Origin: a virus
IMG/VR virus record: IMGVR_UViG_3300025131_000104
Location: 1 to 41,112 of that record
Reading direction: 5' to 3' (one strand)
DNA length: 41,112 nucleotides
The position numbers were made by a program, and so were the translations under genes. Of the stretch, positions 1 to 41,112 are shown one piece after another (position 1 is the stretch's first letter; every line of letters starts with the position of its first letter). A model generated the notes under the pieces. The model made no database searches and was not told the DNA's origin. It saw nothing but the letters and a program-made list of their open reading frames with translations.

Positions 1-65
1 GCGACTCCTGTTATCGGGTTGCGCTTAACTGATCTTTTTCTATGTATAATTTCTGCGAAGATTAT

Positions 66-149
66 TTATTCTTCGGTAGCTTCTTCCTCAGAAACTTCTT
101 CAGCAGCTTCTTCTTCTACTGCTTCAACATTTTGTTCTTCATCACTCAT
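66..149 (-). CDS. 27-residue acidic peptide
   Basis: A very small gene reading MSDEEQNVEAVEEE at its start; more than half of its residues are Glu or Asp. The right-end copy (40338-40421) has the same length, and its differences include conservative changes and silent third-position changes, which argues that it is translated. Upstream is A-rich with no clear Shine-Dalgarno. Highly acidic phage peptides can act as DNA mimics or bind basic host proteins, but nothing here shows which. It is the last gene before the bidirectional terminator seen intact at 40260-40305. Confidence 0.5.
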   Translation of the reverse strand: MSDEEQNVEAVEEEAAEEVSEEEATEE

Positions 150-222
150 AATTATTTTTATTACTAATTAACTAAAAAAATAATAGCAAATATTACTTCT
201 TTTGGCAAATATAATCGCTTAA

Positions 223-258
223 CTACGAGTCTGCTAATTCTAATTCTTGTTTAGTCAT
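223..258 (-). other. 11-codon reading frame behind a full SD linker
   Basis: ATG follows the same AGAAAGGAATAAATAT linker that precedes the real genes nearby, but the frame closes after MTKQELELADS. The first residues resemble the start of the 80-residue gene at 898-1140 (MTKRELA). It is either the remnant of a deleted gene or a leader peptide. The right-end copy has a different 10-codon frame in the same place (40504-40536). Confidence 0.3.
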
Positions 259-275
259 ATATTTATTCCTTTCTT

Positions 276-422
276 TTAATTATTAATTAAGTTAATTACT
301 CTTTTTAAGTAAATAAGCTCACTTTTTTTACTTAATTGTTGATGTCTTTTACTTTTATATTCTTTACACCAAACAATAAACTCAAGCCATTGTAAAGCAT
401 CTTGCTTTTGTTCTTTAGTCAT
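276..422 (-). CDS. 48-residue small protein, unknown
   Basis: Starts MTKEQKQDALQWLEFIVWC and is rich in Lys and aromatic residues. The ATG sits 8 bases after AGAAAGGA. It is one of the small genes separated by a repeated linker. It is absent from the right-end copy of this region, where the flanking genes are kept, so it is dispensable or exchangeable. No family recognised. Confidence 0.55.
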   Translation of the reverse strand: MTKEQKQDALQWLEFIVWCKEYKSKRHQQLSKKSELIYLKRVINLINN

Positions 423-440
423 AATTTTGTTCCTTTCTAA

Positions 441-662
441 TTAGTTAATTTTTTCTAATTCTAACTCCCCTTTTTCATTTTCTTCATAATCCCAACACTT
501 ATCATTGGGAAAGATAATTGTTTTATTTTTATCTTTTTCTACAGAAGTAAAATATTCTCCACCTATTTCCTTAAAAGTATTTCCCTCACTATCTATTGAT
601 AATAATATTTCGTTATTTTGTGGTTGAGCCTTTAATAACTCAATAAGTTCTTTTATTTTCAT
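441..662 (-). CDS. 73-residue small phage protein (MKIKELIELL family)
   Basis: The first 34 residues (MKIKELIELLKAQPQNNE onward) and the last 20 or so are almost identical to the 79-residue protein at 40555-40794, while the middle differs in length and sequence. The N-terminus looks like a helix followed by a strand with 'LLSIDSEGN', as in small alpha/beta phage proteins of unknown role. It is preceded by the conserved AGAAAGGA linker. The variable middle between constant ends suggests recombination within the gene or selection for diversity. Confidence 0.7.
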   Translation of the reverse strand: MKIKELIELLKAQPQNNEILLSIDSEGNTFKEIGGEYFTSVEKDKNKTIIFPNDKCWDYEENEKGELELEKIN

Positions 663-699
663 AATTTTATTCCTTTCTATTTAATTATTTATATTGTTT

Positions 700-879
700 T
701 TAGCCAAATGCTTGTTCCTTTGTGGTATGTTCTTTATCACAATAAATAGTTTTATTGTCGGGAGCTACCCACAATTTATTGCCACACATATCACAATAAT
801 ATTTTTGTTTATTATTGTGTTGTGTTTTAGACCATTTACCAATATTTTTATTAGCTTTTACTCTATAATTTATTTTCAT
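700..879 (-). CDS. 59-residue zinc-ribbon-like protein
   Basis: Starts MKINYRVKANKNIGKWSK. A CDMCG pair in the middle and CDKEH near the end could bind one zinc ion. The start is placed by the AGAAAGGA linker. In the right-end copy this slot is filled by an unrelated 61-residue protein (40815-41000), although the genes on both sides are the same. Function unknown. Confidence 0.6.
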   Translation of the reverse strand: MKINYRVKANKNIGKWSKTQHNNKQKYYCDMCGNKLWVAPDNKTIYCDKEHTTKEQAFG

Positions 880-897
880 ATATTTGTTCCTTTCTAA

Positions 898-1140
898 TTA
901 ATTATTAATAATATTGTCATATTCCAGAAAGTCATTATACCAATTCTCGTTTTCTTCCCCACCATAAAAGCCATTTATATATGCTTCTTGTAAAATACTT
1001 TCTTCTTTACAACTTACTTTTGGATAATTATTTTTAACATAATTATTAGCTTCTTCGCATAATATTTGATGAACATAATTTTCTAACTCGCCCATTTTAT
1101 AAGTTATTGATATTTCTTTTGCTAATTCTCTTTTAGTCAT
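898..1140 (-). CDS. 80-residue small protein, unknown
   Basis: Starts MTKRELAKEISITYKMGELE and is acidic toward the C-terminus, with several Tyr and Trp. Its first 15 residues look like a helix. The start follows the standard AGAAAGGA linker. A second, nearly identical copy of its 3' part ends the window (41018-41112). Small proteins with 'YINGFYGG'-like segments occur in many phage early regions; the role is not known. Confidence 0.65.
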   Translation of the reverse strand: MTKRELAKEISITYKMGELENYVHQILCEEANNYVKNNYPKVSCKEESILQEAYINGFYGGEENENWYNDFLEYDNIINN

Positions 1141-1154
1141 AAGTTTATTCCTTT

Positions 1155-1370
1155 CTATTTGTTAATTGTTAATTCCCAATCAAATTGTTCTAATGCTTTC
1201 CAACAATTTAAGTAATCGCCTTGATCAAAAAGTTTTTGTTCCACTTCCATATCGCAATCTATTGAGTGATAATCTATTAAGTGGTCGCAAACTTCTTTTA
1301 AGTCCTTAAACTTGTAATCTTCGTCGTGAAAATATCTACCACACTGTGTGTCCCAAACTTGTAAATACAT
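1155..1370 (-). CDS. 71-residue acidic small protein, unknown
   Basis: Starts MYLQVWDTQCGRYFHDEDYK. It is acidic, with several Cys, Trp and His residues, but they form no clear zinc motif. The ATG follows AGAAAGGAATAAATAT. It belongs to the leftward run of small early genes. Proteins of this kind may modulate the host; no function can be assigned. Confidence 0.6.
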   Translation of the reverse strand: MYLQVWDTQCGRYFHDEDYKFKDLKEVCDHLIDYHSIDCDMEVEQKLFDQGDYLNCWKALEQFDWELTINK

Positions 1371-1401
1371 ATATTTATTCCTTTCTATTAATTATTATGT
1401 T

Positions 1402-1611
1402 TTAATTGTTCGCTTTCTGTAATAACTCAGATGATAGTTTCATCATCATTTCTTTGTAATCTATTTGATAATCTACTTTTTCTTCTAAGGTTAAGTTAGC
1501 TAAAAGTTCTTGAATTACCACTTTTTTGTCCCAACCATTAAAATAATCAAATAAGTCATTTTCTAATTCTCTTAATTCTTTCCAATTTTCTTTAATTTTT
1601 TCTTTTTTCAT
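1402..1611 (-). CDS. 69-residue helical small protein, unknown
   Basis: Almost entirely predicted helix, charged, starting MKKEKIKENWKELRELENDL. The ATG follows AGAAAGGAATAAAA. It lies between two other small genes of the leftward block. It could be a coiled-coil adaptor or a host-modulating factor; no family recognised. Confidence 0.6.
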   Translation of the reverse strand: MKKEKIKENWKELRELENDLFDYFNGWDKKVVIQELLANLTLEEKVDYQIDYKEMMMKLSSELLQKANN

Positions 1612-1625
1612 ATTTTTATTCCTTT

Positions 1626-2126
1626 CTAATTAATTATTATTACATTTAATTTTTGTATTCCAAAATTAATTGCCCTTTGGTATTCATTTTTCTTCATAGC
1701 TATATCAATTCTATCTGTATATCTTTTATTTGTTCGGTCTGTGATCATACAAATACCATAATTCTCGATCTCTATAAGAGTTCCAAATGGTAAAAAATTA
1801 GTAGCACACCTTTTATAACCCCTTTCCAAAGCCAAACATATATTCTCACCATTAGCAGATATACAAGGGCTATCGTCTGTTTGGTTAATATCACCCACAT
1901 TATAAGCAGTAATTTTTTTAATACCCAGATCATTTTTTTGCCTTTTTAATTCATTTTTTATTTGTTCGGTCTGTTCAATTCCTTTATTATTTTCTGCTCT
2001 TAGTCCTCCCCAAGCTATAAATAAAGTGATGATTATAGCAATTAAAATATTGCGACTCCTCTTATCTGGTTGTCTTTTTTTTGCTTGTTTTTTTGTCTTT
2101 GTTCCTATTTTTCTTTTATAAAACAT
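1626..2126 (-). CDS. membrane-anchored 3D-domain (double-psi beta-barrel) protein
   Basis: A basic cytoplasmic N-terminus (residues 1-27) is followed by one membrane segment (about 28-43) and an outside linker. From about residue 72 there is a 3D/RlpA-like barrel: ITAYNVGD, a pair of Cys around the ligand pocket, NFLPFGTLIEI, and the closing ITDRTNKRYTDRIDIAM with the conserved Asp residues. Domains of this type bind or cut cell-wall glycan in lytic transglycosylases (MltA-like) and resuscitation factors. The combination TAYN...NFLPFGT...DR resembles proteins I associate with Patescibacteria, which is only a hint of host. It could aid lysis, entry exclusion or wall remodelling. It is unusual in an early gene cluster. 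Confidence 0.75.
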   Translation of the reverse strand: MFYKRKIGTKTKKQAKKRQPDKRSRNILIAIIITLFIAWGGLRAENNKGIEQTEQIKNELKRQKNDLGIKKITAYNVGDINQTDDSPCISANGENICLALERGYKRCATNFLPFGTLIEIENYGICMITDRTNKRYTDRIDIAMKKNEYQRAINFGIQKLNVIIIN

Positions 2127-2161
2127 ATTTTGTTTTATTAATAATCCTTATTTAAAACAAA

Positions 2162-2192
2162 TATACCACTATATAAATTATATAATGGTATA
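2162..2192. repeat. 13-bp inverted repeat, operator or terminator
   Basis: TATACCACTATAT and ATATAATGGTATA flank a 5-base loop with one mismatch that is a G-U pair in RNA. It lies between the 100-residue gene (2200-2502) and the 3D-domain gene (start 2126). On the minus strand a T-rich run follows, so a weak terminator of the upstream gene is possible; as DNA it could be an operator for the 3D gene. Confidence 0.5.
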
Positions 2193-2199
2193 TAAAAGT

Positions 2200-2502
2200 T
2201 TAACAATTTTGTGCTATAAATCCACCATTTTCAATTTTAATTATTAAAGCTTCATCGTTTAACTCTTCAATATTTTTGAATGTTGTGTCGTGTTGATCGT
2301 TGTAATCTTTTAAGTCGTCATATTCTGAAAACTCACAACATAAAGAAATTGGGTCAAAGTCTATAACTTCGTCTATTTCTTCTTCGTATTGCTCTAAATA
2401 TTCAAAAAGTGCTTTTTGTCCTTCATAACTAAAATTGTTTTTATAACTTCCACTATTGGAAAACCAATTTTGGAAATCATATAAACTAATGTATTTTTTC
2501 AT
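2200..2502 (-). CDS. 100-residue acidic protein of a common phage/plasmid family
   Basis: Starts MKKYISLYDFQNWF. The core 'ALFEYLEQYEEEID' followed by 'DPISLCCEFSEYDDL' is a pattern I recognise from small conserved proteins in many phages, plasmids and hosts, with no known function. Strongly acidic, about the usual length of the family. The start is fixed by the AGAAAGGA linker at 2503-2520. Confidence 0.7.
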   Translation of the reverse strand: MKKYISLYDFQNWFSNSGSYKNNFSYEGQKALFEYLEQYEEEIDEVIDFDPISLCCEFSEYDDLKDYNDQHDTTFKNIEELNDEALIIKIENGGFIAQNC

Positions 2503-2535
2503 ATTTTTATTCCTTTCTATTAATTAATTATAGTT

Positions 2536-2560
2536 GAGAGTATAACCATTTTATACTCTC
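2536..2560. repeat. 10-bp hairpin between small genes
   Basis: GAGAGTATAA (2536-2545) and TTATACTCTC (2551-2560) pair perfectly around a 5-base loop. On the minus strand it lies just after the 39-residue membrane peptide (stop at 2568) and 34 bases before the 100-residue gene. No U-tract follows, so an mRNA processing site or operator is as likely as a terminator. Confidence 0.5.
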
Positions 2561-2567
2561 TCAATAA

Positions 2568-2687
2568 TTACTTAATTATTAAATATATTATATTTAACAA
2601 TAAAATCATTATTATTAATTTTAAACATAACAGTGCTTTTTTAGTTTTTGGATCTCTTAAAAACATTTTAATTATTCTTTTATTCAT
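2568..2687 (-). CDS. 39-residue membrane peptide
   Basis: Starts MNKRIIKMFLRDPKTKK. The N-terminal half is basic; from about residue 18 a continuous hydrophobic stretch (ALLCLKLIIMILLLNIIYLI) should span the membrane with the basic end inside. Upstream is A/T-rich without a Shine-Dalgarno, so translation is not certain. It could be a small membrane effector. Confidence 0.4.
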   Translation of the reverse strand: MNKRIIKMFLRDPKTKKALLCLKLIIMILLLNIIYLIIK

Positions 2688-2701
2688 ATATTTATTATTA
2701 A

Positions 2702-2851
2702 TTAATTAATTTTTTTCTTTCTTTTTATCATAGAATCGAAGAAAAACTTATATCTAATATCTTTGTTATCCTTTTTCATTTCTTCTTCCATTACCTTGTT
2801 AAACTCTTTATCTGACAATTTATCAGAATCTTTTTTATTTTTTTTTCTCAT
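2702..2851 (-). CDS. 49-residue charged small protein, unknown
   Basis: Starts MRKKNKKDSDKLSDKEFNK. Highly charged, probably helical, with a basic end. The upstream AAATAAATATATG context matches the SD-less starts used elsewhere in this genome. Neighbouring frames of similar size are packed head to tail, which supports it being a gene. No family recognised. Confidence 0.45.
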   Translation of the reverse strand: MRKKNKKDSDKLSDKEFNKVMEEEMKKDNKDIRYKFFFDSMIKRKKKIN

Positions 2852-2855
2852 ATAT

Positions 2856-2975
2856 TTATTTTAATTTAATTATTTTATAACCTTGTTTTTTTCTTTCCTT
2901 ATTAATAGCTTTATTAGAACTATTTTTTTTTCTTCCCTCTAATTTATCTAAAAAATTATTCAAATCTTGGTTCAT
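2856..2975 (-). CDS. 39-residue basic peptide, unknown
   Basis: Starts MNQDLNNFLDKLEGRKK and continues with a Lys-rich tail. It lies 4 bases upstream of the next small gene. Upstream is an A-rich SD-less start. The size and the low-complexity tail make this a tentative call. Confidence 0.4.
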   Translation of the reverse strand: MNQDLNNFLDKLEGRKKNSSNKAINKERKKQGYKIIKLK

Positions 2976-2992
2976 ATTTTTATATTAATTAT

Positions 2993-3136
2993 TTAATGAG
3001 AACAAAACATTTTTAGTTCTGTGGGTCTTTCGACCATATCTAACAGATCTTTTTTTGTTAGTTCTTTCAAATCTTCTTCAGAGTACCCAATACTATCAAT
3101 TAAATATTCGATAATATCTTCTTTTGTGTAAGTCAT
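2993..3136 (-). CDS. 47-residue small acidic protein, first leftward gene
   Basis: Starts MTYTKEDIIEYLIDSIGY and reads 'SEEDLKELTKKDLLDM', a helix-turn-helix-like or small helical fold. The start is supported by GAAAGGGAC about 9 bases upstream. It is the first gene behind the leftward promoter at 3309-3336, so it is probably made early. Function unknown. Confidence 0.6.
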   Translation of the reverse strand: MTYTKEDIIEYLIDSIGYSEEDLKELTKKDLLDMVERPTELKMFCSH

Positions 3137-3308
3137 TTTTTTTGTCCCTTTCGATTAGTTTATTAAATTGCTATTATGTCCACCCTCCTAAAGCGGTAAG
3201 CAATAAGAGAGAGGACAAGCACTAGAAGAGATATAAACTACTTTACTTTTTGATTATATAATTTAATCTTTATTATTTTGTTAAAGCTTCTTTTTTATCT
3301 CTTAATAA

Positions 3309-3336
3309 AGTATAACATATAGAATGAGAAAGTCAA
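3309..3336 (-). promoter_or_regulatory. leftward early promoter
   Basis: Read on the minus strand: TTGACT, 16 bases, TATACT. Transcription would start near 3302 with AAGAGATA, the 5' arm of a stem whose other arm lies about 70 bases downstream. It would drive the run of small genes from 3136 leftward across the window start. Confidence 0.65.
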
Positions 3337-3345
3337 CACTATAAC

Positions 3346-3354
3346 TGTGGATAA
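3346..3354 (-). promoter_or_regulatory. DnaA box
   Basis: TGTGGATAA on the plus strand is a perfect match to the consensus DnaA box TTATCCACA on the minus strand. It lies in the divergent intergenic region beside a palindrome and AT-rich DNA. One box alone could be chance; the context raises the odds. Confidence 0.5.
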
Positions 3355-3356
3355 CT

Positions 3357-3372
3357 TTTTATGATCATAAAA
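3357..3372. repeat. 16-bp perfect palindrome
   Basis: TTTTATGATCATAAAA is fully self-complementary. It lies between the leftward and rightward promoters, just upstream of the rightward -35 region, so a dimeric repressor or activator site is likely. Confidence 0.55.
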
Positions 3373-3390
3373 TATTCCAAGTTATAATAT

Positions 3391-3419
3391 TTGACCAACA
3401 AAAAATTGTAAGTTATAAT
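3391..3419 (+). promoter_or_regulatory. rightward promoter of the virion block
   Basis: TTGACC, 17 bases, TATAAT: five of six and six of six matches to the sigma70 consensus with ideal spacing. The start would be near 3426, about 20 bases before the small terminase ATG. A second AAGTTATAAT at about 3379-3388 could be an alternative -10. Confidence 0.75.
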
Positions 3420-3445
3420 AAAAAAAGCTTAAAAAATAAAAGAAA

Positions 3446-3865
3446 ATGATGTCAACAGATTTAACTATGAAGCAAAAAAAATATGTTAAGGAGAGATTAA
3501 AAGGATCTACGGGTGTCAAAGCAGTAAGCAATATATATAACACTACGAGCTACGGCTCCGCTTCCGCACTTAGCACTAAACTAAACAAAACACCAAAGAT
3601 CCGCAAAGAAATAGAGAAAGGGTTGAAAAGGTTAGAGATAACACCACATTACTTATTAAAGGAGTTAAAGAATCTTATAGAGAAAGGTAGATCTGACAAT
3701 ACAATATTGAAAACAATACAATATTATTTTGATCTTCTTGGTTATACAAAGGATAATCAAAGAGAACAAGCACAAAGATTAGTTATAAATATTGATAAGG
3801 GTGTAATACCCGTCAATTTAAGAGATAAAAATAGTTCAGAAAAAAAAGAAAGAGAAAAAACATAA
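3446..3865 (+). CDS. terS: terminase small subunit
   Basis: A 139-residue basic protein. Residues 1-60 ('MKQKKYVKERLKGSTGVKAV', then a second helix with 'KTPKIRKEIEKGL') fit the DNA-binding helix-turn-helix of the terminase small subunit, which recognises the packaging site. The next part is helical, as in oligomerisation domains, and the tail is highly charged. The gene sits directly before the large subunit. Two ATG codons are in frame at the start (3446 and 3449). It is the first gene behind the rightward promoter. Confidence 0.8.
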   Translation: MMSTDLTMKQKKYVKERLKGSTGVKAVSNIYNTTSYGSASALSTKLNKTPKIRKEIEKGLKRLEITPHYLLKELKNLIEKGRSDNTILKTIQYYFDLLGYTKDNQREQAQRLVINIDKGVIPVNLRDKNSSEKKEREKT

Positions 3866-3972
3866 CAAGTTTAAAAAAAGTTATTAAATGATCGGGTACA
3901 TATTTAAGGGGGCTTACCCAAGATCGAGACCCCAAAAATTTTTAAATCTATACATACAATTTACAGACAGAC

Positions 3973-5340
3973 ATGAAAAAAACAACAGAAAAAAACAATG
4001 AGGTATTTAATCTTTTAGGAAAGAAGAAGAAGGATACAACTAAAAAGATAAACCTTGAAGTATATACTCCACACAGAAACCAACAGAAGATTATAGATTC
4101 AGATGCACGTTTCAAGGTTATCAACTGTGGGAGAAGATTTGGTAAGACAACCTTTGCTGTTAATACGCTGTTTATTTCTGCTCTTTTACAAGACAATGGA
4201 ACCTTCTGGTATGTTGCTCCAACTTATAGACAAGCTAAGCAAATAGCTTGGAGAATGTTTACGGAGTTGTACTACCTGAATAATAAAAAGCTTTTCAGTA
4301 AGCCACCTAATGAAAGTCAATTACAATTAATCCTAGAGAATGGAAGTTATATAGAATTGAAAGGTGCAGATAATGAGGACTCTTTAAGAGGAGTAGGATT
4401 AGATGGAGTAGTTCTTGATGAATATGCCACAATGAAACCTCATGTATGGGACGAGATTATTCAACCAACAATAACTGATAAACAAGGATGGGGTATGTTT
4501 ATATCAACCCCACAAGGATATAACCATTTCCATGAGATGTATGAGAAAGCTAAGTTCTTACCAGATTGGGAAAGATTTCATTTTACAAGTTATGATAACC
4601 CAGCTTTAAAGAAAGGAGAGATAGATAGAGCTAAGACAGAAACTGCAGAAGATTACTTTGCTCAGGAGTATATGGCAGACTTTAGAAAGTTTACTGGATT
4701 AGTTTATAAAGAATTTGACAGGAAGACACATGTAACTAATAGCTTCGAGATTCCCAATAATTGGTCTAAGTGGAGAACTATAGATGCAGGTTATAATAAT
4801 CCCTTTTGTTGCTTATGGGTGACACAAGATCCAGAGTCTGGTATATTTTATATATACGACGAACATTACTTACCTTTACAAACTACTAGGTATCACGCGG
4901 AGATAATAAACGGTAAGTCTGTAGGTCAGTATTTTAAAGCAACATACATAGATCCATCAGCATCACAGGTTATGCAAGACTTAGGAACATTCGGTGTATA
5001 TTGTTACAAAGCAGACAACACAGTTGTTTATAAAAGAGGACAAGATTATGAAAGTGGAATACCAAAAGTAGCAGAACTTTTAAAAATAGACCCTATATTA
5101 AATAAACCAAAAATAATGATATTTAAAGACTGTAAAAATTTTATAGATGAAATAGAAACCTATAGATGGGAACAAAATAAAATAGATAAAAATGCAAGAG
5201 AAACACCTCATAAAAGTAATGACCATGCAATGGATGCTTTGAGGTATTTCGTTAATTCATATAATTTAATACTTAATCCAAAACCTTATAAAAAATCAAC
5301 ACCAGTATATCAACCAAGAAATTTAATAACTGGTTATTAA
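3973..5340 (+). CDS. terL: terminase large subunit (packaging ATPase and nuclease)
   Basis: 455 residues, a normal length. The ATPase shows Walker A GRRFGKTT (about 53-60), Walker B GVVLDE (145-150) and the coupling motif FISTPQG (176-182). The C-terminal RNase H-like nuclease follows, with TIDAGYNNP near 270, DPSASQ in the middle and a final acidic site in NDHAMDALRYF. It pumps DNA into the prohead and cuts the concatemer. The 107 bases between the two terminase genes hold a GGGG/CCCC stem around 3910-3934 but no gene. Confidence 0.95.
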   Translation: MKKTTEKNNEVFNLLGKKKKDTTKKINLEVYTPHRNQQKIIDSDARFKVINCGRRFGKTTFAVNTLFISALLQDNGTFWYVAPTYRQAKQIAWRMFTELYYLNNKKLFSKPPNESQLQLILENGSYIELKGADNEDSLRGVGLDGVVLDEYATMKPHVWDEIIQPTITDKQGWGMFISTPQGYNHFHEMYEKAKFLPDWERFHFTSYDNPALKKGEIDRAKTETAEDYFAQEYMADFRKFTGLVYKEFDRKTHVTNSFEIPNNWSKWRTIDAGYNNPFCCLWVTQDPESGIFYIYDEHYLPLQTTRYHAEIINGKSVGQYFKATYIDPSASQVMQDLGTFGVYCYKADNTVVYKRGQDYESGIPKVAELLKIDPILNKPKIMIFKDCKNFIDEIETYRWEQNKIDKNARETPHKSNDHAMDALRYFVNSYNLILNPKPYKKSTPVYQPRNLITGY

Positions 5341-5350
5341 TAAAAATATT

Positions 5351-7126
5351 ATGGCAAAAGAAAAACTTAATTTAGAAAGAAGAAGAGAAATAGTAGAAAG
5401 AGTTGTAGATGATTATAATGCTTCTTTAGAATTTCAAAGACCTATCTTTCAAAACTTTGTAGAGTATTACCAACTTTACAGATCTGTGATAGATGAACAA
5501 AAACAAAATTACAAAGGAAGAGCTAATCTATTTGTTCCTTATGTTTATTCTACAGTGGAAACAATAGTACCACGTATGGTTGGTAGTAAACCAAAAATAG
5601 AATCTGCACCAAGAGAACCAATGGATATTAGATATGCTGAGCTTAATACACAGCTTACTAATTATCAGTGGGATATGATAGAGATGAAACGTAAAGTAAA
5701 ATCTTGGGTTCGTAATGGTTTAATCTATGGTGTTGGTACATTAAAGCTTACATGGGAATTTAAAACTGAATTAGAAAATACTGTAAAAGATACTCCTAAA
5801 TGTGAAGTGATAGATCCTTTTGATTATTTCAAAGACCCTGAAGCAACAGTAGATTATCCAGGAAGATACGATATTCATAAAACGTATAGATCTATAAATG
5901 AACTTAGACATAATCCTAATTATGATATTCCAAAAGAACTTGAAGCTGAAGTAGATCAGGATGAATATCAAGTTCAAAGAGAAGCTATATTAGGTTTATC
6001 TAAACCTACAAATAGAGATGTAAAGAAATGTGAAATATTAGAGTATTGGGGATTATATGATATAGATGATGATGGTGTAGAAAAAGAATGTTTATTAGTT
6101 GTTGCTAATAGAAATCATTTAATTCGTGCAGAAAAAAATCCTTATAAACATGGACAAAGACCATTTATAAATTTTCATGATACAGATGTTCCAAGTGAGT
6201 TCTGGTCTATAGGAGAAGTAGAACCAATAATGTCACTTCAATATGAATTGAATGATATTAGAAATCAACGTATGGATAATGTAACTCTTATTCTAAATAG
6301 AATGTGGCTTGTAAATAAAGGTGCTGATGTAGACGAAGAAGAATTGATAAGTCAAGCTGGTGGAGTAATTCATGCTGGAGATATAAATGGTATTAAAGAT
6401 TTATCAACCCCTGATGTTACAGGTAGTTCTTACAATGAAGAAACTTTAGTTAAAGCTGATATTCAACAAGCAAGTGGGGTTACAGATTTTACTAAAGGAA
6501 TGGGAAATCAAGGTGGTGCCTTGGCAAATGAGACTGCTACTGGTATAATGATTTTAACTGAACAAGGAAATGCAAGATTTCGTTATAAGCTTGATAACCT
6601 AGAAGATGCACTTGAAAAGTTTGGTAAACAACTTAATGGACTTAATGAACAGTTTATTACTACTGATACAATGATTAGAATTGTTGGACCAAAAGGAAGA
6701 GAATGGACAAAGATTCCATCAAAAGCAATTAAAGCAGATTACGATATTAATGTAGAAGCTGGTTCAACACAACCAATGAATAAATCTGTTAGGAAAGCAG
6801 AAGCAAGAGAATTGTTAGCGACAGTCGCACCTTTTGCTCAAATAGCAGGAATTAATTTGACATATTTTATTAAATATTTATTACAACAATATGATTTGGC
6901 AGACATTAACGAAGCGTTTGGTTCAATCATGGACCCAGCACAACTCACTCCAGAAGGAGAACAAAGAAATCCAATGGAACGATTACAAGAATTACAAGGA
7001 GGACAAAGTGGCGCTGTCCTTGGCGGAGATGTTGGAGCTCAGAGATCTGTTCCGTTCCAAAAATTGGCAGAATCTGGAGAATCTCCTGCTCCACAGGTTG
7101 AAAGGAATCAAAGAGGAGCTCAGTAG
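5351..7126 (+). CDS. portal protein
   Basis: 591 residues, starting 10 bases after the large terminase, as is usual for portals. Recognisable portal-like segments include 'RRREIVERVVDDYNAS' near the N-terminus, the 'NLFVPYVYSTVETIVPRM' segment, 'WEFKT' strands, and the 'EFWSIGEVEPIMSLQYELND' helix that precedes the stem in podovirus portals. The last 50 residues are low-complexity and overlap the next gene. The protein forms the twelve-fold ring at the capsid vertex through which DNA passes. No Shine-Dalgarno; the start is TAATAAAAATATTATG. Confidence 0.93.
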   Translation: MAKEKLNLERRREIVERVVDDYNASLEFQRPIFQNFVEYYQLYRSVIDEQKQNYKGRANLFVPYVYSTVETIVPRMVGSKPKIESAPREPMDIRYAELNTQLTNYQWDMIEMKRKVKSWVRNGLIYGVGTLKLTWEFKTELENTVKDTPKCEVIDPFDYFKDPEATVDYPGRYDIHKTYRSINELRHNPNYDIPKELEAEVDQDEYQVQREAILGLSKPTNRDVKKCEILEYWGLYDIDDDGVEKECLLVVANRNHLIRAEKNPYKHGQRPFINFHDTDVPSEFWSIGEVEPIMSLQYELNDIRNQRMDNVTLILNRMWLVNKGADVDEEELISQAGGVIHAGDINGIKDLSTPDVTGSSYNEETLVKADIQQASGVTDFTKGMGNQGGALANETATGIMILTEQGNARFRYKLDNLEDALEKFGKQLNGLNEQFITTDTMIRIVGPKGREWTKIPSKAIKADYDINVEAGSTQPMNKSVRKAEARELLATVAPFAQIAGINLTYFIKYLLQQYDLADINEAFGSIMDPAQLTPEGEQRNPMERLQELQGGQSGAVLGGDVGAQRSVPFQKLAESGESPAPQVERNQRGAQ

Positions 7127-7232
7127 TTGTAAGAAAGAAGATCTAGAACGTAAGCAAGGATATATTGCTGGTCTTGAATGGATTTTATATGAAAAAAAAT
7201 ATATCATTAATAAAATAGGAAGTAAAAAATAA
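7029..7232 (+). CDS. 67-residue coiled-coil protein overlapping the portal gene
   Basis: Its reading frame is open from 6891, but the plausible start is the ATG at 7029, right after GGCGGAG, so it overlaps the portal's end by 98 bases in another frame. It reads MLELRDLFRSKNWQNLENLL, then a charged helix and 'QGYIAGLEWILYEK'. Small helical proteins of this shape follow the portal in many phages. The gene's own sequence looks well formed, while the overlapped portal tail is low-complexity, suggesting the overlap grew by extension of the portal frame. Confidence 0.6.
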   Translation: MLELRDLFRSKNWQNLENLLLHRLKGIKEELSSCKKEDLERKQGYIAGLEWILYEKKYIINKIGSKK

Positions 7233-7312
7233 TATCAAATTGTGATATACTTAATTAACTAACCCTCGTGGCGTTGCACGGTAAAAACGAAAGGGAGAGA
7301 AAGGGCACTTAT

Positions 7313-7987
7313 ATGCCAGACGTAGAAGATGTAAAACAACCAGAAGAAACTGGTTCAGAATCATCAGCTGAGATTAAATCTACTATAGAGGAACTTAACG
7401 CCAGTGAAGGCGATAAAACACAAGAAGGAACTATTAGTGAAGATGAAAAAGGGATAGAACCTATGATTCCCAAAAAACGTTTTGATGAGGTTAATTCCAA
7501 AATGAAAGCGTATCAAGAATTATTAGAGGTTCAAGAGAAATCATCCACACCAAAAGAATCTAAAGAGGAAGAAAAATCTGATAAGGAATCTAAAGAAAAT
7601 ATTCCTGTCAACAATGAATCTCGTATGAGAGAGATTGCTAGACAAGAAATGTCTTCTAAAGATAAAGAGCTTTCTTCTGCTGTAGAACTGAATAGTGTGA
7701 TGAGTGCTAATCCTGATTTTGTTAACTATAAGGATTCAATTAAAGCTATTATTCAAAGTAATCCAACCGTCTCTTGGTCTAATGCTTACAAGATTGCTAA
7801 ATTTGATTCTGGTGAAGTTGTTGATACAAAACAATCAACACCAGATAAATCTGCAGCAATTGTAGAAAGCAGTCAAGCAAGTCCTAAGACTGGAGATATA
7901 GGAGATCTTGATCCATTAGCTAAGGATCCTTCAGGTAAATTTCTTTATTCAACTAAAGAACTCGAAAAGGTTTTACCAAAAAAATAA
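7313..7987 (+). CDS. probable capsid scaffolding protein
   Basis: 224 residues from the ATG at 7313, chosen over an upstream GTG (7268) because GAGAAAGGG lies just before it. Acidic and disordered at the N-terminus (many Glu, Ser and Thr), with a charged helical stretch around residues 60-130 and a short ordered C-terminus. This composition and the place between portal and capsid gene are typical of scaffolds that guide prohead assembly and then leave. No protease motif is visible. Assignment rests on position and composition. Confidence 0.65.
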   Translation: MPDVEDVKQPEETGSESSAEIKSTIEELNASEGDKTQEGTISEDEKGIEPMIPKKRFDEVNSKMKAYQELLEVQEKSSTPKESKEEEKSDKESKENIPVNNESRMREIARQEMSSKDKELSSAVELNSVMSANPDFVNYKDSIKAIIQSNPTVSWSNAYKIAKFDSGEVVDTKQSTPDKSAAIVESSQASPKTGDIGDLDPLAKDPSGKFLYSTKELEKVLPKK

Positions 7988-8051
7988 CGATGTTCATTAA
8001 AAACGAGTAATAAAAGTCGAAGAGTAAAACTGTTCTAGGAGAATTAATAAT

Positions 8052-9119
8052 ATGCCAAGATCAACAACAAGCACTTTAAGTAATACAATTAAATCATTTT
8101 ATGATAGAGTATTAGTTGAAGCTTTAGATCCAATATTAAAATATTATCAATTCGGAGATAAACGTCCATTGCCAGAAGGCGAAGGTACTTCTGTAGTCTG
8201 GAACAAAGCAGTTAGATTATCTCTTGGTGTTAACGTAACAGAATCACCAGTAAAAGCTTCTGCTGGTAATGCTTTATCTACTTACAAAGTTTCAGCTGTA
8301 ATCCAATCTTATGGTGGATTTACTGAAATTACTGACTTAGTAGATTTAACATCTATCACAGATGTTATGAAACTTGCTGCTGAAAGATTAGGCGCTCAAG
8401 CTGGTGAAACTATAGAACGTGTAATAATGGCTGAAAACTTCATCCATCACACTACTCAATCTATAGGTGATTCAGCTCACCATTACTTCAAAACAGGTAG
8501 TGCTGTTGAAGAAATTTGGGGCTCTGTTTCTGGAAGTTCTGCTGCAGCTCCAGGTGGTTCACCCACCTCAACTGTATCAGCTGCCGCTGTTATAACTGTT
8601 TCTGATGTTAGAGCTGCAATTTTTGTCTTAAAGGGCTTAAATGTACCTGCTTACTCAGGCAATGATTATGTATCAATCGTAAACAATGAAGTTGCTGAAG
8701 ACATTGTAGGAGATAGCACTTGGATTAATTTCCATCAATATGCTGCTCCAGGTCAAAAGAACTTATACACAGGAGAAATCGGAAAGATATATGGTTGTCG
8801 TTTTGTAGAAACCACTCAAGGTCCTGCGGTAATTGCTTCTAATGCTGGTGGTGCAGCATCTGGTATTGCTTATGGTACTGTGGTTATGGGAAGAGGATTT
8901 TATGGTGTAACTGAGTTAGATGGTGGTATAAGAACCTACATCGCTCAAGGCGCTCAAAAATCTGATCCTATAAACCAAAATACTACATACGGTTGGAAAT
9001 CTCATTTCACAACTAAATTATTGAACACTTCTGCTGGATTAGTATTATGGACTGGTTCCAATACTACTACTACAGATGAAGATAGTGGTACTCGTATAGA
9101 TCTACCAAGCGCATACTAA
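8052..9119 (+). CDS. major capsid protein, N4-gp56 family
   Basis: 355 residues. The N-terminus 'SFYDRVLVEALDPILKYYQF' and the following 'GTSVVWNKAVRLSLGVNVTE' and 'YGGFTEITDLVDLTS' are characteristic of the N4-gp56 capsid family, which has the HK97 fold. A Ser/Ala/Gly-rich loop lies near residues 155-175, probably a surface insertion. The start has a good AGGAG site. Codon use is richer in G and C than in the neighbouring carbohydrate genes, as expected for the most highly expressed phage protein. Confidence 0.93.
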   Translation: MPRSTTSTLSNTIKSFYDRVLVEALDPILKYYQFGDKRPLPEGEGTSVVWNKAVRLSLGVNVTESPVKASAGNALSTYKVSAVIQSYGGFTEITDLVDLTSITDVMKLAAERLGAQAGETIERVIMAENFIHHTTQSIGDSAHHYFKTGSAVEEIWGSVSGSSAAAPGGSPTSTVSAAAVITVSDVRAAIFVLKGLNVPAYSGNDYVSIVNNEVAEDIVGDSTWINFHQYAAPGQKNLYTGEIGKIYGCRFVETTQGPAVIASNAGGAASGIAYGTVVMGRGFYGVTELDGGIRTYIAQGAQKSDPINQNTTYGWKSHFTTKLLNTSAGLVLWTGSNTTTTDEDSGTRIDLPSAY

Positions 9120-9134
9120 TATTTTATTAGGATA

Positions 9135-9159
9135 CTATCCCTCAATTTTTGGGGGGTAG
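9135..9159 (+). terminator. stem-loop after the capsid gene
   Basis: CTATCCCTC and GGGGGGTAG pair over 9 bp with two G-U pairs and a 7-base loop. No U-run follows, so it may act as an mRNA stabiliser or partial terminator that sets capsid expression above that of the downstream cassette. Confidence 0.45.
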
Positions 9160-9187
9160 CTCTTAGTAAGTAATTAACAAAACATAT

Positions 9188-9355
9188 ATGTTTAAAAGAA
9201 AAAAGAAAGCAAAAAAAGCTATAAAAATTGAACAAGGTCCTGTATTAGGAGTTAGTAAATGTGAGTGTGGTTGTGGATTATTATCTACAATTATATCACC
9301 AAAAGGAGGAGCATTTAATAATTTAGCTTGCCAGTCAAATACAGAATCCGTTTAA
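9188..9355 (+). CDS. 55-residue Cys-containing basic peptide
   Basis: Starts MFKRKKKAKKAIKIEQ; then VSKCECGCGLL in the middle and a Cys near the end, which could bind a zinc ion. It lies between the capsid gene and the carbohydrate cassette, with an SD-less start (AACATATATG). It might be a minor virion or DNA-binding peptide. No family recognised. Confidence 0.55.
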   Translation: MFKRKKKAKKAIKIEQGPVLGVSKCECGCGLLSTIISPKGGAFNNLACQSNTESV

Positions 9356-9378
9356 AAATAAAAAAATAAAAAAACACG

Positions 9379-10293
9379 ATGAAAATTTTAATTATCGGAG
9401 CTGCTGGTTTCATTGGCTCCCATCTTTACGAAAAATTAAAAAAAGATAAACACGAAGTAGTAGGTATAGATAATTTCTTTCATTCATCTTCACATCCAAT
9501 TATAAAAGATGTTGAATATGCTGATGTACGTTATTATCAAGATATTGAGTCTTATATTAAATGGGCTGATATTGTTTATCATTTAGCTGCTCAAATTCAT
9601 GTAGATAAATCAATTACAAATCCCCAAGAAACATTAGACATTAATGTTACTGGAACTTTAAATGTATTAGAGGCAGTAAAGAAATATAATAAGAAAATGG
9701 TATTTGCTTCAAGTTCAGAAGTTTATGGTACACAGAAATGTCAAATGACAGAATTACATCAATTAGATTGTCAATCACCTTATGCTGCTTCTAAGGTAGC
9801 AGGAGATAGATTATGCAAATCATACTGTGATACCTATGGTACACAAGTAGCGATTTTGAGAAACTTTAACACCTTTGGTTCTTATCAAGCTGATGAGAGT
9901 TATGGAGGTGTTATTGCTATTTTTACACGCTTAGCTTTACAAAATAAACCTTTAACCATCTTTGGAGATGGAACACAGGAAAGAGATTATATGTCCATAA
10001 AAGACGCTATTAAGGGTTATGAATTTTGTATTGAAAAAGAATTGTGGGGTAAACCAGTTAATGTTGGAACTGGTAAAACAATTAGCATAAAGGAGATAGC
10101 AAAAAAGATTATTGAGCTTACAGGTTCAAAATCAAAAATAATATACGGAGATCCAAGACCAGGAGAAGTGCAAAGATTATGTGCAGATATATCTTTTGCT
10201 GAAAAGAATGGTTTTGAAATCTCTACTAATTTTAACGATAATTTAAAAGAATATGTTAAATGGTACAAAAAAGACTACCTTGCTTGTGGGTAA
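9379..10293 (+). CDS. NAD-dependent sugar epimerase/dehydratase (extended SDR)
   Basis: 304 residues. Rossmann motif GAAGFIG at residues 7-13, the SSSEVYG strand, catalytic YAASK (Tyr135, Lys139), and the substrate-binding GDGTQERDYM typical of UDP-sugar 4-epimerases. The Ser-Ser-Glu before VYG, rather than Asp-Glu, favours epimerase over dTDP-glucose 4,6-dehydratase. It opens the carbohydrate cassette and overlaps the next gene by 41 bases. It may set the C4 configuration of a UDP-HexNAc or supply UDP-GalNAc. Exact substrate cannot be read from sequence. Confidence 0.85.
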   Translation: MKILIIGAAGFIGSHLYEKLKKDKHEVVGIDNFFHSSSHPIIKDVEYADVRYYQDIESYIKWADIVYHLAAQIHVDKSITNPQETLDINVTGTLNVLEAVKKYNKKMVFASSSEVYGTQKCQMTELHQLDCQSPYAASKVAGDRLCKSYCDTYGTQVAILRNFNTFGSYQADESYGGVIAIFTRLALQNKPLTIFGDGTQERDYMSIKDAIKGYEFCIEKELWGKPVNVGTGKTISIKEIAKKIIELTGSKSKIIYGDPRPGEVQRLCADISFAEKNGFEISTNFNDNLKEYVKWYKKDYLACG

Positions 10294-10981
10294 TGGCGAG
10301 ATAGGTAAAAGTTTAAAAAAGGTTTTAGAAGAAAAATATAAAAGAATATTCATAAAGGATATTGAAGATATTGAATTACAAAATGTAGAAATACTCCATA
10401 TATGTTTTCCTTATTACAAGAAATTTGTAAAAGAATGTTTAAGACTTATTAAAAAATATAAACCAGAATTAGTAATAATACATTCTTCTGTACCTATTGG
10501 TACTACACGTAAGGTTGGAGACATTGCTGTCAATTCTCCTATTAGAGGTGTCCATCCTAATTTGATACAAGGAATAAAAACATTTACTAAATATTTTGGG
10601 GGAGTGTCAGTAGGTAATGTAAAGAGAGCAGCTAAAATATTTTCAGATGTAGGAATAGAAACTCGTGAAGTTTATAATCCAGAAGAAACAGAAGCTGGAA
10701 AACTTTTAAGTACAACCTATTATTCTTGGTGTATTATGTTTGAAAAATGGGTTAAGGAGTTTTGTGAGAAAAAACATTTGAATTTTGATATTGTGTATAA
10801 TCATTTTAATACAACTTATAATATAGGATATGCAGAATTAAATTCACCTAATTTTATAAGACCTATAATGAAACATATAGAAGGAAAGATAGGAGGACAT
10901 TGTCAAATTCCTAATGCAAAACTATTGAAAAAAGATTTTAAACCAGCTAAGATAATATTAAAGAAAAATAAAAAATTATGA
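10253..10981 (+). CDS. short UDP-sugar 6-dehydrogenase-like protein (WbpA-like)
   Basis: 242 residues against about 430 for UDP-glucose or UDP-GlcNAc 6-dehydrogenases. It keeps the NAD-binding start (LLVGNGEIG), the HSSVPIGTT motif (77-85), the helix with the conserved EAGK lysine (Lys150), and a GGHC active-site cysteine (Cys217), then stops, lacking the C-terminal UDP-binding domain. The N-terminal Rossmann part is also shortened. In the family, Cys carries the covalent intermediate in the two-step oxidation to uronic acid. It could work with reduced parts or recruit a partner. The start overlaps the previous gene; an internal start is possible. Confidence 0.7.
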   Translation: MLNGTKKTTLLVGNGEIGKSLKKVLEEKYKRIFIKDIEDIELQNVEILHICFPYYKKFVKECLRLIKKYKPELVIIHSSVPIGTTRKVGDIAVNSPIRGVHPNLIQGIKTFTKYFGGVSVGNVKRAAKIFSDVGIETREVYNPEETEAGKLLSTTYYSWCIMFEKWVKEFCEKKHLNFDIVYNHFNTTYNIGYAELNSPNFIRPIMKHIEGKIGGHCQIPNAKLLKKDFKPAKIILKKNKKL

Positions 10982-12024
10982 AAATTCCATTTTGTAAACC
11001 ATATTTTAATTTTAATGAAGTAAATGAAGTCAAAGAAGTTATTGAAAGTGGATGGTGGACCACTGGTAAAGTAACAGAAGAATTTGAAAAAGAATTTGCT
11101 AAATATGTAGGAGCTAAATATTGTGTAGCTGTAACGAGTTGTACTGCTGCTTTATTCTTATCTTTAAAATATTTACAAAGGAAACACGATATAATGAAAG
11201 TGTGGTGTCCTTCTTTAACATTCGCAGCAACAGTAACAGAAATTGTTAATGCTGGATGTTATCCTGTATTTGGAGATGTAGATGAAAACTCAATGTGTTT
11301 AGTAAATAAAACAACAGATCAAATAGATGCTGTAATTCCAGTTCATCTGACAGGAAATAAAGCATTTACAAAATATAATGTTCCAGTAATAGAAGATTCT
11401 GCTCATTTAATTGAAAGAGATCAATGTAAAGAAAATCCAAATTTAGTATGTTTTAGTTTTTATGTTACTAAGAACTTAGCAATGGGTGAGGGTGGTGCTA
11501 TATGTACCAATGATAAAGAAGCATATGAATGGTTAAAACAAGCTAGACATCACGGAATATCCAAAGGTGGTTGGGATAGATATAAAGAAGGTGGAAGCTG
11601 GATGTATGATATAGAATTTGTGGGATGGAAATATAATCCATCAGATATATTATGTGCTATTGGATTAGTTCAATTAAGTAAGATGGATTTTATAAATCAA
11701 AAAAGAAAAAAGCTTATAGATTTATATAATAAAGGATTGGGTTATAAAAGAAAGGGATTACATTTATATCCTATATTAGTTAATGATAGACCAAAATTTA
11801 TGGAAGAAATGAAGAAAGCTGACATTCAATGTAGTGTTCATTTTTTACCAATACATCAAATGACAGCATTTAAAAAACATTTTGAAGGTATGAGTAGTCT
11901 TCCAATAACAGAATATCTTGGTGATAAATTAGTTTCTTTACCACTTTTTCCAGAAATGTCAGAAGAAGAAGTAGAGTATGTTATTAAGAAAGTAAACAAG
12001 ACAAAATTATTAATAAATATATGA
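10978..12024 (+). CDS. PLP-dependent sugar aminotransferase (WbpE/DegT family)
   Basis: 348 residues, normal for DegT/DnrJ/EryC1/StrS enzymes. SGWWTTGKVTEEFEKEFA at the N-terminus, the EDSAH motif (Asp140 for the pyridine nitrogen) and FSFYVTKNLAMGEGG with the Schiff-base Lys165 are clear. In the WbpE/WlbC reaction a 3-keto sugar uronate receives an amino group from glutamate at C3. The gene overlaps its upstream neighbour by ATGA and its downstream one likewise, so it is translationally coupled. Confidence 0.9.
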   Translation: MKIPFCKPYFNFNEVNEVKEVIESGWWTTGKVTEEFEKEFAKYVGAKYCVAVTSCTAALFLSLKYLQRKHDIMKVWCPSLTFAATVTEIVNAGCYPVFGDVDENSMCLVNKTTDQIDAVIPVHLTGNKAFTKYNVPVIEDSAHLIERDQCKENPNLVCFSFYVTKNLAMGEGGAICTNDKEAYEWLKQARHHGISKGGWDRYKEGGSWMYDIEFVGWKYNPSDILCAIGLVQLSKMDFINQKRKKLIDLYNKGLGYKRKGLHLYPILVNDRPKFMEEMKKADIQCSVHFLPIHQMTAFKKHFEGMSSLPITEYLGDKLVSLPLFPEMSEEEVEYVIKKVNKTKLLINI

Positions 12025-12842
12025 AACAAAATTATGCAATTATAGGATTAGGTTTTATCAGTGATAGACATATTCAAGCCATAGAAGACACTGGTGGTAA
12101 GATATTATTATCTTGTGATATTGATAAAGAAAAAAAACATAAAGTTCCAGAAGCTAAGTTTTTTGAAAAATGGAAAGATATGATGAGAGATCCATTATTT
12201 AAAAAAATAGATTGTGTTGCTATTTGTACTCCTAATAATCTTCATTCTATTATGACTGCAACTTGTGCTTCATTTGGTAAAAAAGTTATATGTGAAAAAC
12301 CATTAGTAATAGATTACAAAGATTTTAAAACATTAAAAAAATATTCTCATTTAATTTATAGTGTTGTTCAATTAAGAAATAATCCAGAACTACAAAGAAT
12401 ACAAGAGTCTATAACAGATACAGCATCTTATCATGCAGAGTTTAATGTTTCTGTTCATAGAGGAGATTGGTATTTTGATACCTGGAAAGGAGATGATGAT
12501 AAATCAGGAGGATTACTTTTTAATATAGGAGTTCATTACTTTGATTTATTAACTTGGTTTTTTGGAGAACCTATCCAAATTATGAATGATTTAGTAACTG
12601 ATAAAGTAGCTAGAGGAAAAATAGGATTTAAAAATTGTAGTGCAAAATGGAATTTATCGATTGAACAACCTAAAGATAATCAGTATAGATATTTTAAATT
12701 AAATAAAGAAGCCATTAATCTTACAAAATATTTTGACAGCTTACACAAAAAGGTTTATGAAAATATGTTAAATGGTATAGGAGTGAGACTAAATGAAATA
12801 GAACCAACAATAAAATTAATAGAAAAGTTATATGGAAAATAA
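12021..12842 (+). CDS. Gfo/Idh/MocA oxidoreductase (WbpB/WlbA-like)
   Basis: 273 residues. The N-terminal IIGLGFISDRHIQAIEDTGG is very close to the start of WbpB/WlbA enzymes, which oxidise C3 of UDP-GlcNAc uronate and recycle NADH. CEKPL (Glu92-Pro94) is the family's signature, and GVHYFDLLTWFFG carries the catalytic region. It is shorter than typical members (about 310), mainly at the C-terminus. Together with the flanking aminotransferase and acetyltransferase this is the textbook WbpB-E-D set. Confidence 0.88.
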   Translation: MKQNYAIIGLGFISDRHIQAIEDTGGKILLSCDIDKEKKHKVPEAKFFEKWKDMMRDPLFKKIDCVAICTPNNLHSIMTATCASFGKKVICEKPLVIDYKDFKTLKKYSHLIYSVVQLRNNPELQRIQESITDTASYHAEFNVSVHRGDWYFDTWKGDDDKSGGLLFNIGVHYFDLLTWFFGEPIQIMNDLVTDKVARGKIGFKNCSAKWNLSIEQPKDNQYRYFKLNKEAINLTKYFDSLHKKVYENMLNGIGVRLNEIEPTIKLIEKLYGK

Positions 12843-12861
12843 TAATAAAAAGGAGAAAGAC

Positions 12862-13410
12862 ATGGAACCATTAATACAAGTTCATTCAACTGCTGTAATT
12901 GACAATGGCGCTCTTATTGGCATAGGTACAAGGATATGGCATTTTTGTCATATTATGGGAAATACAATTATTGGTGATAATTGCACTTTAGGACAAAATG
13001 TATTTGTTCAAGACGGTGCGATCATTGGTCATAATTGTAAAATACAAAACAATGTCTCAATTTATGATGGTGTTGTTTTAGAAAATGATGTGTTTGTCGG
13101 ACCATCAGCTGTATTTACAAATGTTAGAAAACCAAAGATTAACTCTCCAGTTGATCCAGATAAATACACAAAAACAATAGTACATGAAGGTGCTTCAATA
13201 GGAGCAAATGCTACTATAGTTTGTGGTGTAGAAATTGGTGAAAATGCAACTATAGGTGCTGGTTCCGTTATCACTAAGTCTGTTCCTCCAGGAGTAACCG
13301 TCGTTGGTAATCCAGCTGGTATTCTAGTTAGAGATATTACTGGAATAGCATTTGTAATTTCATTTGAAGAATATTTTATTAAAAAGAAAAAATATGAAAG
13401 AAAAAAATAA
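12862..13410 (+). CDS. UDP-sugar N-acetyltransferase, left-handed beta-helix (WbpD-like)
   Basis: 182 residues from the ATG at 12862, preferred over the in-frame ATG at 12832 because AAAAGGAGAAAG stands just before it. The sequence is made of hexapeptide turns (IGIGTRIWHFCHIMG, IIGDNCTLGQNVFV, IGANATIVCGVEIG), ending in VVGNPAGIL. HFCHIM and the GQNVFVQ segment match UDP-2-acetamido-3-amino-glucuronate acetyltransferases (WbpD/WlbB). It adds the second N-acetyl group using acetyl-CoA. The C-terminal tail is basic and overlaps the next gene. Confidence 0.9.
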   Translation: MEPLIQVHSTAVIDNGALIGIGTRIWHFCHIMGNTIIGDNCTLGQNVFVQDGAIIGHNCKIQNNVSIYDGVVLENDVFVGPSAVFTNVRKPKINSPVDPDKYTKTIVHEGASIGANATIVCGVEIGENATIGAGSVITKSVPPGVTVVGNPAGILVRDITGIAFVISFEEYFIKKKKYERKK

Positions 13411-15532
13411 ACCAACGATTAGTTTCATTACTCCAAATTACAATGATGGAAACACAATAGAAAGATACGTGGAATCTATTATGGACCAAGATTATAAGTA
13501 TAAAGAACTTATAATTGTTGATGATGGTTCAACTGATGATTCTAAAAAGGTACTTTCTAAATTAAAAAAGAAGTATCCTGATAACTTAAAAGTTATCTAT
13601 AATAAACATCAGGGGGCGTGTGTTGCTCGTAACACAGGTGTAACACACTCCTCTGGTAAATATCTTTCTTTTTTACCAGCAGATTCATTTTTATATCCAG
13701 GTGTAGCAAGAATATGGGCAGAAAAATTAGAAGAGTGTCCTGAATATGATTTTTTATATGGAGGTTATAAGTTTGTAGATGAAAATTATCATGAACTATT
13801 TTCATATCTAGGAGATCACTTTGATCCATATTTCTTAAAAGTTACAAATTATATAGATGGTTCCTATCCACTTAAAAGAGAATTATTTGATAAGATGGGC
13901 GGTTGGGATCCTCAAATTAAATCATTACAGGATTGGGATTTTTGGCTTAATGCTGTATTAAAACATGATGCTAAAGGATTGTATATTAGAGAAGTTTTCT
14001 TTGAAACTACATATCCACATCCAGGAGGATTATCAGATGATTCAAGTAGAAATTGGATAGCAAGAACAAAAACAATTAAAAAGAAATATGGTATAAAACA
14101 AAAGAAAATATGTGTAGCAAGTAATGGTGCTACTTTTCATGCAAAGAATATAGCAAAGAATATTGGTGCTGACTTTCTTGAAATGCCATCATTTAAACCA
14201 CATAAGTATGAAATGATTTATGTTATAGGTTTTTTTGGAAATGTAAAACAAATGTTTCACAATACTAATTGTATGAGAGTTTTACATTGGATTGGTTCAG
14301 ATATATTATCTTTACAACAAGCTAAACCAGAAGTAAGAGAACAGGTAGTTCAATGGATTGAAAATAATATTGATATTAATTTATGTGAATTTGAAGAAAC
14401 ACAAAAAGAACTTGATAAAGTAGGAATAAAAGCAAGAATACAACCATTACCACCTTCAGAATTTTATGAACCAATGGAGCTACCAGAGAAGTTTGCAGTA
14501 GCAGTTTATCAACCATATCAGAATAAAGCATTTTATCAACCAGAATTAATTCGTAAAATAGCAAAGAAACTTCCAAATATAGATTTTTATTTATTTGGTG
14601 ATTCTACTATGATGGGTAAAAAAGATAATTTAATCAGTGTTGGTAATATTAGTGATGCAAAGAAAAAAGAAGTTATTAAAAAAACATCTATGATACTTCG
14701 TCTCACTCCACATGATGGTTTACCTTTATCAGTAATAGAATGGATTACAGCAGGAAGACATGCTGCTACAACAGTAAAGATGAAATATTCTAAAAAAACT
14801 AAAATGAATGTTAATGATGCTGTTAAAAAGATAAAAGAAATTAAAGATATTGGAGTCTCTAATTTAAAAGGTTCTAAGTATTATACTGAGTTATGTGATG
14901 TAGAAAAATATAAAGAAAAGATTTATAATTTAATGAAGTTTGATATGAAAGAATGGTGGGAAAATATGTCAAAGGTATGGCACACAATGGCAGCGAGTTA
15001 TTTTTCATCAAAAGAAATAATAGCAGTTCAAAAAGAATTAAAGAAATTAAAATGTAAAACAGTAGTAGATATTGGGTGTGGATCTGGTGAATGGTGTGAG
15101 TTATTACTTGATGATTATACTGGTGTAGATATATCCAAAAAATTAATAAAACAATGTAAAAAGAAATATCCAGATAAAAAGTTTATTAATTCTGATATAT
15201 TGTCATTATCAGACAAGATAGATAAAAAGTTTGACATAGCATTTACTTTTACTTGTTTCTTACATGTTAGACCAGAAGAAATAAAAGAAAATATTAAAGC
15301 ATTAAAGAAAGTAGCTAAGTATGGAGTATTTGTAGAACCCATAAAAGATGGAGATTTAGCAGGAGCGAAAGACAGAAGTGTAAATCCAGAAATTATAAAG
15401 ATGCAAAAAGAGAATCCAGATTTTGTATTTAATGTCAAATATACATGGATACATGATTATATGAGTTTATTTGATGTACAGAAAGTAATAACACTTCCTG
15501 ATAATAGAAATTTATTTATAGTAAAATTATGA
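13394..15532 (+). CDS. three-domain protein: GT2 glycosyltransferase, GT-B-like domain, SAM methyltransferase
   Basis: 712 residues from the ATG at 13394, which follows AAGAAAAAAT; an upstream in-frame ATG (13364) lies deeper inside the previous gene. Residues 1-215 are a GT2 domain (ISFITPNYNDG, VDDGSTDD at 42-49, NTGVTHSSGKYLSFLPAD, then a QDWDFWL acceptor motif). Residues about 225-480 look like a GT-B domain (HWIGSDIL, VAVYQPYQNKAFY, ending LTPHDGLPLSVIEWITAG). Residues about 535-712 are a class I methyltransferase (VVDIGCGSGEW at 557-567, then TGVDIS and NSDIL). It could transfer two sugars and cap the chain by methylation. Confidence 0.88.
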   Translation: MKEKNKPTISFITPNYNDGNTIERYVESIMDQDYKYKELIIVDDGSTDDSKKVLSKLKKKYPDNLKVIYNKHQGACVARNTGVTHSSGKYLSFLPADSFLYPGVARIWAEKLEECPEYDFLYGGYKFVDENYHELFSYLGDHFDPYFLKVTNYIDGSYPLKRELFDKMGGWDPQIKSLQDWDFWLNAVLKHDAKGLYIREVFFETTYPHPGGLSDDSSRNWIARTKTIKKKYGIKQKKICVASNGATFHAKNIAKNIGADFLEMPSFKPHKYEMIYVIGFFGNVKQMFHNTNCMRVLHWIGSDILSLQQAKPEVREQVVQWIENNIDINLCEFEETQKELDKVGIKARIQPLPPSEFYEPMELPEKFAVAVYQPYQNKAFYQPELIRKIAKKLPNIDFYLFGDSTMMGKKDNLISVGNISDAKKKEVIKKTSMILRLTPHDGLPLSVIEWITAGRHAATTVKMKYSKKTKMNVNDAVKKIKEIKDIGVSNLKGSKYYTELCDVEKYKEKIYNLMKFDMKEWWENMSKVWHTMAASYFSSKEIIAVQKELKKLKCKTVVDIGCGSGEWCELLLDDYTGVDISKKLIKQCKKKYPDKKFINSDILSLSDKIDKKFDIAFTFTCFLHVRPEEIKENIKALKKVAKYGVFVEPIKDGDLAGAKDRSVNPEIIKMQKENPDFVFNVKYTWIHDYMSLFDVQKVITLPDNRNLFIVKL

Positions 15533-16524
15533 GAAAAAAAATATTAACCGTTGTAGGTAATAGACCTCAACTAATAAAATACGATAAAAAATTAAAACAA
15601 GTTCTTTGTTATACTGGTCAACATTATGATAAAAGTCTTAAAGATGTTTTCTTTAAAGGTCTTAAACTACCTAAACCAGATTATGATTTAGGAAAAAAAA
15701 CATTAGGAGAGATAACAGATGGAATACAAGAAGTAATAAAAAAAGAAAAACCAGATTATGTTATGGTTTATGGAGACACAAGATCTACTCTAGCTGGTGC
15801 TATGGCTGCTTATTATTCTAATATACCCATAGTCCACATAGAAGCTGGATGTAGAAGTTTCAATGATGATCAAATAGAAGAAAGAATAAGAATACTAGTA
15901 GATAAAATAACTACTATACACCTGGCTCCTTCAGAAGAATGTGTCAATAGATTAGTAGAGGATGGACATAGATATATTTATAATGTTGGTGCTACTCAAC
16001 TAGATACAATGTGGGATACTTTTCCAACAAAGAAACCAAGAGATGCTAATAAATATTGTGTCTTAACATTACATAGAGCAGAAAATACAGATGATAAAGA
16101 AAAACTAAAAAGTATTTTTGAAGCATTGGGAGAATCTAAAAAGAAAATAAAGTTCTATCTTCATCCTAGAACAAAGGAAGCTATTAAAAAGTTTAAGTTA
16201 AAGTTACCTTCTAATATAAAAGTATTAAAACCAATACCTTATAAGAAGATGATACATACCATGGCTTTTGCAGAAAAAGTAATTACTGATAGTGGAGGAA
16301 TACAAGTAGAAGCATTTTTCTTAAATATTCCTTGTATAACACTTCGTGATGAAACAGAATGGCAAGAAACAGTTGATGATGGTTGGAATATATTAACAGG
16401 TGCTAATAAACAAAAAATATTAGATGCTCTTAAAAAAGGAAAAAGAGGTAAAAAGTATAATCCTAAAATATATGGGATTGGTAGAGCTAAAAAAAAGATT
16501 AAAGTAATATTACAAAGCTTATGA
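15529..16524 (+). CDS. UDP-GlcNAc 2-epimerase-like enzyme (WecB/WbpI family)
   Basis: 331 residues, a little shorter than the family (about 360). The start ILTVVGNRPQLIKY, the central VMVYGDTRSTLAGAMAAYY, HIEAGCRSF, LTLHRAENTD and the DSGGIQVEAF loop are the family's landmarks. WbpI converts UDP-GlcNAc3NAcA to UDP-ManNAc3NAcA; WecB converts UDP-GlcNAc to UDP-ManNAc. The presence of the WbpB/E/D set favours the former. Coupled by ATGA to the genes on both sides. Confidence 0.85.
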   Translation: MRKKILTVVGNRPQLIKYDKKLKQVLCYTGQHYDKSLKDVFFKGLKLPKPDYDLGKKTLGEITDGIQEVIKKEKPDYVMVYGDTRSTLAGAMAAYYSNIPIVHIEAGCRSFNDDQIEERIRILVDKITTIHLAPSEECVNRLVEDGHRYIYNVGATQLDTMWDTFPTKKPRDANKYCVLTLHRAENTDDKEKLKSIFEALGESKKKIKFYLHPRTKEAIKKFKLKLPSNIKVLKPIPYKKMIHTMAFAEKVITDSGGIQVEAFFLNIPCITLRDETEWQETVDDGWNILTGANKQKILDALKKGKRGKKYNPKIYGIGRAKKKIKVILQSL

Positions 16525-17666
16525 AAAAAGAAGAAAAATTAAAAGTTTATTTAGTAATTCCTCCAGTAGGAGATTGTGGTGTAGGTTATTATCGTCAATG
16601 GCTTCCACTTACTAAAGCAGAAGAAAAAGGAGAAATAGAATTAGTTTGTCAACATTTTACATGGGGAGAAAGAGGAGATGAAACTGGTAAAGAACCACCA
16701 ACAATAACAGAAGATGATACTTATAAATATGGTGAATGGGCTGATGTAATCTTTTTTTCAAGAAATGATGTACCAGGATATATAGCTCAAGCAGGTGGTA
16801 TGAAAGAATTCTTTAACAAATCTGTTATTTTAGATGTAGATGATAATGTTCAAGCAACAAGACCATTTAATCCAGGGTATAGATCCTTTCATCCTAATAG
16901 TCCCAACATGACTTGGAATATAAAATCTTTTGGTGTGTATGATGGATTTATATTTTCTACACAAGATTTAATAGATTATTATAAAAAATATGGAGATAAG
17001 AAAAAGTTTTATATTTATCCTAATAGTTTAGATTTTAAAAGAAGAGATGCTGTATTAGAAATGGATTTTAGTAAAAGTAAATTATTTAAGAAAAAAGAAG
17101 GTGAAATTAGAATAGGTTGGACTGGTTCTTCATCTCATTGGGAGAATCTTAAACACATAGAAAAACCATTATTAGATATACTTCGTAAATATCCTAATAC
17201 TACTTTCTATTATTCAGGATTATTTGGAGAATTATTTAATGATGAAAAGTTAATAAAAGATAAAAGAATAGTTAAAATACCATGGTCTAGTCTTAAAGAA
17301 TGGGCAAAAGTAAATAGAGAAATGAATTTTGATATAGCTTTAGCTCCTTTAACAGATAACTATTTTAATAGATCTAAAAGTAATCTTAGAGTTCTTGAAT
17401 ATGCTTCAGCTAAATATCCAGTAATATGTTCCAATGTTGCTCCATATCGTTGCTTTAAAGACAATAAAGAAGTCATATTTGCCACAGAGAAAGAGGAGTG
17501 GTATAATGCTATTGAAATGTTGGTAAATAACCCTGAAAAGCGACAGGAATTAGCCAATAATTTATATAATAGAGCTAAAAAGGACTATGATGTGGATAAA
17601 AATTACAAGATTTTAGTTAAAGCTCTAAAAAATATTAAGAAAAATTTTACGAGTATCAAAAAATGA
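16521..17666 (+). CDS. GT4-like glycosyltransferase
   Basis: 381 residues, GT-B fold. 'IPPVGDCGVGYYRQWLPL' at the N-terminus, IGWTGSSSHWEN opening the second Rossmann half, and 'IALAPLTDNYFNRSKSNLR' followed by LEYASAKYPVICSN with the donor-binding Glu. Proteins with this start and order are common in phage genomes, usually of unknown acceptor. As the last gene of the cassette it would transfer the finished sugar nucleotide to a protein or glycan. ATGA overlap with the epimerase gene. Confidence 0.85.
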   Translation: MKKEEKLKVYLVIPPVGDCGVGYYRQWLPLTKAEEKGEIELVCQHFTWGERGDETGKEPPTITEDDTYKYGEWADVIFFSRNDVPGYIAQAGGMKEFFNKSVILDVDDNVQATRPFNPGYRSFHPNSPNMTWNIKSFGVYDGFIFSTQDLIDYYKKYGDKKKFYIYPNSLDFKRRDAVLEMDFSKSKLFKKKEGEIRIGWTGSSSHWENLKHIEKPLLDILRKYPNTTFYYSGLFGELFNDEKLIKDKRIVKIPWSSLKEWAKVNREMNFDIALAPLTDNYFNRSKSNLRVLEYASAKYPVICSNVAPYRCFKDNKEVIFATEKEEWYNAIEMLVNNPEKRQELANNLYNRAKKDYDVDKNYKILVKALKNIKKNFTSIKK

Positions 17667-17688
17667 CGAGCTAAATAATGATAGCTTT

Positions 17689-18156
17689 ATGTCAGATGAA
17701 TTTACACATTCTATACCACTAACATCTTCAGAAACAATAATTGAAGAAGATGATGGTATTCATGAAAGAGGTCAAGGAGATACAGGATTTCTCAATAATG
17801 AGATAGGTCCGCCATTATCTCTACATGAACAAGTAAAGGGAGTTCCTTTTGGTGTAGAGTATTTTGGTTTGAATAATTATATGGATTTAAATGAAGTTAC
17901 GGATATAGATAAAGTTCGTGATAAATTAGAAATTATTGAAAATTATGTTAATGACCTTATTACCACAAAAGGTCTTATGGATATTACAGAATCTTATGAA
18001 AGTATAATGAAACAAATAGAAGAAATGCTTTATTTTGAAGAAACAGAAACTTCTATAAGTAAAATAAATAAAGTATATCAAATGATAATAATGTCAAAAA
18101 AAGCTAAAGAAGTAGAAAAAAGAAAAAGTGAATTAACCGAAAAATTATATGGCTAA
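17689..18156 (+). CDS. 155-residue virion-associated protein, unknown
   Basis: An extended, acidic N-terminus (MSDEFTHSIPLTSSETIIEE) is followed from about residue 65 by helices (DKVRDKLEIIENYVNDLI). It starts 22 bases after the carbohydrate cassette and overlaps the next gene by 8 bases. The order, extended linker and helical C-terminus fit a minor structural protein. No recognised family. Confidence 0.6.
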   Translation: MSDEFTHSIPLTSSETIIEEDDGIHERGQGDTGFLNNEIGPPLSLHEQVKGVPFGVEYFGLNNYMDLNEVTDIDKVRDKLEIIENYVNDLITTKGLMDITESYESIMKQIEEMLYFEETETSISKINKVYQMIIMSKKAKEVEKRKSELTEKLYG

Positions 18157-18748
18157 AAGTGATTACACAAATCAAGGGAAAGATGTTTCTATTCCAGTAC
18201 CAGAACTAGAAAATCATAACTTAGATAGGGATGTTTTTCCAGCAACCATGGTAAGAGGAATAATGTATAAAACATCTGGTTCATCATGGGTTTATGCTGG
18301 TGATGATAATCGTTTACCAGTAGCTGCACAGTTATCAGCTGGTGATATACAAATTGGTTCAGTAGAACTTAAAGATGGTGATAGTGCTACCTTAGCAGAT
18401 ATTGAAAGTGATGGAACTAAAAATGCTTTATTCGTTCAAGCCAATGATGATAGCATGGGGACACAAAAAATAAAGAATGCTAAAGAAAGTTCTGCAAGTT
18501 CAAATACAAAAGTTACAGTAGCTCTTAACTCAACAACTATTATTGCTGCTAATTCTGATAGAAGATTTGTGGTTATTGTAAATGATAGTGATGAAACTGT
18601 TTATCTTAATCTTTCTGGAACAGCAGTAATAAACGAAGGAGTAAGAATAAATGCTAATGGTGGAAGTTATGTAGAAGATATATATACAGGAATAATCACT
18701 GGTATATGTGCTAGTGGTGGTAAAAATGTAACAGTAGTAGAAGTATAA
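18149..18748 (+). CDS. beta-rich structural protein, probable decoration or tail protein
   Basis: 199 residues, rich in Ser, Thr, Asn and Gly. The last 70 residues (FVVIVNDSDETVYLNLSGTA, then GGSYVEDI) match a beta-sandwich pattern that I know from phage decoration and tail-fibre proteins. It is surrounded by fibre-like genes, so a place on the virion surface is likely. If the phage glycosylates itself, Ser/Thr-rich proteins such as this are candidate acceptors. Confidence 0.6.
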   Translation: MAKSDYTNQGKDVSIPVPELENHNLDRDVFPATMVRGIMYKTSGSSWVYAGDDNRLPVAAQLSAGDIQIGSVELKDGDSATLADIESDGTKNALFVQANDDSMGTQKIKNAKESSASSNTKVTVALNSTTIIAANSDRRFVVIVNDSDETVYLNLSGTAVINEGVRINANGGSYVEDIYTGIITGICASGGKNVTVVEV

Positions 18749-18752
18749 ATAT

Positions 18753-19301
18753 ATGAGTAAAATAAATAATCCAAGACCAGACCAAGATTTATCAGGTTAT
18801 GTTCCTTATACAGGAGCTACGACTAACCTTGATTTAGGAGCTAATAATTTAGAAACTACTGCTCATATTCAAATAAAATCTGATAATGCAAGATTAGATT
18901 TTGGTACAGCTCAAGATGCATGTATAAAATATGATGGAACTGATTTACTTATTAATCCTCAAAGTACAGGAACTGGAGATTTAAAGATGAGTGCTGGTGC
19001 AATTCTATATACTCCTACTATAACTTGGGCAGATGGTGCAGCAAATGCTACAGTTGCTAATGGTAATATTTTTAGAATGCCTACTTCAGGTAGAGGTTAT
19101 ACAGTAAGTAATCTACTTGATGGAATTGAGGGTCAACTTGTAATGCTTATTGGAAGCGGTACCCCTATCGTTACCTTTGGTCAAACTGGAAATATAAGAT
19201 TAGGTACACCTGCAACTACTTATGCCTTAGGTGCTGATGATGTATTAACTTTAGTATTTTCTGGATCAGTCTGGTATGAAGTAAGTCGTTCTACCAACTA
19301 A
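18753..19301 (+). CDS. tail fibre-like protein
   Basis: 182 residues. The N-terminal segment YVPYTGATTNLDLGANNL is a widespread short module of phage tail fibres, and 'IQIKSDNARLDFGT' with 'IKYDGTDLLINP' repeats continue it. The rest is a compact beta-structure. It is short for a fibre, so it may be a tip or a whisker protein joining the tail to a separate receptor-binding protein. Confidence 0.75.
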   Translation: MSKINNPRPDQDLSGYVPYTGATTNLDLGANNLETTAHIQIKSDNARLDFGTAQDACIKYDGTDLLINPQSTGTGDLKMSAGAILYTPTITWADGAANATVANGNIFRMPTSGRGYTVSNLLDGIEGQLVMLIGSGTPIVTFGQTGNIRLGTPATTYALGADDVLTLVFSGSVWYEVSRSTN

Positions 19302-19302
19302 G

Positions 19303-19749
19303 ATGATAACTAGAGAAGAATTTGTAAACGCAAAAGTAAGAAAGGAACAAATAGGTAATATGGGAGGATACTTTCTAATGTTAGGCAACAGAGATGTGAT
19401 GGGTTATGACGAAAAAGATGCAATAAAAAAACAAGTAAGAGAGTTATGTAAAGAACATAAACCAAAAAAAGTATTAGAAATAGGATTTGGATTAGGATTT
19501 ACAGCTACTGAATTTCAAGAACAAGGAGTAAAAGAACATACAATAGTAGAAGCTCATCCAGTAATATTTAAACGAGCAGAGAAATGGAGAAAAAAATATC
19601 CAAATAAAAAGATTAATTTAATAAATAAGTTTGTACAAGATTTCAAATATGATGAAAAGGATTACGATTTAATTTATGATGACAGAGATGAATTGGTAGA
19701 AGAATTGGAAGCTGGTACAACATTTCCTAATTGGAAAATAATAAAGTAA
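19303..19749 (+). CDS. small class I SAM methyltransferase, guanidinoacetate methyltransferase-like
   Basis: 148 residues. Motif I is VLEIGFGLGFTATEFQEQG, with the acidic ribose-binding Glu in TIVEAHPVIFKRAEKW and a later LIYDD. This order resembles the guanidinoacetate/arginine N-methyltransferase group more than DNA or rRNA methylases. It is short, ending just after the core's fifth strand, so it lacks the usual C-terminal strands. It lies 1 base after the fibre-like gene, and a virion protein or glycan may be its target. Confidence 0.7.
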   Translation: MITREEFVNAKVRKEQIGNMGGYFLMLGNRDVMGYDEKDAIKKQVRELCKEHKPKKVLEIGFGLGFTATEFQEQGVKEHTIVEAHPVIFKRAEKWRKKYPNKKINLINKFVQDFKYDEKDYDLIYDDRDELVEELEAGTTFPNWKIIK

Positions 19750-19750
19750 T

Positions 19751-19939
19751 ATGGAAAACGGAGATAAAATAAAAGTACACGAAAGATTATCCACACTGGA
19801 AGCACAGATGGATACTGTTTTAGATAACCATTTACCACACATACAGAAATCAATAGATAAAGCAACAAGTAAGATAGGGTGGTTTACTAGTCTTTTAATT
19901 GCTAATTTAGTAGCAGTAATAATGACAATGGTAAGATAG
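19751..19939 (+). CDS. holin-like protein with N-terminal coiled coil (XhlA-like)
   Basis: 62 residues. A helix 'HERLSTLEAQMDTVLDNHLP' is followed by a short basic stretch and one membrane segment (GWFTSLLIANLVAVIMTMV). This is the arrangement of the XhlA/hemolysin-like family that works with holins in lysis. It begins 1 base after the methyltransferase stop. The position among virion genes is usual. Other single-span roles cannot be excluded. Confidence 0.55.
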   Translation: MENGDKIKVHERLSTLEAQMDTVLDNHLPHIQKSIDKATSKIGWFTSLLIANLVAVIMTMVR

Positions 19940-19945
19940 TTCTTT

Positions 19946-20012
19946 CCTAATTCGGAGTGATACCGAAGATTTTTTATAAGCTAATTTGTCGGAGATATTG
20001 CTCCGAGTTAGG
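19946..20012 (+). terminator. terminator with competing long-range stem (possible antiterminator)
   Basis: TTCGG (19951-19955) pairs with CCGAA (19963-19967) ahead of six T's, giving a small intrinsic terminator. The same 5' arm, extended to CCTAATTCGGAG (19946-19957), can instead pair with CTCCGAGTTAGG (20001-20012) over 12 bp with one G-U. That partner also has its own short hairpin with CGGAG (19990-19994). Two exclusive folds of this kind are seen in riboswitches and attenuators. It separates the holin-like gene from the SD-rich insert. Confidence 0.5.
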
Positions 20013-20059
20013 AGAGAGTTAATCGTACATTAAAAATAAAAAAAATAAAGGAGAACAAC

Positions 20060-20260
20060 ATGAAGAAGTTTAGAGTTGGATGTAGCAGCGAGTATTGCGG
20101 TGGAGTTTCTTTCTTTTCAGATTTTAAATTTGATTCCTTAAAAATGGTCTTAATATGTTATGGGTTATGTTTTACTTGCGGTAAAAGAGTAAGAACACAT
20201 ATATCTATACAAGATTTAATGCATGTTAAGAACAAAAATGGAGGTTCAAATGAAACGTAA
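20060..20260 (+). CDS. 66-residue zinc-ribbon-like protein
   Basis: Starts MKKFRVGCSSEYCGG; the later CYGLCFTCGK gives two or three Cys pairs that could bind zinc. A strong AAAGGAGAACAAC site precedes it. It opens a block of four small genes that all have good Shine-Dalgarno sites, unlike the surrounding virion genes, which suggests a separate origin. Function unknown. Confidence 0.6.
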   Translation: MKKFRVGCSSEYCGGVSFFSDFKFDSLKMVLICYGLCFTCGKRVRTHISIQDLMHVKNKNGGSNET

Positions 20261-20513
20261 AAAATCAAAGAAATCAAAGAAAACTAAACGCAACAGTAAG
20301 AATCGTCATCATATCATTCCTAGTAGTAGGCGTGGAAAAGAAGGCGAAAACATTACTTTAATTTGTCAAGCTTGTCACAGTCTATATCATAAGAATTTTG
20401 GTAATATGACACCAGTAGAAATTATTAATTTCTTGGTAGAATATTATTGGAAAGGTCAATGGAAATGGGTGATAAGAGCATTAATTGAAAAAGATAATAC
20501 TAGGGAGACATAA
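20250..20513 (+). CDS. HNH-like endonuclease, small
   Basis: 87 residues from the ATG at 20250, chosen over 20223 because ATGGAGGTTCAA precedes it. A Lys-rich start is followed by NRHHIIPSSRRGKE and then LICQACHSLYHKNFG, which supplies the His-His pair and the Cys-x2-Cys-His of an HNH/beta-beta-alpha-metal nuclease. It overlaps the previous gene by 11 bases. Small HNH proteins near terminases often help packaging; this one is far from the terminase and may be a mobile or homing type. Confidence 0.7.
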   Translation: MKRKKSKKSKKTKRNSKNRHHIIPSSRRGKEGENITLICQACHSLYHKNFGNMTPVEIINFLVEYYWKGQWKWVIRALIEKDNTRET

Positions 20514-20515
20514 TC

Positions 20516-20791
20516 ATGCTTTCATTAGAAGATTTAATCTTAATAGGAATATGTATTTCAATTGGCTTTATCGGTGATAAACTAAAACCACAAGAATATC
20601 ATTACGGGAATAACATTGTTATTGTTTATAAAAAGTATCAATGTCCTATCTATTGCCAAGTAGATCACTTTCATTATGTGTATTTTGATAGCACATTAAT
20701 TGAATCTGGTAAAATGTATATAGACAAAGATAAACTTGGAGAAAAATACAAAGGAGAAAAAGATGAAAAAACCAAAAAAAAAGATACCTAA
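20516..20791 (+). CDS. 91-residue protein with N-terminal hydrophobic segment
   Basis: 'LEDLILIGICISIGFIGD' is hydrophobic and could be a signal anchor. Then follows a region with several Tyr, two Cys and His residues (PIYCQVDHFHYVYFD), and a very basic tail. The start lies 2 bases after the HNH gene, behind GGGAGACATAATC. Membrane association is likely; role unknown. Confidence 0.55.
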   Translation: MLSLEDLILIGICISIGFIGDKLKPQEYHYGNNIVIVYKKYQCPIYCQVDHFHYVYFDSTLIESGKMYIDKDKLGEKYKGEKDEKTKKKDT

Positions 20792-20939
20792 GTGGGTATT
20801 ATGGCTAAATCTAGTAATTGGATTCTATAATTTACATTTATATGTTAATGATGGTGGATGGCTATTACTTGTAATAGGTTCACTCAACATAGGCATATGT
20901 ATATTTTATAGAAATGAATTCCTTAAAATAGGAGACTAA
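20763..20939 (+). CDS. 58-residue two-span membrane protein
   Basis: Starts MKKPKKKIPKWVLWLNL at 20763, behind AAAGGAGAAAAAG; it overlaps the previous gene by 29 bases. Two hydrophobic stretches (VLWLNLVIGFYNLHLY and WLLLVIGSLNIGICIFY) are joined by DGG. A basic N-terminus with two spans and a short loop fits small holins or pinholins. It could pair with other lysis genes nearby. Confidence 0.55.
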   Translation: MKKPKKKIPKWVLWLNLVIGFYNLHLYVNDGGWLLLVIGSLNIGICIFYRNEFLKIGD

Positions 20940-20940
20940 A

Positions 20941-22089
20941 ATGAAAAATAAAAAATGGTCAAAAAAGGACATCGCTTTTCTGAAGGGAAACTATTCTGTT
21001 TATACTAACAATGAATTAGCTGAAGAGTTAGATAGAACTGTTAGTGCAATAGAAAAGAAAGCTGGTAAGTTAGGTCTATACAAACAAATATTAGGTAAAT
21101 TTGATGACGACCGACACTTATTAAAAGCTCGAACAGAAAGTAATGTTACCAAAAAAAAGTACAAAGAAGCGTTACTGGAGAACGACAGACTCCGTGATGA
21201 AAAAGAAGCGATACTACGTATTCAAGAAACTCCACAGGAGATAAGATTCACTCAGCGACAAAATGGAGGCAGTGATGCTACTGCATTTATTATCGCTAGT
21301 GATTGGCATATTGAGGAAACTGTTAATCCCTCAGATGTTTCAGGATTAAATTCATATAATCTTAGAATATCTGAAGAACGGGCTAAAAGGTTTTTTTCAA
21401 GTGCTTTAAAACTATTGAAGATTACTCAAAAAGAAAGTAGAGTTAATCAGGTTGTTTTAGCACTCTTAGGAGATTTCATTAGTGGACATATTCATTTGGA
21501 ATTGTTGGAAAACAATACCTTACTTCCTGCTGATGCTATCTGGAGAGTACAAAACTATCTGATAAGTGGTATTAATTTCTTATTGAATAATTCCAAAATA
21601 GAGTTAACAATAGTGTGTCATGGCGGAAATCATGGTCGCATGACTCAAAGAATACATCATGCAACAGAACAAGGTAACTCGCTAGAAGTTTATATGTATA
21701 ATAATATTGCCTTGTATTTTAAAGGTAATAAACGTATAAATTTTATGATAGCTGAGGGTTATCATACTTATCTTGATGTATATGGATATAAAGTACGACT
21801 TCATCATGGACATGCAATTCGTTATGCTGGTGGTGTAGGCGGTATCTTTATTCCTGTTAATAAAGCGATTGCACAATGGAACAAAGGTCGGACAGTTGAT
21901 CTAGATGTTTTCGGACATTTTCATCAATTTAAAGACGGAGGAAATTTTATCTGTAATGGTTCACTCATTGGCTATAATGCCTTCGCTTTGTCAATCAAAG
22001 CAGATTACGAGAAACCAAAGCAGGCATTTTTCCTTGTTGATAAGAAGCGTGGGAAATCTATTGTGGCTCCCATTTGGCTCTTGAAATAA
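20941..22089 (+). CDS. metallophosphoesterase with N-terminal DNA-binding-like domain
   Basis: 382 residues. The first 50 (WSKKDIAFLKGNYSVYTNNE, then 'ELDRTVSAIEKKAGKLGL') look like a helix-turn-helix of the SANT/Myb type found in phage homing enzymes. A charged helix follows. Then comes the calcineurin-like phosphoesterase: SDWHIEE (about 120), LLGDFISGH, VCHGGNHGRM, LHHGHAIRY and FGHFHQF with the metal ligands. Similar fusions occur in phages, probably acting on DNA or RNA ends. It directly follows the block of small genes. Confidence 0.88.
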   Translation: MKNKKWSKKDIAFLKGNYSVYTNNELAEELDRTVSAIEKKAGKLGLYKQILGKFDDDRHLLKARTESNVTKKKYKEALLENDRLRDEKEAILRIQETPQEIRFTQRQNGGSDATAFIIASDWHIEETVNPSDVSGLNSYNLRISEERAKRFFSSALKLLKITQKESRVNQVVLALLGDFISGHIHLELLENNTLLPADAIWRVQNYLISGINFLLNNSKIELTIVCHGGNHGRMTQRIHHATEQGNSLEVYMYNNIALYFKGNKRINFMIAEGYHTYLDVYGYKVRLHHGHAIRYAGGVGGIFIPVNKAIAQWNKGRTVDLDVFGHFHQFKDGGNFICNGSLIGYNAFALSIKADYEKPKQAFFLVDKKRGKSIVAPIWLLK

Positions 22090-22174
22090 CAAACTCCTCC
22101 AAAAATGTGGGCTGGATTAAGAAATCTTACGATGATTAATCTAGTCTGCATTCCTTCCTTTAATATTAAAATAT

Positions 22175-23182
22175 ATGAAACAAGATAATTTAAACTATCG
22201 ATATGGATTCGGTGCTAAAAAGGATAAGAAAGATAAGAGAGATTATTTAGCATCAGGAATTACTGCTCCAATTACAGTAGAATTGACAACTTTTAGAATA
22301 CCTGAAAAATATCCTAGTAAGAATCAAGGTGGTAGAGGTAGTTGTACTTCTCAAGCACAAACACATCATAAAGAAAGACAAGAGAAAATACCTTTATCTG
22401 CTAGATTTGTTATGGCTTTAACAAAACAGTGGGAACATAATAAAAGATGGGGTGCTTATACAAGAAATACTTTTAAGGTAGTAAAGCAATTCGGTGCTTG
22501 TAAAGAAGAATTATATCCTGAACCAAACTTTGAAATGAGTTGGAGAGATTACATTGATACTAATTCAATACCAGCAGAATGTTATGAAGATGCTTTAAAA
22601 CATAAATCTAAATCTTATTGGCGAGTTGAGAATTCTATATTAGCTATTAAAGATGTATTAACTAGACATAAGAAATCAATCGTAATGTCTATGGGATGGT
22701 ATAAAAACTTTAATAGAGTATTAGATGGAATATTACCAAGAGAGAAAGGTAAATATATTAGTGGACATGCAGTAGAGATAGTAGGTTTTGATGACTTTAA
22801 TCAATGGCTAATAGTAAAGAATAGTTGGGGAGAACATTGGGGAAAGAAAGGAGACTTCTATTTATACTATGATATGTTAGCAGAAGTAATAAGAGATTTA
22901 TGGTGTAGTCTAGATATAGAAAAAATGAATATATTAGTTGATGTAAGATATGGAAAAGAAAGAACTTGGAAATCTTATTTAGTAGAAAAACAAGTAGCAT
23001 TCAATTCCTGGCTACACGCAAAGATAAAAAGATTACCAACGAACAGAGAAATAAATGCTTTAGCTTATGGTAAGTGGGATTTTCAAACAGTATATACTGG
23101 CATTAATGGAGATATTTGGTTATACTGGACTAAAGACCAAGCTGAGAAAAGAAATTTAATTAAAGAATTTATTAATTATTAA
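22175..23182 (+). CDS. papain-like cysteine peptidase (C1 family)
   Basis: 335 residues. The catalytic set is complete: oxyanion Gln51 and Cys57 in NQGGRGSCTSQA, His198 in SGHAVEIVGFDD, and Asn216 in KNSWGEHWG. There is no signal peptide or propeptide, so it is probably cytoplasmic or packed in the virion. A C-terminal part (about 245-335) has no family I recognise and contains several Trp. Among phages, such enzymes may cut capsid proteins or act in lysis; no other endolysin is visible here. It starts 85 bases after the phosphoesterase, with a 6-bp IR (GATTAA/TTAATC) between them. Confidence 0.88.
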   Translation: MKQDNLNYRYGFGAKKDKKDKRDYLASGITAPITVELTTFRIPEKYPSKNQGGRGSCTSQAQTHHKERQEKIPLSARFVMALTKQWEHNKRWGAYTRNTFKVVKQFGACKEELYPEPNFEMSWRDYIDTNSIPAECYEDALKHKSKSYWRVENSILAIKDVLTRHKKSIVMSMGWYKNFNRVLDGILPREKGKYISGHAVEIVGFDDFNQWLIVKNSWGEHWGKKGDFYLYYDMLAEVIRDLWCSLDIEKMNILVDVRYGKERTWKSYLVEKQVAFNSWLHAKIKRLPTNREINALAYGKWDFQTVYTGINGDIWLYWTKDQAEKRNLIKEFINY

Positions 23183-23192
23183 TATAAAAATT

Positions 23193-23321
23193 ATGAAACA
23201 ATTAATTTATGAAATGCAACACTTCGGATGGAGAATAGCAATTGGAAACTTTTTATTATTAAAAGGGGGAAAAATGTTAGATGCCAAAAGAATAAGAATA
23301 ACTTATAATAAAATAAAATAG
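23193..23321 (+). CDS. 42-residue peptide, unknown
   Basis: Starts MKQLIYEMQHFGWRIAIGN; amphipathic then basic (KRIRITYNKIK). It begins 10 bases after the peptidase, in the SD-less AATATAAAAATTATG context used by virion genes, and the next gene follows in one base. Size makes it tentative. Confidence 0.45.
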   Translation: MKQLIYEMQHFGWRIAIGNFLLLKGGKMLDAKRIRITYNKIK

Positions 23322-23322
23322 T

Positions 23323-23424
23323 ATGCCAAAAGTAGGAAAAAAACATTTTGCTTATACAAAAGCAGGAAAGGCAAAAGCAAAAGCTTATGCTAAAAAATTA
23401 AAGAAAAGAGTAAAAAAAAAATAA
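23323..23424 (+). CDS. 33-residue very basic peptide (MPKVGKKHFAYT type)
   Basis: Starts MPKVGKKHFAYTKAGKAKAKAYAKK and is nearly half Lys. Peptides that begin 'MPKVGKK.(F/Y).YT..G...AKKYAKK' occur in many podovirus genomes near portal or adaptor genes, in my recollection; they probably bind DNA or RNA, or are virion proteins. It is the last gene before the small promoter-bearing gap. Confidence 0.6.
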   Translation: MPKVGKKHFAYTKAGKAKAKAYAKKLKKRVKKK

Positions 23425-23473
23425 TTAAACTTATAAATAAAAGGTTTAATTAGAGTGTTTAAAATTATAACAT

Positions 23474-23503
23474 TAGACACGATACAATATTGTATTGTAT
23501 AAT
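23474..23503 (+). promoter_or_regulatory. candidate internal promoter
   Basis: TAGACA, 18 bases, TATAAT lies in the 104-base gap before the holin-like gene at 23529. ATACAATATTGTAT inside the spacer is a palindrome that could bind a regulator. This could give extra transcription of the adaptor, nozzle and fibre genes. Confidence 0.5.
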
Positions 23504-23528
23504 AACTTAACAATTAATAAAAAAAATT

Positions 23529-23726
23529 ATGAAATTTAATTTACCCAAAGATTGGCAATTTCTAAAATCAGTTAGATTCTGGTCAATCGTATTAATCGCT
23601 TTAGCAGGTTGGCTTAAAAGTGATGCTCTTATAACAGAAGCATTTGCAAACTTTTTAATAACTGTAGCTGGTGGTTATGCATTCATTAGAACAACTGATA
23701 GATTCGTTGATAAAATAAGTAGTTAA
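23529..23726 (+). CDS. small membrane protein, holin-like
   Basis: 65 residues: an amphipathic start (MKFNLPKDWQFLKSVRFW), then a hydrophobic segment (SIVLIALAGWL) and a second (ANFLITVAGGYAFI). This two-span arrangement with 'KSVRFW' before the first span is common in phage holins that sit beside tail genes. It is 1 base before the adaptor gene. Confidence 0.6.
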   Translation: MKFNLPKDWQFLKSVRFWSIVLIALAGWLKSDALITEAFANFLITVAGGYAFIRTTDRFVDKISS

Positions 23727-23727
23727 T

Positions 23728-24414
23728 ATGCAATTAAGTGAATTACAAACAAATGTCAATTATCGTAGAAGAGATACTACTGAGAATTTTGTTAGTAATG
23801 ACGAGATTAAAACATATTTGAACGAAGCATTAGACACTATTCAAGCAGAAAATGAATGGGAGTGGGCAAAAGTTTCAACATCATTTTCTTATACAAGTGG
23901 ATCTCATCAATACGCTTTATCTGCGATAGCAGCAGATTTTAAGATGCCCATAAATATATTTTACACCGATAATTACACTTTTGAAAATGTATCTTTACCT
24001 ACTTTTCAACAACTATCTGGTCATTCAAATAATATGTATTCTATTGATGGAAGTTATATTTGGATAGACACAAGTTTTGGAACTGGTACATTACAATTAG
24101 ATTATTATTCTCATTATGCAGCTAAAACATCTGGTGGAAGTATTATAGCCCAATTAAGCACTTCCACTGATGAACCATTATTACCACTAAGATTTCAACC
24201 AATGATAATAGATTATGCTGATGCGATGTGTCAAAGAAAAGAAGGATTATTAAATGATTACCAAATAGCTGAAGCTAAATTTTTAAGAAGATTAGAAAAA
24301 ATGAAAAGAGAATATCCTTCAGTTAGAACCACAGCAATAATAAGAATGAAACAAGGCGATTTTGGTAAATATCGTACAAGCCAATTTGGAAAAAGTAACC
24401 CATTAAATCAATAA
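23728..24414 (+). CDS. head-tail adaptor (gp4/gp6-like connector protein)
   Basis: 228 residues. The N-terminal helices 'DEIKTYLNEALDTIQAENEW' and the repeated beta-strands after them, with the final helix 'AEAKFLRRLEKMKREYPS', match podovirus adaptor proteins that form the ring under the portal. Order (adaptor followed by the nozzle-like protein) supports this. Identity rests on shape and context rather than on a unique motif. Confidence 0.75.
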   Translation: MQLSELQTNVNYRRRDTTENFVSNDEIKTYLNEALDTIQAENEWEWAKVSTSFSYTSGSHQYALSAIAADFKMPINIFYTDNYTFENVSLPTFQQLSGHSNNMYSIDGSYIWIDTSFGTGTLQLDYYSHYAAKTSGGSIIAQLSTSTDEPLLPLRFQPMIIDYADAMCQRKEGLLNDYQIAEAKFLRRLEKMKREYPSVRTTAIIRMKQGDFGKYRTSQFGKSNPLNQ

Positions 24415-24424
24415 TAAAAAAATA

Positions 24425-26236
24425 ATGGCTAAAGGACCATATCAAGAAGTAGTTTACACTGATTTTTCTGGAGGTCTAGCCACACGAAAAGAAGACAATA
24501 AAATAAACGATAATCAATCTCCAGACTTAAGAAACATCACCTTTGACGGTGCTGGGTCTTTTATGCCTAGACACGGTAATGAAGCATTAGGAACATCTAC
24601 CTCAAGTGTAGGAGCAATTAGTTCTACTTGGGTAGCTGCAAATACTAGAGAACAAATACCTATTAGGCAATATGATCAGTATTTAGAATATTACAACCCA
24701 CAAACAACAACGTGGGAAAATTTAGATGCAGGTTATACAACTAACATGAATTTTGGATATTCTTTTTATAACAATTATACCTATTGGTCTAATCCAGCAG
24801 ATTATCAAAGAAGATGGAATGCAGTTGTATGGTCAGTATCAGCAGCAATAGGTGTTGGACATACATCATGTGCATTATCTGTATCAGCAGCTTCTGCTTT
24901 AGGATTTCTATCAGCAGGAAGTATAGTAGTAGATGGTGAAGAAGTATATTATAGTGCAATAAGTGGTATAACTTTTACCACCGAAGCATTTACAGAAGCT
25001 CATGATGCTAATTGTGCAATAGCACAGTTACCAACTTCAGCAGGAGAAGTTCCAGCACCCGATGGGGGTTGGACATCAGCTGCAAATAATTTACCACGTG
25101 GTTCAATGATGTACGAAATGGATGGTCAAATGTTTGTTACAGGAGCTTCAGGAGTATCAGGTAATGTAGTTTCTTATTCAGCATTAGATGAACCAACTAA
25201 TTATACTGTTTCATCAACACCAGGTGGTGGAGGACTAGCCCGTTATCCTGAATCTATAGGACCTATAACAGCTTTAAATTCTTTTGATGAAGTATTAACT
25301 GTTTTTAAAGAGAACACTATTCGTCAATTAACATTTAGTGAGGTAGCAGATGGAAGTGCTGGATCTATAGAAATTGTAAGTAGAAATGAAATTATAACAG
25401 CTCCTAAAATTGGCTCTATTAATAATAAAGGATTAGCTAAAGTTGAAAATGACTTAATGTATGTAACACCATCAGGATGGATTAAATCTCTTGCTGTAAC
25501 ACTAGAAGGAAGAAAATCATTAGAAAGTTCAATAGATATAAGACCAACTGTAGAAGATTATAAAATGACGTCAGCGGCAAGTATCTATTTTGATGGTAAA
25601 TTATATTTGGCTTGTGCTGAATCAGATGCTACAATAAATAATATTGTCTTAGTATGGGATTATGATTATAGAGCTTGGACAAAATTTATTGGATGGAATG
25701 TTGGTGATTGGTTCATTTATAATAACGGACTTTACTTTGGTGCTTCAAATGAAATAAGAACATATAAAGTATTACAAAACTTTGATGATAATTCCTATGC
25801 TTATGAAACATTTTGGAGATCTAAGCAGTTAGACTTTGGTTTTTCAACAGAACAAAAAAGATTAGATCAAATTTATATTGAAGGTTATTTGACTACTAAT
25901 ACCACTATAGGGGTATCAACTTATTTTGATGGCAAAGATGCTCCCATAGCTAAATCTATAGTAGGTACAGGAGATTATGTATTTACTGGAGAACAGGCAC
26001 AAGTTATAGGTGGACAAATTTGGGGTGAAGGAATATATGGTGGCTTTGGAAGAACTGGAGAAGCTTTTACTTTAAGTAAATTTAGATGGTGGGGTAAGTA
26101 TTCAAATCAAAATTTTTACAATTTTCAAATAAAAATAGGAACTGCATCTCCTGGTTTTGTGTACAAGATTACACACATAGCTCCTTACGTATCTAAGGTA
26201 CCAGGTAAGAGAGTTCCAATAGCTTCAATAAATTAA
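24425..26236 (+). CDS. tail nozzle / stabilisation-type protein (beta-propeller)
   Basis: 603 residues, starting YTDFSGGLATRKEDNKI, then DNQSPDLRNITFDGAG. This start is typical of podovirus tail nozzle/tubular B proteins and their relatives. Repeated four-stranded blocks follow. Residues about 140-215 contain an insertion with 'VVDGEEVYYSAISG', resembling the N-terminal domain of the two fibre paralogs downstream. No signal peptide. It follows the adaptor by 10 bases. Confidence 0.78.
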   Translation: MAKGPYQEVVYTDFSGGLATRKEDNKINDNQSPDLRNITFDGAGSFMPRHGNEALGTSTSSVGAISSTWVAANTREQIPIRQYDQYLEYYNPQTTTWENLDAGYTTNMNFGYSFYNNYTYWSNPADYQRRWNAVVWSVSAAIGVGHTSCALSVSAASALGFLSAGSIVVDGEEVYYSAISGITFTTEAFTEAHDANCAIAQLPTSAGEVPAPDGGWTSAANNLPRGSMMYEMDGQMFVTGASGVSGNVVSYSALDEPTNYTVSSTPGGGGLARYPESIGPITALNSFDEVLTVFKENTIRQLTFSEVADGSAGSIEIVSRNEIITAPKIGSINNKGLAKVENDLMYVTPSGWIKSLAVTLEGRKSLESSIDIRPTVEDYKMTSAASIYFDGKLYLACAESDATINNIVLVWDYDYRAWTKFIGWNVGDWFIYNNGLYFGASNEIRTYKVLQNFDDNSYAYETFWRSKQLDFGFSTEQKRLDQIYIEGYLTTNTTIGVSTYFDGKDAPIAKSIVGTGDYVFTGEQAQVIGGQIWGEGIYGGFGRTGEAFTLSKFRWWGKYSNQNFYNFQIKIGTASPGFVYKITHIAPYVSKVPGKRVPIASIN

Positions 26237-26248
26237 TAATAAAAATAT

Positions 26249-26449
26249 ATGGCAAAATTAAAAAATATTAACTGGATTAAAGGAGCAATCAAAAGACCTG
26301 GTGCATTTAAAGCAAAAGCTAAGCGTGCAGATATGTCAACTGCTGCGTTTGCTCGTAAGGTATTAAAAAAAGGATCCAAAGCTAGTACAAGAACAAAGCG
26401 TCAAGCATCATTAGCAAGAACATTAATGGGCTTTAGAAAGAAAAAATAA
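26249..26449 (+). CDS. 66-residue basic phage protein (AxxAFARKVLKKGS type)
   Basis: Contains IKRPGAFKAKAKRADMS followed by ARKVLKKGSKASTRTKRQAS and 'LARTLMGFRKKK'. Small basic proteins with this order ('KGAI..PGAF..KA', 'R..LA.TL') accompany tail genes in many phages and may be internal DNA-binding or folding factors. It starts 12 bases after the nozzle gene. Confidence 0.65.
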   Translation: MAKLKNINWIKGAIKRPGAFKAKAKRADMSTAAFARKVLKKGSKASTRTKRQASLARTLMGFRKKK

Positions 26450-26461
26450 TAAATTAAATAT

Positions 26462-27874
26462 ATGGCAATATATGAACCACAATCATTCTATGAAAGTACA
26501 CTTGCAGTAGCGATAGCTGCAGGAGATACTACAATCCAAGTAACTACAGCCCCAACAATGACTGAGGGTTTTATGGTCCTTGAAGCTAATACTTCTAATC
26601 GTGAGATTATCAAGTTTACTGGTGTAAGTGGAACTAACCTAACTGGCTGTGTGAGAGGATTAGCTTCTTATGGTAGTGATCAAAGTGCTGGAACAGGAAA
26701 GGCACATGCAGCAGGAATAGATATTGCGATGAGAAATGTCCATTATTATGAATCACAATATTATCTAGCTTTTACTGGAACTTCAGCAACAGGATATAAT
26801 GATTTTAGATTAGGTGATGGAGCAGCAGTTAGTTCTTCTGATAGATATTGGTATGTTCAAACTTCATCTGTATCAGCATTCTGGGGATTATCCTCAAGTG
26901 GACAAATGGTAGTATCTGAAGATGGAGCAACATCTTATGTTATTAGTGCTGGTGGTTCAGGAGTTACAGCTGGTGATGGAATAGATATTACAGGTGGAGC
27001 AGTAAGTGTAGATTCATTATCTACAAGTGGATTAAGAATCTCAGCATCTCAGTTAGCAGTTGATCACGATGGGGATACTATTAAATTATCTGCTAGTGGT
27101 TCATTATATTCCTCAGCTTCTAAAATGAACTTACTTGCTGGAATGGATTTAACTGCTGGTCAAGCATTACAAATTAGTGCAGATGGTAATACATATCCAA
27201 CTGATGCTAGAAATTCAACTTCTACAGCAAATTTTATTGGATTTGCTGCAGAAGCTATAACAGCAGATGAAACTGGTGCAGTAAGTGTATTATTTAATAC
27301 TGATCAAACAGGATTAACAGTAGGAGATGTATATTATTTAGCTGATGGTACAGAAACCTTAGTGTTAGATTTAGGAGAAATTAGTACCACTGGTCATTCT
27401 ACAGCTAGTTCAGGACATTGGATGTCATTTACAACTGCAGCTGGACAAACTGATATATCTGGTATGGGTGCTTATATGGTATGGAACTCAAGTGGTGGAA
27501 CTAATTTTACATTTACATTGTATGAAGGAGCAGGAAATGCAGGAGCTGTATTAGCAACAAAAACTTTTAGCTATACAGGTACTATAAGTACGTATTATTG
27601 GATAGAGAAAGCATTTGATATACCAGTTCCAGTATCAGAACTTACACAATATACTCTAGAAATAAAGTCTACTGGGATAATTATTTCATGGAGAATGAAT
27701 GATAATAATATTTATGCAGGAGGTGGATCAGATATAGATCCAACTTATGATTTCTTAATCAAAAGTTATAAAGTTAATAGTTATGGTACAATAGATACTT
27801 CTGCTGGAACTAATTCTAAAAAAGTAGGAATTGCTACTTCAGCAACAAGTATATTAATTAAAAACGATAATTAA
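26462..27874 (+). CDS. tail fibre protein, paralog 1
   Basis: 470 residues. The first 110 (QSFYESTLAVAIAAGDTTIQ, 'EANTSNREIIKFTGVSGTN', CVRGLASYGS) are about two-thirds identical to the next gene. A second shared block covers 'SSVSAFWGLSSSG' to 'GDGIDI'. The C-terminus (about 300-470) is unique and looks like a beta-sandwich of the carbohydrate-binding kind (LYEGAGNAGAVLATKTF, YWIEKAF). Likely receptor-binding protein with a common attachment part. Confidence 0.8.
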   Translation: MAIYEPQSFYESTLAVAIAAGDTTIQVTTAPTMTEGFMVLEANTSNREIIKFTGVSGTNLTGCVRGLASYGSDQSAGTGKAHAAGIDIAMRNVHYYESQYYLAFTGTSATGYNDFRLGDGAAVSSSDRYWYVQTSSVSAFWGLSSSGQMVVSEDGATSYVISAGGSGVTAGDGIDITGGAVSVDSLSTSGLRISASQLAVDHDGDTIKLSASGSLYSSASKMNLLAGMDLTAGQALQISADGNTYPTDARNSTSTANFIGFAAEAITADETGAVSVLFNTDQTGLTVGDVYYLADGTETLVLDLGEISTTGHSTASSGHWMSFTTAAGQTDISGMGAYMVWNSSGGTNFTFTLYEGAGNAGAVLATKTFSYTGTISTYYWIEKAFDIPVPVSELTQYTLEIKSTGIIISWRMNDNNIYAGGGSDIDPTYDFLIKSYKVNSYGTIDTSAGTNSKKVGIATSATSILIKNDN

Positions 27875-27880
27875 AAATAT

Positions 27881-29053
27881 ATGGCATTATACCAACCAGA
27901 ATCATTTTTTGACACAACACTAGCTTCAGCTATTACAGCTGATGCAGCTACTATTAGTGTTACCTCAGCACCAAATATAACAGAAGGTTATATGGTTATT
28001 GAAGCTAACACTTCTAATAGAGAAATAATTAAATATACAGGTGTCTCTGGTAATAATCTTACAGGTTGTGTTAGAGGACTTGCTTCATTTGGAAGTGATG
28101 ATAGTGCTGGTACAGGTAAAGCTCACGCTGCTGGTGTAGACGTAGCTAATAGAAATGTTCATTTCTACTATGCTGAATATTATAATGTCTTAGGTGGTAC
28201 TTCTGCTTTTCCAGGAGTCTCTACATTCTATGATTCTAATACTGTAACAATAGGTGATATGACTGGAGTAGAAGATACTAATAGATTTTTTTATACCGTT
28301 ACCAGTTCTGTTTCTGCTTTTTGGGGACTATCCTCAAGTGGTGCTTATGTTATTTCAGAAGATGGTTCTACTTCTTATGTAATATCAGCTGGTGGTAGTG
28401 GTGTTACTGCAGGAGATGGTATTGATATTAGTACTGGAGTAGTTAGTGTAGATAAATTATCTACAGGTGCATTAAGAATTTCATCTTCAAAATTAGCCGT
28501 TGGTGTTGATGGAGATACAATTCAAGTAAATGGCTCCAACCAATTATATAGTGCTGCATCTACTACTATTTTTAATGATTATACTGAACATAATCAAAGT
28601 AATAGTACTGATGAATTTACTATACTTACAGCTACTATACCAGCTAATACTTTAGGAACAACAGGAGGAATAGAGTGGAAAGTATATGTAAATACAAGTA
28701 ATAATAACAGTGGTACTGGTTGGATGTTTAAAGTATACTATGGTGCTATTGGTTCTCCAACAGAAGTAATTAATGCACAAGCACTGAATACTGGTAATCA
28801 AAAATTAGATGGTGTGACAGAGGGTATAATATTAGCAGCTGGTGCTACAGATTCTCAGGTTGCTAATATGAGTTTACACTTTGGTAATTACGAAGGTGAT
28901 ACAGGTCAGGAATTTGAACCTAAGTTAATTGGAGGTCAACCTGGAACATGTACAGAAGATAGTACTGTAGATTTAGAATTTAAAGTAACAATGAAATGTG
29001 GTGGTGCTAGTGGTGATATTTATTCTAGATTTGGTTACATAAGAAAATTATAA
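27881..29053 (+). CDS. tail fibre protein, paralog 2
   Basis: 390 residues. Shares the attachment half with paralog 1 (MALYQPESFFDTTLASAITA, EANTSNREIIKYTGVSGNN, GLASFGSDDSAGTGK). The C-terminal part (about 230-390) is different, with 'YTEHNQSNSTDEFTILTATI' and 'GIEWKVYVNTSNNN', resembling a fibre knob rather than a lectin-like domain. It follows paralog 1 by 6 bases. DNA has diverged, so the duplication is not recent. Two different tips on one base may give two receptors. Confidence 0.8.
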   Translation: MALYQPESFFDTTLASAITADAATISVTSAPNITEGYMVIEANTSNREIIKYTGVSGNNLTGCVRGLASFGSDDSAGTGKAHAAGVDVANRNVHFYYAEYYNVLGGTSAFPGVSTFYDSNTVTIGDMTGVEDTNRFFYTVTSSVSAFWGLSSSGAYVISEDGSTSYVISAGGSGVTAGDGIDISTGVVSVDKLSTGALRISSSKLAVGVDGDTIQVNGSNQLYSAASTTIFNDYTEHNQSNSTDEFTILTATIPANTLGTTGGIEWKVYVNTSNNNSGTGWMFKVYYGAIGSPTEVINAQALNTGNQKLDGVTEGIILAAGATDSQVANMSLHFGNYEGDTGQEFEPKLIGGQPGTCTEDSTVDLEFKVTMKCGGASGDIYSRFGYIRKL

Positions 29054-29072
29054 ATAATTTAATAAAAAATAT

Positions 29073-29468
29073 ATGCCTAACGAAAATCAAAATTTAACAA
29101 GTCAAATCCCTAAACCAGGAGGTCAAGGGTCATATTTTGATTTTTGGAATCCAAGTGCTAAGCCAAATGATGTATTATTATTTGGAAATAATCTTACCAA
29201 TCAGAGTCCACAAATCAGAAATGTAGTTCAACAAGGTATGGGAAGTCCTTATATGGATCCCTCAACCAGAGAACAAGTAGGCGTTAAACTTAATCAAAAC
29301 TTTGACACTACTTTTGGAGGAAATAGATTTAATCAACAATTTTATAATAGTGCTTTAAAAGGTCTTGGAGAAATGGACCAACCAATAATGAATAGAGGAA
29401 TGGGAGAAATGGATCGACCAAATCCATATATAAATCAATCAAATCCATATTTAAGAAATATAAATTAA
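29073..29468 (+). CDS. 131-residue Asn/Gly/Pro-rich protein, probable virion component
   Basis: Mostly disordered, with GQGSYFDFWNPSAKPNDVLL, and a near-repeat 'GLGEMDQPIMNRGMGEMDRP'. It has the SD-less AATATATGCC start and lies between fibre genes and a putative internal virion protein. A linker or minor tail protein is likely; no family recognised. Confidence 0.55.
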   Translation: MPNENQNLTSQIPKPGGQGSYFDFWNPSAKPNDVLLFGNNLTNQSPQIRNVVQQGMGSPYMDPSTREQVGVKLNQNFDTTFGGNRFNQQFYNSALKGLGEMDQPIMNRGMGEMDRPNPYINQSNPYLRNIN

Positions 29469-29478
29469 TAACAAATAT

Positions 29479-30648
29479 ATGGCACAAGCAACATTAATTA
29501 ATCCTGATACAGGAGAAAGAGTAGCAGTTCAGACTGGCACTCAACAAGCCCAAAATTATTTTGGTCAGGGTTATGTTTTAGAAACAAGTTACAATCAAGC
29601 TACTGGACAAAGTACGTGGGATACTACACCAGCAGGTGGTGGTGCACCAACAACTGGTGGTTACCAAGCTCCACCTCCAAGTGTACAACAACAATTAGAT
29701 GCTTATACAGCTAGTCAACCATCAAGTGGTTTCCAACAATTTGGAACAGATTTTCAGGAGATGTGGGCTGCTCAGCAAGCTGCTTTAGAACAGGCAAGAC
29801 AAGCTACAATAGGTGGGTTAGAATCACAAGAAGCTGAAGCTGTAAGAAGAACAAGAGATGTCGGTGGTAGACAAGCAGGAAGTATGCGTAGATTACTTGG
29901 TAGAGCAGGTGGTTTTACTACTACTGCTGGTGCTCAAGCTATGGAAGCTCAAAATTCTCGTTTAGAGGAAGAAGTATCTAGACTTGGTATGGCTAAGTCA
30001 GATGCTATTGCTCAAGCTAATGCAGCTTTTGCACAGGGAAATGCAGATTTAGCTGGTAAAGCTTTTAATACTATGTTTCAAATAACATCTGCTATAGAAT
30101 CACAACAACAACAAATGATTACTAATTTTCTTAAAATGCAACAGGAACAAAGAGCACAAAGAATGTATGATCCTAGCGATTTACTAGATATTGCTCAAAC
30201 TTTAGCAGTTGGACAAACACAAATAATAACTGATCCAGGTACAGGAGAAGAATTTACAGTTCAAGGAATAGGTAGTAATGATGCTACAATAAAAGCAATT
30301 GCTTCTTATGATGCTGCTGGTAATTTAACTATTAGTGCATATCGTATGTCAGCTACAGGTTTAGAGCTTATTGATCAAATAGATGCTGGACAAGTAGGAA
30401 AACCTGGTCCTTCTGGTGGAGGAGTTATGCCAAATATAACAGTAATAACTGATCCAACTACTGGAATACCAACATTTATACAGACAACTAATAGAGCTGA
30501 TGGAACTATTCTTTACACAGATTTGCAAACTGGAGACGAAGTTGATCCAGCAGATGTAACAATAGATCCACCACCCCCTGAAGATCCTTTTGATGTCTTT
30601 ATTAATGATATAATGAGTGATTTAAATCTGGGTTTTGACTTAGAATAA
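29479..30648 (+). CDS. putative internal virion / ejection protein
   Basis: 389 residues. The N-terminus has a 'GYVLETSYNQATGQSTWD' strand and a Pro/Gly/Gln linker. The middle (about 95-235) is long helix with many Ala, Gln and Glu (AQQAALEQARQATIGGL, 'AIAQANAAFAQGNADLAGKA'), the pattern of ejection proteins gp15/gp16-like or tail assembly factors. The C-terminus is a beta-rich domain with 'ITDPGTGEEFTVQGIG' and a 'PPPPEDPFD' tail. Role inferred. Confidence 0.6.
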   Translation: MAQATLINPDTGERVAVQTGTQQAQNYFGQGYVLETSYNQATGQSTWDTTPAGGGAPTTGGYQAPPPSVQQQLDAYTASQPSSGFQQFGTDFQEMWAAQQAALEQARQATIGGLESQEAEAVRRTRDVGGRQAGSMRRLLGRAGGFTTTAGAQAMEAQNSRLEEEVSRLGMAKSDAIAQANAAFAQGNADLAGKAFNTMFQITSAIESQQQQMITNFLKMQQEQRAQRMYDPSDLLDIAQTLAVGQTQIITDPGTGEEFTVQGIGSNDATIKAIASYDAAGNLTISAYRMSATGLELIDQIDAGQVGKPGPSGGGVMPNITVITDPTTGIPTFIQTTNRADGTILYTDLQTGDEVDPADVTIDPPPPEDPFDVFINDIMSDLNLGFDLE

Positions 30649-30661
30649 ATAAAAAAATAAT

Positions 30662-33600
30662 ATGGCTTTTTTTAGTGACATAGGTAAATCTTTTGCGAGA
30701 ATTGTATTGCCAAAATCTTGGGAATATAGATTAGGTATTACCCAAAGACCTATGGAATTTCCCATAGGAGAAGGAGAAGCAGACGAAGAAAGAGCACAAA
30801 GAACATTACTTGGTATAAAAGAAGAAGATCTAAAAGGTGTACAACCACTAACTAAAAGACCTTCTTTTAGTGCTGAATTTAGAGATGAAGCAGCAGAGAG
30901 AGTAAAACTTGAAATACAGAGTGGTACTTTTGATAAAGAAAAAATAAAAAATAGTCTAAAATCACTTGCTAAACAAAAAGTTAATGAAGCAATATTAAAG
31001 AAAAGATTTGATGAAGGAAAAGATTTATGGACTTTTGAAACGGTAAAAGGGAGACCAGCTGAATATGCAAAAGATGTTTTTGATAAAGATTGGGGAAGAA
31101 ATGCAAAGGAAATTGTACAAGGAATAGGAGTATTGCTTGGAATGGGTAGTAGACGTGCTTGGGAGAAATTAAAACATCCAATTAAAACTACAAAACAAGA
31201 AATAGAATTTGCTAAAAATATAGCCACATCTCCAGAATATCGTGAAGAAATTTATGAGAAATATATTGATCCAATAGTAGAAGAATATAAGGAATATCGT
31301 CATCCTTTTCAAAAATTAGCAGAAGATCCATTAGATGTTTTTTTAGATGCTACAGCAATCGCAAGTTTAGGAGGAATGGCAGGTATTAAACCCCTTGAAA
31401 AAGCATCAAAAGTTTTAAGTATTAAGAATGTATCTAATACTACAAAGAATATTATTAAAAAAGTAATACCTGACGGAGAAAATTTAATTAAAAATATAGA
31501 AGTAGCAAAAGGAACAAGAAAATTATTACAAAAAGAAGCTGTAGCACATTTATCTTCTAGAGCTAGAATTATAAATGAGATAAATAGCACTATAAATAAA
31601 TTATCAAAAGAAGAAGCTGCAATACTTCCAAGAATTGTAGAAGGTTTTAGTAAACCACCACCAGGTACTACTAATGAATTTCAGAGAGCAGTAGGATTAA
31701 TCCGTTCTTTAGCTGCAGATCAAGAAAAGTTTGGATATAAAGTTGGATCACTTACTCCAGAAGTTGTACAAAGACGTAAGTTTCAACCATTAGCAAAATT
31801 TTTAGAGAGTGAAAAAAAATTTGAATTTCCTGCTAAAGGGGTAAAAACTTTAGATGTTAAAATACCAACTAAAAATTATGGGAAAATCAGAGATGTTATT
31901 CTAGACAAGCCATCAAAAGATCCCTTTTCAGAAAGTATAATTTTTAGTAAAGTAAAATCAGCTCCAATAGATTCGTTTACAAATAAACAATTTAATAGAA
32001 AGTTTGTTGATAAAATACTTAATGATATTAGGGCTGGTAAACAGATAGAACCCATTATTGTTGATGGTACTAGAATTGTAGATGGAAATCATACTGCTAC
32101 TGCATTAAAAGAGCTTGGTTTTGATGATATGCCAGTGGTTTTTATGGATGATTATTTAGCTTCTAAAGCATCTCTTATTTCATCAAAATATAATAATTTT
32201 GTTGGGGGTAAAACAATCAAAGGTGAAAAAGCTATTCCTTGGGAAAAATTAACTGGTGATAATTTAAGAAGAGGTATTGAATCTATTAAAACTTTTTTTC
32301 CTGATGCAGATCCTATTTATATGCGTCATTTTTTTGAAGATACACCTGCAAACTTTAGTAAGTTCTTTTTAAATACTCAACCTGTTAGATCATTTAAACC
32401 TGGATTTTTAAAAAAATCTTATGGAGTAGAAGGATATATAGGAGCAGGATTAAAAACAACAAAAAAAGAATTAAAAGATATTTTAACTAGACAAAGTGTA
32501 GAAAATTTAAAATGGCAACGTAATATAGATTTAATTAATAAGGTGAAAGAAAGTCCATATGTTAAACCATTAAAAGCAGGAGAACAATTATTACCAGGAT
32601 ATAAAGTATTTGCTCCAGATGGTCTTCTAAGATTTTATCGTGGAACAATAAATTTAACTGATACATTAAAAAAGAATATTAATGTAGGGGAAGATGTTTT
32701 TGAAGTTTTTACTGAGTCAATTAAAAAAGCATTTCCAGATTTATCATTAGATGAAATAAAAAAATCATATTTAGGTGTAACAAAATCAAAAGTATATCAA
32801 GTTCCTGACGCAATGGCTAATCAACTTTCAAAAATAACTAAAAGTGGTAATAGTTTTGTTAAATTATTTTGGGATAAACCGATTGATGCATTTAGATTTG
32901 CTGCCTTAGGTCTTATGCCTCGATGGAATGTTAATAATATTGTTGGTAATACTATATTTAGTATTATGACTGGTGATATTTTCACTCCTAAATTATTTAT
33001 ACAATCTCAGAGAGCTAGAAAACAAGGGTTATTACCTGATGAATTATTTGGTGGTCTTCATCAAGTAGAAAGAACAACAAGTGGTAAGTTAGGTCCAGCA
33101 GCAGAAATTCCCTTAGTTAAATCATCTATTGCACTTCATGATAAATTATTAAATACAAAAGTAATTGGTCCGATTGTTAAAAATATAGAAAAAGCAGTTA
33201 ACTGGTCAGTATTTAAACCTCTTCAAAAGATAGGTAATTGGTCTTTTAAAGCTAATCAATATATTGATGAATTATTTAAAGGTGTTGGATATATTAGTGC
33301 AGGACTTAAAGCTGATAGAAAAAGTTTTATGCAAAGGAGTATTGCTAGTTTTGAGGATGTTGAAAAAATGTTAAAGAAAACAGGTAAAAATGCTGCTAAA
33401 GTAGACGAGTTAGTAGAAGGGGTACATAAATGGTATTATCATGGATTAAATTTGACAGATGTTGAAAGACGTGTGGTAAGAAAAATTATTCCTTTTTATT
33501 CTTGGATGAGATGGATTACAGAATATTCCTACAGAGTAGCTACTGAAGCACCTGTACGAGCAAATATTATTAAAAATTCTGCTCGTAGTTATTATATGAT

Positions 33601-34381
33601 GACTGGTCAAAATGAATTACCTTCATGGTTAAGAGGTGCTGTACCATTAGGAAATGATGAAGATGGTACAGTTTATTATTTAAAAACAACAGGAATGAAT
33701 CCTTTTGATACTATAACCGATTTAATGAGTGAAGGAGTTGCTGGATTAGCATTACAAAGTTCTGCACCAGGAATCAAAACATTCGTAGAACGAGCAACGG
33801 GAAAAGAAATATTTTTAGGTAGACAATTTACAAAAGAAGGTATAATTCAATCATTTAGTGGTCAACTATATAAGGTAGATCCCGAAACAGGAAAAGCTGA
33901 AGTTGTAGAAGAAACAATAAAACCAAAATTAATGGAACATCTTTTAAGAAATTATGTTCCACAGTATCTTTTAATGGAAACAATATTAACGGGTGGTCGT
34001 CAAAGATATACAGCCGAAGGACTAGATACTATTTTATCTGATTTATTTAAAGAAGAGAAAGATAGAAAAGCTATTATTAAAGATGTTATCACTCATCAAG
34101 GAGTTGAGAAAAAGAAATTTTGGAATGAAATAGGTAAAGCACTTGGTATAAATATACAAGAAACAGAACCCGAACAAATATTAGGAAGTGAAAAAGCAGT
34201 AGAAAGAGCTACTACACAAGCTTTATATAGAGAATTACCTTTATTAAATCCTCGTTTTAAATTAATGGTACGAGAAAGAATGGCACAAGAAATAGCAGAA
34301 GGAACTCCTAAAGAAGAAATAAAAGCTAAACTTGAACAGTGGCTTCTAATTAATGCTGAAGAACTTAAAAAATTAAAATAA
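30662..34381 (+). CDS. large polyvalent-type virion protein with ParB-like and helical domains
   Basis: 1239 residues, the longest protein here. About residues 440-500 (LNDIRAGKQIEPIIVDGTRI, 'VDGNHTATALKELGFDDM') form a ParB/sulfiredoxin-like fold with the GNHT segment. Residues about 740-770 have 'FAALGLMPRWNVNNIVGN' and about 945 'IPFYSWMRWITEY', both typical of the 'large polyvalent protein' group found in phages and conjugative elements. The rest is helical. Such proteins are thought to be injected with DNA. This gene ends the rightward block, the usual place for the ejection or internal core protein. Confidence 0.75.
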   Translation: MAFFSDIGKSFARIVLPKSWEYRLGITQRPMEFPIGEGEADEERAQRTLLGIKEEDLKGVQPLTKRPSFSAEFRDEAAERVKLEIQSGTFDKEKIKNSLKSLAKQKVNEAILKKRFDEGKDLWTFETVKGRPAEYAKDVFDKDWGRNAKEIVQGIGVLLGMGSRRAWEKLKHPIKTTKQEIEFAKNIATSPEYREEIYEKYIDPIVEEYKEYRHPFQKLAEDPLDVFLDATAIASLGGMAGIKPLEKASKVLSIKNVSNTTKNIIKKVIPDGENLIKNIEVAKGTRKLLQKEAVAHLSSRARIINEINSTINKLSKEEAAILPRIVEGFSKPPPGTTNEFQRAVGLIRSLAADQEKFGYKVGSLTPEVVQRRKFQPLAKFLESEKKFEFPAKGVKTLDVKIPTKNYGKIRDVILDKPSKDPFSESIIFSKVKSAPIDSFTNKQFNRKFVDKILNDIRAGKQIEPIIVDGTRIVDGNHTATALKELGFDDMPVVFMDDYLASKASLISSKYNNFVGGKTIKGEKAIPWEKLTGDNLRRGIESIKTFFPDADPIYMRHFFEDTPANFSKFFLNTQPVRSFKPGFLKKSYGVEGYIGAGLKTTKKELKDILTRQSVENLKWQRNIDLINKVKESPYVKPLKAGEQLLPGYKVFAPDGLLRFYRGTINLTDTLKKNINVGEDVFEVFTESIKKAFPDLSLDEIKKSYLGVTKSKVYQVPDAMANQLSKITKSGNSFVKLFWDKPIDAFRFAALGLMPRWNVNNIVGNTIFSIMTGDIFTPKLFIQSQRARKQGLLPDELFGGLHQVERTTSGKLGPAAEIPLVKSSIALHDKLLNTKVIGPIVKNIEKAVNWSVFKPLQKIGNWSFKANQYIDELFKGVGYISAGLKADRKSFMQRSIASFEDVEKMLKKTGKNAAKVDELVEGVHKWYYHGLNLTDVERRVVRKIIPFYSWMRWITEYSYRVATEAPVRANIIKNSARSYYMMTGQNELPSWLRGAVPLGNDEDGTVYYLKTTGMNPFDTITDLMSEGVAGLALQSSAPGIKTFVERATGKEIFLGRQFTKEGIIQSFSGQLYKVDPETGKAEVVEETIKPKLMEHLLRNYVPQYLLMETILTGGRQRYTAEGLDTILSDLFKEEKDRKAIIKDVITHQGVEKKKFWNEIGKALGINIQETEPEQILGSEKAVERATTQALYRELPLLNPRFKLMVRERMAQEIAEGTPKEEIKAKLEQWLLINAEELKKLK

Positions 34382-34386
34382 TTTTA

Positions 34387-34830
34387 TTAGTCTTTTTTGA
34401 TATATTTAAGCAGCTGATTAACAGCTGTTTTTACATTATTTAATTTGTAAGAAAGTTCTCTATCATCTTTAATCTCCTCTGTGTGGCTTATATTTGCGTT
34501 CTGACGAGTTATCTCAAATAAATCGTACAAAGAAAGCACAATGTAGGGTTCAGGATTTATATCAGGAGACTTAGGATGTTTAAATACTAACATGGATATG
34601 TTAGCGTCATTGTCTTGTCTCTTCATTTGTTCTATCCAATCTACTATTACTAGATTCTTATGGTTCTTTGCTTCAAGAACCCAGTTAAGTTGAGGACATC
34701 TTATGTCTGCCTTCTCTAGTCCTGCTCCAGAACCAAATACTCTGTAAGTTTTCTCATCTAATTCTTTAAGTTCTTCTACTATAAACCTTTCGAACTTAGC
34801 TCCTTTAACTTTTCTGGTTACATTTTTCAT
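34387..34830 (-). CDS. PD-(D/E)xK nuclease, Holliday-junction-resolvase-like
   Basis: 147 residues. GAKFERFIVEELKE (Glu14), then 'GLEKADIRC' (Asp42) and 'WVLEAKNHK' (Glu53-x-Lys55) make the PD-(D/E)xK site of archaeal Hjc-type resolvases. It would cut branched replication or recombination DNA, possibly before packaging. It is the last leftward gene, 5 bases from the end of the converging virion block, so the two transcripts face each other. Confidence 0.82.
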   Translation of the reverse strand: MKNVTRKVKGAKFERFIVEELKELDEKTYRVFGSGAGLEKADIRCPQLNWVLEAKNHKNLVIVDWIEQMKRQDNDANISMLVFKHPKSPDINPEPYIVLSLYDLFEITRQNANISHTEEIKDDRELSYKLNNVKTAVNQLLKYIKKD

Positions 34831-34832
34831 AA

Positions 34833-35120
34833 TTAATATTGATTATAAGCTTCTGTGTTAAGTACATCAATGTAAGTTTTGATAGCTGTCATTTTTAATT
34901 CTTTACTTCTCATGGAAAGTTTTATTTTTATTTCTTCTATTCCTTCGTCTGTTGCTTCCCATTTTCTATCTGCTTCTGCTGCTGATTTACTTTCCTCTCT
35001 TAGATTTTGCCAGGTCTTTGCTTTTACTTCTTTTAATTTAACAAGTCTTTCACCTAACTTTGCATGTTGGTAAGCAAGATCTAATCTTTCTTGAGCTAAT
35101 TCTCTAGGTGTTTTAGTCAT
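34833..35120 (-). CDS. 95-residue helical protein, unknown
   Basis: Charged helix throughout: 'RLDLAYQHAKLGERLVKLKE', then 'LREESKSAAEADRKWEA' and 'KLSMRSKELKMTAIKTYID'. It overlaps the end of the HU-like gene by 8 bases and lies 2 bases before the nuclease gene. Similar helical proteins sit beside phage recombination genes; no function known. Confidence 0.65.
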   Translation of the reverse strand: MTKTPRELAQERLDLAYQHAKLGERLVKLKEVKAKTWQNLREESKSAAEADRKWEATDEGIEEIKIKLSMRSKELKMTAIKTYIDVLNTEAYNQY

Positions 35121-35391
35121 TTATTTTTCGTCTTAATGTTATAGAAGATTTAAACTTTAGATGTTTCATCGGAGGTAATATTGTTCCATCTAAATTAGAT
35201 TTTCTACCTTTATTTTCTTGTATAAAAAAATCACCAAATTCATGTAAGTGAAGTCTTAAACCATCTGATGAAATATCTACTGCATAAAATTTGAATCTAT
35301 CTATAACATCTTCTACTTGTTTAAGTGTGCAACCTAAATCTGCTGCTATCATGTGTATTAGTTCTGGTTCGTTTATTTTAATTTGTTTCAT
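35113..35391 (-). CDS. HU/IHF-like DNA-binding protein
   Basis: 92 residues, the normal length. 'ELIHMIAADLGCTLKQVEDVI' is the HU N-terminal helix pair, 'RLHLHEFGDFFIQENKGRKS' is the strand leading into the DNA-binding arm, and 'HLKFKSSITLRRKIND' is the C-terminal helix. The arm is shortened and lacks the usual Pro-rich tip. It overlaps the FG-GAP gene by ATGA and has a TTAGGAGA site inside that gene, so the two are coupled. Confidence 0.8.
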   Translation of the reverse strand: MKQIKINEPELIHMIAADLGCTLKQVEDVIDRFKFYAVDISSDGLRLHLHEFGDFFIQENKGRKSNLDGTILPPMKHLKFKSSITLRRKIND

Positions 35392-36911
35392 TCTCCTAAT
35401 ATTAAATATACTTGTCCTGAGTCTGCACCTGCTTCTTCATTTTCTCTGGCTCCTACAATAAAATCTTTATGCCCATCACCATTCACATCACCTACACCTG
35501 CTACTACTGCACCACTATTATCAATTTCATTTTCTCCTAAGTAAGATAAGTCTGCGTTAGCTAAGTTTATATCGTTTGTCCAACCTGTGTTTCTTCCTAA
35601 AATCAAATAGGTTTTTCCTTTACTCTTTATCTCATTCACATCTGTACCACCATAACCTGCTGAACCAATAACGAAATCATCAAAGCCGTCATCATTAAAA
35701 TCACCTATACCTGAAAGATTGGCACGGCATTCATACATGTCTTTAATATTTTCTCCTATGTAAGAAGCATCTGAATTACTCAGACTTAAGTTATTACTCC
35801 AACTATTTTCTTTACCTAAAATAATATAAACTTTTCCTGTTGAACTGTTATGATAATCGCTGGCTAAAATAAAATCATTATAGTTGTCATTATTAATATC
35901 TCCAGCACCATCTAAACAAAAGCCACTCATGTCTCCACTATTTTCTCCCACAAAAGATGCGTCTGCTGTTGATAAATTAACATCCATTTGCCAACCACTT
36001 TCTTTTCCAAAAATTAAATAAGTTTTACCACTGTATCCTGAGTAACCATACGCATTAATTATGAAGTCAGATATGTTATCTCCGTTAACATCTTTTACTC
36101 CAGCTACTGAAGCTCCGCTCTGATCCCCACTATTCTCACCGATGAAAGATGCATCAGCTGTGCTAAGATTAGTATTTAAAGACCAACCAGTTGCTTTACC
36201 AAAAAATATATAAGTCTGACCAGAGTCAGCTCCCCCCTCATCACTCCCATAAGCACCAATAGCAAAGTCATCAAGGGAGTCATTATTAATATCTCCTATT
36301 CCATCTATGTTTGAATATTCCCAATCAGTTTGATTTGAATCTTCTTCCCAAATAAAAGAGGCATCAGCATTAGAAAGACTCACATTGTTTTGCCATCCAT
36401 CAGCTTTGCCTAAAATTAAATAAGCTTTTGCTTCTTGTTCTACCCATCCCCAACCACCAATAATAAAATCATCGTAACCATCTCCATTTATATCATCTAC
36501 TCCAGCTAAAGAATAACCCATAAGATCTAAGTTATCTTCTCCGATAAAGGATGCGTCTGCTCCTAAAAGATTAGTATCCATACTCCAACCATCTGCTTTT
36601 CCAAATATAATGTATACCTTACCAACATAATCGTCATTACTATCTTGATAGTGTGTAGCTCCCATTGCAAAATCTTCTAAGTTATCTCCATTAATATCTC
36701 CTATACCTGTAATGGAATGACCTAGCTTTGCTCCTGGATCTGCTAAGAAAGAAGCATCACTGTTAGCTAATTCTTTTTCTAAAGTAGCTGATCTAGTAAA
36801 AGGTTTAGGTGGTGGTTTAATGTTTAAGGAATGAATATGTTTACCAAAAGCAAAACTACCCTGAGGAATAAGAAAGATTAATAACATTAAAATCGTATTT
36901 ATTTTTTTCAT
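35388..36911 (-). CDS. secreted FG-GAP (integrin-alpha-like) beta-propeller protein
   Basis: 507 residues. A signal peptide (MKKINTILMLLIFLIPQGSFA, cleavage after GSFA) is followed by about seven units of the form 'G-(D)-(D)-INGDGYDDFIIGG', then 'KVYIIFGKADGW' and 'NADASFIGE'. The Dx(N/D)xDG loops should bind calcium, and each unit forms a blade as in integrin alpha. No membrane anchor is seen at the C-terminus, so it should be released or held by the wall. A secreted propeller in a phage early block is unusual: superinfection exclusion or adhesion are possible. It lies in the same direction as, and is coupled to, HU-like and nuclease genes. Confidence 0.88.
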   Translation of the reverse strand: MKKINTILMLLIFLIPQGSFAFGKHIHSLNIKPPPKPFTRSATLEKELANSDASFLADPGAKLGHSITGIGDINGDNLEDFAMGATHYQDSNDDYVGKVYIIFGKADGWSMDTNLLGADASFIGEDNLDLMGYSLAGVDDINGDGYDDFIIGGWGWVEQEAKAYLILGKADGWQNNVSLSNADASFIWEEDSNQTDWEYSNIDGIGDINNDSLDDFAIGAYGSDEGGADSGQTYIFFGKATGWSLNTNLSTADASFIGENSGDQSGASVAGVKDVNGDNISDFIINAYGYSGYSGKTYLIFGKESGWQMDVNLSTADASFVGENSGDMSGFCLDGAGDINNDNYNDFILASDYHNSSTGKVYIILGKENSWSNNLSLSNSDASYIGENIKDMYECRANLSGIGDFNDDGFDDFVIGSAGYGGTDVNEIKSKGKTYLILGRNTGWTNDINLANADLSYLGENEIDNSGAVVAGVGDVNGDGHKDFIVGARENEEAGADSGQVYLILGE

Positions 36912-36924
36912 ATATTTTTGTTTA

Positions 36925-36997
36925 ATCTCTTATAAGCACCTCAACTATACGAAAGGAACTTTGTGTAAGTAACACCGCTGAGATGCTTGTAAGAGAT
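36925..36997 (-). promoter_or_regulatory. 19-bp stem-loop in the leader of the FG-GAP gene
   Basis: Arms at 36925-36943 and 36979-36997 pair over 19 positions with one mismatch and one G-U, with a 35-base loop. It ends 13 bases before the start codon at 36911. A smaller GGCG/CGCC hairpin lies upstream at about 36997-37019. Such a structured leader could control translation or protect the mRNA. Confidence 0.65.
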
Positions 36998-37033
36998 GGC
37001 GAACCCATGCATTCACCGCCTCTTAATTACCGA

Positions 37034-37042
37034 ATTATACCA
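37034..37042 (-). promoter_or_regulatory. extended -10 promoter for the FG-GAP gene
   Basis: On the minus strand TGG directly precedes TATAAT, an extended -10 element; no good -35 is visible at 16-18 bases. It would start a leader of about 110 bases that carries the hairpins before the FG-GAP gene. Confidence 0.45.
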
Positions 37043-37088
37043 GTTATCTTGCCCATTAATTTTCTTAATGTTTTCTGATAAACACGTA

Positions 37089-37334
37089 CTACTCAGTAAC
37101 TTTTTTCTTTTCCATGTATTTTTTAATTGCTTTACTTTGTATTACTTTCCATCTTTCGGGATGTTTCTCTCTCCATTCATAGGAAAGTCTTTTTATATTT
37201 TCTCTATAGTCAGGTTTAGTTTTCCATCTATTTCTGCCATAACAAATATTACACATTCCAAAAGCATAATGTTTATTCTCTGTCGTTTTACATTTCAGAC
37301 ATTTTTTATATTTTTTTGACCATTGTTTTTTCAT
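37089..37334 (-). CDS. 81-residue zinc-finger protein, HNH-associated type
   Basis: CLKCKT near residue 12 and CNICYGRNRWKTKPDYREN at about 27 give a Cys4 finger, followed by a very basic helix rich in Arg and Lys. This is the N-terminal half of many small phage HNH proteins, without the nuclease part. The next gene upstream (37339-37773) has both halves. It may be a split or shortened relative. No Shine-Dalgarno. Confidence 0.6.
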   Translation of the reverse strand: MKKQWSKKYKKCLKCKTTENKHYAFGMCNICYGRNRWKTKPDYRENIKRLSYEWREKHPERWKVIQSKAIKKYMEKKKVTE

Positions 37335-37338
37335 AATT

Positions 37339-37773
37339 CTACTTAAAAGGATTATTCTCTTTGTAATTAATGTGCTGTTGGAGATGATGTTTCTTACATA
37401 ACCAGATAATATCTAAATGTTTTCTATAATCTGTGTGGTGTGCTTCTACCTCTTTGTCTCCACATGTCTCACATGCTTCTTTAATTAATTTTCCACTTCT
37501 TAAATACCTATTAACTTTCATTCTTGCTTTCTGTTTACCAGGAAATTTTAGATTTGATTTTCTTTTGTACTCTCTTAATTGTAATTTTCTTCTTAATTTT
37601 TGTGTTCGATCCTTTTCATATTCTAGTATCTGTTTTCTTTTCTTATAATATCTTCTTTTAACATCTTTTCTGGTACAAAGTTTACATTTACCAAGACGCT
37701 TGTCTTTCATTTCATGATGCCAATAAAATTTAGATAAAGGTTTTTTTATTTTACATTTGAAGCATCTTTTCAT
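37339..37773 (-). CDS. HNH endonuclease with N-terminal zinc finger
   Basis: 144 residues. CFKCKIKKPLSKFYWHH and CKLCTRKD form an N-terminal Cys4 finger, followed by a Lys/Arg-rich helix. The C-terminal HNH domain has ACETCGDKEVEAHHTDYRKH and CKKHHLQQH, giving the His-His pair and metal Cys ligands. Enzymes of this shape nick DNA, often as homing enzymes. It sits 5 bases after the SSB-like gene, so it may be part of a replication unit or a free-standing mobile gene. Confidence 0.82.
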   Translation of the reverse strand: MKRCFKCKIKKPLSKFYWHHEMKDKRLGKCKLCTRKDVKRRYYKKRKQILEYEKDRTQKLRRKLQLREYKRKSNLKFPGKQKARMKVNRYLRSGKLIKEACETCGDKEVEAHHTDYRKHLDIIWLCKKHHLQQHINYKENNPFK

Positions 37774-37778
37774 ACTAA

Positions 37779-38171
37779 TTAAAAAGGTATATCCTCTACA
37801 TTAACTTCTTTTATCTCAGCTTCTGGTGTCTTCTCAACTCCTTGAAAAGGATTTGGAGGAGTTTCAGGTGCAGGATCATCAAAGAAAGCTACATATCTTT
37901 TGTCAAACTTAATGGTTTTACCTTGTCTATTTTCAAAAGATGAGGGTATCTCATTAAATCCTACAAGATATTCTTTATTAAGTTGTACTTTACCAGCTTC
38001 AAAAGCTAAATATGCTTTAGTCTTATTTCCATCCTTCTTAGTGTCATAAAACATATACTTCACACCATGTTGATCTTTTAATTTTACTTGAGTAAATTTT
38101 TTTCCTTCCTTATTAGTAAATTCTTGTACTCCTAGTTCAGTTATTTTTATATTTTTTGTTTGTAATTCCAT
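37779..38171 (-). CDS. ssb: single-stranded DNA-binding protein, phage type
   Basis: 130 residues. Beta-rich N-terminal part (TNKEGKKFTQVKLKDQHGVK) compatible with an OB fold, and a Pro/Glu tail that ends VNVEDIPF, almost the same as the bacterial SSB C-terminus (DDDIPF) that recruits replication and repair proteins. The sequence between is not close to any SSB I know, so the call rests mainly on the tail, size and neighbours. Confidence 0.72.
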   Translation of the reverse strand: MELQTKNIKITELGVQEFTNKEGKKFTQVKLKDQHGVKYMFYDTKKDGNKTKAYLAFEAGKVQLNKEYLVGFNEIPSSFENRQGKTIKFDKRYVAFFDDPAPETPPNPFQGVEKTPEAEIKEVNVEDIPF

Positions 38172-38175
38172 ATTT

Positions 38176-38352
38176 TTAATATTTTAATATTGCTTCTTCA
38201 AAGATAACTTCAATGTCATCTTGATATTTTTTAATGTCTATATTAAAATCTCTACGCTTTTTAAATTGATACCATTTCAATTTATTTTTCGCATTGATAA
38301 GGTCATCACGGTAAGTATAAAGATTTATTAATGTTTTTGTTTTTTCTTTCAT
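38176..38352 (-). CDS. 58-residue basic helical protein, unknown
   Basis: Starts MKEKTKTLINLYTYRDDLIN; charged helices follow (KLKWYQFKKRRDFNI). It lies 4 bases before the SSB-like gene, in the leftward replication run. The start is TATAAATTATG with no Shine-Dalgarno. Leader structures lie 39-82 bases before it. Confidence 0.55.
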   Translation of the reverse strand: MKEKTKTLINLYTYRDDLINAKNKLKWYQFKKRRDFNIDIKKYQDDIEVIFEEAILKY

Positions 38353-38390
38353 AATTTATATATTTAATAAATAAATAGTTTCTAATTTGC

Positions 38391-38434
38391 TCTCTATGGT
38401 GTCTATTTGCCCTTCTAAGCGATTTATATAGAGA
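38391..38434 (-). promoter_or_regulatory. 7-bp stem-loops with competing partners
   Basis: TCTCTAT (38391-38397) pairs with ATAGAGA (38428-38434) around a 30-base loop; part of the same region (AGAGAAA, 38430-38436) can pair instead with TTTCTCT (38452-38458), which overlaps the stop of the upstream gene. It lies 38 bases upstream of the 58-residue gene. Confidence 0.4.
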
Positions 38435-38457
38435 AAAGGGGTAAGATATGGTTTCTC

Positions 38458-38631
38458 TTAAAAAGGTGGCTGATTATCTGAAATTTCTTTTTTAACCTTT
38501 TCAGCTTCTGCTCTAGTTTTGAGCATAGCTTTAACAAACTCAGGATATTTTTTTTGATATTCTTCTAAGTTATCAAACTCTACCTCTACATAGGCATATT
38601 GTTCTGTTGGAATTCTTACTGTAATTTTCAT
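38458..38631 (-). CDS. 57-residue acidic protein, unknown
   Basis: Starts MKITVRIPTEQYAYVEVEFD, a strand-turn-strand that is followed by 'EEYQKKYPEFVKAMLKTRAE' and ends QPPF. Such strand-helix small proteins occur near single-strand binding proteins in phages. SD-less start. Function unknown. Confidence 0.6.
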   Translation of the reverse strand: MKITVRIPTEQYAYVEVEFDNLEEYQKKYPEFVKAMLKTRAEAEKVKKEISDNQPPF

Positions 38632-38652
38632 ATATTTATTTTAATAATTTAT

Positions 38653-38865
38653 TTAAATCACTTTATCTTCATACTCACAATTATCACACTCCCAGTCTCC
38701 AGTCCTGTGAAATCCTCGCTCTTCATTTCCGATTAGAAGAGGTCTATATTCCTCCTCCTTACAGGAAGGGCAGGTTTCGCCATCACCAAACTTATCCTCA
38801 TCACTTGACTCAAAGTTTTCAGGGTGATATTTTTTCTCAATTTCTTGGTCATAGTTTTTAATCAT
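38653..38865 (-). CDS. 70-residue acidic zinc-ribbon protein
   Basis: CPSCKEEEYRPLL at about 33 and CDNCEYED near the end are a classic Cys4 zinc ribbon, and the first half is acidic. It follows the 116-residue Cys protein by 17 bases. Many phages keep ribbons of this kind beside replication genes; role unknown. Confidence 0.65.
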   Translation of the reverse strand: MIKNYDQEIEKKYHPENFESSDEDKFGDGETCPSCKEEEYRPLLIGNEERGFHRTGDWECDNCEYEDKVI

Positions 38866-38882
38866 ATATTTTTATTAATTAA

Positions 38883-39233
38883 TTATATATCTACATCATA
38901 TCTTTCTAAATCTTCTAGATCAGGAACAGATTCTTCTGAACCGAATGCTTTTTTATAATAACATTCATCACATACGCAGTATACATTCCACCAATTGGGT
39001 TTCTTGTTTATATAATTTAATTTAACTTTTATACCTTTTCTATTTTTGAATATTCCTGTTCCTATAAATATTCCGCACCGTTCACAAAACTCTCCTAATT
39101 TTCTTCTCTTTGGTCTAACACTTCTAAAATATATTTTTACATCTCTTCTTGTTAAATTTTTTCGTTTGATTTTTGTTCTACCTGTTTTAGGATTGAGATA
39201 AATTACTGTGAGTATTTTTTTTTGTTTATTCAT
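38883..39233 (-). CDS. 116-residue basic zinc-binding protein
   Basis: Placed at the ATG at 39233 because an upstream TTG (39266) would lie inside the leader stem. A basic N-terminal half (KKILTVIYLNPKTGRTKIKR) resembles a strand pair, then FCERCGIF and VCDECYYKK give four Cys. It is the first gene of the transcript from 39314-39342. It may bind nucleic acid; no family recognised. Confidence 0.65.
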   Translation of the reverse strand: MNKQKKILTVIYLNPKTGRTKIKRKNLTRRDVKIYFRSVRPKRRKLGEFCERCGIFIGTGIFKNRKGIKVKLNYINKKPNWWNVYCVCDECYYKKAFGSEESVPDLEDLERYDVDI

Positions 39234-39254
39234 TAAGCATTTATGAATGTAAGA

Positions 39255-39308
39255 TGTAAAGTCCAATGACTGTGATATTACGGCTAAATCTAGTAACTGG
39301 ACTTTACA
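39255..39308 (-). promoter_or_regulatory. 11-bp stem-loop at the 5' end of a leftward transcript
   Basis: TGTAAAGTCCA (39255-39265, plus strand) pairs perfectly with TGGACTTTACA (39298-39308), loop 32 bases. The predicted transcription start from the promoter just upstream falls at about 39307, so the RNA would begin with this stem. It ends 22 bases before the start codon at 39233. Confidence 0.65.
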
Positions 39309-39313
39309 CTAGG

Positions 39314-39342
39314 ATTGTATCACATATATTATACTTTGTCAA
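39314..39342 (-). promoter_or_regulatory. leftward sigma70 promoter
   Basis: TTGACA, 17 bases, TACAAT on the minus strand. The spacer is close to that of the promoter at 40224-40252 (both begin AAA.TAT.A.ATAT.TGA), so a shared regulator may read them. Confidence 0.75.
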
Positions 39343-39346
39343 ATCA

Positions 39347-40108
39347 TCATCTCTTATAATTAATTATATCTTTAATGTGTCCTCCAAATTCTAAATAATT
39401 TCCATCTGATCCTTTAACTTTTAACTTACCTCCAACTCTTTTAACTTCCTGAGTTCCATAATACATTTTATCTTTTTCAATATCTTCTTTTATTTTAAGT
39501 CGTGCTTCGATCTTATCTAATTTGCGCCACAGGGAGCCAGGACTTTCTATCACATAAGGATATTCTTTGAAGCTTTTAGCTTTTCGCGCAAAAGCCAGTA
39601 AGTTTTTTTTATCGCCAAATCTTTTAATGAGTTTAGCTAAATCTTTATAAGCAGTTTTATTTTCTCTTAAAGGAAAATCAAAAATTTTAGAAAGTTCGAC
39701 TAATATATATTTATATATATTATTCTTTACATTATTGTTTATGTATCGTCTGCTGTCCTTCTGCTGTATCGTTTGCTGTTCCTTCTGATAATCTTCATAG
39801 TTTAAAATGGTTATTATTGTTGTAATAAATCTATCTTTCTGCTGTTCTATCTGCTGTATCGTTTCTAAGTAATTTAAAAAACGCCTAACTTTGTTCCTAC
39901 TCCACTGCCATCTCTTCGCCATTGTTAGTTCTGACCATCCAAGCTGTCCTCTTCCTATATCTACAAAATTACCTCTTATTTGGATGGTTCTTTTTTTATG
40001 ATTAGCAAATAAAATTAGATCAACCCAAGCTTGCCCTTTGGTAAAAGGTTCATTAAACCATAAAGGGTTATCTTCTATTTTTCTATGTAATTTAATCCAT
40101 CCACTCAT
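39347..40108 (-). CDS. probable replication initiator (DnaD/replisome-organiser-like)
   Basis: 253 residues from the ATG at 40108 (the frame continues to 40138, but that lies in the leader stem). GWIKLHRKIEDNPLWFNEPF, 'AWVDLILFANHKKRTIQIRG' and 'GQLGWSELTMAKRWQWSRNK' are typical of phage replication organisers with an N-terminal winged helix, followed by a Gln-rich linker and a helical C-terminal half of the DnaD kind. It would load the host helicase at the origin. No helicase or polymerase is found in the window. Confidence 0.75.
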   Translation of the reverse strand: MSGWIKLHRKIEDNPLWFNEPFTKGQAWVDLILFANHKKRTIQIRGNFVDIGRGQLGWSELTMAKRWQWSRNKVRRFLNYLETIQQIEQQKDRFITTIITILNYEDYQKEQQTIQQKDSRRYINNNVKNNIYKYILVELSKIFDFPLRENKTAYKDLAKLIKRFGDKKNLLAFARKAKSFKEYPYVIESPGSLWRKLDKIEARLKIKEDIEKDKMYYGTQEVKRVGGKLKVKGSDGNYLEFGGHIKDIINYKR

Positions 40109-40114
40109 ATATTT

Positions 40115-40203
40115 AACTAACAAAAAGAGCATGACCACTGGAAAGCCCTAAACCAAGGCGATGATCATGCTCTTTTCGACAATTAAATATTAAATTGTTA
40201 GTT
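40115..40203 (-). promoter_or_regulatory. two-layer stem-loop leader of the replication initiator
   Basis: Inner stem: 40123-40136 and 40163-40176, 14 bp with one mismatch or G-U, loop 26 bases. Outer stem: AACTAACAA (40115-40123) with TTGTTAGTT (40195-40203), 9 bp, stacked on the 3' side. It ends 6 bases before the start codon at 40108, so it could hide the initiation region. The T-run after the inner stem on the minus strand may also allow termination. Confidence 0.65.
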
Positions 40204-40223
40204 GTAGTATTTTCCATAAGGGT

Positions 40224-40252
40224 ATATTATCATATATGTAATATTTTGTCAA
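40224..40252 (-). promoter_or_regulatory. leftward sigma70 promoter
   Basis: TTGACA, 17 bases, TAATAT on the minus strand, directly after the terminator at 40260-40305. It drives the replication initiator and the genes behind it. Only eight bases separate it from the terminator. Confidence 0.75.
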
Positions 40253-40259
40253 GAAAAAA

Positions 40260-40305
40260 ATCAGTTATCTTTGCGACTCCTGTTATCGGGTTGCGCTTAA
40301 CTGAT
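40260..40305. terminator. bidirectional terminator after the acidic peptide gene
   Basis: Outer stem ATCAGTTA/TAACTGAT (8 bp) and inner stem GCGACTC/GGGTTGC (7 bp with two G-U). On the minus strand seven T's follow, on the plus strand CTTTTTC. It would stop the small-gene transcript ahead of the replication promoter. The window's first base falls inside the same element. Confidence 0.7.
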
Positions 40306-40337
40306 CTTTTTCTATGTATAATTTCTGCGAAGATTAT

Positions 40338-40421
40338 TTATTCTTCGGTAGCTTCTTCTTCAAAAGCTTCTTCCGCAGTTTCTTCTTCCACTGCTTCAAC
40401 ATTTTGTTCTTCATCACTCAT
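40338..40421 (-). CDS. 27-residue acidic peptide, right copy
   Basis: Same start and length as 66-149; the two differ by several substitutions (for example EETAEEAFEE here) but stay almost all Glu. Kept reading frame and composition in two diverged copies support it being a real gene. Confidence 0.5.
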   Translation of the reverse strand: MSDEEQNVEAVEEETAEEAFEEEATEE

Positions 40422-40450
40422 AATTATTTTTGTTAATAATTAACTAAAAA

Positions 40451-40497
40451 AATAATAGCAAATATTGATCCTTTTGGCAAATCTATTTGCTATTATT
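40451..40497 (-). terminator. 14-bp perfect hairpin with U-run on the minus strand
   Basis: AATAATAGCAAATA (40451-40464) and TATTTGCTATTATT (40484-40497) pair fully around a 19-base loop, with TTTTTTT next on the minus strand. It stands between the tiny frame at 40504-40536 and the acidic peptide. In the left copy the second arm is destroyed. It includes an SD-like linker at about 40495-40508 that has no ATG. Confidence 0.6.
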
Positions 40498-40503
40498 CCT
40501 TTC

Positions 40504-40536
40504 TTAATTAATCTCGTTCTTATTTAATACTGACAT
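40504..40536 (-). other. 10-codon reading frame behind a full SD linker
   Basis: MSVLNKNEIN, then stop; AGAAAGGAATAAATAT precedes the ATG at an ideal distance. The terminator hairpin follows. It could be a leader peptide of an attenuator, or the remnant of a lost gene. Confidence 0.3.
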
Positions 40537-40554
40537 ATATTTATTCCTTTCTAT

Positions 40555-40794
40555 TTAGTTAATTTTTTCTAATTCTAAATCTCCTTTTTCATTTTCTTCA
40601 TATTGCCAACACTCATCATTAGGAAAGATAACTGATTTATTATTATATACTTCTATGGAATCACTGTTATCGCTTCTAATATAGTGGCTTTCCCCTATTT
40701 CCTTAAAAGTATTTCCCTCACTATCTATTGATAATAACACTTCGTTATTTTGTGGTTGAGCCTTTAATAACTCAATAAGTTCTTTTATTTTCAT
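40555..40794 (-). CDS. 79-residue small phage protein (MKIKELIELL family), right copy
   Basis: Ends identical or nearly so to the 73-residue protein at 441-662; the middle (residues about 35-58) is different and longer. Conserved linker and start. Function unknown; see the left copy. Confidence 0.7.
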   Translation of the reverse strand: MKIKELIELLKAQPQNNEVLLSIDSEGNTFKEIGESHYIRSDNSDSIEVYNNKSVIFPNDECWQYEENEKGDLELEKIN

Positions 40795-40814
40795 ATATTT
40801 ATTCCTTTCTTAAA

Positions 40815-41000
40815 TTATTTATTAAAACAACGAAAACAACAAGTTTGAGTATAACCATCAAACCAACCATCACCTTCTGTATCTTCTCTTTGACAGTGAG
40901 CTTGGGCTTCTTTAAGTGTTAAGCCCTTTTTGATAACTCTTTTTTTAAAATTATCTCTAAAATATCTGATAATTTTATAATGTTTATTACATTCTTCCAT
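40815..41000 (-). CDS. 61-residue protein of the widespread 'GLTLKEAQAHC' family
   Basis: HYKIIRYFRDNFKKRVIKKG leads into LTLKEAQAHCQREDTE and ends with DGYTQTCCFRC. Small proteins with RIIR.Y.D, R...GLTLEEAQAHC and a following WFDGY are common in phages of many hosts, of unknown function. In the left copy this slot holds the unrelated protein at 700-879. Confidence 0.75.
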   Translation of the reverse strand: MEECNKHYKIIRYFRDNFKKRVIKKGLTLKEAQAHCQREDTEGDGWFDGYTQTCCFRCFNK

Positions 41001-41017
41001 AAGTTTATTCCTTTCTA

Positions 41018-41112
41018 TTAATTATTAATAATATTGTCATATTCCAGAAAGTCATTATACCAATTCTCGTTTTCTTCCCCACCATAAAAGCCATTTATAT
41101 ATGCTTCTTGTA
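41018..41112 (-). CDS. 3' part of the 80-residue gene seen at 898-1140
   Basis: 31 codons plus stop side of the gene, cut by the window end at its 5' side. Nearly the same sequence as 898-992. It shows that the sequence continues into a copy of the left end. Confidence 0.7.
   Translation of the reverse strand, partial: QEAYINGFYGGEENENWYNDFLEYDNIINN

Follow-up and report, generated by a model that had tools for sequence, protein, structure and literature searches.

Why would a tailed phage carry, among its replication genes, a gene for a predicted exported protein folded like the head of an integrin? FG-GAP propellers are cell-surface recognition modules in bacteria and animals. The case described here lies in IMG/VR record IMGVR_UViG_3300025131_000104, a tailed phage whose entire 41-kb virus record constitutes the window (the whole stretch of DNA analyzed, 41,112 nucleotides). 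A preliminary, sequence-only reading of this DNA had proposed a secreted propeller coupled to HU-like and nuclease genes, possibly acting in surface exclusion of rivals, in adhesion, or as a moron that helps the host.

The window is divided by strand. Plus-strand genes (3446-34381) encode terminase, portal, head and tail proteins, and include an inserted sugar-nucleotide/glycosyltransferase cassette. Minus-strand genes at both ends form the early block, with a DnaD-like helicase loader (39347-40138; phrog_2514, E = 4.1e-22) that marks this strand as the replication strand, an HNH endonuclease, an HU-like protein and a PD-(D/E)XK/RusA-like nuclease. The propeller gene shares the minus strand with the loader and both nuclease genes, opposite the structural genes, in keeping with the early-block location first proposed. 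The ends of the record (1-992 and 40273-41112) overlap imperfectly, with ~80% identity over 819 aligned bases; the outer edges are perfect and the small genes between them differ. This overlap suggests a genome that is in essence complete and whose assembly combines two strain variants. In these end segments circular closure failed across the variants, and early gene content is variable. No lysogeny family (integrase, repressor or temperate partition system) was found among the window ORFs scanned against PHROGs, which were all but a few small ones. The cassette between the head and tail genes (9379-17666), partly common to the sister phage L005, encodes an epimerase, a DegT aminotransferase, a GFO/IDH oxidoreductase, a hexapeptide transferase, a GT2 plus methyltransferase, a UDP-GlcNAc 2-epimerase and a further glycosyltransferase.

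The propeller gene occupies exactly the ORF at 35388-36911 on the minus strand and encodes 507 amino acids. Its product matches Pfam FG-GAP (PF01839) with E = 2.3e-33 and 113.9 bits, against a curated cut-off of 22.1, in seven separate stretches, and the seven-bladed domain extends over residues 46-507 (35391-36776). Each of the seven blades contains a perfect DxNxDxxxD calcium loop, beginning at residues 72, 140, 207, 274, 338, 404 and 475; these loops are spaced 64-71 residues apart and together span residues 72-80 to 475-483 (35463-36698). In 2000 shuffles of the mature sequence the motif occurred 0.07 times on average and at most twice. The expectation of about seven calcium-binding blades is thereby borne out, and we infer that the loops would be occupied by calcium. 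The mature protein is very acidic (pI 4.05). Besides one spurious borderline match, the Pfam families found on it are all of FG-GAP type; the borderline match, to PF01759 (NTR), was rejected, being barely at its cut-off with no single stretch that passes. A chimeric or misplaced bacterial gene was likewise rejected from sequence features, with a GC3 of 0.19 inside the phage range (0.10-0.28) and an overlap with the neighboring gene. No close bacterial donor was found, the best genome match being a KSB1 MAG at 36% identity and plasmid matches staying below 35%.

An AlphaFold2 model built with ten sequences (the window propeller and related loci) has a mean pLDDT of 78.5 and a pTM of 0.82, and shows a helix at residues 2-13 followed by disorder at residues 14-46. 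All 50 matches listed by Foldseek against the PDB are integrin alpha heads (best E 1.6e-15). VIA-align superposes residues 46-507 onto such heads with Z of 33-35 and an rmsd of ~3 over 370-390 residues, and a PDB sequence search also reaches integrin alpha-V (4e-11). Structure prediction, which had been put forward as a check, thus returns a seven-bladed propeller with integrin alpha heads as its best matches. Because the fold match spans residues 46-507, the entire mature protein is predicted to be a single integrin-like seven-bladed propeller with a short linker.

The FG-GAP family itself is well known in bacteria. Bacterial integrin-type propellers bear the calcium motif in all seven blades, and their FG-GAP/Cage motif includes an aromatic-Gly(-aromatic) and a Pro in each blade (Chouhan et al., 2011, PMC3192720). 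The window protein resembles them in its seven blades, its full set of calcium loops and its integrin-head fold. However, it is single-domain and phage-borne, and it lacks the strict Cage/GAP features: the Cage pattern (with F, Y, W or H as aromatics) has no match in it and the GAP tripeptide is missing, so it is not filed as a strict integrin-type member. Bacterial FG-GAP/VCBS propellers are mostly secreted interaction modules, among which tachylectin/PVL-like lectins form a sugar pocket with a GW motif in loop DA' (PMC8023676). With the VCBS supercluster (which includes tachylectins and PVL lectins), in which single-propeller proteins are known, the window protein shares a DxDxDG-type loop AB, a signal sequence, GKxxGW in the assigned loop CD (6/6, allowing one Gly-to-Ser and one Lys-to-Arg substitution), and a short helix in several assigned CD loops of the AlphaFold2 model. 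Unlike the lectins, it has no sugar-pocket GW in loop DA'; no GW occurs between strand D and the next strand A, and the GW that is present falls in the assigned loop CD, so the motif does not support a lectin claim.

The N-terminus of the protein, MKKINTILMLLIFLIPQGSFA followed by FG, has the features of a Sec signal peptide (residues 1-21, 36849-36911, minus strand): a KK n-region, an 11-residue core with a mean hydropathy of 2.83, and SFA at positions -3 to -1, with cleavage predicted between SFA and FG. This call comes from a simple scan of the window ORFs for h-region, charge and the -3,-1 rule, rather than from SignalP. Three ORFs pass the scan, namely the propeller, a Rossmann-fold N-terminus and a 65-aa single-TM ORF, and that of the propeller appears to be the only convincing signal peptide among them. 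A search by sequence and Pfam revealed no lipobox, Por tail, C-terminal hydrophobic stretch or other recognized anchor, and the sequence-only reading was right to propose a clear signal peptide and no anchor. Its term “secreted” is too strong: in a diderm host the propeller would remain periplasmic until lysis, because no outer-membrane route or anchor is recognized, and “exported” is the more fitting word.

The gene heads a tight four-gene run on the minus strand (propeller, HU-like protein, 95-aa protein, nuclease) that includes two overlaps, one of 4 nt and one of 8 nt. The first of these is the ATGA at 35388-35391 that had been noticed at the outset, where the propeller gene meets the ORF for a 92-aa HU-like DNA-binding protein (35113-35391; PF00216, E = 4.7e-7; phrog_379, E = 2.6e-6). 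The second joins the HU-like gene to one for a 95-aa protein with no assigned function (34833-35120), and the run ends with a 147-aa PD-(D/E)XK endonuclease/RusA-like resolvase (34387-34830; PF24608, PDDEXK_15, E = 6.8e-8; phrog_244, E = 3.4e-17). Upstream, on the same strand, lie a small CxxC protein of 81 aa (37089-37334; from the ORF list and PHROGs scan) and an HNH-type endonuclease of 144 aa (37339-37773; phrog_2340, E = 5.3e-28), and the proposed nuclease neighborhood is thus found on both sides. From this layout we infer an early or middle timing of expression.

The 177 nt 5' of the propeller gene contain no gene on the minus strand; they hold an extended -10 box and a folded leader. 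The box, TGGTATAAT (37034-37042, minus strand), is a perfect match located just 5' of the leader, with transcription predicted to start at ~37027. However, it has no good -35 and is not listed by a two-hexamer promoter scan, and the motif is only slightly more frequent in the window than chance predicts (11 occurrences, 5.7 expected); the promoter of its own once ascribed to the gene is therefore plausible at most. A segment of 124 nt running just beyond the start codon folds at -37.2 kcal/mol (z = -4.4), and none of 200 shuffles is as stable, in agreement with the structured leader first noted. Folding gives a long hairpin of stacked 8- and 12-bp helices (36925-36997, minus strand), which ends 13 nt before the start codon, and a short 7-bp hairpin (36998-37017, minus strand). 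A weak SD-like AAGAGA is located in the 3' arm of the long hairpin, so control of propeller translation by this hairpin is possible. Rfam offers no family at gathering level, with chance-level matches alone at E up to 10. No second copy of the leader was found as an exact 24-mer match in IMG/VR, and phage records give short AT-rich blastn matches alone. Judged by its predicted fold, the leader (36925-37017) may represent a novel regulatory RNA of the phage.

Across 50,697 phage records, tblastn detects a homologue only in Synechococcus phage B23. This protein, gp119 (QGT54734.1; MN695335.1 64215-65840, corresponding to L003 7803-9428), resembles the window protein in consisting of a hydrophobic N-terminal segment and seven FG-GAP blades alone, in its four-base ATGA overlap with the next gene, within a block of small genes, and in its position outside any recognized structural block. 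By contrast, the two share only ~30% identity, and gp119 resides in a 243-kb Kyanoviridae genome among unrelated neighbors. It is annotated as the flagellar hook-length control protein FliK, yet its sequence is that of an FG-GAP propeller of seven blades behind a hydrophobic, signal-like N-terminus. The sole homologue in an isolate is thus itself a lone propeller, and no close homologue proved to be a virion protein, the finding that would have told most against the sequence-only reading. The sister phages L004, L005 and L006, 56-60% identical to the window in its 1239-aa protein, have no FG-GAP domain in a search in which the window gives seven matches as a positive control, the sister records possibly being incomplete. 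On this comparison the propeller gene appears to be accessory.

Scans of IMG/VR with alignments yielded about 20 FG-GAP loci, of which several belong to large surface proteins of bacterial type that contain RTX-like repeats. The phage contigs L023 and L024 encode a 454-aa signal-peptide FG-GAP protein directly after genes for an ERF annealing protein and an exonuclease, a close analogue, in an unrelated phage, of the arrangement in the window; they differ in their 27% identity to the window propeller, in having fewer recognizable blades, and in the second exported protein that follows. The locus L002, likewise clearly of phage context, carries an FG-GAP lipoprotein. Unrelated phage contigs thus seem to carry signal-peptide FG-GAP proteins independently. 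Viral FG-GAP domains of cellular origin are also present in prasinovirus MntV1 (PMC11467894) and in giant viruses (BFVD matches), but these are eukaryotic viruses, in which the domains have been proposed as attachment proteins (PMC11467894).

A third phage group, distinct from the lineage of the window, comprises the IMG/VR contigs L015, L016, L017, L036 (= L019), L025 and L026. In these phages a signal-peptide FG-GAP protein adjoins the endolysin on the opposite strand, and Por-type tails are present on both propellers tested (L015 and L025). Their portals are 80-96% and their endolysins 66-92% identical, whereas the propellers share 24-41% identity in all pairs except L016/L017 (84%); in the pair L036/L025 the portals are 94.9% and the propellers 24.2% identical. 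The distance between portal and propeller identities points to a cargo that is swapped or diversifying fast, and the locus would turn over very rapidly. The propeller of L015 is 48% identical to one at a Cloacimonetes MAG locus (L021) whose flanks look non-phage, which is above its identity to the propellers of its sister phages and argues for exchange of exported propellers between bacteria and phages. Outside the lineage of the window, such propellers thus appear to be exchanged and quickly replaced or diversified. Each cargo locus of this group (~5.6-12 kb) contains the FG-GAP protein together with very large secreted proteins, mostly ~17-48% identical between members.

The early-block operon, the export signal, the lone calcium-dependent scaffold, the accessory spread and the fast change in analogous cases fit best with an envelope-acting cargo. 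The reading we tentatively favor, while holding it to be far from assured, is that the gene is bacterial-type accessory cargo of an early or middle operon, and that its product is an exported envelope-binding module most likely to serve superinfection exclusion or envelope remodeling. On this view a tailed phage in which no lysogeny genes were detected would have taken up the gene from bacteria and would probably transcribe it early or in the middle of infection together with the HU-like protein and the nuclease. Its product would be exported via Sec, lose its signal peptide, and take the form of a rigid seven-bladed integrin-like propeller in the envelope space, where calcium is present. Most likely it would bind a protein or glycan of the envelope or surface of the infected cell and thereby impair adsorption or injection by later phages, or change the surface in some other way; lysis would release it. 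Computation gives good support to this scheme as far as export; the ligand and the exclusion or remodeling role in it are conjecture. The divergence within the L015-type group is, by analogy, as expected of cargo touching a changing partner. Among small proteins that phages produce and export during infection, such as T5 Llp, N15 Cor and T4 Sp, a role in superinfection exclusion is common, and the window protein would resemble them in being phage-encoded, exported (by prediction) and made during infection. They are, however, small and not propellers, and we know of no characterized exclusion protein that is one. Against this reading it also counts that the GW motif of the carbohydrate pocket is missing and that, with no outer-membrane exit or anchor, the propeller might be kept from the outer surface of a diderm cell altogether.

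The same export signal could serve an adhesin or aggregation factor, by which infected cells would adhere to one another, to uninfected neighbors or to particles and so aid the spread of progeny after lysis. The mostly secreted, interacting nature of bacterial FG-GAP/VCBS propellers (PMC8023676) agrees with this, as do the many relatives found within large surface proteins of RTX type or with Por tails. However, a lone propeller with no anchor, repeat or second binding domain makes a poor adhesin unless oligomeric, and the gain would be short-lived in a lytic infection; we consider this role rather unlikely. A predicted soluble, exported and anchorless protein of such acidity might instead act once freed at lysis, as a decoy or protector that binds glycans, or receptors on debris and neighbors, sparing the progeny dead envelopes or blocking competitors. 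Late expression would then be predicted, yet the gene lies among those for replication, and no receptor is known, which makes the proposal improbable. No better odds can be given to a moron benefiting the host cell in a long carrier or lysogenic state. The apparent own promoter, the structured leader and the secreted FG-GAP cargo opposite late genes in other phage contigs speak for it, but the lack of any integrase, repressor or temperate partition system in a window with overlapping ends, an apparently complete genome, weakens the lysogen version of that early suggestion.

If the hydrophobic N-terminus were not a signal peptide, the protein could be a virion component, a fiber or head decoration. 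Distant Foldseek matches to propellers in annotated virion proteins of the cyanophages S-TIM5 and S-ShM2 and in a short tail fiber keep this role alive, but they are weak (query TM 0.36-0.42). The gene stands outside and opposite the structural module, in its tight run with the HU-like and nuclease genes, and the N-terminus is a textbook signal peptide; a virion role is unlikely, and we give it little credence. An inhibitor of periplasmic or tail lysozyme, as the XAC2610-related NCBIfam label implies, is scarcely credible. The total score to NF047539 (51.9 bits, where 35 is the cut-off) is summed over seven repeats from ~30 residues of the calcium-loop region, no stretch passes singly, and unrelated FG-GAP proteins score likewise; the XAC2610/PliI label was therefore rejected as an artefact of summed repeats.

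Beyond this phage, exported integrin-like propellers may be a recurrent cargo that tailed phages have acquired independently; such cargo would lie next to genes for recombination or lysis, change much more quickly than the core of the phage, and serve as exchangeable envelope recognition modules for exclusion or surface remodeling. We regard this broader view as a doubtful but possible one. If true, it would provide testable candidate exclusion or host-surface proteins across several phage lineages. Among the open-access papers listed on FG-GAP with phage or prophage, none reports phage-exported FG-GAP propellers, a weak negative given that subscription papers fall mostly outside this scope.

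Several other genes of the window stand out. A papain-like cysteine peptidase (22175-23182; PF00112, E = 4.5e-12) is encoded in the structural region, and a similar gene, judged by eye, seems to be present in L004 at 14039-15100. The 1239-aa late protein (30662-34381) includes a ParB/Srx-like segment at residues ~441-506 that is seemingly missing from the sister proteins of L004 and L005; the segment is likely a domain gain, and the protein that bears it is likely an internal virion component. The adjacent proteins encoded at 26462-27874 and 27881-29053 have similar starts (MAIYEPQSFYESTLA and MALYQPESFFDTTLA) and both match one region of L004, which points to a tandem duplication of a probable tail protein.
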